From positions 1-40,795 of the forward strand of contig JALQYE010000012.1 of assembly GCA_023254245.1 (NCBI GenBank): 40,795 nt of DNA. The letters run 5' to 3'. The stretch comes from Emticicia sp. GTDB taxonomy: Bacteria; Bacteroidota; Bacteroidia; Cytophagales; Spirosomataceae. Below are positions 1 to 40,795 of the stretch, piece after piece; within the stretch, counting starts at the first letter, position 1, and every line of letters begins with the position of its first letter. The translations under genes and the position numbers were made by a program. The notes beneath the pieces are model-generated. The model was not told the DNA's origin. It searched no databases and saw only the letters and a list, made by a program, of their open reading frames with translations.

Positions 1-265
1 AACCTAATTTCTTGAAATTGACCGCCCAAGGATACATAAAGATAACCTCAACGTCAAAAAGTACAAATAAAATAGCAGTAAGGAAATATTTGATTGAAAT
101 CGGTGTACGTGCATCACCCTCGGAATCAATACCGCACTCAAAAGGGGCATCTTTTAATTCACTATTTCTTTTCGGACCAATTGCGTGGGTTACGAACATC
201 GTAAAGACAATGAATCCGATGGCAGCACCGAGCTGAACCAAAATCGGGAGGAAATCTGAAGGCAT
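1..265 (-). CDS. nuoA: NADH-quinone oxidoreductase subunit A (NuoA), 3' end beyond the window
   Basis: NuoA is a small membrane subunit of respiratory complex I, which passes electrons from NADH to quinone and pumps protons. The minus strand from the ATG at 263-265 is open to the window edge (88 residues). The frame has a first membrane helix (about residues 6-27), then the family's charged loop KDAPFECGID, which carries the conserved Cys that follows Glu in NuoA/ND3, then a second helix starting at SIKYFLTAILFVLFDVE. That segment includes the FDVE motif typical of NuoA. About one helix is missing beyond the edge. A consensus promoter lies about 80-110 bases upstream, so this is probably the first gene of a nuo operon running left out of the window. 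Identification is from motif recognition and is firm. Confidence 0.93.
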   Translation of the reverse strand, partial: MPSDFLPILVQLGAAIGFIVFTMFVTHAIGPKRNSELKDAPFECGIDSEGDARTPISIKYFLTAILFVLFDVEVIFMYPWAVNFKKLG

Positions 266-344
266 AAATCAATAATTAACAGTAGTGAAAGGGTTACAAA
301 ATTTGATTTTAACAGCTTTTTACTACTTCTCGTCTTTTATGTCT

Positions 345-375
345 CAAAATTACTATTGTTATGCTTAGAAACAAA
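345..375 (-). promoter_or_regulatory. Bacteroidota-type promoter for nuoA
   Basis: On the minus strand TTTG (375-372) is followed after 19 nt by TAATTTTG (352-345), an exact match to the Bacteroidota sigma-ABfr consensus TAnnTTTG with the usual spacing. The inferred start of transcription, near 338, gives a leader of about 70 nt before the nuoA ATG. The -33 box abuts the foot of the upstream gene's terminator hairpin. Confidence 0.6.
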
Positions 376-377
376 AT

Positions 378-412
378 AAAAAGGGGGCGAAAATATTTTC
401 ACCCCCTTTTTT
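378..412 (-). terminator. Rho-independent terminator (works in either direction) after the first secreted esterase
   Basis: The arms AAAAAGGGGG (378-387) and CCCCCTTTTT (402-411) enclose a smaller palindrome, GAAAATATTTTC (389-400). Read on the minus strand, the G/C arm is followed by TTTTTATTTTG, a typical uridine tail. The hairpin overlaps the stop codon of the esterase gene and separates it from nuoA. Confidence 0.85.
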
Positions 413-3356
413 ATTTTAAGATTATTCTTGAAGAAGCTTCGTAAGAGCCACTTATTAAGCGAATGACATAAATACCTTTTTCTAATTGTCTCAAATCAAG
501 AGTTCGTTTTTCTTTTAAATCACTAAAAGCCCCTGAATATACTTTATGTCCCGTGAGTGTAAATACTGCCACTTCAGCATTTGGACTATCGCCGATAGTT
601 TCAACCGTAAATATTCCAGTTGGGTTTGGATTAGGATATACTCTGAAACCTTTATCAAGGTATGGTATAAATAATTCGACTGCATTAGAATAGGGAGACG
701 AGCATAATAAATATCTATTATTTGTTAAGGTATACTTCCAAGTTGCACGAACAGCATACATTCCAGAAGTGTTTACCTTTAAAATGGGTGATGTTACTGA
801 AAGTTCTTCATTATCTTTTTTCCAATTAAACAACTGATTTTCTGATATGGTTGTAGGAATTGCACGTAATTGAAAAGCTCCTTCAATATTTATTGTTGGC
901 TCAGGTGGACTGGCCTTTGTGAATACTTCAAAAGTAGTTGGATTCGACAAACAATTCTTATCATCTTTAATTCTTAAACTATATACGCCAGCTTTATCAA
1001 CGGAAATATTTTTTGAAGTTGCTCCTGTATTCCAAGAATATGCAACTGCATCGTTACTAATCAATACAAGTGATGTTCCTTCACAAATTGTATTTACGTT
1101 GTCACTTGTTGTAATAGAAGCAACAGGTGATGGTATATATTTTAACCTAATCGAATCGGGCGATGATTCACAACCATTTTCATCTCTTACTGATAAAGTA
1201 TATAAGCCATCTCTAACTACATAAATTTCCTTCGATGATTCACCTGTACTCCACCTGTAACCTAAAGCAGATTGTGTGAACGGTGATAAAGTAACTACGT
1301 TTCCTTCACAAAATTTATCAACGCCCTCAGCTTTTATTTTAACTGATGGAAGTGAATTAACAGTAATTCTCCTTGAAATTAAATCAGATGTACACCCAAA
1401 ACTATCCTTTACTTTCAATGTGTATGTACCATCGGTTCGAACATTGATTGTTTTGGTAGTTGCTCCTGTACTCCACAAATAGGAAGAAAAATCGTTCTGA
1501 GGAAAAATATTAACACTTTTACCTAAACAGAACGTAGTCTCGCCATCAGCTAAGATATTAGTTGATGGCCGAGAACGAAAATTGACATCAATAAATGATT
1601 GAGACTCACATCCATTTTGGCCTCTTATACGCAAACTGTATGAACCTGCTTTACTAACGGTTATTCGCTTAGTGGTTTCGTTGGTATTCCAAATATAAGC
1701 TGTACCATCATTGTTATTGGTGAATAAATCTATTGTTTCTTCTGGGCAAATGGGAAGAGATTTACTGGTATTAATCAAGTTAAACGGTGTAGGCAGTACA
1801 TTTACATTGATAGAAGATGAAGTAGGCGATGCACAACCATTGATTGAATAATTAACCACTGAGTAATTGCCTGAACCACGAGCAACAATTGATTGCCCTC
1901 TTTCTCCATTACTCCATACATTTCCACCATTGATATTTGAAGTTAATATTACACCTTGTCCATCGCAAAAAGTAGTATTGCCATTTGCTGAAATCGTAGG
2001 TTGTGTTACATCGTTATTTGTTGACAATGTAAAGGGTTGTGAAAATACAGTATTACCTACATCATCAATGCCTTTAAATGAAAACGTTCCATTAGTGACG
2101 GTAATGAAATTTGAAGTACCTCCATTACTCCACCTGTAAAATGGGTAGCCTCCTGTACTAACTGTAAATTTGTTGGTAGTATTATTTGGATTACATGCGA
2201 TATTTACGATTGGTAAGCTTCTGGCCATTAATGGCTGAGAATTTGAAAAAAAACCACCATCAAGATAATTATTCCAATAATCTGATGCAAGCAATAATCC
2301 ATCATTATGAAAATGAATTCCATCAGCTCTGAAATTTGAACCTACGATTTCATCGGTTGGAGGCCCTACGAAAACGTTTGGAACTCGTTGAATAGTAAGA
2401 TTTTGCCCCTCAATTACAGATGACAAAATTGCAGGATTACGGGAAGAACGAGCCACAACCCATGCTAAATCTCCTTTTTTTGAATCTGCCCTACTTTTCT
2501 CAATAACTGTGCGTAGATTATTATAATAATTTTCTGCACTTGAAGCTCCATCACTTTCGCCTTGTTGCCACAAAATAGCCCTTACACCCGTACGTGTTAC
2601 ATAGTGTTGTAAAGCTGCTTTCATTCCTCTATATGGCATACCAGGTACTTTAACGAATAGAGGTAGCTCTTGCCGTAAATCTTGCCCTTCAGCAGACCTA
2701 CGCCAAACTTCACAACTCAAACCACCTAACGCAGCACCATAAAATAGCACTGGAACATTTAATCGTTGAGTAAGTTTATCCCCGAGTTTTGCCCAAAACC
2801 ATGGAACATAGTTATAGGGTGCCATTTTAGTATTATTTCCCATCTGAGAAAACTGAAATGGCAAGTTATCTTCATTAAGATTTGGTTCGTAGTAATTTAT
2901 TGTAGAAACTCTGTCGTCTATGGCCCCAATTGTAGCTCCTGAATAAGCCTGGTCTCCTTGTGCATTAGACTGCCCAGCCACTATAAAAACTTCACCAACG
3001 CCGACTCGTTCGAGTATTGCATTAGTAGTCACATTTCCATTAAGAATGCCTCTAACTTCAATATTGTACCATCCTCCATTGAGTTGAATTGTACCGCTAA
3101 AAATCCCATTATTTCGAAAGTCTTGAACTGCATTCCAAGCAGTTTCAGTTCCTTGCCCACCCCAAACAGGGACGGCTCTTACTTCTACTTTATCAAGTTG
3201 TTGAAAATAGCTTCCTGCAACAGTTACAGTTGCTTGATTTTGGTTATTTCTTTGGAAAACAATACGTGAAACGGGGAAGGTAATTTGTATTTGTGAATAA
3301 GCATCTAAAAGAACGATATTCAATAACAAGATTAACCAATTCCTTGAATAATTCAT
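411..3356 (-). CDS. Secreted SGNH/sialate-O-acetylesterase-like protein with Ig-like repeats and T9SS sorting domain
   Basis: This 981-residue protein probably removes acetyl or other ester groups from extracellular glycans; the substrate is unknown. A signal peptide (about 1-21, ending AYSQ) leads into a beta domain. Next is an SGNH esterase domain (about 115-370) with the nucleophile block GQSNAQG (Ser130), the LWQQGESD block (262-269) and the DGIH pair (Asp345, His348). Residues 390-860 hold five Ig-like modules of about 75-85 residues plus a degenerate first one. Each starts near a Cys-x-Gly and has a W-S-T-G-A-T-type centre and a closing G-C. The end (about 905-981) is a type IX secretion sorting domain opening YPNPNPTG and closing with IILK. 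It is a paralogue of the next gene. It has its own promoter and a strong terminator, so it is probably monocistronic. The esterase fold is clear; the substrate is not. Confidence 0.85.
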   Translation of the reverse strand: MNYSRNWLILLLNIVLLDAYSQIQITFPVSRIVFQRNNQNQATVTVAGSYFQQLDKVEVRAVPVWGGQGTETAWNAVQDFRNNGIFSGTIQLNGGWYNIEVRGILNGNVTTNAILERVGVGEVFIVAGQSNAQGDQAYSGATIGAIDDRVSTINYYEPNLNEDNLPFQFSQMGNNTKMAPYNYVPWFWAKLGDKLTQRLNVPVLFYGAALGGLSCEVWRRSAEGQDLRQELPLFVKVPGMPYRGMKAALQHYVTRTGVRAILWQQGESDGASSAENYYNNLRTVIEKSRADSKKGDLAWVVARSSRNPAILSSVIEGQNLTIQRVPNVFVGPPTDEIVGSNFRADGIHFHNDGLLLASDYWNNYLDGGFFSNSQPLMARSLPIVNIACNPNNTTNKFTVSTGGYPFYRWSNGGTSNFITVTNGTFSFKGIDDVGNTVFSQPFTLSTNNDVTQPTISANGNTTFCDGQGVILTSNINGGNVWSNGERGQSIVARGSGNYSVVNYSINGCASPTSSSINVNVLPTPFNLINTSKSLPICPEETIDLFTNNNDGTAYIWNTNETTKRITVSKAGSYSLRIRGQNGCESQSFIDVNFRSRPSTNILADGETTFCLGKSVNIFPQNDFSSYLWSTGATTKTINVRTDGTYTLKVKDSFGCTSDLISRRITVNSLPSVKIKAEGVDKFCEGNVVTLSPFTQSALGYRWSTGESSKEIYVVRDGLYTLSVRDENGCESSPDSIRLKYIPSPVASITTSDNVNTICEGTSLVLISNDAVAYSWNTGATSKNISVDKAGVYSLRIKDDKNCLSNPTTFEVFTKASPPEPTINIEGAFQLRAIPTTISENQLFNWKKDNEELSVTSPILKVNTSGMYAVRATWKYTLTNNRYLLCSSPYSNAVELFIPYLDKGFRVYPNPNPTGIFTVETIGDSPNAEVAVFTLTGHKVYSGAFSDLKEKRTLDLRQLEKGIYVIRLISGSYEASSRIILK

Positions 3357-3387
3357 TTTTAAACGGATTAAGGTTCATAGCCTAACA

Positions 3388-3418
3388 CAAATTTACAAAA
3401 GCCTATACCTATAATCAA
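3388..3418 (-). promoter_or_regulatory. Promoter for the first secreted esterase
   Basis: On the minus strand TTG (3418-3416) is followed after 20 nt by TAAATTTG (3395-3388), an exact TAnnTTTG match. It lies 32 nt upstream of the ATG at 3356, so the leader would be short. Confidence 0.55.
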
Positions 3419-3473
3419 TACAGTTTATTCTATTCTTATTAAAAAAAGTTATTTAATGGTAAAAATCTAAGAT

Positions 3474-6185
3474 TTATTCAACATAAACACGTTTAATTAC
3501 ATTAAAATTTTGAGCTCTTACATTAACAAACAATCCTCCTTTCTGGATTTCACTTAAATCAAAAGTACGCCTTGCATCAAAGTTAGGCACGGAGTAACTT
3601 TTAACGAGTGTTCCTTTCAAGTTATAAATATCCACAACAGCATCTTGTAAGTCTTCTTGTGTCTCAATGTTTATAATTGATTTAGGTGCAGGATTCGGAA
3701 ACACACTCATCCCTTGAACTGATGGGTCAATCTTAAACCTATACCCATTTGAAATGGGTGAAAAACACCGTAGGTTTCGTCCAGCACCAAGTTGATACAA
3801 AATAGAACCTTTTACAGCATAAAGTCCCTCTGTTTTTGCTTTAATTACGATTGATGTATTTGGTAATAAAACATTATCTTTATACCATTCATATTTAACA
3901 TCAAAGAGTCCACTGGCAAGAGCCTCAAGTGTAAATGTACCAGTTTGTAATACGCTAATCCCAATTGGAGATGGTTTAACTATGACTTCTAATTCATCAG
4001 AAGAGGGTGAAATACAGCCATTTTGGTCGATAATTTTAACAGTAAAAAAACCTGATGAATTAATTGTTTGTTCTCTTGTGTTCTTTGAATTACTCCATTG
4101 ATAGGCCTTACTTTCAGGGGCAGAAATTCTTACATTATCGCCATCACAAAAAATAGTTGGTCCACTGGCAGTAATCAATGGCTTAGGTGGCAACGGATTT
4201 ACTTTTATTGAAGTAAACGAAGAAGAGTTCTGACAACCAAAATCATTTCGAGCCGTAACAACATATTCACCTGTTCTGGAAACATCAATGCTGGCAGCCC
4301 TATCTCCTGTATTCCATTGTATGCCATTAGTTACAGTCGAAGTTAATCTGACTGATTTATCTGCACAAAAAACAGTTGGCCCATCAGCTGTTATTATTGG
4401 TTTGTCAGGTAATGGATTGATATTTATTCTGATACTCTGTGAAACACCTTCACACCCAAACTCATTCTTCGCACGAGCAAAATAATCGCCACCTCGATTG
4501 ACCATAATCGAAGGACTTGTTTCGCCGTTATTCCAAACAAGATTTTTTACGGTATTAGAAGTTAATCTGACTGATTTATCTGCACAAAAAGTTGTCTCTC
4601 CTTCGGCTGTAATTTTTACATCTGGTTTAGGCAAGATATCCACCGAAATCTCATTCGATTTTGCAAAACAACCCAAATAATTTACTTGACTAACCGTATA
4701 ACTGCCTTTTTGGCTAACTACAATAGATTTTGAACTTGCTCCCGTACTCCAAAAAATATCTTGTTCGACATTTGAAGTCAATTTTACGGTTTCTCCCTCA
4801 CAGAAACTCGTGGCTCCTTCGGCCTGAATTGATGGTGGATTTGATACTGAGAGATTTGTATAGTTTGCAAGTGGTGTGTAATATACATTACCTAAATAAT
4901 CAATAGCACGGCCACGATAAAATCCAGTATTTGTTTCTAATGAAGCTGCGTTGGCAATGTCACTAAAACCATTTGTCCAATAATACTCCTTAAAACCATT
5001 TGGCATGAAGATTTGGACAGGTCTTTGTGTATTTTCAGTATTGCACCTTAAGTCAAAAAAAAGTGGAGATGAGGGAGGAATCGGCCTTGCTTTTTCAAAA
5101 AAACTCAAGTCCAACTTATTATTCCAAGCTCTTGCCAGTTCAATTAAACCTTTATCATAGAAATGAACCCCATCTGTTCTATCAAGGATTTGGTCTGTTT
5201 CGGGGCCTTCAAATGTATTAGGGTAATTCTGAATTACTTGATTTTGAGCATCAATTACTGGTTGATATGTTCCCGAACTAACCCTACTAACTCGACAAAC
5301 CATCCAACTTATATTTTTACCTGTATCAACTCTACTTCTTGAAATAATATACTCTAAGTTCTGGCGATACTTTTCAGTACTTGTACGTTTATCATTATCG
5401 GTTTCTCCTTGATGCCAAAGAATCGAGCGAACGCCAAACATATTGGTATAATAATGTAACGATTTCTTTAGATTTTCGTAAGGATAACCAGGTAAAGCAA
5501 AGTTTCCAGAATAGAAATCTTGCCCCCTTTCACCATCAGCACTTCTACTCCAGGCCTCAATACCCATGGCTTCGAATGCAGTATTGATAAATAATATCGG
5601 AACATTGAGTTTTTCAGCCAGAAGGTCTCCAAGCTTTCCCCAACACCAAGAGCCATTGCCGAGTGGAGCAATTTTAACATTTTCGCTTAGTTGCGAAATA
5701 ACGGGAAAAGGTGGCTCAGTTATTTGGCCGTAAGAATAAAAGTTTGTGATACAATTTACTCTGTCATCATTAGCAGGCGGATTTCCTCGGCCTTCGTATC
5801 CTTGAGCATTCGATTGCCCCGAAATAATTAATACTTCGCCAACTCCCACTTTTTCGATTGTCGAAGTACCAACAATCACTCCACCTCTTGAAGCTCGTAT
5901 TTCAAGCTTGTACCAACCTGCTTGGGCAAAAATATTACCAATGAAAGTACCAAAATTTGGATTAACACTAATAGCAGTCCAATCAACAGCGTTTCCACCA
6001 TTGATAGGAGTTAGTCGTGCATCAATTCTTTCAACTCGGGTCTGAAACGTACCTGCAATAGGAATCATTCCTGTATTAGAGGTGTTTCGTTGAAAAACAG
6101 CCCTATTTACAGGAAAAGTGATTGCTACTTGAGCAAAAACGGATACATGCACCAAGAGAAATAAACTTAAAAAAGTTTTTTTCAT
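3474..6185 (-). CDS. Secreted SGNH/sialate-O-acetylesterase-like protein with Ig-like repeats and T9SS sorting domain (paralogue)
   Basis: This 903-residue protein has the same architecture as its downstream neighbour. It has a clear signal peptide (MKKTFLSLFLLVHVSVFAQ), a beta domain, and an SGNH esterase domain with GQSNAQG (Ser125), LWHQGETD (257-264) and DGVH (Asp338, His341). Four full Ig-like modules follow, with a degenerate one before them, then a type IX sorting domain that begins VFPNPAPK and ends in YVE. Adjacent modules two and three share a 33-nt identical DNA tract. The gene lies 104 nt downstream of obg with no convincing terminator between, so read-through from obg is possible. 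The two esterases probably arose by tandem duplication and act outside the cell on acetylated polymers (inference). Confidence 0.85.
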   Translation of the reverse strand: MKKTFLSLFLLVHVSVFAQVAITFPVNRAVFQRNTSNTGMIPIAGTFQTRVERIDARLTPINGGNAVDWTAISVNPNFGTFIGNIFAQAGWYKLEIRASRGGVIVGTSTIEKVGVGEVLIISGQSNAQGYEGRGNPPANDDRVNCITNFYSYGQITEPPFPVISQLSENVKIAPLGNGSWCWGKLGDLLAEKLNVPILFINTAFEAMGIEAWSRSADGERGQDFYSGNFALPGYPYENLKKSLHYYTNMFGVRSILWHQGETDNDKRTSTEKYRQNLEYIISRSRVDTGKNISWMVCRVSRVSSGTYQPVIDAQNQVIQNYPNTFEGPETDQILDRTDGVHFYDKGLIELARAWNNKLDLSFFEKARPIPPSSPLFFDLRCNTENTQRPVQIFMPNGFKEYYWTNGFSDIANAASLETNTGFYRGRAIDYLGNVYYTPLANYTNLSVSNPPSIQAEGATSFCEGETVKLTSNVEQDIFWSTGASSKSIVVSQKGSYTVSQVNYLGCFAKSNEISVDILPKPDVKITAEGETTFCADKSVRLTSNTVKNLVWNNGETSPSIMVNRGGDYFARAKNEFGCEGVSQSIRININPLPDKPIITADGPTVFCADKSVRLTSTVTNGIQWNTGDRAASIDVSRTGEYVVTARNDFGCQNSSSFTSIKVNPLPPKPLITASGPTIFCDGDNVRISAPESKAYQWSNSKNTREQTINSSGFFTVKIIDQNGCISPSSDELEVIVKPSPIGISVLQTGTFTLEALASGLFDVKYEWYKDNVLLPNTSIVIKAKTEGLYAVKGSILYQLGAGRNLRCFSPISNGYRFKIDPSVQGMSVFPNPAPKSIINIETQEDLQDAVVDIYNLKGTLVKSYSVPNFDARRTFDLSEIQKGGLFVNVRAQNFNVIKRVYVE
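4339..4590 (-). repeat. 33-nt exact direct repeat in adjacent Ig-like modules
   Basis: An identical 33-base string occurs at 4339-4371 and 4558-4590, 219 bp (73 codons) apart. It encodes the module start FCADKSVRLTS in two successive repeats. The other modules of this protein and its paralogue are much more diverged at this point. That pattern fits recent module duplication or gene conversion. Confidence 0.8.
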
Positions 6186-6289
6186 GGCGAAATCATTAAA
6201 TAAAGGTTCACTCAGATTTTAATCAGAGTTGTGTGTGTATAACTTACTTTCAAAATATCAGAAACACTTGTGTAATTTTACACTAAGAT

Positions 6290-7279
6290 TTATCTGTCTA
6301 AATTTTGCCATATCAAATCTTTCAACTCATCAATTCCTTGATTTGTTGCAGCCGAGAAAAATACATAAGGTAAATCTTCGGGAATTTTGGCTTTTATTTT
6401 TTTGATTTGTTTCTCATCAATCAAATCAATCTTTGAGATACTAAGTACTCTTTTCTTATCGAGCAATTCTGGATTATAAACCTTTAATTCTTTGAGTAGT
6501 GTTTTGTACTCTTTCATTGGATTTTCAGCATCGGCAGAAACCACAAACAGCAAAATTGAGTTTCTTTCGATGTGTCTCAGGAAGCGAAGCCCAAGACCTT
6601 TGCCTTCAGAAGCTCCTTCTATGATTCCAGGAATATCGGCCATCACGAACGATTTGAAATCACGATAAGCAACTACGCCAAGGTTAGGGGTTAAAGTTGT
6701 AAATGGATAATCGGCTATTTCTGGTTTAGCAGCCGATACCGTAGAAAGCAATGTTGATTTTCCAGCATTTGGGAAGCCCACAAGGCCCACATCTGCCAAT
6801 ACTTTTAATTCTAAAATAATCCACAACTCTTGTCCAGAGTCGCCAGATTGATGATACTCAGGAGCTTGATTAGTTGAATTTCTGAAGTGCCAGTTTCCTA
6901 AGCCTCCTCTACCGCCTGGCAACAAAATAATTTGTTGTCCGTCTTCGGTAACTTCTCCCATCACTTCTCCTGTTTCAGCATCACGTGCAATTGTTCCGAG
7001 TGGTACCTCAATGATTTCATCTTCACCCTGACGGCCAGACCTACGTCCACCTTCACCTGCTACGCCATGTTGAGCTTTGATATGTTTTTGATATTTTAGG
7101 TGCAGAAGAGTCCAGTACTGAGAATTTCCACGCAAAATTATGTGTCCACCTCTACCCCCATCACCGCCGTCTGGGCCACCATTAGGTACGTGTTTTTCAC
7201 GCCTAAAATGCCTTGAACCAGCACCACCATTTCCTGAAACACAGTTTATTTTTACGTAATCAATAAAATTACTCGTCAT
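6290..7279 (-). CDS. obg: Obg/CgtA ribosome-associated GTPase
   Basis: Obg is an essential GTPase that binds the large ribosomal subunit and links its assembly to stress and growth signals. The 329-residue reading starts at [13 protein letters not shown], the family's normal start; an upstream in-frame ATG at 7306 would add nine atypical residues. The glycine-rich Obg fold is at about 1-160 (for example [12 protein letters not shown]). The GTPase domain follows: G1 GFPNAGKST (168-176), a threonine-rich switch I ([10 protein letters not shown]), G3 DIPG, and G4 in the form SKID rather than NKID. There is no long C-terminal extension. It lies downstream of adk across a hairpin and is probably co-transcribed with it. 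Confidence 0.96.
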
Positions 7280-7310
7280 AGCTAAAATCAATATCTCAAT
7301 GTACAATATG

Positions 7311-7347
7311 AGGACATTCTAAATGATATTTTACTTTAAAATGTCCT
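7311..7347 (-). other. Intercistronic hairpin between adk and obg
   Basis: The arms AGGACATTCTAAA (7311-7323) and TTTAAAATGTCCT (7335-7347) are complementary except for one position and enclose an 11-nt loop. No uridine run follows on the minus strand, so it does not look like a normal terminator. It may be an RNA processing or stability element, or a protein-binding site. Its function is unknown. Confidence 0.5.
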
Positions 7348-7379
7348 TAATAAAAACTCTCAAACAAGAAAGTTTTGAA

Positions 7380-7952
7380 CTATTTTGCTTCGTCAATAGC
7401 GGCACAAATCATGCCAAATATATTTTCTACCTCACCTATTCCATTGATTTTCACCACTTTACCTTGTTCTTGGTAAAACGGTAAAACATGAATCGTTTTT
7501 GTAAAATACTCGTCAATACGCTTAATAAGCTTATCTTCATCATCATCAGCTCTACCACTTACTTTCTTTCTTTCAGCAATACGATTTTTAATTTCACTCT
7601 CAGTTACATCTAATTGTAAAACTAAATCTATTTTTTCGTTTTTACCTTCTAAAAATTTATCAAGTGCTTCGGCTTGTGCTACCGTACGTGGAAAACCATC
7701 GAAAATAAAACCAGTTGCATCTGGATTATTTTGCACTTCTTCTTCCAACATATCAATCGTAATTGAGTCAGGTACTAATAATCCATCTGCTAAGATTTGT
7801 TTTACTTTTTGCCCCAATGCAGTATTTTGGCTAATATGCATTCTGAACATATCACCAGTAGAAATATGGGCCAATTTGTATTTATCTATAATCTTTGCCG
7901 ATTGAGTACCTTTTCCTGCACCTGGAGGACCGAATATTACTAAATTAAACAT
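7380..7952 (-). CDS. adk: Adenylate kinase, short-LID type
   Basis: Adenylate kinase interconverts ATP + AMP and 2 ADP in the cytoplasm. The 190-residue protein starts at MFNLVIFGPPGAGKGTQ; an in-frame ATG at 7973 would add seven residues not usual for the family. The P-loop GPPGAGKGT is at 8-16, followed by the AMP-binding STGDMFR block and the DGFPRT motif. A short LID region (SGRADDDEDKLIKR) replaces the longer zinc-binding LID of many bacteria. The gene heads an adk-obg pair on the minus strand. Confidence 0.96.
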   Translation of the reverse strand: MFNLVIFGPPGAGKGTQSAKIIDKYKLAHISTGDMFRMHISQNTALGQKVKQILADGLLVPDSITIDMLEEEVQNNPDATGFIFDGFPRTVAQAEALDKFLEGKNEKIDLVLQLDVTESEIKNRIAERKKVSGRADDDEDKLIKRIDEYFTKTIHVLPFYQEQGKVVKINGIGEVENIFGMICAAIDEAK

Positions 7953-8021
7953 ATTTGATTGGTTCTTAAACAATTAGGAGGTTTACTTCTATTAAAATTC
8001 TTAGTTAAAGCGTATTAAAGG

Positions 8022-8029
8022 CAAAATTA
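8022..8029 (-). promoter_or_regulatory. Possible -7 element for adk
   Basis: TAATTTTG on the minus strand (8029-8022) matches TAnnTTTG exactly and lies 70 nt upstream of the adk ATG, after the preceding gene's terminator. I see no good TTG box at the expected distance, so the call is tentative. Confidence 0.35.
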
Positions 8030-8080
8030 AAAGCAATTTTTAGAAAATGTATCTTTTAATTGAAATAAATTATCATTCTA

Positions 8081-8120
8081 AAACAAAGAAGCCTAACTAA
8101 TTCATAGTCAGGCTTCTTTG
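8081..8120 (-). terminator. Terminator after the TPR gene
   Basis: The arms CAAAGAAGCCTAACTA (8084-8099) and TAGTCAGGCTTCTTTG (8105-8120) pair over 15 of 16 positions around a 5-nt loop. On the minus strand TTTT follows directly. The hairpin begins 17 nt beyond the TPR stop codon. Confidence 0.85.
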
Positions 8121-8136
8121 CAATATAGTATTTTAC

Positions 8137-9880
8137 TTAGTTTTTAGGCTGAGCCCCTCCATTAGGTGAGTTATTATTTGGTGGTGTAGTTCCACCAGCT
8201 GGCGGAGTAGTACCACCATTAATACTTTGCAATACTTGCTGAGCTTTTGTATTAGTTGGGTCGTACTTCAAAGCAAAATTCATATATTCTGTTGCTTTTG
8301 CTGGGTTCTTCTCAACCAATAATGCTTTATATCCTAAATAGCCATAAGCTTCAGAAAAATACTTAGCATTTTTCGTATCTGCTTTCATTGCATCAGTCGA
8401 AACAGTTATATATTTTTCATACAAAGGTGCTGCTGAAAATGTACTGTCCACTGTACTTCCTAAAGCGTATTGTTTTGCACGAGCTTTTTGAATATATGGG
8501 AACATCCATGTGTCTTTGTATAATTCAATTGCTTTTGAATAAACAGTATCTGCTTTGATGAAGTTTCTCGAACGCATGTACGCATCAGCTAAGTTGTAGT
8601 AGTCAGTTGCATTTCCACCTTTTTTAGAAGTTGAAATATACTTCTCAAGACGTTCTGCAACTTTAGGCCAGTTTTTAGCTAATTTATAATTATTAATAAT
8701 CGCACCATTATAATCGAACGTTGAATCACCTTTTTCAATGGCAATATCCATATTGATGATAGACAATGAATCGTTGAGCTTTTTGTTTGCATCATCTTTA
8801 ATACAAGCATAAGCACGACCTAACATACCCCAATCTGAAGCTAAATGACGCTCCTTTTCTGCTTTGTTCAAAAACTCTGTGATATTTTTTACAGCATCAG
8901 CACATTCGCCTTTTTCTGTTTGAATATAACCTTTCAAACGATATTTGATTGGGTCTTTTTCTGCATCAAAAATCTCATTTAGTACACTTAATGCACCATC
9001 ATAATCTTTGCTTGCAAATGCTAACTTTATATAACGTAATTTTTCAGCAGCAGTAGCCTCACTTTTCTTTAATGCTAACAAAGCATTTTCTTTTGCTTTA
9101 TTGAATTTACCGAAAGTTGTATATAATAAACTTAAGTAATAATAAGCTGGTGCATACTCTGGGTCAGCAGCAATTGCTTCATTGAAAGAAACCTTGTGCT
9201 TTCTGATATTGCTTTCCTTGGTACCATACGCGACCCATCAGTGTTTTGATTTTAGCTAATTTTTGGCCCATGTTAGCAGCATTTTCCAAAGCAGTCATAG
9301 CAGCACCGCCGTCATTTTTAATCAAGTATGCTTTCGCCATTGCAATGTAATAGTCAGGGTTGTTTTTTACTTTTTGCAAATCCAACGCCGCCTGAATATT
9401 GGTTACAGCTTCCGCTGGGTCATTAACTTTTGCCGATAATGAATAAGCTTCGCCAATACGGAAAATCACATCGGCATTCTTATTTTTTGTATCTTTCTTT
9501 ATTAAATCAAAATCTGCCTTTGCACCAGCTCTATCTCCAGATAATAACTTTACAGTTGCCAAACCAACACGGTTCAACGGGTCTGGTTTCTTGGCATCCA
9601 AGGCGGTACCTTTCGTGAAAGCATCTTTTGCTTTCTCTAAATTTTCTGAACTTACTTTTCCATCTTCATCTTGTAAATTTAGATAGAAGTAGCCAAGTGA
9701 ATAATAGTTTTCTGCTGATGGTGCAGTTGATGCCAATTGCTTGAAAATGGTTTCAGCAGCATTGTATCGCTCAGCATCCAAATTTCTCAGTCCGTCCTGC
9801 ACAGTTTGTGCCATTGTGTGGAACGACAACGCCAGTACAGCCACTGCTGCTACTGCCAAAGATTTCAAAATCTTGTTCAT
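8137..9880 (-). pseudogene. Periplasmic TPR protein interrupted by a +1 frameshift
   Basis: Two overlapping pieces make one TPR protein. The N-terminal piece starts at MNKILKSLAVAAVAVLALS (ATG at 9878-9880), has a Sec signal peptide ending MAQ, and reads TPR repeats up to KAQGFFQ, then TGA at 9181-9179. If one base near 9184 is skipped, the frame continues without a break as NEAIAADPEYAPAYYYL, a textbook TPR helix, and on to a stop at 8137-8139. The joined protein would be about 580 residues, ending in a Gly/Thr/Pro/Asn-rich tail. The excess base sits in a TTTC tract (TTCTTTCAATGA). This could be a sequencing indel, a real mutation, or less likely programmed frameshifting. TPR proteins of this kind often follow the exb/tonB and PstS-like genes in Bacteroidota (general knowledge); the molecular role is unknown. 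Confidence 0.8.
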
Positions 9881-9932
9881 TTTCACTCTAAAAGTTAGGT
9901 TTACAGATTCTTGGTTTAAATTAAAAGTAAGC

Positions 9933-9940
9933 AAAGTTAA
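9933..9940 (-). promoter_or_regulatory. Possible -7 element for the TPR gene
   Basis: TAACTTTG on the minus strand (9940-9933) matches TAnnTTTG and lies 52 nt before the chosen TPR start codon. The expected -33 region is only a T-rich run. The in-frame ATG at 9934 falls inside this element, which supports choosing the ATG at 9880. Confidence 0.4.
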
Positions 9941-10095
9941 ATAAAATGTCGTTTAGATAAAAAAATATTTTTATACCCCGCTTTTTTATTCTTTTGCTAT
10001 TTATTGATTAGACAGTTTTTTGTTTGGAAAGTTATCGAATAAAATGTTAATGTTTCGTTAATTGTCATTCCTGCCTAACTTCCTAATCTTCTTTC

Positions 10096-10998
10096 TTATG
10101 GAAGTTTCTCTACTGGTTTTTTTTCTAAGATTATTTCCCTTTCGTATATATAATAAGGTAATAACCCAGATTTTTCTACCACTAACTGACCTATATATGC
10201 ACAGCAAAATCTAATGAACGCACTTGTAAGTCCATATCCTCTTTTGGTATGAAGTATAATTCTTCTCTCGAACGGATATTTACGAGCTTTCAAACTGGCA
10301 GTTGTAGGTGTATAAAATTTATCTGGAGTTTTTGTATCAGAAATTCCAACCACATGAATACTATTGATAAAACTTTGACTTTTCGAATCATCAATATCAC
10401 TTATCCAATTGCCACCTATCACGCCAATAGCATTTTTATTTTTCTTAATATACTCAATTACATCTTTATTACCATCGGCTGCAAAAATATTAGCTTTCTT
10501 TATATCTTTTAATCCAAGTTTTTGAATCATGTAGTTTAAATTACTTGAGCTACTGTTATCAAAAACCAACTTAATCTCTGTTTTTTTCTGGCCTTCAAAC
10601 ATTTCTTTCAATTCTGTAATCGAAAGGTTTTTTATTGCACTTTCTGTATTACTAATAATAGCAACTCCATCAAGAGCCATTTTAGCTGGTAAATAAGGAA
10701 TATTATTAGTTGTATAAACTGCTTTTTCGCCTGGGGTTGCTTCACGAGTTACTATCGCAAGATTTACCGAATCATTCATCATCAACGACATAGCTCTTTG
10801 CTCAGGCACATAAACCACATTGAGCTTAGCTTTTGGGTAATGAGCATTATAGGCCATTACTTCTGCCTCAACAATAGGCTGTAACGATTCATCCGCAGCA
10901 ATCGTAATTTCACCTTCATTAGGTAAATCTTGTTTTTCTTGTGAATTACACTGCCATAATGCAAGTGCTGTACACATCACAATAAGTATTCTTCTCAT
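10096..10998 (-). CDS. PstS-like phosphate/solute-binding lipoprotein
   Basis: This is a 300-residue periplasmic-binding-protein-like lipoprotein. The N-terminus MRRILIVMCTALALWQCNSQ has a lipobox-like segment with Cys17 as the likely lipidated residue. The body starts GEITIAADESLQPIVEAE and includes the PstS-type stretches VNLAIVTREATPGE, DGVAIISN and IGVIGGNWI, as in the PBP-like-2 family of phosphate-binding proteins. No pst permease genes are nearby. The protein lies just after the exb/tonB operon, beyond its terminator, and has its own promoter. It may bind phosphate or another anion, or work with TonB-dependent transport. The fold is well supported; the ligand is unknown. Confidence 0.75.
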   Translation of the reverse strand: MRRILIVMCTALALWQCNSQEKQDLPNEGEITIAADESLQPIVEAEVMAYNAHYPKAKLNVVYVPEQRAMSLMMNDSVNLAIVTREATPGEKAVYTTNNIPYLPAKMALDGVAIISNTESAIKNLSITELKEMFEGQKKTEIKLVFDNSSSSNLNYMIQKLGLKDIKKANIFAADGNKDVIEYIKKNKNAIGVIGGNWISDIDDSKSQSFINSIHVVGISDTKTPDKFYTPTTASLKARKYPFERRIILHTKRGYGLTSAFIRFCCAYIGQLVVEKSGLLPYYIYEREIILEKKPVEKLP

Positions 10999-11040
10999 TA
11001 TAAACTTCGGTGGTTAATACTTAAACGCTCAAGTACTTTA

Positions 11041-11075
11041 ATTAATTGCTAAACACATTTAGATTATTTGCTAAA
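11041..11075 (-). repeat. Pair of 13-nt direct repeats in the leader of the PstS-like gene
   Basis: On the minus strand TTTAGCAAATAAT (11075-11063) and TTTAGCAATTAAT (11053-11041) differ at one base and start 22 nt apart, about two helical turns. They lie just downstream of the predicted transcription start. They could be tandem regulator sites, but no regulator is identified. Confidence 0.45.
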
Positions 11076-11085
11076 TATATAATCA

Positions 11086-11115
11086 CAAATATATCAGTAT
11101 TATTTTCTTAAACAA
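11086..11115 (-). promoter_or_regulatory. Promoter for the PstS-like gene
   Basis: On the minus strand TTG (11115-11113) is followed after 19 nt by TATATTTG (11093-11086), a full consensus match. It lies between the exb operon terminator and the ATG at 10998, leaving a leader of about 80 nt. Confidence 0.65.
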
Positions 11116-11180
11116 TACAAAAATCGAAAAATAAAATTTTGCTTCAAAATTTGTACTAATAATATAATAAAATACACTCG

Positions 11181-11218
11181 TAAAAATAAAAAAGCCACTT
11201 CCGTAAATTGGAAGTGGC
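11181..11218 (-). terminator. Terminator of the exb-tonB operon
   Basis: A perfect 9-bp stem, GCCACTTCC (11194-11202) with GGAAGTGGC (11210-11218), closes a 7-nt loop. On the minus strand it is followed by TTTTTTATTTTTA. It lies 24 nt beyond the stop codon of the 72-aa membrane protein. Confidence 0.93.
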
Positions 11219-11242
11219 CTTCAATATTAAGCCATTCGAGAA

Positions 11243-11461
11243 CTATAAATTGTTTTTATAAGCATTATATGCACCCCAGCCCCTAAATATACCATAAACA
11301 ATGATTAAAATACTCATTATCATAGCAACACCATCGGATACTGGAAGAAGCGTACGCTTCATAAAAACATATATTCCCATTACAATATACGCAATAGCCG
11401 TAAATGCTCTGATATAAATTGTAATTTGGCTGAAACCTTCTGGTTTTCGATTCTGCAACAT
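11243..11461 (-). CDS. Small two-helix membrane protein, last gene of the exb-tonB operon
   Basis: This 72-residue protein has two predicted membrane helices (about 17-34 and 43-61, with YIVMGIYVF and VAMIMSILIIVYGIF) and short charged ends. Its ATG overlaps the tonB stop codon by one base (TAATG on the minus strand), so it is translationally coupled to tonB. It is followed at once by the operon terminator. I recognise no named family. The coupling suggests an accessory role in the TonB-ExbB-ExbD complex, which is inference only. Confidence 0.75.
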   Translation of the reverse strand: MLQNRKPEGFSQITIYIRAFTAIAYIVMGIYVFMKRTLLPVSDGVAMIMSILIIVYGIFRGWGAYNAYKNNL

Positions 11462-12285
11462 TATTCAAGAACGAATGAAATTGGCATAGTAAAGAATACC
11501 CTTACGCTACGTCCATTTTGTTTACCAGGATTCCATTTTGGCATTGATTTCAATACACGTTGTGCTTCTTCATCACAACCAAAACCGATTCCTTTCAAAA
11601 TCTGAACATCACCTAAACTACCGTCTTTCTCAACAACGAATTTAGCAAAAACTTTTCCAGAAACGTTTGCTCTTTGAGCAGCCGATGGGTATTTAAGGTT
11701 TTTACCAATAAAGGCATACATCTCTTTTATACCACCTGGAAATTCTGGTTGTTGCTCAACAGTTGTGAAGATTTCATCTTCTTTTGGTTGCTCAATCTCA
11801 ACGGCTTTTGGAGCTTCAACTACTGGAGGTGGAGCGGCTGCAATTTCGTCAGACTCAACACCTTCTTTCGTTTCGTTTGAGATTACCGCCTTCTCAATCT
11901 GCTCAGCAGGTGGTGGCGGCTCTTCATTTTTTACCTCTTCATCTGGTTTTGGCTCAGGAGGTAAGAATTTAATTGTAGCAACTTCTGGTGGCTTTTGCTC
12001 TGGTGGCGGCGGTGGCGGAAGGTCAAGCGGTTTATCTTCCACTTTCTCTTCTTTCAACTTAGCTAAGTCGATTTCTACCGCAACCTCTTTCTTTGCTTTT
12101 GGCGTAATTGACGCATAAAGCATTGGAGCACCCACAGCTGCCAAAAATGCAACAGAACCATACAAAAGCGAGCGGTTAACCGTCTTTTTGTAGGTCTTTC
12201 TTAGGTCATATGCTCCGTAGGCCTTATTACGGGTCTCGAACACCATGTCATCTAAGGTAACATTGACATTATTTTTAGGGTCCAT
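11461..12285 (-). CDS. tonB: TonB energy transducer
   Basis: TonB carries the energy of the inner-membrane proton gradient to outer-membrane TonB-dependent receptors. The 274-residue protein has a cytoplasmic N-terminus with the NKAYGAYDLRK motif common in Bacteroidota TonBs. One membrane anchor follows (about 36-58), then a long Pro/Glu/Lys-rich periplasmic spacer (about 80-170, including DLPPPPPPEQKPPE). The C-terminal TonB domain opens PEFPGGIKEMYAFI, contains YPSAAQRANVSGKVF and ends MPISFVLE. It lies 28 nt downstream of the second exbD and overlaps the next small gene by one base. The spacer's strong base bias creates a long spurious open frame on the other strand. Confidence 0.94.
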   Translation of the reverse strand: MDPKNNVNVTLDDMVFETRNKAYGAYDLRKTYKKTVNRSLLYGSVAFLAAVGAPMLYASITPKAKKEVAVEIDLAKLKEEKVEDKPLDLPPPPPPEQKPPEVATIKFLPPEPKPDEEVKNEEPPPPAEQIEKAVISNETKEGVESDEIAAAPPPVVEAPKAVEIEQPKEDEIFTTVEQQPEFPGGIKEMYAFIGKNLKYPSAAQRANVSGKVFAKFVVEKDGSLGDVQILKGIGFGCDEEAQRVLKSMPKWNPGKQNGRSVRVFFTMPISFVLE

Positions 12286-12313
12286 ATTTTTATAACTTGA
12301 CGAATGAACTTAA

Positions 12314-12868
12314 TTACTGTTTTGGAGCAGCGATTTTCTGCTTGTAGATTTCCAACTCTTCTTTTGAAGGGTCAACGATTGCATAAAGGTCTGACTTCGT
12401 GATAGCCATCTCATCCAAAATATCTACTGTGTTCTTATAAGTTGCGTCATCAGTTGGTTTGATAACCACAGTAAATTTGGTTTGGTCAATTGCGTTAACT
12501 TTTGCCTTCAAAATAGCGGTACGGATACCATCTTTTGAATAATCGCTTTCCATCAATAACTCAGGAGTCAAATTCTTTGACGACTTTTGGTGATAGAAGA
12601 TACGATTATCTTTGCCCATTAAGATTGTAATCGTGTTTGATTCCTTGATTTCTGCCGTTTCAGGTGGTTTGTTTTGGTCCTTCTCCTTCTCTGGCATATT
12701 CAACTTCATCATATTAGGCTTGCTGAACGTCGTGGTGAAAACAAAGAATGTAATCAGTAAGAATCCTAAATCTACCATGGGAGTCATGTCAACTCTTGCG
12801 GATTGTTTTTTGGCCCGTACCTTACCATCACCTTTGCCACCACCACTGGAGGTGTCTATTTCTGCCAT
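12314..12868 (-). CDS. exbD: ExbD-type biopolymer transport protein (second copy)
   Basis: ExbD is the stator-like partner of ExbB and TonB, with one membrane helix and a periplasmic domain. In this 184-residue protein a basic, Gly-rich N-terminus leads into VDMTPMVDLGFLLITFFVFTT, in which the Asp of MVD is the conserved proton-path residue. A periplasmic ExbD domain follows, ending near residue 184. The gene starts 33 nt after the first exbD, so the two are co-transcribed. Confidence 0.93.
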   Translation of the reverse strand: MAEIDTSSGGGKGDGKVRAKKQSARVDMTPMVDLGFLLITFFVFTTTFSKPNMMKLNMPEKEKDQNKPPETAEIKESNTITILMGKDNRIFYHQKSSKNLTPELLMESDYSKDGIRTAILKAKVNAIDQTKFTVVIKPTDDATYKNTVDILDEMAITKSDLYAIVDPSKEELEIYKQKIAAPKQ

Positions 12869-12901
12869 TGTTTTACAATGTTTAGATGATTCATTAAAAT
12901 A

Positions 12902-13504
12902 TTAATTAGGTGCGTTTTCAACACCTGTAATCAACTGAAACTTGTTAATATCTCTCTTACCAAGTTCGTTAAGTACTGATTTGATAGCTGGGTAATTAGT
13001 GGTTGCATCACCTCTAATTGCCAATTTAGCTGAAGGATTTACTTCTAACAAATAAGTTGAAACCCAGTCACCTAATTCACTTTTCGTACTATCATTCGGG
13101 ATACCAGCCATTACCACATTTAATTGGTCTTCTGGAGGTAGATTCAAATATTGCTTTAAACCAGCAATACTGATACCGAAATCTGATAATTTTTCAAAGC
13201 TCTTTAAGTCAGTAGTGCTTACAGACACTCCGTACTTTTGGGCCATTCTTTGAAGTAATTCACCACGCTGCTTTGCATCTGCGATACCGAAATAGTATTT
13301 TCCTTTAGGGTCAATACTAATAGTAGCCACACCCGTTTCAGGGATTTTTGTCTGCGAAATTGACGAAGGTGTATCAATTGTTACTGACTCTTGACCCTTG
13401 AACTGAGTAGTCATGATAAAGAAAGACAATAACAAGAATGCCACGTCACACATCGCTGTCATATCCATGACAGGACTCTTTCGTTTTGGTTTTACTGCTG
13501 GCAT
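12902..13504 (-). CDS. exbD: ExbD-type biopolymer transport protein (first copy)
   Basis: This 200-residue ExbD paralogue has the helix and Asp motif VMDMTAMCDVAFLLLSFFIM near the N-terminus and a longer periplasmic domain, which ends KFQLITGVENAPN. It lies between exbB (106 nt upstream) and the second exbD (33 nt downstream). Two different ExbDs behind one ExbB are common in Bacteroidota (general knowledge). They may form a mixed dimer within the ExbB pentamer, which is inference. Confidence 0.93.
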   Translation of the reverse strand: MPAVKPKRKSPVMDMTAMCDVAFLLLSFFIMTTQFKGQESVTIDTPSSISQTKIPETGVATISIDPKGKYYFGIADAKQRGELLQRMAQKYGVSVSTTDLKSFEKLSDFGISIAGLKQYLNLPPEDQLNVVMAGIPNDSTKSELGDWVSTYLLEVNPSAKLAIRGDATTNYPAIKSVLNELGKRDINKFQLITGVENAPN

Positions 13505-13610
13505 AACTCCTTAATGATTTAATTTTATTTACAAATATAACGAGAACAAATTTAGAATGTTGTCTAAATATATAATTTATTTTCAAACAATCAGAATTTG
13601 TCAAATTGAA

Positions 13611-14441
13611 TTAGTTATGAGCTGCAAAATTTTGTTGGATGCTCAAACCGATTTCGTCAATTTTGTAAGTTAAATCATCAATTTTAGATGTAAAGAAGTT
13701 ATACATGATGATTGAGATAGCTGAAGTACCGATACCTAAGGCTGTGTTAATCAAGGCCTCAGAGATACCAGTTGCAAGAGCAGCTGCATCTGGGGCTCCA
13801 CCACCAGCACCGAGAGCTGAGAACGCACGAATCATACCAAGTACAGTTCCTAATAAGGCAATTAAAGTTGATACAGTTGCCAAAGTAGAAAGAATTGTAA
13901 GGTTTTTCTCCAACATTGGGAGTTCTAATGAAGTTGCTTCTTCAACTTCTTTTTGAAGAGCGGCTAATTTTTGTTCTTTGTCTAAAGACCCATCAGTAGT
14001 TAAAAGGCTGTATTTACCTAAAGCAGTTTTTACAACATTACCTACTGAACCTTTTTGTTTGTCACACTCTTTGATTGCATCAGCAACGTTGTTTGAGTCT
14101 AACAATGAACGTACTTTACGAACAAAAGCATCGATATTACCTGTACCAGAAGCTTTATTGATTGTGAAGAAACGCTCAATTGAGAATACTAATACGCAAA
14201 GAAAACAAGTCATCAAGATAGGCACGACAACACCACCACTGTGGATAAGGCCAAAGAAGTCACCTGGTTTTGGTTTGTGTTTTTCGGCATCAAGGAAGTG
14301 ACTTGCATCACCTAAGATGAAAACGTAAGTTGCGATTGCGATTGCAAGAAGTACAGGAATTGTTAACGCTGGATTTAATCCACCACCAGTTGATTGTTTT
14401 GCTGCTGGTTTAGCTGCAGGGGCTGCTGTCTTTTTTTCCAT
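13611..14441 (-). CDS. exbB: ExbB/TolQ/MotA-family proton channel
   Basis: ExbB forms the inner-membrane proton channel that energises TonB. The 276-residue protein has an Ala/Lys-rich N-terminus with a first hydrophobic segment (PALTIPVLLAIAIATYVFI). The family helices follow at about 70-95 (VVVPILMTCFLCVLVFSIERFF), 175-205 (LTILSTLATVSTLIALLGTV) and 230-260 (ALINTALGIGTSAISIIMYNF). The segment LLGTVLGMIRAF is a MotA/TolQ/ExbB signature. It is the first gene of exbB-exbD-exbD-tonB-small protein, which is closed by the terminator at 11181-11218. Confidence 0.94.
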   Translation of the reverse strand: MEKKTAAPAAKPAAKQSTGGGLNPALTIPVLLAIAIATYVFILGDASHFLDAEKHKPKPGDFFGLIHSGGVVVPILMTCFLCVLVFSIERFFTINKASGTGNIDAFVRKVRSLLDSNNVADAIKECDKQKGSVGNVVKTALGKYSLLTTDGSLDKEQKLAALQKEVEEATSLELPMLEKNLTILSTLATVSTLIALLGTVLGMIRAFSALGAGGGAPDAAALATGISEALINTALGIGTSAISIIMYNFFTSKIDDLTYKIDEIGLSIQQNFAAHN

Positions 14442-14827
14442 TAGATTAGAAAATTTTAGGGTTTTAAAAAGTTAAAAATGTTTTTTTGTTAAATAAAAGT
14501 TTAAAAAATTAAAAAATCGAGCGATTTCAAAAGAAAATACTGCCAATCCAGATAATGTGTTCTTTTTAATTTTTTGACAATTTTATAGAAAAACCGTGAA
14601 ACAAAAAAGTATAAATACAATTAATTTTTAGTCAAAAATACGATTATTGAACTTTTCCAAGATTTTCTTAGTATCAATTTGAGACAATAGACCCTCTTAA
14701 CATTTTAGCTATCAAGTATTTAGCCATGTTTTTAATTAAGTTCAATAATTTCTTAAACTAAAGTTTTCGTTGCTATTTTTTTTTATTCTGAATTACAATA
14801 TTTTAGCCTAAAATACACTCAAAAGTC
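14442..14827 (-). promoter_or_regulatory. 386-nt non-coding region with a possible exbB promoter
   Basis: No gene is seen. On the minus strand TTG (14660-14658) is followed after 17 nt by TATTTTTG (14640-14633), a TAnnTTTG match that would give exbB a leader of about 185 nt. The rest is very A/T-rich, with homopolymer runs. A short palindrome (TATTTTAG/CTAAAATA, near 14800-14816) follows the M28 stop codon but has no uridine tail, so I do not call it a terminator. Confidence 0.4.
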
Positions 14828-16426
14828 TTATTGCTTATTGCTATCTACCTTTATTCGCTCTTCACGATTTACTAATTCCCAAGCTGTTTGGAATACTAAG
14901 CGAGTAATTTGCTGGTACTTTGGAAAAAGTATTTTCTCTACATCATCGCCTGGGCGGTGGTAGTCTTCGTGTACACCAGTGAAATAGAAAATTACTGGAA
15001 TTTTATTTTTAGCAAAATTATAGTGGTCAGAGCGATAGTAGAAGCGATTAGGGTCTTTAGGGTCATTAAAGGTATAGTCTAAATCGTAATTGATATACTT
15101 TTTATTCACTTCCTCACTAATTTGATGCAATTCTGAGGATAACTTATCTGAACCAATGAGATAAACGTATTCTTCTTTGGGAGCATGTTGTTTATCAATT
15201 CGGCCAATCATATCAATATTCAAATCACAAACTGTTTTAGCCAATGGAATAATTGGGTCTTTATCAGTATAATACTGTGAGCCGAGTAATCCTTTTTCTT
15301 CGCCTGTTACGGTCATAAATAAAATACTACGACGTGGGCCATTTCCTGCTGCTTTTGCCTTTGCAAATGCTTCAGCAATTTCAAGAACGGCACAAGTTCC
15401 AGAACCGTCATCGTCTGCTCCATTATGGATTTGTCCGTTTTGGATTCCTACGTGGTCGTAGTGAGCCGTAATCAATACAACTTCATCTTTTTTATCAGTA
15501 CCTTCCATAAAACCCAAGACATTTTGTGTTTCGACTGGAACCTCCCCCCTTTCGGCTTTAATCGAAACTGTTGAGGGTTTTAACTTACTTGCCAAGCTTT
15601 CTTTCTTATCACTGATTTCTTCAACAATTTTTGACAGTCTACTTGACTTTACATCAAGCATTTCGGCTGCCATTTCCTGAGAGACAAAGAATGTTGGATT
15701 TGAAGTAGCTTTTTCGGCCGATGACGAAGCGTTAAAACTTAGTTGATTGAATCTTGAAAGAACTGCTTTACGCTCAGCTGCCAATGAAGAAAACTTCTGG
15801 GCATCAGTGGCAGAGATTACGAAGAACATTTTTGCTCCGTGACTCAAGGCAATGTTTATCTTCTTTTGCAAGCCTGCTCTTTCTACCCAATCTGATTTTT
15901 CATCAGCTTTTGTGAATACGTATTTACCTTCTTTATCTTTTGGCTCACCATCAAAAAAAACTACCGCTTTACCTTCTACATTAATATCCTTATAATCGTT
16001 GTAATTTTCGTGTTCAATTCCGTATCCTACAAAAACAACCGACATTAATTGTTCTTCGGGAATGCTCATGAGACCATTCGGATAGTAATCTTTAAAGAAC
16101 TCTTTCTTTTTATTACCTATCTTTATATAGGCATCTTTCCAGCCTTTCTGATATAGATTAAATTTTTGGTAATAGCCTTTGCTACCATCTTTTTGTGGTG
16201 CAATGGCTTGTAAGCCCAAATTGGCAAAATGTTTTGAGATGTAGGCCGCAGCTTTTCGTTGGCCTTCTGAACCAGTATCACGGCCTTCGAGGCTATCAGA
16301 AGCGATGTAAGTGAGGTGTTTTTTTAAATCCTGTGCGGAAATTGTGGCGGCAAATTCGGTAGATTTATTATCTTGGCCGTAGAGATTTGCACTAATTAAT
16401 AATGATAAAACCAGCGTTTTTTTCAT
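14828..16426 (-). CDS. Secreted M28-family zinc aminopeptidase
   Basis: M28 peptidases are two-zinc exopeptidases that release N-terminal amino acids. This 532-residue protein has a signal peptide (MKKTLVLSLLISANLYGQ) and an N-terminal segment with the conserved SLEGRDTGSEGQRKAA. A protease-associated (PA) insertion covers about 110-230. The catalytic domain carries the metal ligands in order: AHYDHVG, NGADDDGSGT, TGEEKGLLGS (ligand Glu and general base), DLNIDMIGR and the late His in EDYHRPGDD. The protein is probably periplasmic or outer-surface. It is divergent from recQ, with 105 nt between the two start codons, and is likely transcribed alone. Confidence 0.92.
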   Translation of the reverse strand: MKKTLVLSLLISANLYGQDNKSTEFAATISAQDLKKHLTYIASDSLEGRDTGSEGQRKAAAYISKHFANLGLQAIAPQKDGSKGYYQKFNLYQKGWKDAYIKIGNKKKEFFKDYYPNGLMSIPEEQLMSVVFVGYGIEHENYNDYKDINVEGKAVVFFDGEPKDKEGKYVFTKADEKSDWVERAGLQKKINIALSHGAKMFFVISATDAQKFSSLAAERKAVLSRFNQLSFNASSSAEKATSNPTFFVSQEMAAEMLDVKSSRLSKIVEEISDKKESLASKLKPSTVSIKAERGEVPVETQNVLGFMEGTDKKDEVVLITAHYDHVGIQNGQIHNGADDDGSGTCAVLEIAEAFAKAKAAGNGPRRSILFMTVTGEEKGLLGSQYYTDKDPIIPLAKTVCDLNIDMIGRIDKQHAPKEEYVYLIGSDKLSSELHQISEEVNKKYINYDLDYTFNDPKDPNRFYYRSDHYNFAKNKIPVIFYFTGVHEDYHRPGDDVEKILFPKYQQITRLVFQTAWELVNREERIKVDSNKQ

Positions 16427-16500
16427 GTATAATGGTTGGTTTGTTGAAAATAATTTCAGTAAAATTAAATGTTTTTCAATTTAGATTCATCTTTTAGGCA

Positions 16501-16508
16501 TAATTTTG
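16501..16508 (+). promoter_or_regulatory. Possible -7 element for recQ
   Basis: TAATTTTG is an exact TAnnTTTG match 23 nt before the recQ ATG. The upstream region is T-rich but lacks a clean TTG at 19-21 nt. Confidence 0.4.
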
Positions 16509-16531
16509 CTCAAATTACTTTTTCTGAATAA

Positions 16532-18670
16532 ATGACTAAAGAGCAAGTTTTAAAAAAATATTTTGGTTACGATAAATTCCGTCCACTACAATCTGATATA
16601 ATTGATACGATTTTGGCTAAACAAGATTGTATGGTACTAATGCCCACTGGTGGAGGAAAGTCTATTTGTTTTCAAGTACCTGCTCTGGTAATGGAAGGAA
16701 TTACGCTGGTTATTTCTCCGCTAATTGCCTTGATGCAAGACCAAGTACAATCATTAAAAGCCAATGGCGTACCTGCGGCTTATATGAACAGTACGCTTTC
16801 GATGGTTGAAATGCGAACCATTGAGGAGCAATGTAAGTCAGGGGAATTAAAACTACTTTATATTTCGCCCGAAAAACTTTTCTCGAATAATTATTTAGGG
16901 TTTATCAAAACTTTGAACGTCAATCAGATTGCCATCGATGAGTCGCACTGCGTATCGAACTGGGGCCATGATTTCAGACCAGAATATATTCAGCTAAAAG
17001 TATTGAAAGAAACTTTTCCGAATGTTCCGATGGTTGCTTTGACCGCAACGGCTGACAAAGTAACAAGAAAAGATATTCTGACTCAGTTGGGTATTCCTGA
17101 TGCTAAAATTTTTATTTCTTCGTTTGACAGGCCAAATCTTAGTTTGGCGGTGCTTCCTGGACGCAATCGCTTAAAGATTATTCATGAATTTATTGCCAAA
17201 CGCCCGTCTCAATCGGGTATTATCTATTGTTTGAGCAGAAAAAATACCGAAGAGGTAGCTGAAGGCCTCCGCAAACTTGGGCTTCGTGCCATGCATTATC
17301 ATGCAGGTGTTGATGCACAAACTCGCTCGGAGGTGCAAGATGCGTTCATAAAAGATGAGATTCAAGTAATTGTAGCTACGATTGCATTCGGAATGGGGAT
17401 TGACAAATCGAATGTAAGATTTGTGATTCATTATAGTTTGCCATCGAATGTAGAAAGTTATTACCAAGAAATTGGCCGAGCTGGGCGTGATGGTATGAAG
17501 TCAGACACCTTACTCTTTTATAGCTTTGGTGATATTATTACTCGCAAAGAAATGATTCAGAAGTCGGAACTACCCGATGAAATGAAAGAAGTGCAATTTG
17601 CGAAGCTCGACCGCATGAAACAGTATGCCGAATCGGAGATTTGTCGAAGAAGGATTTTATTAAGCTACTTTAACGAAGAAGCCCAAAGCGATTGTGGCAA
17701 CTGCGATGTTTGTCATAATCCTCCTAAGAAATTTGATGCCACCATTTTTGCACAAAAAGCTTTATCAGGAGTTGCCCGTGCTGAAGAAAAAGTAGCAATG
17801 GGGCTTTTGATTGATATTCTGAGAGGTTCGCAAAATAGAGCTATTTATGAGCGTGGATATCAAAATCTAAAAACTTTTGGTGTAGGAAAAGAATTAAAAT
17901 ACGAAGAGTGGGCCGATTACATAACGCAACTACTTAATTCGGGGGTTATTGATATCGCATACGACGAGCGACACGCTTTAAAACTCAACTCGGTTTCGTG
18001 GCAGGTACTAAAAGGCGAAAGAAAGGTTGATTTAGTAAGATTTGAAGCCTACGATGTAAAACGTGCCAGATTAGACGAAGAAGCACCAAAAGAAAAATCG
18101 AAGAAAGAGGTTATCAAAGATGCTTTATTTGAGAAGTTACGCATTCTGCGTAAGAAAATTGCCGATGAACAGAATGTACCACCATTTGTGGTTTTCTCAG
18201 ATGCTACGCTTTCGGATATGGCACAAAAACGCCCAATCAATCGTTTTCAGATGATGGCTGTTTCGGGTGTTGGAGAACAGAAGTTTAGACTATATGGCGA
18301 TGAATTTATCAACGAAATATTGAGATTTGGCGGTGAGAATCCAACTATAGCAAGAGCTAAGCAAGAAAAAGGTATGACATTTCTGGAAACCTTTGAAATG
18401 TATAAAGCGGGGATGTCGCTCGAAGAAATGGCAGCTAAACGCTCGCTAAATCCAGTTACGATTGTAAGCCATTTAGTAAAACTCTATCAAGATGGGCAAG
18501 ATATTGACCTAAAACAATACATTGCTACTTACGAATATAACCAAATCATAGCCGAAGCCATGAAACTGAATATTCAAAAAGGTGATGCCATAAAACCATT
18601 ATTTGAAGCTCTCGAAGGAATTTATGACTACGCAAAACTCAGAATTGCATTGGCTTTGTGGGAAAAGTAG
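16532..18670 (+). CDS. recQ: ATP-dependent DNA helicase RecQ
   Basis: RecQ unwinds DNA 3' to 5' in recombination and fork repair. The 712-residue protein has the N-terminal motif FGYDKFRPLQ, the P-loop MPTGGGKS (37-44) and the RecQ-type motif II DESHCVSNWGHDFRPEY (from 136). Motif VI is QEIGRAGRDG. The zinc site has four cysteines, in SEICRRRILL and DCGNCDVCHNPP. Next come the winged-helix RQC region and an HRDC domain (about 530-600, LRKKIADEQNVPPFVVFSD). The end is a helix-turn-helix-like segment (about 625-680) often present in long RecQs. Its stop is 9 nt from the stop of the convergent ABC gene, inside a small hairpin (18665-18685) that lacks a uridine tail. Confidence 0.96.
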   Translation: MTKEQVLKKYFGYDKFRPLQSDIIDTILAKQDCMVLMPTGGGKSICFQVPALVMEGITLVISPLIALMQDQVQSLKANGVPAAYMNSTLSMVEMRTIEEQCKSGELKLLYISPEKLFSNNYLGFIKTLNVNQIAIDESHCVSNWGHDFRPEYIQLKVLKETFPNVPMVALTATADKVTRKDILTQLGIPDAKIFISSFDRPNLSLAVLPGRNRLKIIHEFIAKRPSQSGIIYCLSRKNTEEVAEGLRKLGLRAMHYHAGVDAQTRSEVQDAFIKDEIQVIVATIAFGMGIDKSNVRFVIHYSLPSNVESYYQEIGRAGRDGMKSDTLLFYSFGDIITRKEMIQKSELPDEMKEVQFAKLDRMKQYAESEICRRRILLSYFNEEAQSDCGNCDVCHNPPKKFDATIFAQKALSGVARAEEKVAMGLLIDILRGSQNRAIYERGYQNLKTFGVGKELKYEEWADYITQLLNSGVIDIAYDERHALKLNSVSWQVLKGERKVDLVRFEAYDVKRARLDEEAPKEKSKKEVIKDALFEKLRILRKKIADEQNVPPFVVFSDATLSDMAQKRPINRFQMMAVSGVGEQKFRLYGDEFINEILRFGGENPTIARAKQEKGMTFLETFEMYKAGMSLEEMAAKRSLNPVTIVSHLVKLYQDGQDIDLKQYIATYEYNQIIAEAMKLNIQKGDAIKPLFEALEGIYDYAKLRIALALWEK

Positions 18671-18679
18671 TAGTACTTA

Positions 18680-20530
18680 CTACTTGTATCCTTCCGCTTG
18701 TAAATAAAATAATTCAGCATATCGGCCATTTTTTGCCAGTAATTCTTCGTGTGTACCGATTTCAAGCAAATTTCCTTTATCAAGCACCAAAATTCTATCT
18801 GCCATTCTGACGGTTGAAAACCTGTGCGAAATCAGAATAGCGGTTTTTCCTTTGGTGAGTTCGGCAAAACGACGGAAAACCTCGTATTCGGCACGAGCAT
18901 CGAGTGCGGCCGTTGGTTCGTCTAAAATCAGCACATCGGCTTCACGCAAATAGGCTCTTGCCAATGCTACTTTTTGCCATTCTCCACCCGAAAGTTCGAT
19001 TCCTTTAGAAAACTTACGTCCCAACGGTTGTTCGTATTTTAGTGGTAATTTTTCAATAACCGTATCGGCTAAACTTTGGTGAGCGGCACGCTCGAGTTCG
19101 GGTAATTCTTCACGAGAAGTAATATCTCCGACGGCGATATTATCACCTGCCGTAAAATTAAACTTCTGAAAATCTTGAAAAATCACGCCGATATGTTCAC
19201 GCAATTCTACCAGATTATATTCTTTTAAATCGACACCATCAAGTAAAATCCGCCCTTCATCTGGGTCATATAATCTGGCTAAAAGTTTCACCAACGTTGT
19301 TTTTCCTGAACCATTTTCTCCTACTAAGGCCAACTTTTCTCCTACTTTCAAATCGAAATTTAGACTTCTATTTGCCCATTTATCTGAATTTGGATATTTA
19401 AAACCTACATTTTCAAACGTAAAGCCTTCTCGAATTGGGTCAGGAAATGGTTTGGCTTGAACTGGGGAAACAATTTGTGGTTTAATCTGATAAAACTCAA
19501 ATAAGTCATTAAGGTATAATGCTCCTTGTGAAATACTGGTAAATCTGCTAAGAATACCTTCCAACAAAGATTTTAATTGACGAAACGAACCCGCCAAAAA
19601 AGTAAGCGTTCCAATAGTCACGATTCCTTTTACGGTTTCAACAATAATTAATGTATAGGCACCAAAATACCCCAACGTACCAATGGCCACCAACAAACTT
19701 CCCCAAGATGCTCGTTCGATGGCCAATTTTTTATTTTCCTTGAAATATCGGTCAGATAAATTGCGGAATCGCTCAATGATAAAGTCAGAAAGTCCAAAAA
19801 GTTTTACTTCTTTGGCGGTTTCATCACTTGCTCCTATGAAACGGTAATAATCCAATTCACGGCGTTGAGGAGTCCAGCCACGTTGCAACGAATAACTTTT
19901 AGCATTGAAGTGCAATTCACCTATAAATGAAGGAATAACCGAAACCAAAAGCAAAACAATGAGCCACGGATTGAAAGTTAAAAGCCCGATAAGTAAAAAC
20001 CCCATTGTGATGGTATCTTGTCCTTGTGCTAAAATCTGCGAAAGTAGAACCGTTCGTCCGTTAGTTTGTTGCCTGGCACGCTCAAGTTTATCATAGAAAG
20101 TAGCGTTTTCGAACTGAGCTAAATCGAGCGAAACGGCATGTTTCATTAATTTTATTGAAGTTCTGTTGGCAAATAAATCACCTAAAAGGCTATCGGTCAA
20201 GGCAATACCACGAGCGAGCAAGTCACTAACAATCATCAGCCCAAATTCGGCAGCTATCAACAAATAAATATGATTTAGATTATCTAATTTAGTGGAACTC
20301 AACACCAGAACTTCATCAATGATAAGCTTTCCTACGTACAATATTGAAATCGGAATTGCCGAACGCAACAATCGTAAAATTATGTTACTAATGGTTAATA
20401 CTGGCGATGTAAGATATACTTCACGCAAAAAAGCAGGCAAATTTTTGAGTGCTTTTAGGCGTTCTTTGATATTGGGTTTTGTTTCATCAGTCACTAATTT
20501 TCTTGCCATATACGATATTTTATGCGTCAT
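18680..20530 (-). CDS. ABC transporter, fused permease and ATPase (exporter type)
   Basis: This 616-residue half-transporter is of the exporter (ABCB/MsbA-like) form. The membrane domain covers about 45-345, with several helices and the coupling segment that follows RELDYYRF. The ATPase domain covers about 370-610, with Walker A GENGSGKTTLVK, Q-loop IFQDFQKF, signature LSGGEWQKVALARA, Walker B VLILDEPTAALDA and the H-loop ISHRFSTV. It would act as a homodimer. The substrate cannot be told from sequence. I kept the first ATG; Met8 (ATG at 20509) is an equally reasonable start. It is divergent from the AEC gene, 121 nt away. Confidence 0.9.
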   Translation of the reverse strand: MTHKISYMARKLVTDETKPNIKERLKALKNLPAFLREVYLTSPVLTISNIILRLLRSAIPISILYVGKLIIDEVLVLSSTKLDNLNHIYLLIAAEFGLMIVSDLLARGIALTDSLLGDLFANRTSIKLMKHAVSLDLAQFENATFYDKLERARQQTNGRTVLLSQILAQGQDTITMGFLLIGLLTFNPWLIVLLLVSVIPSFIGELHFNAKSYSLQRGWTPQRRELDYYRFIGASDETAKEVKLFGLSDFIIERFRNLSDRYFKENKKLAIERASWGSLLVAIGTLGYFGAYTLIIVETVKGIVTIGTLTFLAGSFRQLKSLLEGILSRFTSISQGALYLNDLFEFYQIKPQIVSPVQAKPFPDPIREGFTFENVGFKYPNSDKWANRSLNFDLKVGEKLALVGENGSGKTTLVKLLARLYDPDEGRILLDGVDLKEYNLVELREHIGVIFQDFQKFNFTAGDNIAVGDITSREELPELERAAHQSLADTVIEKLPLKYEQPLGRKFSKGIELSGGEWQKVALARAYLREADVLILDEPTAALDARAEYEVFRRFAELTKGKTAILISHRFSTVRMADRILVLDKGNLLEIGTHEELLAKNGRYAELFYLQAEGYK

Positions 20531-20651
20531 TTATCTAACATTCAAACAAATGATTTGGGTTCAGTAAACTTCGGAAACCTTCAAATAGTATATGTTTTGT
20601 TGTAAATAAATCTTTCTTTTGTAAGAACTAAAGAATATTTACGTCGAAAAT

Positions 20652-21581
20652 ATGTCAAATTTACTTTTATTGATAACTTGTCTTTCATTGGGTGTATGGC
20701 TTCAAAAGATAAGAAATTTTCCGAAAGATGCCTATTTAGGCTTGAATGCAGTTATCATTAATGTATCTTTACCAGCACTGACGCTGCTTTATACAAGCGA
20801 AGTTTCATTTAAAGCAAATCAGTCACTTGTCATTCTGACGCCCTATATTCTATTCATTAGTTCATTTATTTTTTTCAAAATTATAGCCAAAATCTTTCAC
20901 TTCGACAGAAGCACCACGGGAGCATTGACAATAACAGCAGGCATTAGTAGCATTTCATTTGTGGGCTTTCCAATTTTTGAATTATTATATGGAAAAGCAG
21001 GAGTTCAGATGGGAATTTTGATGAGTCAGGCGGGTTCGTTTGTAGTTTGTGGTACGCTCGGAATCATGACAGCCTCTTATTATTCAGCATCTGAGCCGTC
21101 GGTGAAATCAATCATGAAAAGTATTTTTACATTCCCGCCTTTTTTGGCTTTTTGTGTGGCTGTTTGTTTAAATATCCTTGATTTTCATTTTCCTACTTAT
21201 GCAAGCGAGGTTTTACAAAAGCTCGGCAGCCCATTTACTGTACTTGCTTTATTATCAGTAGGTTTACAAATCAATCTATCAAAAGCAAATCTTGCTCAAA
21301 AACCACTAATATTAGGCTTATTTTTTAAACTATTGATTGCACCGTTGATAATCTTTATATTATACCTTATCTTGCTTCAAGAAAATATTTTGCTGTCCGA
21401 AAATGCGTGGATTGGTAAAATGTGCGTGGTTGGAGCTGCTTTGGGGTCAATGAATACAGCATCAATCATAGCGATTAACCATAAACTAAACCCAGCATTG
21501 GCAAGTTTGATGATTGGTATAAGCATACCATTATCATTAGTTACAGCGATGCTTTGGCATTATTTATTGATTTATTTCTAA
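20652..21581 (+). CDS. AEC-family permease
   Basis: This 309-residue integral membrane protein has about ten hydrophobic segments in two five-helix halves, with the AEC-family features NVSLPALTLLYTSE near the start and a C-terminal NTASIIAI segment. The family includes malate/malonate permeases and auxin carriers. It lies 33 nt before the next gene's longest start, and with no terminator between they are probably co-transcribed. The company of an SDF dicarboxylate symporter and a malic enzyme makes malate or a related acid a likely substrate (inference). Confidence 0.8.
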   Translation: MSNLLLLITCLSLGVWLQKIRNFPKDAYLGLNAVIINVSLPALTLLYTSEVSFKANQSLVILTPYILFISSFIFFKIIAKIFHFDRSTTGALTITAGISSISFVGFPIFELLYGKAGVQMGILMSQAGSFVVCGTLGIMTASYYSASEPSVKSIMKSIFTFPPFLAFCVAVCLNILDFHFPTYASEVLQKLGSPFTVLALLSVGLQINLSKANLAQKPLILGLFFKLLIAPLIIFILYLILLQENILLSENAWIGKMCVVGAALGSMNTASIIAINHKLNPALASLMIGISIPLSLVTAMLWHYLLIYF

Positions 21582-21632
21582 GAGACACGTTTCAAAACTA
21601 ACCCTAATAAATTATTGAATACAATTTTCACT

Positions 21633-22946
21633 ATGAAAAAACTCTTTACTAACCTAACCTTTTGGGTACTTACAGCCATTGTTTGCGGTGTTTTGCTGGG
21701 TCATTATAACTCCGAATTTGCTCTAAAACCCATCTTCGAAAAAGGCTTTAAGCAAAATTTATTCATCTCAGAATTTGAAATCAAGAATACTTTTTCTGAA
21801 TTTCTGAGTAGTATATTCATAAGTTTTGTGAAGCTTTTTATTAATCCGATTATTTTCTTGACAATTACGCTCGGTATCATTTCGATGGGCGATTTGAAAA
21901 AGGTAGGAAAAGTAGGAGCAAAAGCCCTTCTTTATTTTGAAGTTGTTACAACCATAGCTCTTTTGGTAGGTGTAGTAGTAGCAAATGTAATTCGCCCAGG
22001 TGATGGTGTTGTAACTGATGCAATCAAAGGTGGTGACATTTCAAAATATACCAAAAGTGCAACCGAGTTTAGTTGGCTGAAGTTTTTCTTTGATAACGTT
22101 ACGCTACAAGTTCTGGTGCTGGCAATCATTTTGGGAATTGTCTTTAGCAATTATTCTGGCCGACAAAAAGTGGTTGATTTCTTAGCTCCAATCTCCAAAA
22201 AAGTATTTTGGGCCTTACACAAAGTCATGCTTTTTGCCCCAATCGGGGCATTTGGTGGTATGGCCTTTACGATTGCTAAATATGGCATTCAAACCCTTTT
22301 ACCGCTCGCCAAATTGATGGGAACAGTTTATGTAACTATGGCTGTTTTTGTCTTTGTTGTACTTCATTTTATTCTGAGGTATTACAAAATCAGTCTTTGG
22401 CAATTCTTGAAATTTATTCGAGAAGAATTATTGATTGTACTCGGCACTTCATCATCGGAAGCAGGTTTGCCTTCATTGATGGAAAAGTTAGAAAAAATGG
22501 GCTGTTCAAAATCAGTGGTTGGACTGGTTGTGCCTGCGGGGTATTCTTTTAATCTGGATGGTACAACTATCTACCTTTCAATGGCCGTTATTTTCTTGGC
22601 ACAGGTTTTCAATGTACATCTTGATATTCAACAAATCCTAACAATTATTGGTATTCTGATGGTCACATCAAAAGGGGCAGCAGGCGTAACAGGCAGTGGA
22701 TTCATAGTGCTTGCCTCAACACTTACAGCCGTAAAGGTGATTCCTGTTGAAGGCTTAGCTCTGCTTTTGGGCGTTGATAGATTTATGTCAGAAGCCCGTG
22801 CCATTACCAACTTCATCGGCAACGGTGTAGCTACAATCTGGATTTCAAACAACGAAAAAGAATTCGACCGCTCGAAAATGGAGGCAGCCTTTGCTCACAT
22901 TGGCGACTATGAAGATATTGTGAAAGATAACCTTAATAATCAATAG
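21633..22946 (+). CDS. Dicarboxylate/amino acid:cation symporter (SDF family)
   Basis: This family imports C4-dicarboxylates or acidic amino acids with H+ or Na+. From the ATG at 21633 the protein is 437 residues, starting MKKLFTNLTFWVLTAIVCG; an in-frame ATG at 21615 would add six residues. It has eight or so membrane segments and the hallmark re-entrant loops: the serine-rich GTSSSEAGLPSLMEK and the NLDGTTIYLSMAVIF motif that binds substrate and cation. TSKGAAGVTGSGFIVLA and the helix with DRFMSEARAITNFIGN follow. The pattern resembles DctA/GltP. It precedes maeB by 126 nt, which fits uptake of malate for conversion to pyruvate. The substrate is inferred from context. Confidence 0.88.
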   Translation: MKKLFTNLTFWVLTAIVCGVLLGHYNSEFALKPIFEKGFKQNLFISEFEIKNTFSEFLSSIFISFVKLFINPIIFLTITLGIISMGDLKKVGKVGAKALLYFEVVTTIALLVGVVVANVIRPGDGVVTDAIKGGDISKYTKSATEFSWLKFFFDNVTLQVLVLAIILGIVFSNYSGRQKVVDFLAPISKKVFWALHKVMLFAPIGAFGGMAFTIAKYGIQTLLPLAKLMGTVYVTMAVFVFVVLHFILRYYKISLWQFLKFIREELLIVLGTSSSEAGLPSLMEKLEKMGCSKSVVGLVVPAGYSFNLDGTTIYLSMAVIFLAQVFNVHLDIQQILTIIGILMVTSKGAAGVTGSGFIVLASTLTAVKVIPVEGLALLLGVDRFMSEARAITNFIGNGVATIWISNNEKEFDRSKMEAAFAHIGDYEDIVKDNLNNQ

Positions 22947-23013
22947 AGAAAACTATGCAAAAAGCTTTTTCTGTAGGCAAAAACCATTATTTAAGCAAAA
23001 AAAGACTTTTTTT

Positions 23014-23046
23014 CTTTAACTCTAAAAGCTTTCAGCCTTACCTTCG
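23014..23046 (+). promoter_or_regulatory. Possible maeB promoter
   Basis: TACCTTCG (23039-23046) is one base from TAnnTTTG and lies 26 nt before the maeB ATG. A T-rich box ending CTTT (23014-23017) sits 21 nt upstream. The match is weak but well placed. Confidence 0.3.
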
Positions 23047-23072
23047 CATCATCAAACTAATTTTATTCGAAA

Positions 23073-25346
23073 ATGAGTAAACAAAATTTAAAAGAAGAAG
23101 CACTTCATTACCACGCCAAAGGGCGTCCAGGTAAAATTGAGGTTGTTCCAAGTAAAGAGTATGCTACTCAAAAAGATTTATCTTTGGCCTACTCGCCTGG
23201 AGTAGCTGACCCATGTATGGCTATTTACGAAAACCCAGAAGACGTTTATAAATATACAGCAAAGGGCAATCTCGTAGCCGTAATTTCAAACGGAACGGCA
23301 GTTTTGGGTTTAGGAGATATTGGTGCAGCTGCAGGAAAACCCGTAATGGAAGGAAAAGGGCTTTTGTTTAAAATCTATGCCGATATTGATGTATTTGATA
23401 TTGAATTAAATACCAAAGATGTAGAAGAATTTATTCGGACAGTAAAAATTCTTGAACCAACTTTTGGCGGCGTAAACCTCGAAGATATTTCTGCTCCAGA
23501 ATGCTTTGAGATTGAAGAACGTTTAAAAGCCGAACTCAATATTCCAGTAATGCACGACGACCAACATGGTACAGCCATCATTTCGTCGGCGGCATTGCTA
23601 AATGCTCTCGAATTAGTAGAAAAAGATATTTCACAAGTAAAAATAATCATCAACGGTGCAGGTGCTTCGGCTATTTCTTGTACTCGTTTGTATAATTCGT
23701 TGGGTGCCGATAAAAAGAACATATTTATGTTTGACAGCAAAGGTTTGATTCACCCAAGCCGTACGAATTTAGATGGAAAGAAAATTGAATTTGCCAACGA
23801 CAATATGCCTGCCGAAACAACCTTAGCCGAGGCACTGGTTGGAGCAGATGTATTTGTTGGCCTTTCAAAAGGTAATATTCTAAGTCAAGACATGGTAAAA
23901 TCAATGGCAAGAGATGCGATTGTTTTTGCGATGGCCAATCCAACTCCTGAGATTTCGTATGAAGAAGCCATCGCTGCCCGTGAAGATATTATCATGGCAA
24001 CTGGTCGCTCAGACTATCCAAATCAAGTAAATAACGTACTCGGATTTCCTTACATTTTCCGTGGTGCATTAGATGTTCGCTCGAAGGTCATCAACGAAGA
24101 AATGAAGTTGGCGGCTGTACGTGCATTGGCCGATTTAGCTAAAAAACCAGTGCCTGATGTAGTAAACTTAGCTTATGGTGAAACAAACCTAACATTTGGC
24201 AGAAATTATATTATTCCTAAACCTGTCGACCCTCGCCTACTTACGACTGTTGCTCCAGCAGTAGCTAAAGCAGCGATGGAAAGTGGCGTAGCGAAGTTTC
24301 CGATTGCAGACTGGGAAGCCTACGACACCATGCTGGCTAAACGTTTAGGGCAAGATAACTCACTCAAGAAAGTGATTACGAATAAAGCAAAACTTCACCC
24401 TAAGCGTGTAGTTTTTGCCGATGCCGAAAACTTAGCCGTTTTGAAGGCTGCTCAGGAAGTACAAGATGAGAAAATTGCAACACCAATTTTACTCGGAAAT
24501 GTGGCTAAAATCAACCAATTACTTGAAGAAAACAATATAGACCTTCCTTACGCCGAAATCATCGACTCTCGCTCAACTGACCAAGAAGAGCGTTTAGCAA
24601 GATTTGGTGCTATTTTCTACGAAAAACGCAAACGTAAAGGCTACAATCATTTTGAAGCAATGCAGTTGATGCGTAATCGTAACTATTTTGGGGCAATGAT
24701 GGTAGAAACTGGCGAAGCCGATGCCATGATTGGCGGTATGACCAGAAATTATCCAGAAACAATTCGTCCAGCTTTACAAATTATTGGTCGTCAAGATGGT
24801 GTAAAGAAAGTTTCGGGTATGTATATCTTAATGAGTCGTTTTGGTCCTCTTTTCTTGGCTGATACGACTGTAAACTTCAATCCAACTGCTGAAGAAATAG
24901 TTGAAATTACCGAATTGGCAGCCAAAGAAGTAGAGAAATTCAATATTAAGCCACGCATCGCTCTCCTCACCTACTCAAACTTTGGTAGTGCCGATGGCGA
25001 TGATGCTATAAAAATGCAAAAAGCGGTAAGTATTTTGAAAGACAAACATCCAAATATGGTTGTTGATGGCGAAATGCAAGCCCACTTACCATTTGATATT
25101 GATTTATTGAAAGAAAATCACCCTTTCAGCGATTTAGTTGACGGTCGTGCTAATACTTTGATATTCCCGAATCTATCAGCATCAAATATTGCCTACAATA
25201 TCGTAAAAGAAGTAGCTAATATTGATAAAATCGGACCAATTCTCTTAGGTTTGAAAAAACCAGTCCATGTACTCCAACTCGGAAGTACAGTACGTGAAAT
25301 AGTAGATATGGTGGCGATTGCCGTTGTAGAAGCACAGGGAAAATAA
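23073..25346 (+). CDS. maeB: NADP-dependent malic enzyme with C-terminal phosphotransacetylase-like domain
   Basis: MaeB converts malate to pyruvate and CO2, producing NADPH. The 757-residue length is typical of the two-domain enzyme. The malic domain is at about 15-175, with the conserved stretches [12 protein letters not shown] and [11 protein letters not shown]. The NAD(P)-binding domain is at about 180-410, with [14 protein letters not shown] and [11 protein letters not shown]. The C-terminal PTA-like domain (about 430-755) is usually regulatory, binding acetyl-CoA, rather than catalytic. It follows two organic-acid transporters and is closed by a perfect hairpin terminator. Confidence 0.95.
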
Positions 25347-25370
25347 GAACAGAAGCTCCCTATAAATCAG

Positions 25371-25410
25371 AAGCCATACAGAAATATTTCTGTATGGCTT
25401 TTTGATTTTT
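25371..25410 (+). terminator. maeB terminator
   Basis: 25371-25400 is a perfect palindrome of two 15-nt arms (AAGCCATACAGAAAT and its complement), 24 nt after the maeB stop. TTTGATTTTT follows directly. Confidence 0.92.
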
Positions 25411-25797
25411 GAATAAAATGACATCAATTCTTCTTGTTCCGAAAGCAAAACAAAAGATGTTGAATCATTGAAATTGGTCTCCAATCTTACAATCTCTTTG
25501 TAATAAGTTTATATGGCTTTCAAAATAATTGATTAAAGATGTTTTCTGACTATTTGATAACTCAAATCTGAAACATTAAATTTCAACTTTCAATGTTTTT
25601 CAACTAAGTATTCAAAACGAATGATTCGCTATTTTTTACAATTCAATCGTATTTGTGGCACCTCAACCGTATTTTTTATAAAAAGCATTAAGTTGACAGC
25701 CTTTATCACACAACTCAACAGACCACAAAATAATACCATCAATCAATAGTATTTTTTATTAAACAAACAGCACAATTTACTTATTTAGCTAAAATCA
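25411..25797. other. Long non-coding region upstream of arsR
   Basis: I find no credible gene here. It holds the phased repeats listed separately and a stretch rich in CAA/ACA. With the maeB terminator and the arsR promoter it forms a gap of about 500 nt, long for this compact region, so it may carry further regulation or a remnant. Confidence 0.5.
25643..25759 (+). repeat. Phased direct repeats upstream of the arsR promoter
   Basis: TCAATCGTATTT (25643-25654) and TCAACCGTATTT (25663-25674) differ by one base and are spaced exactly 20 nt. A third related copy, TCAATAGTATTTTTTAT (25743-25759), matches the second over 15 of 17 bases and lies 80 nt beyond it, a multiple of 20. The last copy is 38 nt before the arsR -33 box. 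They are candidate activator or repressor sites. Confidence 0.4.
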
Positions 25798-25830
25798 TTT
25801 GCACTATATGAAAACATTAACATATATTTG
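25798..25830 (+). promoter_or_regulatory. Promoter of arsR
   Basis: TTTG (25798-25801) and TATATTTG (25823-25830) are separated by 21 nt. The TAnnTTTG box is exact and lies 20 nt before the arsR ATG. A 22-bp inverted repeat covers the spacer and half of the -7 box. Confidence 0.65.
25805..25826. promoter_or_regulatory. Candidate ArsR operator, site 1
   Basis: The perfect inverted repeat TATATG-N10-CATATA lies inside the arsR promoter, where a bound repressor would block RNA polymerase. Site 2 matches it at 19 of 22 positions and site 3 at 17 of 22. Confidence 0.65.
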
Positions 25831-25850
25831 TATTGTAATCACAAACAAAA

Positions 25851-26165
25851 ATGGTAGCAGAAGCAAACGACATAAAACTTAACAAAGAAAAATATGAAAA
25901 GGCAGCCTATATCTTAAAGGCTGTGGCTCATCCTACTCGTTTGGCTATCATTCAATTGTTGGATATTCAAGACAACTTAACGGTAAACGAAATCTGTGAA
26001 ACCCTTAATTGTGAACAGTCATTGATTTCACACCATTTGATAAATATGAAATTACGTGGTATTTTGAAATCACACAAAGATGGACTAAATGTATATTACT
26101 CGTTGAAAGAACGTGAGATTACCAAACTCTTAAGCTGCATTGAAAACTGCGAATGCAATATGTGA
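25851..26165 (+). CDS. ArsR/SmtB-family repressor, cysteine-rich; probable sulfide/persulfide or metal sensor
   Basis: This 104-residue protein is a winged-helix ArsR-family regulator. AAYILKAVAHPTRLAIIQLL is the family's first core region. The recognition helix area is ICETLNCEQSLISHHLINM, and the wing ends NVYYSLKE. Such dimers normally repress and are released by an effector. Cysteines are at 49 and 54 in the helix-turn-helix and at 96, 100 and 102 in a C-terminal CIENCEC cluster. That could bind metal or react with persulfide, though the positions do not clearly match the described SqrR/BigR pair. It heads the sulfur genes and has the operator-like repeat over its own promoter, so autoregulation is likely. 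The family is certain; the inducer is inferred. Confidence 0.9.
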   Translation: MVAEANDIKLNKEKYEKAAYILKAVAHPTRLAIIQLLDIQDNLTVNEICETLNCEQSLISHHLINMKLRGILKSHKDGLNVYYSLKEREITKLLSCIENCECNM

Positions 26166-26181
26166 TATTTTTTTAGCAAAC

Positions 26182-26203
26182 TATATGAATAAATTATCAT
26201 ATA
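26182..26203. promoter_or_regulatory. Candidate ArsR operator, site 2
   Basis: TATATG-N10-CATATA has the same arms and spacing as site 1. It sits in the 111-nt gap between arsR and the TauE/SafE gene, 73 nt before that ATG. It may control a second start point for the downstream genes. Confidence 0.6.
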
Positions 26204-26276
26204 AACATATTAAATAGATAAGATTAATAGAGTATCAAACAAATTACTTTTTTTATAGTACAAATTACACAAACGC

Positions 26277-27083
26277 ATGGAAATACTTGGTTTTATTGGA
26301 GCATTAATGATGGGCTTGACCCTTGGGCTAATTGGCGGTGGGGGCTCGATTCTGACAGTACCGATTTTAGTTTATTTATTCTCAGTTGATACAGTTTTGG
26401 CAACTGCCTACTCGCTTTTCATCGTTGGGCTTACAAGTTTGATTGGCTCTTTTAGTCATATTTCGCAGGGAAATGTACACTGGCGTACGGCAATTGTTTT
26501 TGGTATTCCATCAATTATCAGTGTTTACCTGACTCGTATGTACTTCGTACCGCTTATTCCTGAGCAAATTTTTACTATCGGTAGTTTTTCACTCACAAAA
26601 CCGATTTTGATTCTGATTTTCTTTGCTGTACTGATGGTTTTCGCCTCTTATACAATGATTAGAGAGTGTAAGAAATGTAAAGAAAAACCAGTTGGCGAAA
26701 TCAACTACAATTATCCACTGATTTTGATTGAAGGTTTGGTAGTTGGCACCATTACGGGGCTTGTGGGTGCAGGTGGTGGATTCTTGATAATTCCTGCATT
26801 GGTCATTTTGGCTAAACTACCTATGAAACAAGCTGTTGGCACTTCACTGGTAATTATTGCACTAAAATCTCTGATTGGTTTTATGGGCGATGTGAAGGGG
26901 AGCGAAGCCATAAATTGGCACTTTTTGGGCAACTTTTCGGTTATAGCTATAATCGGAATTGTGATTGGAAGTATGCTTTCCAAAAAAGTTTCGGATGAAA
27001 AACTAAAACCAGCCTTTGGATATTTTGTCTTGGTCATGGGACTTTACATCATCACAAAAGAATTATTTTTTCATCACGCATAA
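26277..27083 (+). CDS. TauE/SafE-family sulfite/organosulfonate exporter
   Basis: This 268-residue inner-membrane protein has about eight helices in two homologous halves. Each half opens with the family's Gly-rich loop: GLIGGGGSILTVPILVY (about 18-34) and LVGAGGGFLIIPALVIL (about 161-177). A short soluble loop with a Cys pair (ECKKCKEK, about 130) separates the halves. The family exports sulfite, sulfoacetate or related anions. Here it would remove sulfite made by the persulfide dioxygenase encoded two genes downstream. The methyltransferase gene follows after 14 nt, so they share a transcript. Confidence 0.88.
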   Translation: MEILGFIGALMMGLTLGLIGGGGSILTVPILVYLFSVDTVLATAYSLFIVGLTSLIGSFSHISQGNVHWRTAIVFGIPSIISVYLTRMYFVPLIPEQIFTIGSFSLTKPILILIFFAVLMVFASYTMIRECKKCKEKPVGEINYNYPLILIEGLVVGTITGLVGAGGGFLIIPALVILAKLPMKQAVGTSLVIIALKSLIGFMGDVKGSEAINWHFLGNFSVIAIIGIVIGSMLSKKVSDEKLKPAFGYFVLVMGLYIITKELFFHHA

Positions 27084-27097
27084 AACTCAAATTTACG

Positions 27098-27730
27098 ATG
27101 AATCAGTTAGAGAGAAAAAAGCATTGGGAAAATATCTATCAAACCAAAAACTTTACAGAGGTTAGTTGGTATCAAGAGAGACCCGAAATATCGCTCGGTT
27201 TTTTAAATGAATTTAAAATCGAAAAAACAGCAAACATAATTGACATAGGGGGTGGAGATAGCTACTTTGTTGATAATCTGCTTGATTTAGGATACGAAAA
27301 TATTACCGTTCTCGATATTTCGGAAGCAGCACTAAAAAAAGCTCAACAACGTTTGGGCGAAAAAGCAAAAAAAGTCAAATGGATTGAAGCCGATATTGCC
27401 ACCTTTGAACCAACCGAACAATATGATTTTTGGCATGATAGAGCTGTTTTTCACTTCCTAACCCAAGAAAATGAAATTATAAATTATCTGAAATCAACTC
27501 AAAAAGGAATAAAACCAGCAGGAGTTTTGATTTTAGGCACATTTTCGGAGCAAGGCCCAACAAAATGCAGTGGAATTGAGATAAAACAGTATTCTGAAAA
27601 CTCAATGACAGAACGCCTAAAAACATTTTTTGACAAAATAAAATGTATCACAGTTGACCATATTACACCTTTTTCAACGATACAAAACTTTATCTTTTGT
27701 AGTTTCAAAAAGATAGCACTTGCATCATAA
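27098..27730 (+). CDS. Class I SAM-dependent methyltransferase in the sulfur operon
   Basis: This 210-residue soluble protein has a Rossmann methyltransferase fold. Motif I is NIIDIGGGDSYFVDNLLD (about 46-63), the acidic end of strand two is VLDISEAAL, and motif IV is YDFWHDRAVFHFLT. Later segments are GVLILGTFSEQGPTKCSG and a C-terminal strand ending FIFCSFKK. The substrate is not evident. Its place between the sulfite exporter (14 nt upstream) and the persulfide dioxygenase (39 nt downstream) suggests methylation of sulfide, a thiol or another sulfur or metalloid compound (inference). A generic small-molecule methyltransferase is the alternative. Confidence 0.85.
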   Translation: MNQLERKKHWENIYQTKNFTEVSWYQERPEISLGFLNEFKIEKTANIIDIGGGDSYFVDNLLDLGYENITVLDISEAALKKAQQRLGEKAKKVKWIEADIATFEPTEQYDFWHDRAVFHFLTQENEIINYLKSTQKGIKPAGVLILGTFSEQGPTKCSGIEIKQYSENSMTERLKTFFDKIKCITVDHITPFSTIQNFIFCSFKKIALAS

Positions 27731-27769
27731 ACGCACTTAGAACCAATAATATTAAAGCACTTTAGAACA

Positions 27770-29182
27770 ATGATAGTAGAACAAATTTATACAGGATGTC
27801 TCGCACAGGGGGCATATTATATTGAATCAGCGGGTGAAGTAGCCATCATTGACCCACTTCGTGAAGTACATTCGTATGTGAATAAGGCACAGAAAAACAA
27901 TGCCCAAATCAAATACATTTTCGAGACTCACTTTCATGCAGATTTTGTTTCGGGTCATGTTGAATTGGCTCAAAAAACTGGAGCATCCATCGTTTATGGG
28001 CCCAATGCCACACCTTCATTTAACTGTATTGTTGCAGAAGATGGGCAAGTTTTTGAAATTGGAAAAATCAAAATCAAGGTTATCCATACCCCTGGCCATA
28101 CCATGGAATCCTCGTGTTATTTATTAATCGACGAAAATGGTGCAGAAAACTGTATTTTTACGGGTGATACTTTATTTATTGGCGATGTAGGTCGTCCTGA
28201 TTTGGCACAAAAATCAAATCTTACGATTGAAGATTTAGCCAGTTATCTATACACCTCTTTGCACACAAAAATATTGGCTTTGCCAGATAACTTGATTGTG
28301 TATCCTGCTCATGGTGCGGGGTCGGCTTGTGGCAAAAACATGAGCAAAGAAACGTATGATACGCTCGGAAATCAGAAAAAAGTAAATTACGCCCTTCAAC
28401 CACAAAGTAAAGAGCAATTTATTTCGGCCGTAACAGATGGCCTTACGCCTCCCCCCTACTATTTTCCCAAAAACGTAATGATTAACAAAACAGGTGCCAA
28501 AAACCTTGATGATGTGAAAACAAACATTCAAGCACTTTCGCCCGAAGCATTTGAATTAGCAGCCAACGAACTCGGTGCTGTCATGATTGATACTCGTGCG
28601 GCTCAGAGTTTTAAAGATGGATTTGTTCCGAACTCAATCAATATCGGTATCAAAGGTGACTTCGCTCCGTGGGTTGGTACACTTATCACTGATATAGAGC
28701 AACCTATTTTATTTATTGCTGATGAAGAGAATGTCGACGATGTAATCACTCGTCTCTCGAGAGTTGGGTATGATAATATCGTTGGCTATTTACAAGGAGG
28801 TATCAGTGCGTGGGTTGAAGCAGGTAAAGAAATTGACAGTATCAAATCTATTTCAGCCGACGAGTTTGCTAAAATATACGCCGAAAATGAAGGAAAATTA
28901 TTGGTTAAAGATGTAAGAAAAGAAACCGAATACCGTGCCGAACACGTAGAAGAAGCAGAATGTGTTTCATTGGCTTATTTGAGCAATCACATGGTGGCAT
29001 TCTCAAAAGAAGAAACCAACTATATTCATTGTGCTGGAGGGTATCGCTCAATGATTGCGGCATCCATCCTTAAATCCCGAGGGTATGATAATATCGTAGA
29101 TATAGCTGGAGGCTTTGCAGCAATCGCCAAAACCGATGTACCACGCTCAAACTTTGTTTGTCAATCAAAATTAAAAGTCTAA
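27770..29182 (+). CDS. CstB-like persulfide dioxygenase-rhodanese fusion (copy 1)
   Basis: This 470-residue cytoplasmic protein has three parts. An N-terminal metallo-beta-lactamase domain of the ETHE1/persulfide-dioxygenase type (about 1-245) has FETHFHADFVSGH (His54, His56, Asp58, His63), HTPGHTMES and GDTLFIGDVGRPDL. A rhodanese-like domain (about 258-355) has no Cys where the active loop should be (ILFIADEEN). An active rhodanese domain (about 365-470) has the loop HCAGGYRS, catalytic Cys421. In CstB-type proteins this set oxidises low-molecular-weight persulfides to sulfite and thiosulfate. It ends the arsR-TauE-methyltransferase run and is followed by a terminator. A close paralogue lies at 37055-38470. 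Confidence 0.93.
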   Translation: MIVEQIYTGCLAQGAYYIESAGEVAIIDPLREVHSYVNKAQKNNAQIKYIFETHFHADFVSGHVELAQKTGASIVYGPNATPSFNCIVAEDGQVFEIGKIKIKVIHTPGHTMESSCYLLIDENGAENCIFTGDTLFIGDVGRPDLAQKSNLTIEDLASYLYTSLHTKILALPDNLIVYPAHGAGSACGKNMSKETYDTLGNQKKVNYALQPQSKEQFISAVTDGLTPPPYYFPKNVMINKTGAKNLDDVKTNIQALSPEAFELAANELGAVMIDTRAAQSFKDGFVPNSINIGIKGDFAPWVGTLITDIEQPILFIADEENVDDVITRLSRVGYDNIVGYLQGGISAWVEAGKEIDSIKSISADEFAKIYAENEGKLLVKDVRKETEYRAEHVEEAECVSLAYLSNHMVAFSKEETNYIHCAGGYRSMIAASILKSRGYDNIVDIAGGFAAIAKTDVPRSNFVCQSKLKV

Positions 29183-29217
29183 AGAAAATAAGTAATGCTT
29201 AGGGTAGAATAAATAGA

Positions 29218-29255
29218 AAAAAGGTAAGGGTAATTTTATACCTTACCTTTTTATC
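29218..29255 (+). terminator. Terminator after the first persulfide dioxygenase
   Basis: The arms AAAAAGGTAAGG (29218-29229) and CCTTACCTTTTT (29241-29252) are fully complementary around an 11-nt loop. The arm ends in a T run. It lies 35 nt after the stop codon. Confidence 0.85.
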
Positions 29256-29319
29256 AAACCCTAATTATAGAACATAGTATTAGTAACCTCAAAAGTAAAA
29301 AGTAAAATATTAAACAACT

Positions 29320-29886
29320 ATGATAGAACTCATAAAACAACCGTGGCATTGGGCAGTTGCTGGTGTGATGATTGGATTAACAGTGCCAACGTTATTGTTA
29401 ATCGGAAATAAAACCTTCGGAATATCCTCTTCACTTCGCCATATTTGTGCAGCGTGTTTCCCTGCAAATATTTCGTTTTTTAAATACGATTGGAAAAAAG
29501 AAATCTGGAATTTATTTTTTGTGGTTGGCGTGCTTTTAGGCGGGTTAATTGCCAGTCAATTTTTATCAAATCCGAATGAATTTGTGGTAAATGAGCAAAC
29601 AATGCAAGATTTAAAGGCACTGGGTGTGAAAGATTTTTCGGCAATGATGCCAGCCGATATCTTTAGTATCGAAAATATTTTTACGCTTAAAGGCTTGATT
29701 TTCTTCGTTTTTGGAGGCTTAATGGTTGGTTTCGGTACTCGCTATGCGGGCGGTTGTACGTCAGGTCATGCAATTATGGGGCTATCGAATCTACAATTAC
29801 CGTCGCTCATTGCAACCATTAGTTTCATGGTTGGCGGCTTCGCCATGACTCACTTAATTATGCCTTTAATCTTTAAATTATTCTAA
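29320..29886 (+). CDS. YeeE/YedE-family sulfur transporter, N-terminal half protein
   Basis: This 188-residue inner-membrane protein of the sulfur-transport (YeeE/YedE) family has four or five hydrophobic segments and the family signature YAGGCTSGHAIMGL, with its conserved Cys. Further cysteines lie in HICAACFPANISFF. In related proteins such as TsuA, conserved cysteines pass thiosulfate across the membrane. The next gene starts 2 nt after the stop and encodes the complementary half, so the two most likely form one two-subunit transporter. It takes up or exports a sulfane-sulfur compound (inference). Confidence 0.87.
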   Translation: MIELIKQPWHWAVAGVMIGLTVPTLLLIGNKTFGISSSLRHICAACFPANISFFKYDWKKEIWNLFFVVGVLLGGLIASQFLSNPNEFVVNEQTMQDLKALGVKDFSAMMPADIFSIENIFTLKGLIFFVFGGLMVGFGTRYAGGCTSGHAIMGLSNLQLPSLIATISFMVGGFAMTHLIMPLIFKLF

Positions 29887-29888
29887 CC

Positions 29889-30383
29889 ATGACAAAAAAT
29901 AATATTGATAATACTTTGATTGAAGAGTTTGTGTGCGAAGCACCCAATAATCAAGTAAAAAAAGAAAGTTTCGCCAGCAACATCAAGTACCTAATCGTTG
30001 GGACAATATTTGGAATTGTTTTCGTAAAAGCCGAAATTGTTTCATGGTTCAGAATACAAGAAATGTTTCGTTTGCAATCATTCCACATGTATGGTGTCAT
30101 CGGTACGGCTGTGGTGGTTGGACTCATTTCAGTACAAATTATTAAACGTTTCAAAGTCAAAACCTTTTCGGGCGAAACGGTTTCAATTCAAGACAAAACC
30201 TTTAATAAAGGTCAGATTTATGGAGGCTTAATTTTTGGGCTTGGCTGGGCAATCACTGGGGCTTGCCCAGGACCCTTATTTGCCCAAATTGGTAGTGGAT
30301 TCTTGGCTATTACGGTTACATTTGCCAGTGCAGTAGCAGGAACTTGGCTCTACGGAGCATTCAAAAATAAGCTACCTCATTGA
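29889..30383 (+). CDS. YeeE/YedE-family sulfur transporter, C-terminal half protein
   Basis: This 164-residue membrane protein, translationally adjacent to the preceding YeeE half, has a soluble N-terminus of about 35 residues and then about four helices. The family motif GLGWAITGACPGPLFAQIG carries the conserved Cys. Split YeeE pairs of this kind (second half often labelled DUF6691 or YeeE/YedE) are frequent next to rhodanese and dioxygenase genes (general knowledge). A strong terminator follows, closing a two-gene unit. Confidence 0.87.
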   Translation: MTKNNIDNTLIEEFVCEAPNNQVKKESFASNIKYLIVGTIFGIVFVKAEIVSWFRIQEMFRLQSFHMYGVIGTAVVVGLISVQIIKRFKVKTFSGETVSIQDKTFNKGQIYGGLIFGLGWAITGACPGPLFAQIGSGFLAITVTFASAVAGTWLYGAFKNKLPH

Positions 30384-30405
30384 TTGAGTTTCTCAAATGA
30401 TTTTT

Positions 30406-30450
30406 AGGAGGTTAGTTGATAGCATTTTGCATTTCTAACCTCCTTTTTTT
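30406..30450 (+). terminator. Terminator after the YeeE pair
   Basis: The arms AGGAGGTTAG (30406-30415) and CTAACCTCCT (30435-30444) are fully complementary, with a 19-nt loop and a run of seven T (30444-30450). An apparent ATG at 30416 lies inside this hairpin, which argues against it as the start of the next gene. Confidence 0.88.
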
Positions 30451-30493
30451 ATACTTCTACCTCATCTATAAAAACCTAAAACCTCTATTTAAC

Positions 30494-32194
30494 ATGAAAA
30501 ACTGCAGTACAACCAACCATGCTCCTCCACGAAGGAGTTTTCTAAAAAAGTCAATATTCTCAAGTCTTGGTTTGGCATTCGGGCCAGCAAGTATGGCTTC
30601 AGACATAAAAGATTCAAACGAAGAAAAATCACCCAAAGATAGCACGATAACACTACTTATTACTTCTGATATTCATGCCCAGATACATACGCATGATGAG
30701 TTTTTCTGGGAAAATGGTCAGGCCATTTATCGCAAACGTGGCGGTTTGGCTGTACTAAAAACCATGATTGAACATTACAAGAAGCAGAATCCAGCTAACA
30801 CGATTGTGTATGATGGAGGAGATTTTTTTCATGGACATGCTGTTTCGACCTTTACTGAAGGCGAAGCACTTATTCCGATTTTCAATCACTTGGGTTATGA
30901 CTTAATATTACCTGGAAATTGGGAAGTAGTTTACAAAAAGAAAAAAATGCTCTACGATATGGGGCATACAAATGCTGCCAAAATTTGTGCGAATATGTGG
31001 CATAAAACCAACGATGCCTTCGACGGTGAACTGGTTTTTCAGCCATATTGGATTAAATACGTAGCAGGAATAAAGATAGGATTCATTGGCTATACCGACC
31101 ACCTTACACCCAAGCGTCAATCTCCCGCGTTTAGTGCAGGATTAGTCTTTGAGCATCCCGAGAAAAACGTGGCCAAATACATAAAACTTTTGAGAGAATC
31201 CGAAGGTTGTGAAATAATCTTGCTGATGACTCATATTGGACTTGCTCAGCAAGTTGGCTTAGCCAACAATCCTGCAATTGAAGGTGCTGATTTTATAGTG
31301 GGTGCCGATACACATGAACGTTTACGAAAACCCATCAAAGGACAATATGCCAGTGTTATTGAGTGTGGTGCTTTTGGGTCGTTTCTCGGAAAACTCGACC
31401 TAAATCTCGAAAATGGCAAGCTAAAAAGCTTTAATTATGCACTTTTAGATGTCGATACAGATAAATTTAAGGCTGATAAGCAAATGTTAAATCTTATTGA
31501 GTCGGCTTATGCTCCATTTAAAACTAAAATGGAAGAAGTAATTGGTACAAGCAAAACACCATTGGTAAGGTATTTTGTGATGGAAACGCCAATGGATAAT
31601 CTAATTACTGATGCCATTATGTGGAAATTCAAACCCGATATTGCCCTTTCTAATGGATTTCGATTTTGTCAACCGCTTTCGAGTACTGACCCGAAAACAG
31701 GCTTGATTCCAATCACACGAGAGTTTTTGTGGAATATGCTACCACTCGATAGCGAGGCAAAATCGGGTAAAATAACTGGTAAACAAGTTTGGGAATGGCT
31801 CGAAAAAGAACTTCAAAACGCCTTTGCCAAAGACCCGTCGAAGCGTTTTGGTGGCTGGTTTGTTCGATTCTCGGGCATGGAAGTAAATTTCAATATCGAA
31901 AAAGAGTTTGGTAAACGCCTAAATTGGGTTAAGATTTCAGGCAATCCCATCGATTTACAGCACGAATATTCAATTATTGCTTGTGAAAGAGAGGGCGACC
32001 CAGACGATACCCTTTGCCGAATTGATAAAGTAAAAGAGCCAAAAAACTTAAAAGTTTTGCTGCATGATATTGTCGAAGAGTATTTGAAGGTTCATTCACC
32101 CATTTCGCCCAAACTCGAAAAGCGAGCAACGGCGAGCGATGCACCCGATACGCTGTTAACGCAATTACGTGGCTATGACTATGAATTTATGTAA
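30494..32194 (+). CDS. Tat-exported SoxB-like dinuclear metallohydrolase (5'-nucleotidase superfamily)
   Basis: This is a 566-residue protein from the ATG at 30494; an upstream ATG at 30416 falls within a terminator. A twin-arginine signal (PRRSFLKKS, Arg13-Arg14) predicts Tat export of a folded, metal-loaded enzyme. The metallophosphoesterase domain has SDIHAQ (Asp59, His61), YDGGDFFHG, PGNWEVVY, LLMTHIG and GADTHERL. The Trp after the metal-binding Asn resembles SoxB's HWE rather than the NHE of ordinary 5'-nucleotidases. The C-terminal 5'-nucleotidase domain includes FGGWFVRFSGM. SoxB hydrolyses the sulfate group from a sulfur-bound carrier. The adjacent TsdA-like cytochrome and DsrE protein support a sulfur role. 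A periplasmic nucleotidase is the alternative. Confidence 0.8.
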   Translation: MKNCSTTNHAPPRRSFLKKSIFSSLGLAFGPASMASDIKDSNEEKSPKDSTITLLITSDIHAQIHTHDEFFWENGQAIYRKRGGLAVLKTMIEHYKKQNPANTIVYDGGDFFHGHAVSTFTEGEALIPIFNHLGYDLILPGNWEVVYKKKKMLYDMGHTNAAKICANMWHKTNDAFDGELVFQPYWIKYVAGIKIGFIGYTDHLTPKRQSPAFSAGLVFEHPEKNVAKYIKLLRESEGCEIILLMTHIGLAQQVGLANNPAIEGADFIVGADTHERLRKPIKGQYASVIECGAFGSFLGKLDLNLENGKLKSFNYALLDVDTDKFKADKQMLNLIESAYAPFKTKMEEVIGTSKTPLVRYFVMETPMDNLITDAIMWKFKPDIALSNGFRFCQPLSSTDPKTGLIPITREFLWNMLPLDSEAKSGKITGKQVWEWLEKELQNAFAKDPSKRFGGWFVRFSGMEVNFNIEKEFGKRLNWVKISGNPIDLQHEYSIIACEREGDPDDTLCRIDKVKEPKNLKVLLHDIVEEYLKVHSPISPKLEKRATASDAPDTLLTQLRGYDYEFM

Positions 32195-32195
32195 T

Positions 32196-33281
32196 ATGAA
32201 AAATTTAGCAAACAATAAACTATCAAAATTTGGGCAACTACTTAATCTAATTAGCTGGTTATTAGGTGGTTCAATTCTATTAGTTATCCTATTAGTCGGA
32301 TATTTTACAGGCATTTTTAATAGAACAAATGCTATTCCAATTACTGTAACTACAGAGAATAAACCATATAAACCCGAAAAAACTGTCTGGAAGCTCATTA
32401 GTATGGACGCTGTTGTGCATGAACCCGACCCAGAACTCGTGAAATATGGCAGAGAATTGATTGCCAATACAGCATATTATTTAGGGCCAAAAGGAAAAGT
32501 GGCTCAACAAACCAATGGCATGAATTGCCAAAATTGCCACTTAGATGCAGGTTCGAGGGTTTGGGGGAATAATTATGGAGCTGTAGCTTCAACTTACCCA
32601 AAATTCAGAGAGCGTTCAGGTACAAAAGAAAGTATCGTAAAACGAGTGAATGACTGCATGGAACGCAGCCTGAATGGTCGTGGGCTTGATAGTACAAGCC
32701 GTGAAATGCGTGCCATCGTAAGTTATATTAAATTTATTGGGCAATGCGTGCCTAAAGATACGATTCCAAACGGTACAGGTATCTGGAAATTGAAATTCAT
32801 GAATCGAGCAGCTGACCCAACCAAAGGCCAAGTTGCTTATGAGCAAAAATGTGTGAGTTGCCACGGAAAAAATGGCGAAGGGCTGAAAAGTCCCGATGGC
32901 ATTGTTTATACGTATCCTCCACTTTGGGGACAACATTCCTATAACATTGGGGCTGGTCTATTTCGACTTTCTCGCTTAGCTGGCTACATAAAAACCAATA
33001 TGCCATTTGGAGCTACTTACGAAAAGCCGCAATTATCTGACGAAGAAGCCTGGGATATTGCCGCTTACGTTAATTCTCGCCCACGGCCAACGAAAGATTT
33101 AAGCAAAGACTGGCCAAAAATTTCGGGTAAACCAATTGACCATCCTTTTGGGCCATACTCCGATAATTTTTCTGAAGAACAGCACAAATTTGGGCCTTTC
33201 AAGCCGATTGATGAATTCAAGAAAGCAGAGAAAAAGAAACAAGAAGCTCTCAAAAATAAAACTCAACAAATAAAATCTTAA
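32196..33281 (+). CDS. Membrane-anchored dihaem cytochrome c, TsdA-like thiosulfate dehydrogenase family
   Basis: The 361-residue protein starts at the ATG one base after the SoxB-like stop; an overlapping ATG at 32169 is less likely. One N-terminal helix (about 16-38) anchors it, with the rest in the periplasm. There are two haem c sites, CQNCH (111-115, followed by LDAGSR) and CVSCH (219-223, followed by GKNGEG). Cys154 in NDCMERSLNG corresponds to the unusual Cys haem ligand of TsdA. The second domain has YPPLWGQHSYNIGAGL and IKTNMPFG, both TsdA-like. TsdA joins two thiosulfates into tetrathionate or does the reverse. A Lys-rich tail (about 335-361) is extra. It could take electrons from sulfur bound to a carrier or from free thiosulfate; which one is open. 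Confidence 0.85.
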   Translation: MKNLANNKLSKFGQLLNLISWLLGGSILLVILLVGYFTGIFNRTNAIPITVTTENKPYKPEKTVWKLISMDAVVHEPDPELVKYGRELIANTAYYLGPKGKVAQQTNGMNCQNCHLDAGSRVWGNNYGAVASTYPKFRERSGTKESIVKRVNDCMERSLNGRGLDSTSREMRAIVSYIKFIGQCVPKDTIPNGTGIWKLKFMNRAADPTKGQVAYEQKCVSCHGKNGEGLKSPDGIVYTYPPLWGQHSYNIGAGLFRLSRLAGYIKTNMPFGATYEKPQLSDEEAWDIAAYVNSRPRPTKDLSKDWPKISGKPIDHPFGPYSDNFSEEQHKFGPFKPIDEFKKAEKKKQEALKNKTQQIKS

Positions 33282-33301
33282 ACGATTAAATCAAAATAAT
33301 T

Positions 33302-33721
33302 ATGAAGAAAATATTCGTATTACTCGCCTTTCTATCAAGCACTTATGCTTTTGCACAAACCGATAATGGCGAAAAACACAAAATTGTTTTTCAGTTTGTA
33401 TCGGGCGACACTCTTTCGCAGCATAGTTTGGTAAATAACCTCAAAAATCTTCGTGAAGGCTGGCCTAAAGCAGCCGTTGAGGTGGTTTTTCATGGCAATG
33501 GAATATTTATGGTCATGGGCGAAAAAACAAAATATGCCAAAGAATTAGAAGATTTTGCGGTCAAGAAAGATATTAAATTGGTGGTCTGCGAAAACACCAT
33601 GAAACAAAAAAAGATTGTAAAGTCGCAACTTTTACCCTTCGTTAGTACCGTTCCGATGGCAATCGCTGAAATCGTAGTTAAGCAAGAGCAGGGCTGGACA
33701 TACCTCAAAGCGGGGCTGTAA
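33302..33721 (+). CDS. Periplasmic DsrE-family protein with a single cysteine
   Basis: This 139-residue protein has a clear Sec signal peptide (MKKIFVLLAFLSSTYAFAQ). The mature part fits the DsrE/DsrF fold: IVFQFVSGD at the first strand, VEVVFHGNGI, then LVVCENTMK, placing the family's conserved Cys at residue 96, the only Cys in the protein. DsrE-type proteins carry persulfide sulfur on this residue or form part of sulfur relays. Export to the periplasm next to a SoxB-like enzyme and a thiosulfate-type cytochrome suggests a periplasmic sulfur carrier (inference). It lies 20 nt after the cytochrome gene. Confidence 0.82.
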   Translation: MKKIFVLLAFLSSTYAFAQTDNGEKHKIVFQFVSGDTLSQHSLVNNLKNLREGWPKAAVEVVFHGNGIFMVMGEKTKYAKELEDFAVKKDIKLVVCENTMKQKKIVKSQLLPFVSTVPMAIAEIVVKQEQGWTYLKAGL

Positions 33722-33758
33722 AGTTAGTATTCTACACGGCTTAAGTTTAAGTTAAACG

Positions 33759-35132
33759 ATGAAAAATTTGATAATAATGGCACTTTTAGTGTCATCAGGA
33801 ACCGCTTTTGCTCAAAATCAAGCAGTGAAACAAGATACGTTCTCTTTGAGGCGTCTTTTTAGTAATGGTAAAATTAAGGGGTCGGTAAGGCAATTTTCAA
33901 TGTTCACTGATAATCATTCAGGGCTTTCTGATTACTATGCTTTAGCTATTGGGGCTGGCTTGAATTATGAAACCAAGCGTTGGAAAAATATGCAATTTAG
34001 CTTTGGGGGCTTTTTCGTACATGATTTAGCCTCAAGCAATTTCTCAAAAGCCGACCCTACCACTAAAACCATTAGCCGATACGATATTGGGCTTTTTGAT
34101 ATTTTAGAACTCAACAATCAGCTCATTAGTCGAGTTGAGAACCTTAACATCAAGTATTTCTATAAAAAATCTACTTTGATAGTTGGCAAACAGGTATTAA
34201 AAACGCCTTTGGTGAATCCGCAAGATGGCCGAATGACTTCTTCAATGATGGAAGGAGTTTATGCTCATTTCAATCAACTAAAAAACCTGCACCTCGAAGG
34301 GGGATGGTTATACAGAAGTAGTCCACGCTCTACTGTAAAATGGTTTAGCGTGGCAAACTCGATTGGCACTTATCCGATGGGCATAAACACCAACGGCACA
34401 AAAGGGAATTATTTAGATAATATTTCGAGCAAAGGCCTATTCATTTTAGGTGGAAATTATGATTTTAACGAATCCTCTAAATTATCAGCATGGAATTATT
34501 TCATCGAAAATGTAAGTAATACTTCGATGATACAATGGAATCAAGATTTTGACCTAAAAACGCATAAAATTAAGTATGGTTTGCAGTTTTTCAGTCAAAA
34601 TGCTATCGAAGACGGAGGAAACTCAGACCCAACCAAAACCTACATGGCGGCCAATAGCAAAGCTATAGTTTTGGGGGCCATGCTTGGTTTGACTAAAAAA
34701 CAAAACTCGTGGACACTCAATTATACTCGAATCACGAAAGATGGTCGTTTTCAGTTTCCGAGAGAGTGGGGACGTGACCCATTTTTTACATTTTTACCCC
34801 GCGAACGCAACGAAGGCTTGGGTGGAGTCCATGCAGTAAGTGGCACTTTTAGCCGAAATATTACTTCTAAAAATCTACTCTTTGATGTTGGCTTAGGAAA
34901 ATATATTTTGCCAGGTGTGAAAGATTTTCGATTAAATAAATACGGAATGCCCTCTTATACACAATTAAATGCTGGCCTAAAATACATACCTAAAGGCATT
35001 ATGGAAGGCATTGATATTCAGCTACTTGCCATAAGAAAATGGAATAATGGGCAACTATACAATGATGAAAAATTCCGCATCAATAAAGTAGATATGACGA
35101 ATTATAATGTAGTTTTAAACTATAATTTCTGA
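33759..35132 (+). CDS. Outer-membrane porin (OprD-like beta-barrel)
   Basis: This 457-residue protein has a signal peptide (MKNLIIMALLVSSGTAFAQ), alternating-polarity strands throughout and a terminal Phe (VVLNYNF), as expected for an outer-membrane barrel. The start GKIKGSVRQFSMFTDN and the stretch VGKQVLKTPLVNPQDGRMT resemble the OprD/substrate-specific porin family. It lies 37 nt after the DsrE gene and 6 nt before the AraC gene, so it belongs to the same transcript. It may admit thiosulfate or another sulfur anion; the family assignment is moderate and the substrate is inferred. Confidence 0.75.
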   Translation: MKNLIIMALLVSSGTAFAQNQAVKQDTFSLRRLFSNGKIKGSVRQFSMFTDNHSGLSDYYALAIGAGLNYETKRWKNMQFSFGGFFVHDLASSNFSKADPTTKTISRYDIGLFDILELNNQLISRVENLNIKYFYKKSTLIVGKQVLKTPLVNPQDGRMTSSMMEGVYAHFNQLKNLHLEGGWLYRSSPRSTVKWFSVANSIGTYPMGINTNGTKGNYLDNISSKGLFILGGNYDFNESSKLSAWNYFIENVSNTSMIQWNQDFDLKTHKIKYGLQFFSQNAIEDGGNSDPTKTYMAANSKAIVLGAMLGLTKKQNSWTLNYTRITKDGRFQFPREWGRDPFFTFLPRERNEGLGGVHAVSGTFSRNITSKNLLFDVGLGKYILPGVKDFRLNKYGMPSYTQLNAGLKYIPKGIMEGIDIQLLAIRKWNNGQLYNDEKFRINKVDMTNYNVVLNYNF

Positions 35133-35138
35133 AAGTTT

Positions 35139-36020
35139 ATGCAAAAGTCGATTCCAATCATAACTATAGAGCAGCTTAATTCGTGCGATAAAAATATCTT
35201 GATGAAACTTGATATTCGTCGATTAGAAGACCACATGAAAACGCTTTCATCGGCCGATTTTCCGCACCGACACGATTTCTATAATCTGATTTATATCAAA
35301 CAAGGAAGCGGCACACACGATATTGATTTTAAGCGATTTATTGTTGAGCCAAAGCAACTCTTCTTCATGAACGATGGGCAAGTGCATGAGTGGGATTTAA
35401 GTGCTGATACTGTTGGTTACACACTTTTTTTCAAGAAAGAATTTTATGAGGTCATCGAAAAAGGGCTTTCGTTACAGGCATTGCCGTTTTTCAATAATAA
35501 CCACAATGATGCCCCATTAGTAGTGTTTTCGGACGAAGATGGGCAGCGAATTGAAAATCTTTTTGAGGAAATCATTATTGAGTTTAAAGCCAATCAACCT
35601 CACCGAGACACGCTCATTAAATCTATACTGAAAATGATTCTGATTCACTCAATTAGAATTTACGAGCCATTTTACAAAGGCGATAGCACAGAGCTAAATG
35701 TCTCAAAAATCAGAACCTTCGAAATGCTCATCGAAAAGCATTTTAAGGAATATAAATCCGTTAAAGATTTTGCTGATAAACTAAATATTACGGCCAATTA
35801 TCTGAATGCCATTTGCACAAAAACAGTCGGACGCACAGCGGGTGAGCTTATCCGAGATAGAATTGTGCTGGAAGCCAAACGCTTATTGCTTCACTCATCT
35901 ATTTCGGTCTGCGAAATGGCCTATCATTTAGGCTATGACGACTGCTCGTATTTTATCAGAGTTTTTAAAAAAGAAGTGGGTTCTACTCCCGAGCAATTTC
36001 GTTTAATCAATCGTTCCTAA
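35139..36020 (+). CDS. AraC-family transcriptional regulator
   Basis: This 293-residue regulator has an N-terminal cupin sensing domain (about 35-110, with FPHRHDFYNLIYIKQGSG and FMNDGQVHEWDL). The C-terminal double helix-turn-helix is at about 192-290, with DFADKLNITANYLNAICTKT and AYHLGYDDCSYFIRVFKKE. AraC proteins of this kind usually activate nearby genes on binding a small ligand. It is inside the SoxB-like operon, 6 nt after the porin gene, so it may control its own transcript. Two layers of control over the island, ArsR and AraC, would follow. Confidence 0.92.
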   Translation: MQKSIPIITIEQLNSCDKNILMKLDIRRLEDHMKTLSSADFPHRHDFYNLIYIKQGSGTHDIDFKRFIVEPKQLFFMNDGQVHEWDLSADTVGYTLFFKKEFYEVIEKGLSLQALPFFNNNHNDAPLVVFSDEDGQRIENLFEEIIIEFKANQPHRDTLIKSILKMILIHSIRIYEPFYKGDSTELNVSKIRTFEMLIEKHFKEYKSVKDFADKLNITANYLNAICTKTVGRTAGELIRDRIVLEAKRLLLHSSISVCEMAYHLGYDDCSYFIRVFKKEVGSTPEQFRLINRS

Positions 36021-36026
36021 ATAACT

Positions 36027-36242
36027 ATGAAAACAACACTTAATAATTGGAAATTGTGGCTCATTATAAGTCTAACGCTCGGCTTAGCACCTTTCGTTCC
36101 AGAACCTCATATCGTTGGAAAACTCCGTTGGCTCATGGGTGGTGCAGTAGGTATGCAACCCATCGACTGGTTCGATTTATTACAACACGGATTTCCATTT
36201 ATATTACTTTTTAGGGCATTAATAATCAAATTTCGCAAATAG
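36027..36242 (+). CDS. Small membrane protein at the end of the SoxB-like operon
   Basis: This 71-residue protein has two hydrophobic segments (about 8-23 and 50-66) around the polar loop PFVPEPHIVGKLRWLMGG. Proteins with this APFxPEPH loop are widespread and are sometimes labelled RND transporter, although too small for that; I do not know their function. It begins 6 nt after the AraC gene and is the last gene of the run. Confidence 0.75.
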   Translation: MKTTLNNWKLWLIISLTLGLAPFVPEPHIVGKLRWLMGGAVGMQPIDWFDLLQHGFPFILLFRALIIKFRK

Positions 36243-36380
36243 CACTTTTTACGTATTGGGTATAAAGAAAAATAAGTAAATAATACTACAAAAGTGCGAG
36301 AATAGCCTATAAAAAAGTAAATATTTCGACCGAAATTTGTACTATCAATTAATCATAAAAGTAAATAATAGTATAAATAT

Positions 36381-36767
36381 ATGTTTGGCAAAGGTTCAAG
36401 ATTATATAGCATTTTTGCGATGAAATGTCCAAGATGCCACGAGGGTGACGTTTTTGAAACACATAACCCTTACAAAAAAATGACTGCTATCAAAGAAACT
36501 TGCTCACACTGCGGCCTACGTTATGAAAAAGAAATGGGGTTCTTCTATGGGGCGATGTATGTGAGTTATATGCTCAATATTGCCTTATTTGTTACTTCGG
36601 TTGTTGCATATTTCATTTTACTCGACCAATACATTAGCGGGACTTTACTCATGGTTATTTATGTTTCGCTGACTGTTGTCTTAATGCCTGTGTATTATCG
36701 GCTTTCACGCACTATTTGGCTTAATTTTTTTAACAGCTACGCTCCCGAAAAGCGTGGTACAAAATAA
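36381..36767 (+). CDS. DUF983 membrane protein with zinc-ribbon motif
   Basis: This 128-residue protein belongs to the DUF983 family. The N-terminal part has two CxxC pairs (MKCPRCHEGDVF and CSHCGLRYEKE), a zinc-ribbon arrangement. The region GFFYGAMYVSY and two membrane helices follow (about 59-80 and 85-107). The start MFGKGSRLYSIF matches the form seen in other Bacteroidota members. The function of the family is unknown. It is separated from the preceding operon by 138 nt and followed by a terminator, so it is probably monocistronic. Confidence 0.88.
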   Translation: MFGKGSRLYSIFAMKCPRCHEGDVFETHNPYKKMTAIKETCSHCGLRYEKEMGFFYGAMYVSYMLNIALFVTSVVAYFILLDQYISGTLLMVIYVSLTVVLMPVYYRLSRTIWLNFFNSYAPEKRGTK

Positions 36768-36776
36768 AAAATAACT

Positions 36777-36808
36777 AACGCATAAGTTTCTCAGTGTATG
36801 CGTTTTTT
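36777..36808 (+). terminator. Terminator after the DUF983 gene
   Basis: The arms AACGCATA (36777-36784) and TATGCGTT (36797-36804) pair perfectly around a 12-nt loop and run into six T (36803-36808). It begins 9 nt after the stop codon. The remaining gap to 37008 shows nothing I can name. Confidence 0.78.
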
Positions 36809-37008
36809 GTCTTTATCCTGCTAAATCCTCATCTTTCCTTCTCACTTTTTACTACATTTATGGCACAAATCATCGAACATGATTTTGCTCATTTTTCTAC
36901 GCTCAATTAATCTCGAATTTTGACTCAGTAATTCAATTCAAATACTTGAATCTCAGATGAAAAATCGTTGCTCTAATCGCTGCCCTTAAATGATTTGCTT
37001 TCTTTATC

Positions 37009-37030
37009 TACATGAAAATAGTATCATTTA
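37009..37030. promoter_or_regulatory. Candidate ArsR operator, site 3 (degenerate)
   Basis: TACATG-N10-CATTTA keeps the arm spacing of sites 1 and 2 and matches each at 17 of 22 positions. It ends 24 nt before the ATG of the second persulfide dioxygenase, where the promoter should be. This would tie a distant gene to the same regulator. Confidence 0.45.
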
Positions 37031-37054
37031 ATCATCCGAAAAAATATTTAAACA

Positions 37055-38470
37055 ATGAAAATCGAACAAATTTATACGGGTTGTTTAGCACATGCTGCTT
37101 ATTATCTTGAAAACAACGGTGAAGCTGCCATTTTCGATCCCCTTCGTGAGGTTCAACCATACATTAATAGAGCTGAAAAGAACAATGCAAAAATCAAATA
37201 TGTTTTTGAAACGCACTTTCATGCAGATTTTGTGAGTGGGCACCTCGATTTAGCTCAAAAAACTGGGGCAAAAATTGTCTACGGACCAACTGCCAAACCA
37301 GCTTTTGAAGCCATCATTGCCGAAGATAATCAGATTTTTAAGATAGGTGCGTGCAAGGTAAAGGCAATTCACACGCCAGGACATACGATGGAAAGTACCA
37401 CTTATTTACTCATTGATGAAAACGGACAAGAGCATGGCTTGATTACTGGCGATACGCTTTTCATCGGCGATGTTGGTCGACCAGATTTGGCCCAACACGT
37501 CATTGCTGATTTGACACAAGAGAAGCTCGCTGGACATCTTTTTGACTCGCTTCGTAATAAGATTATGCCACTTTCCGATGATTTAATCGTTTATCCAAAC
37601 CATGGTGCAGGTAGTGCCTGCGGAAAGAATATGAGCAAAGAAACAACCGATACACTCGGGAATCAGAAGTTGTTTAACTATGCTCTCAGAGCCGATATGA
37701 CTAAAGAAGAGTTCATCAAGGAAGTTTTAACTGGCCTAACAACTCCCCCAGCCTATTTCCCTAAAAATGTACTGATGAATATCAAAGGCTATGAAAGCAT
37801 TGATACCGTTTTGGATAGAGGAGAAAAAGCACTCTCGGTAAATGATTTTGAAGTAGTAGCTAACGAAACCGAAGCATTGATTTTAGATAGCCGCCAAACG
37901 GATGATTTTGCCGCAGGTTTTATTCCGAATAGCATAAACATTGGACTGGATAGTAATTTTGCGATGTGGGTCGGAGAATTAATCCCTGATATTAAACAAG
38001 AAATTCTACTCATAACTGATGAAGGAAAAGAAGAAGAAACTATCACTCGTTTGGCTCGTGTGGGCTACGACTACGCCATCGGATTTTTGAAAGGCGGGTT
38101 TGAGACTTGGAAATCGGCAGGAAAGGAGATTGAAACTATTGATAGAATTTCGGTTGATGAGTTTGTGGAGAGATACAAAACCGAACATCCACTCGTAATT
38201 GATGTACGAAAGAAAAGCGAGTACGACTCCGAACACATCATTGATGCCATTAATATTCCGCTAAATGCTATCAATGACCATTTGGCAGAGATACCCAAAA
38301 ATGCACCATTTATTTTACACTGTGCGGGTGGCTACCGAAGCATGATTGCGGCTTCGATTCTTAAACAACGTGGATGGGATAATTTTGTCGATGTTAGGGG
38401 TGGATTTGCTGCTATCTCAAAAACCGAAGTTCCTAAAACAGCTTACGTTTGTCCAAGCACACTTTTGTAG
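37055..38470 (+). CDS. CstB-like persulfide dioxygenase-rhodanese fusion (copy 2)
   Basis: This 471-residue paralogue of the protein at 27770-29182 has the same three domains. The dioxygenase part has FETHFHADFVSGH (His54, His56, Asp58, His63) and GDTLFIGDVGRPDL. The first rhodanese-like domain lacks the catalytic Cys (ILLITDEGK at that point). The last domain has HCAGGYRS (Cys423). The two copies align end to end without large gaps but differ at many positions, so this is not a recent duplication. It stands alone between two terminators with a candidate ArsR site just upstream. It may serve a different substrate or a different expression range (inference). Confidence 0.93.
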   Translation: MKIEQIYTGCLAHAAYYLENNGEAAIFDPLREVQPYINRAEKNNAKIKYVFETHFHADFVSGHLDLAQKTGAKIVYGPTAKPAFEAIIAEDNQIFKIGACKVKAIHTPGHTMESTTYLLIDENGQEHGLITGDTLFIGDVGRPDLAQHVIADLTQEKLAGHLFDSLRNKIMPLSDDLIVYPNHGAGSACGKNMSKETTDTLGNQKLFNYALRADMTKEEFIKEVLTGLTTPPAYFPKNVLMNIKGYESIDTVLDRGEKALSVNDFEVVANETEALILDSRQTDDFAAGFIPNSINIGLDSNFAMWVGELIPDIKQEILLITDEGKEEETITRLARVGYDYAIGFLKGGFETWKSAGKEIETIDRISVDEFVERYKTEHPLVIDVRKKSEYDSEHIIDAINIPLNAINDHLAEIPKNAPFILHCAGGYRSMIAASILKQRGWDNFVDVRGGFAAISKTEVPKTAYVCPSTLL

Positions 38471-38498
38471 TTGATAAATAAATAGTTAATAAGACATG

Positions 38499-38526
38499 GC
38501 TCGCACTATCTGTGCGGGCTATTCTT
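38499..38526 (+). terminator. Terminator after the second persulfide dioxygenase
   Basis: GCTCGCAC (38499-38506) pairs with GTGCGGGC (38512-38519), including one G-U pair, around the loop TATCT. A T-rich tail (TATTCTTTTTT) follows. It lies 28 nt after the stop codon. Confidence 0.85.
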
Positions 38527-38573
38527 TTTTATTCGTTTTTCTATTACTTACCAAAACTAAGCAACATCGCTTA

Positions 38574-38604
38574 TTGCCGATTGCCTACTTAATTTGTAAC
38601 TTTA
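38574..38604 (+). promoter_or_regulatory. Probable promoter of the pse operon
   Basis: TTG (38574-38576) is followed after 20 nt by TAACTTTA (38597-38604), one base from TAnnTTTG. It lies 27 nt before the pseB ATG and just after a terminator, which fits the start of a new operon. Confidence 0.45.
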
Positions 38605-38631
38605 CGCCCAAAATAACAAAACATTATACAA

Positions 38632-39651
38632 ATGCTTGATTTAAACGGCAAAGCAATTCTGATTACGGGTGGAACGGGTTCGTTCGGCAAGAAATTAGTA
38701 GAAACTATTTTCAATCGTTTCCCTGAGGTTCGTCGAGTAGTGATTTACTCTCGAGACGAATTGAAACAATTTGAGATGCAACAAACTTATCCTCAAAGTA
38801 AATACCCAAACATACGTTTTTTCATTGGTGATGTACGTGACGGCGAACGTCTGAAACGTGCTTGTGAAGGTATCGACTACATCATTCATGCTGCGGCTTT
38901 AAAGCAAGTTCCTGCGGCCGAATACAACCCAATGGAGTGTATCAAAACTAATGTTTTTGGTGCAGAAAATGTAATTAATGCCGCATTAGCCAACAATATC
39001 CAGAAAGTTGTAGCACTTTCCACCGATAAAGCCGCCGCTCCGATAAACCTTTATGGAGCAACCAAATTGTGTTCGGATAAACTTTTTGTGGCAGCCAACA
39101 ATATGAGAGGAAGTCGTCAGATTACTTTTTCGGTGGTAAGATACGGTAATGTGATTGGTTCGCGTGGTTCGGTGATGCCATTTTTCTTAGAAAAAGCGAA
39201 AACTGGCGTATTGCCAATCACTGACGAACGCATGACTCGATTCAATATTTCGTTGGAAGATGGCGTAGAAATGGTACTTTATGCCCTTGAAAATGCGTGG
39301 GGTGGAGAAATTTACGTACCGAAAATTCCTTCATATAGAATTACAGATGTAGCTGAGGCAATCGGGCCAAACTGCGAGCACCCGAAAGTGGGCATTCGTC
39401 CAGGTGAAAAACTACACGAAGAAATGATTACTGAAACTGACTCGTTGAGCACCATCGAGACAAAAAAATACTACGTAATCATGCCGTTTTCGCCTATCTG
39501 GAATACTGAAGAATATTTAAAGCATTTCGGAGCATCGTTTGTAGAAGAAGGTTTCAAATACAATTCGGGCACAAATGACGAATGGCTAACGGTTGAGCAA
39601 ATTCGTGAAGAGATAAAAACGCACATTGACGCTGATTTTCAGCCAAGATAA
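38632..39651 (+). CDS. pseB: UDP-N-acetylglucosamine 4,6-dehydratase (inverting), PseB
   Basis: PseB catalyses the first step of pseudaminic acid synthesis: UDP-GlcNAc to the 4-keto-6-deoxy-L-arabino sugar by dehydration and C5 inversion. The 339-residue protein is a short-chain dehydrogenase/reductase. The NADP-binding motif is ITGGTGSFGKK (from residue 11). RDELKQFEM and the active-site segment STDKAAAPINLYGATK follow, with the Asp-Lys pair and the Tyr-x-x-x-Lys. RYGNVIGSRGSV is also typical of the PseB/FlaA1 group. The next gene starts 7 nt after its stop and encodes the aminotransferase of the next step, which confirms the pathway. Confidence 0.93.
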   Translation: MLDLNGKAILITGGTGSFGKKLVETIFNRFPEVRRVVIYSRDELKQFEMQQTYPQSKYPNIRFFIGDVRDGERLKRACEGIDYIIHAAALKQVPAAEYNPMECIKTNVFGAENVINAALANNIQKVVALSTDKAAAPINLYGATKLCSDKLFVAANNMRGSRQITFSVVRYGNVIGSRGSVMPFFLEKAKTGVLPITDERMTRFNISLEDGVEMVLYALENAWGGEIYVPKIPSYRITDVAEAIGPNCEHPKVGIRPGEKLHEEMITETDSLSTIETKKYYVIMPFSPIWNTEEYLKHFGASFVEEGFKYNSGTNDEWLTVEQIREEIKTHIDADFQPR

Positions 39652-39658
39652 TAAAAAA

Positions 39659-40795
39659 ATGATTCCATACGGAAAACAACATATTACAGACGAAGATATT
39701 GCGGCGGTTATTGAAACGTTGAAGTCTCCATTTTTGACTTCTGGGCCAAAAGTTGCCGAATTTGAGGCTGCATTTGCCAAATACATCGGTTGTAAATATG
39801 CCGTTGCGGTGGCTAATGGCACAGCGGCATTGCATATTTCTTGTATGGCTTTGGGCGTTAATTCAGCTTCAAAAGTCATTACTACACCTATTACTTTTTC
39901 AGCCTCAGCCAACTGTGTGCGTTATTGTGGCGGAGAAGTGGTGTTTGCCGATATCAATCCAGAGACGGTTTTATTAGATATTGAAAAAGTACGAAATATA
40001 CTCGAACAACACCCAAAAGGTACTTTTGAAGGCATCATTCCTGTTGACTTTGCGGGCTACCCTGTTGATTTAGAAGCATTTCGAAAACTGGCAGATGAAT
40101 ATGGTTTATGGATTTTGGAAGATGCTTGCCATGCTCCAGGTGGCAGTTTTAATGATAATTCAGGAAAAAATCACCGCTGCGGAGATAGTTCATTGGCTGA
40201 TTTAGCTATTTTTTCATTTCATCCCGTGAAGCACATTGCTACTGGTGAAGGAGGAATGGTAACAACCAATGACGAAGAACTCTACAAAAAACTTAAGCAA
40301 TACCGTTCGCACGGTATGGTTTATCAGGGTGACCCTGCTTTGATTGAAAACCACGGAGGCTGGTACATGGAATTGCAGGAACTGGGATATAATTACCGTA
40401 TGCCTGATGTGCTTTGCAATTTGGGTATTTCGCAGCTAAAACGTGCCAATGAAGGTCTCGAAAAGCGTCAGGCAATTGCTAAACGCTACGATGAAGCATT
40501 TGCTGGCACAAAAGTAAAAACTATCATTCCGCCTGCTAATGTAAGTCATGCGTATCACTTATATGTGATTCAAATTGAAGACCGCAAAGGCCTGTATGAT
40601 TATTTACGCACGAAGCAGATTTTTGCTCAAGTACACTATATTCCTGTGCATTTAATGCCCTATTACAAAGGTTTAGGCAGTAAAGTTGGAGATTTTCCGA
40701 ATGCTGAAAAGTATTATGAGCATTGTTTGAGTATTCCGATGTACCCGACGCTTACAGCCGAAGAACAAGACTTTGTAATTACAGAAATTTTGAAT
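39659..40795 (+). CDS. pseC: UDP-4-amino-4,6-dideoxy-N-acetyl-beta-L-altrosamine transaminase (PseC), 3' end beyond the window
   Basis: PseC adds the 4-amino group to the PseB product, using PLP and glutamate. The frame from ATG 39659-39661 is open to the window edge, giving 379 residues and nearly the whole protein. It is a DegT/DnrJ/EryC1 aminotransferase: MIPYGKQHITDEDI at the start, VANGTAALHI for phosphate binding, EDACHAPGG (Asp for the PLP nitrogen), and the Schiff-base Lys191 in FSFHPVKHIATGEGG. GYNYRMPDVLCNLG and the late HYIPVHLMPYY are as in PseC. Further pse genes are expected to the right. Confidence 0.92.
   Translation, partial: MIPYGKQHITDEDIAAVIETLKSPFLTSGPKVAEFEAAFAKYIGCKYAVAVANGTAALHISCMALGVNSASKVITTPITFSASANCVRYCGGEVVFADINPETVLLDIEKVRNILEQHPKGTFEGIIPVDFAGYPVDLEAFRKLADEYGLWILEDACHAPGGSFNDNSGKNHRCGDSSLADLAIFSFHPVKHIATGEGGMVTTNDEELYKKLKQYRSHGMVYQGDPALIENHGGWYMELQELGYNYRMPDVLCNLGISQLKRANEGLEKRQAIAKRYDEAFAGTKVKTIIPPANVSHAYHLYVIQIEDRKGLYDYLRTKQIFAQVHYIPVHLMPYYKGLGSKVGDFPNAEKYYEHCLSIPMYPTLTAEEQDFVITEILN

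Follow-up and report, generated by a model that had tools for sequence, protein, structure and literature searches.

The question raised by this locus is how a SoxB-like hydrolase could serve thiosulfate oxidation where no SoxYZ sulfur carrier is encoded beside it. As in the complete Sox pathway (SoxXA, YZ, B, CD), thiosulfate would be oxidized in the periplasm with the help of a SoxB-type hydrolase; in contrast to that pathway, a search covering SoxY, SoxZ and SoxA found none of the three in the organism studied here.

Gene organization

The window, a 40,795-nt stretch of Emticicia sp. DNA, carries an 11-gene block on one strand, defined by ORF analysis at 25851-36020 (Table 1). The first-pass annotation had singled out 30494-36242, describing a Tat-exported SoxB-like hydrolase, a TsdA-like cytochrome, an exported DsrE protein, a porin and a regulator spaced 1-37 nt apart. 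These genes, SoxB-like (30494-32194) through AraC (35139-36020), are borne out, with successive gaps of 1, 20, 37 and 6 nt, and Pfam matches identify the porin (OprD, 56.5 bits) and the regulator (HTH_18, 68 bits). The block's upstream portion (25851-30383), outside that interval, encodes ArsR, SafE, methyltransferase, metallo-beta-lactamase (MBL)-rhodanese and two YeeE halves. Its MBL-rhodanese (27770..29182), at 66.8 bits against Blh NF040641 (below the cut-off of 625), is probably of the persulfide-dioxygenase type (Blh/Sdo-like), judging from its domains, and SafE counterparts in the same setting on Runella plasmids are annotated 'sulfite exporter TauE/SafE'. In Runella slithyformis DSM 19594 the cluster lies on plasmid pRUNSL04. 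A hairpin between the two portions (30406..30444) is a probable terminator or attenuator separating them, as predicted from its fold.

Table 1. Features of the sulfur gene block and its surroundings
Feature	Coordinates	Strand	Basis
Presumed ArsR-type regulator (from sequence), opening the block	25851..26165	+	ORF; orthologue in matching place in three related loci (L018, L019, L097)
TauE/SafE-type exporter, probably of sulfite	26277..27083	+	ORF; annotation of counterparts
Class I methyltransferase	27098..27730	+	Named from sequence
MBL/rhodanese fusion	27770..29182	+	Pfam Rhodanese 77.6, Lactamase_B 57.7 bits
YeeE/YedE half-transporter 1	29320..29886	+	Sulf_transp 63.4 bits
YeeE/YedE half-transporter 2 (DUF6691)	29889..30383	+	DUF6691 39.2, Sulf_transp 37.2 bits
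10-pair hairpin, then T run	30406..30444	+	Fold -17.8 kcal/mol, z -5.2, 0/200 shuffles as stable
Tat-exported SoxB-like metallohydrolase, own clade	30494..32194	+	RRSFLK twin-arginine motif; GNWE, GxDTHE
TsdA-type dihaem cytochrome, N-terminal hydrophobic (membrane) segment	32196..33281	+	Pfam, PDB matches, alignment
Exported DsrE-family protein, single Cys (Cys96)	33302..33721	+	Pfam; signal-peptide-like N-terminus in sequence
OprD-family outer-membrane porin	33759..35132	+	Pfam OprD 56.5 bits
AraC-type regulator	35139..36020	+	Pfam HTH_18 68 bits
Second MBL-rhodanese, past DUF983	37055..38470	+	Rhodanese 107.6 bits

Conservation in relatives

Linkage was examined at 80 loci, the 80 best among at least 583 relatives and hence biased towards close ones; 46 of them have 5 kb on both sides (well-flanked). 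ORF calling filters overlaps and undercounts (DsrE 39, TsdA 72 of 80), and a six-frame search gave 40 and 75, respectively. By the latter measure TsdA accompanies the SoxB-like gene at 75/80 of these best-matching loci and at 45 of the 46 well-flanked ones, always on the same strand (75/75) and mostly within 700 nt (60/75), while DsrE is present at 40/80. SafE (48/80), MBL-rhodanese and both YeeE halves are recurrent neighbours, ArsR (4/80) and the methyltransferase (3/80) are seldom present, and the second MBL-rhodanese is the best match of a protein in 39 of the 80. The survey of neighbourhoods across Bacteroidota that had been proposed for this cluster thus revealed strong linkage.

Among 150 genomes of the family, the SoxB-like gene occurs in 46 and TsdA in 88; TsdA is found in 44 of the 46 with the SoxB-like gene versus 44 of the 104 without it, so that half of the TsdA-bearing genomes (44/88) lack the hydrolase. 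Fisher tests of co-occurrence over these genomes ignore relatedness. An operon from the same genus (L204) contains TsdA, YeeE, SafE and MBL-rhodanese without a SoxB-like gene, and the closest relative (G010, 94% complete) has kept SoxB-like and TsdA genes in an operon without DsrE or OprD. The association goes beyond chance, since it recurs across many Bacteroidota.

The SoxB-like hydrolase

The hydrolase contains a 5_nucleotid_C domain (Pfam, 69 bits) and scores 253 bits against SoxB TIGR04486, short of the cut-off of 550. It shares the fold of canonical SoxB (PDB 2wdc, 4uwq) and the tryptophan that replaces the nucleotidase histidine, and differs from it in having N for the H preceding this Trp and D for H in HTH, in its lower score (253 of 550 bits), and in the company it keeps, no SoxYZ or SoxA having been found. 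Its clade is marked by GNWE, in which the SoxB tryptophan is kept, and GxDTHE, with DTH in place of the HTH of SoxB; we take the GNH and HTH positions to be catalytic and metal-binding residues. In a tree from which one SoxB row (L088) was left out because its ORF was miscalled, the 30 rows of this clade group with 100/100 support and the eight SoxB rows form a separate 100/100 group. A 99/95 branch places the clade on the SoxB side, apart from four of the five nucleotidase rows; the fifth, a haloarchaeal protein annotated 5'-nucleotidase and bearing GNWD, joins the SoxB side on a long branch. A second, shorter SoxB-like clade occupies the same setting in one genome (G526, locus L198) and on a Hymenobacter plasmid.

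These data bear on another reading, in which the enzyme hydrolyses nucleotides or sugar phosphates in the periplasm and lies in a sulfur cluster by accident. The 5_nucleotid_C domain is consistent with such a role, as are the 'bifunctional metallophosphatase/5'-nucleotidase' annotation of its plasmid counterparts in Runella and the Foldseek search, whose top three rows are a nucleotidase. Against it, the position that is His in four of the five nucleotidase rows is Trp in 30/30 rows of this clade, as in 8/8 SoxB rows, 12/12 rows of the short clade and one of the five nucleotidase rows; the tree separates the clade from the four His-bearing rows; and linkage to tsdA is near-constant (45/46 well-flanked loci among the best 80 of at least 583). 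The structural model is closest to SoxB (Z 40.2, 2.1 Å over 481 residues; best nucleotidase 38.1). The tree and the GNWE motif (not GNH(E/D)) rule out a plain nucleotidase, and the accidental reading as a whole appears extremely unlikely. By sequence, then, the protein falls outside both the 5'-nucleotidases and canonical SoxB, in a distinct clade with a predicted function. The first-pass description of a Tat-exported SoxB-like hydrolase stands, with its RRSFLK motif and its place on the SoxB side, and the firm placement among nucleotidases that would have spoken against a sulfur role did not emerge.

The TsdA-type cytochrome

The second gene encodes a dihaem cytochrome with Pfam matches to SoxA-TsdA_cyt-c (43 bits) and Cytochrome_CBB3 (55 bits). 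Four of its five distinct PDB matches are named thiosulfate dehydrogenase and one (5lo9, which we take to be a TsdBA fusion) Cytochrome C; none is named SoxA. It scores 139.7 bits against a TsdA structure, aligns to 4wqc, and reaches 30.7 of 110 bits with SoxA TIGR04484. This last score and the PDB matches rule out a SoxA-type cytochrome, and the protein is, by these comparisons, TsdA-type, closer to TsdA than to SoxA. The two haem c sites and the Cys and Met ligand positions are common to known TsdA (PDB 4wqc; also 5lo9). Both CxxCH motifs, Cys154 (in the ligand motif DC(M/F)ERSLNG) and Met269, the haem-ligand positions, are invariant in 17/17 TsdA rows, in agreement with the dihaem, Cys-ligated cytochrome first proposed. 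Unlike known TsdA, the window protein has an N-terminal membrane segment, a Campylobacter jejuni-like haem-2 pattern and a conserved C-terminal tail (DWP...DHPFGP...QHKFGP). No annotated sulfur genes adjoin the gene for a 44% identical TsdA in Chelatococcus.

At haem 2, K266, N268 and M269 agree with the TsdA of Campylobacter, which is a tetrathionate reductase, and not with A. vinosum TsdA; in relatives the N and M of this K-x-N-M pattern are present in 17/17 rows and the K in 14/17. A reverse direction of TsdA is therefore possible, and the locus might then be a device for tetrathionate respiration and detoxification, in which TsdA reduces tetrathionate and sulfane sulfur is disposed of by the hydrolase together with the MBL-rhodanese. 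We regard this as very unlikely, as the cluster includes an oxidative sulfane branch (a probable persulfide dioxygenase and an exporter). The haem-2 motif alone does not set the direction, because, as PMC5146829 reports, an Asn254 to Lys exchange gave no shift to oxidation.

Search for SoxYZ

A profile search of the organism's own genome (81.6% complete), covering SoxY, SoxZ and SoxA/TsdA models, returned no SoxY or SoxZ match, and PF21342 (SoxA/TsdA) matched the window TsdA alone. By itself this search proves nothing, given the completeness of the genome and the fact that the SoxY and SoxZ models each matched 0/14 named controls; positive controls were therefore added, in which the SoxZ model matched 5/5 control genomes. 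SoxY is found in 0/46 family genomes with the SoxB-like gene (43 plus G000, G018 and G245), with controls matching, which rules out a soxY hidden in relatives. Among 395 sampled Bacteroidota SoxY occurs in 47, 46 of them from two families (44 in f36, 2 in f34); none of these SoxY-positive genomes is among the 19 that carry the SoxB-like gene. The first-pass statement that SoxY, SoxZ and SoxA are missing is thus upheld, for SoxZ in the own genome only and for SoxA by the single PF21342 match there; no soxYZ was found elsewhere in this genome, which is 81.6% complete.

The DsrE protein

The protein encoded downstream of tsdA scores 33.5 bits against PF02635 (gathering cut-off 22.7) and, as proposed, is an apparently exported one-cysteine DsrE with a signal-peptide-like N-terminus; Cys96, its only Cys, is invariant in 14/14 sequences. 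Among the 150 family genomes, DsrE is accompanied by TsdA in 80 of the 84 in which it occurs, and 64 of 97 DsrE places, in 58 genomes, have a tsdA on the same strand no more than 400 nt away. DsrE occurs also without the SoxB-like gene, since 28 of these 58 genomes with the tsdA-dsrE pair have none. It is not an obligate part of the cluster, being missing at 19 of 46 well-flanked clusters (among the best 80 of at least 583), and no such DsrE was found anywhere in 11 of the 19 genomes concerned, each of them titled as a metagenome bin.

A DsrE-based carrier cycle had been raised at the outset. DsrE would here replace SoxY as covalent carrier: its Cys, loaded by tetrathionate from TsdA or by TsdA directly, as SoxAX loads SoxY, would give DsrE-Cys-S-S-SO3-, which the SoxB-like enzyme would hydrolyse to a persulfide, destined for YeeE, and sulfate. 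The invariant Cys96 and the tight tsdA-dsrE pairing agree with such a role. An archaeal member of the family, DsrE3A, is taken to be cytoplasmic. In Metallosphaera cuprina its Cys binds thiosulfonate taken from tetrathionate, according to PMC4175335, and the cycle is plausible because this is the group that SoxB meets on SoxY. PMC5336275 describes tetrathionate as used for SoxY loading and the thiosulfonate of SoxY as reportedly capable of binding the manganese ions of SoxB as a ligand. PMC4423706 describes TsdA as acting via a Cys S-thiosulfonate and SoxAX as homologous to TsdA. The likeness to DsrE3A is drawn from published descriptions: DsrE3A has two conserved Cys and TusA as partner (PMC4175335), whereas the window protein is exported, has one Cys and is paired with tsdA. 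The absences at 19/46 clusters and throughout 11 genomes also weigh against the cycle, as do the 28 SoxB-less pair genomes and the relative G010, which has SoxB-like and TsdA genes and in whose 94% complete genome no DsrE was found. The pairing and the chemistry therefore speak for a DsrE carrier and the absences against it, and the cycle can be put forward only tentatively.

A proposed model for thiosulfate oxidation

Erythrobacter flavus is an alphaproteobacterium. In strain 21-3, tsdA and soxB knockouts were made, and thiosulfate oxidation by TsdA, which forms tetrathionate, and SoxB without SoxYZ was reported (Zhang et al. 2020, PMC7608252). The same paper notes that tsdA and soxB homologues co-occur in Bacteroidetes too. 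A tsdA mutant formed sulfur from tetrathionate (PMC9426585), and SoxB action on tetrathionate is deduced from mutants in both papers; results parts 1-2 and the discussion of PMC7608252 contain no assay of the purified SoxB. The coupling of TsdA to a SoxB-type hydrolase, which the first-pass annotation took to be new, thus already had genetic support. Of its suggested new pathway, the TsdA-SoxB route without SoxYZ has been known since 2020; what looks new is the variant seen here, in both the branch of the hydrolase and its DsrE partner. In CC-licensed PMC papers, judged mostly by title and the opening of the abstract, no description of the tsdA-dsrE pair or of such a cluster was found.

The window has tsdA clustered with a SoxB-type gene and an MBL-rhodanese, with no soxYZ found, the features of this pathway type. 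Tetrathionate made by TsdA, a SoxB-type protein acting next, sulfur oxidation by an MBL-rhodanese Sdo and the absence of the Sox complex would be points of likeness to the E. flavus pathway; in contrast, no DsrE, OprD or YeeE role is named in the available sections of PMC7608252, and the window hydrolase belongs to the GNWE/GxDTHE clade, E. flavus SoxB (D0Y83_01365) being outside our tree.

The data presented above lead us to propose that the locus probably encodes a Bacteroidota form of the TsdA-SoxB thiosulfate pathway that does without SoxYZ. From gene content, linkage, family placement and the absence of any SoxY match, we infer the following reactions in this organism, and with them which way TsdA runs and what DsrE, OprD, YeeE and SafE do. 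The OprD porin would let thiosulfate in, and membrane-anchored TsdA would join two thiosulfates to tetrathionate, its electrons passing to the respiratory chain. The hydrolase, a SoxB-like dimetal enzyme, would then cut a terminal sulfonate off as sulfate, from tetrathionate or a derived protein-bound thiosulfonate. The leftover sulfane sulfur may pass to exported DsrE (or to an exported rhodanese, as judged by a rough hydrophobicity rule), enter the cell through the two-half YeeE transporter and be oxidized to sulfite by MBL-rhodanese, the sulfite leaving through SafE.

We offer, as a more speculative extension, that exported, thiosulfonate-loaded DsrE may be the true substrate of the SoxB-like clade, and tsdA-dsrE a widespread module in this part of Bacteroidota that gained SoxB-like, YeeE and persulfide dioxygenase genes. 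The DsrE pairing makes the substrate of SoxB without SoxYZ a concrete, testable question, and surveys that score canonical sox genes only would miss genomes with this cluster.

Gene content of the block

The first-pass annotation described a SoxB-like hydrolase, a TsdA-like cytochrome and a DsrE gene standing together. These genes are indeed present, and gene calls place them in a block of eleven genes, all on the forward strand, that continues upstream of them. Pfam and NCBIfam scans covered nine and eight proteins of the region, respectively; ArsR, SafE and the methyltransferase, outside these scans, were named from sequence and annotated plasmid counterparts. A hairpin of 10 pairs with a T run (−17.8 kcal/mol, z −5.2), a putative terminator or attenuator, follows the second YeeE half ahead of the SoxB-like gene and may split the block into two transcription units. 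The window encodes two MBL-rhodanese paralogues, one inside the block and one just beyond it, and many relatives have more than one protein of this type. Elsewhere, two large proteins that look secreted are encoded side by side; they resemble each other, contain repeated modules with Cys and have like C-terminal ends.

Coordinates of features in the window
Feature	Positions	Strand
Large secreted-looking protein, first	411-3356	
Large secreted-looking protein, second	3474-6185	
Eleven-gene block	25851-36020	+
MBL-rhodanese, inside block	27770-29182	+
Hairpin	30406-30444	
SoxB-like hydrolase	30494-32194	+
TsdA	32196-33281	+
MBL-rhodanese, beyond block	37055-38470	

No SoxYZ detected

Model searches of the window's own genome found neither SoxY nor SoxZ, and its one SoxA/TsdA-domain protein is the window's TsdA. 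Since this genome is 81.6% complete, the stronger evidence on SoxYZ is comparative. Among 395 Bacteroidota, SoxY matches occurred in 47 genomes (44 in family f36, two in f34 and a weak one in f53), and the 45 above the cut-off all belonged to f36 or f34; SoxY was found in none of the 19 carriers of the SoxB-like clade (>700 bits) in the same survey. Within the window genome's family, SoxY was not detected in 43 SoxB-like genomes in a search that detected it in the control genome G119, nor in the remaining three (G000, G018, G245) in the 395-genome search. In all, no SoxYZ was found in the own genome, and no SoxY in any of the 46 SoxB-like family genomes, where positive controls were recovered.

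The hydrolase forms its own clade

Whether the hydrolase belongs with the nucleotidases was checked in a phylogeny built from 57 sequences and displayed with midpoint rooting. On one side of a 99/95 branch are four nucleotidases with GNHE/D plus a protein annotated as UDP-sugar hydrolase. The other side holds the 30 rows of the window's clade (100/100), the 8 of canonical SoxB (100/100) and the 12 of a short clade (100/96), whose members belong to Bacteroidota, alphaproteobacteria and Bacillota. The hydrolase thus falls on the SoxB side, outside the four nucleotidases and in a clade of its own. All 30 rows of this clade carry GNWE, versus HWE in 8/8 SoxB rows; their HTH motif starts with D in 29 cases and G in one, whereas the 25 nucleotidase, short-clade and SoxB rows all have H there. 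We take the GNH and HTH positions to be metal ligands and the catalytic His of nucleotidases. The tree is made less neat by two long-branched rows that sit on the SoxB side and have the Trp: one is haloarchaeal and carries a 5'-nucleotidase annotation, the other is another Bacteroidota protein. In VIA-align, the structure model (pLDDT 87.7, pTM 0.85) is closest to SoxB (Z 40.2, 2.1 Å, 481 residues), the best nucleotidase scoring Z 38.1 (3.0 Å, 467 residues); Foldseek places a nucleotidase first. A canonical SoxB can be set aside, as the protein scores 253 bits against the SoxB model, less than half of the cut-off, and its clade is separate.

Cys392, two residues past the invariant Arg390, is conserved in 54/54 rows of alignment A3 and is Gly in three deep-branching rows of the 30 clade rows in the tree set; it is possibly an active-site or disulfide Cys.

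TsdA as the common partner

In the PDB the cytochrome matched four TsdA sequences, the best at 139.7 bits (E 1.1e-39), as well as 5lo9, whose listed name is Cytochrome C. The Cys and Met ligands and the two CxxCH motifs do not vary across 17/17 relatives, in line with the dihaem TsdA-like assignment. Asn directly precedes the Met in 17/17 and Lys lies two residues ahead of that Asn in 14/17, as in C. jejuni TsdA (PMC5146829), so the enzyme could run in either direction.

Among the 80 named loci, the best 80 of at least 583, TsdA occurs in 75 (on the same strand in 75/75, within 700 nt in 60) and DsrE in 40. The 46 of these with 5 kb on both sides contain TsdA in 45 and DsrE in 27; beyond these 27, a crude rule finds an exported single-domain rhodanese in five and 14 have neither. 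For the 19 without local DsrE, one was found elsewhere in the genome in eight cases and not found in 11. The closest relative (G010) has an operon with SoxB-like (85% identical) and TsdA, without DsrE and OprD. The hydrolase appears to be an optional module, since the same operon in a congener (locus L204: ArsR, SafE, MBL-rhodanese, YeeE1, YeeE2, TsdA, AraC, DUF983, second MBL-rhodanese) lacks SoxB-like, DsrE and OprD.

Across 150 family genomes, SoxB-like is present in 46, TsdA in 88 and DsrE in 84. TsdA accompanies SoxB-like in 44/46, the exceptions (G024, G455) having the SoxB-like gene at a contig start, and DsrE in 80/84. A same-strand tsdA lies within 400 nt of 64 of 97 DsrE places (DsrE downstream in 61), in 58 genomes, of which 30 have SoxB-like and 28 do not. 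When 19 tsdA neighbourhoods were retrieved for genomes lacking the window-type SoxB-like, one (L198) contained the short clade. By these counts SoxB-like and DsrE each occur nearly always with TsdA and not strictly with each other, and we therefore read both as acting on the TsdA product. Seven loci (L187, L188, L189, L190, L192, L193, L197) hold tsdA-dsrE pairs whose genes, by the ORF caller, either overlap or are up to about 30 nt apart; neither a SoxB-like nor a YeeE gene was found in the fetched stretches.

Plasmid-borne versions

Runella slithyformis and R. rosea plasmids carry the core cluster of SafE, MBL-rhodanese, TsdA, DsrE, SoxB-like, OprD and YeeE halves; a Pontibacter akesuensis plasmid has SoxB-like with a c-type cytochrome. 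Short-clade SoxB-like genes occur in a cluster version on a Hymenobacter plasmid. A Bosea conjugative plasmid also has one, along with genes for Blh, SafE, two YeeE proteins and a cytochrome resembling TsdA (36% identical). On Bacillota plasmids (L036, Cohnella; L172, Sporosarcina) short-clade genes stand beside TusA, DsrE, MBL hydrolase, SafE, TlpA and CcdA; the stretch shown has no annotated c-type cytochrome, possibly a third, haem-free setting. In Spirosoma linguale pSLIN02 (L219), a DUF1791 gene, which is probably the DsrE partner, comes after that of a TsdA-like cytochrome; farther along, a UPF0324 protein and a molybdopterin oxidoreductase are a possible sulfite-oxidising extension.

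A proposed model for thiosulfate oxidation

The nearest tested system is TsdA with SoxB in E. flavus. There, tsdA deletion stops thiosulfate loss, soxB deletion raises tetrathionate and abolishes sulfur in liquid culture, leaving a little on plates, and the tsdA mutant still forms sulfur from tetrathionate (PMC7608252, PMC9426585). Coupling of TsdA to a SoxB-like hydrolase, initially thought new, is thus of a known kind. For the other idea, a carrier cycle on DsrE, it is reported that a Cys of Metallosphaera DsrE3A accepts thiosulfonate from tetrathionate (PMC4175335), and that tetrathionate can load SoxY, whose -S-S-SO3 group is reportedly able to coordinate SoxB metals (PMC5336275); by analogy, the exported DsrE could stand in for SoxY. 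The DsrE-less operon of G010 argues against DsrE as a requirement.

The cluster is real and conserved, and no SoxYZ was found with it; its predicted role is probably thiosulfate/tetrathionate oxidation. It is a variant of a published pathway, set apart by its own hydrolase clade, the DsrE partner and the Bacteroidota setting.
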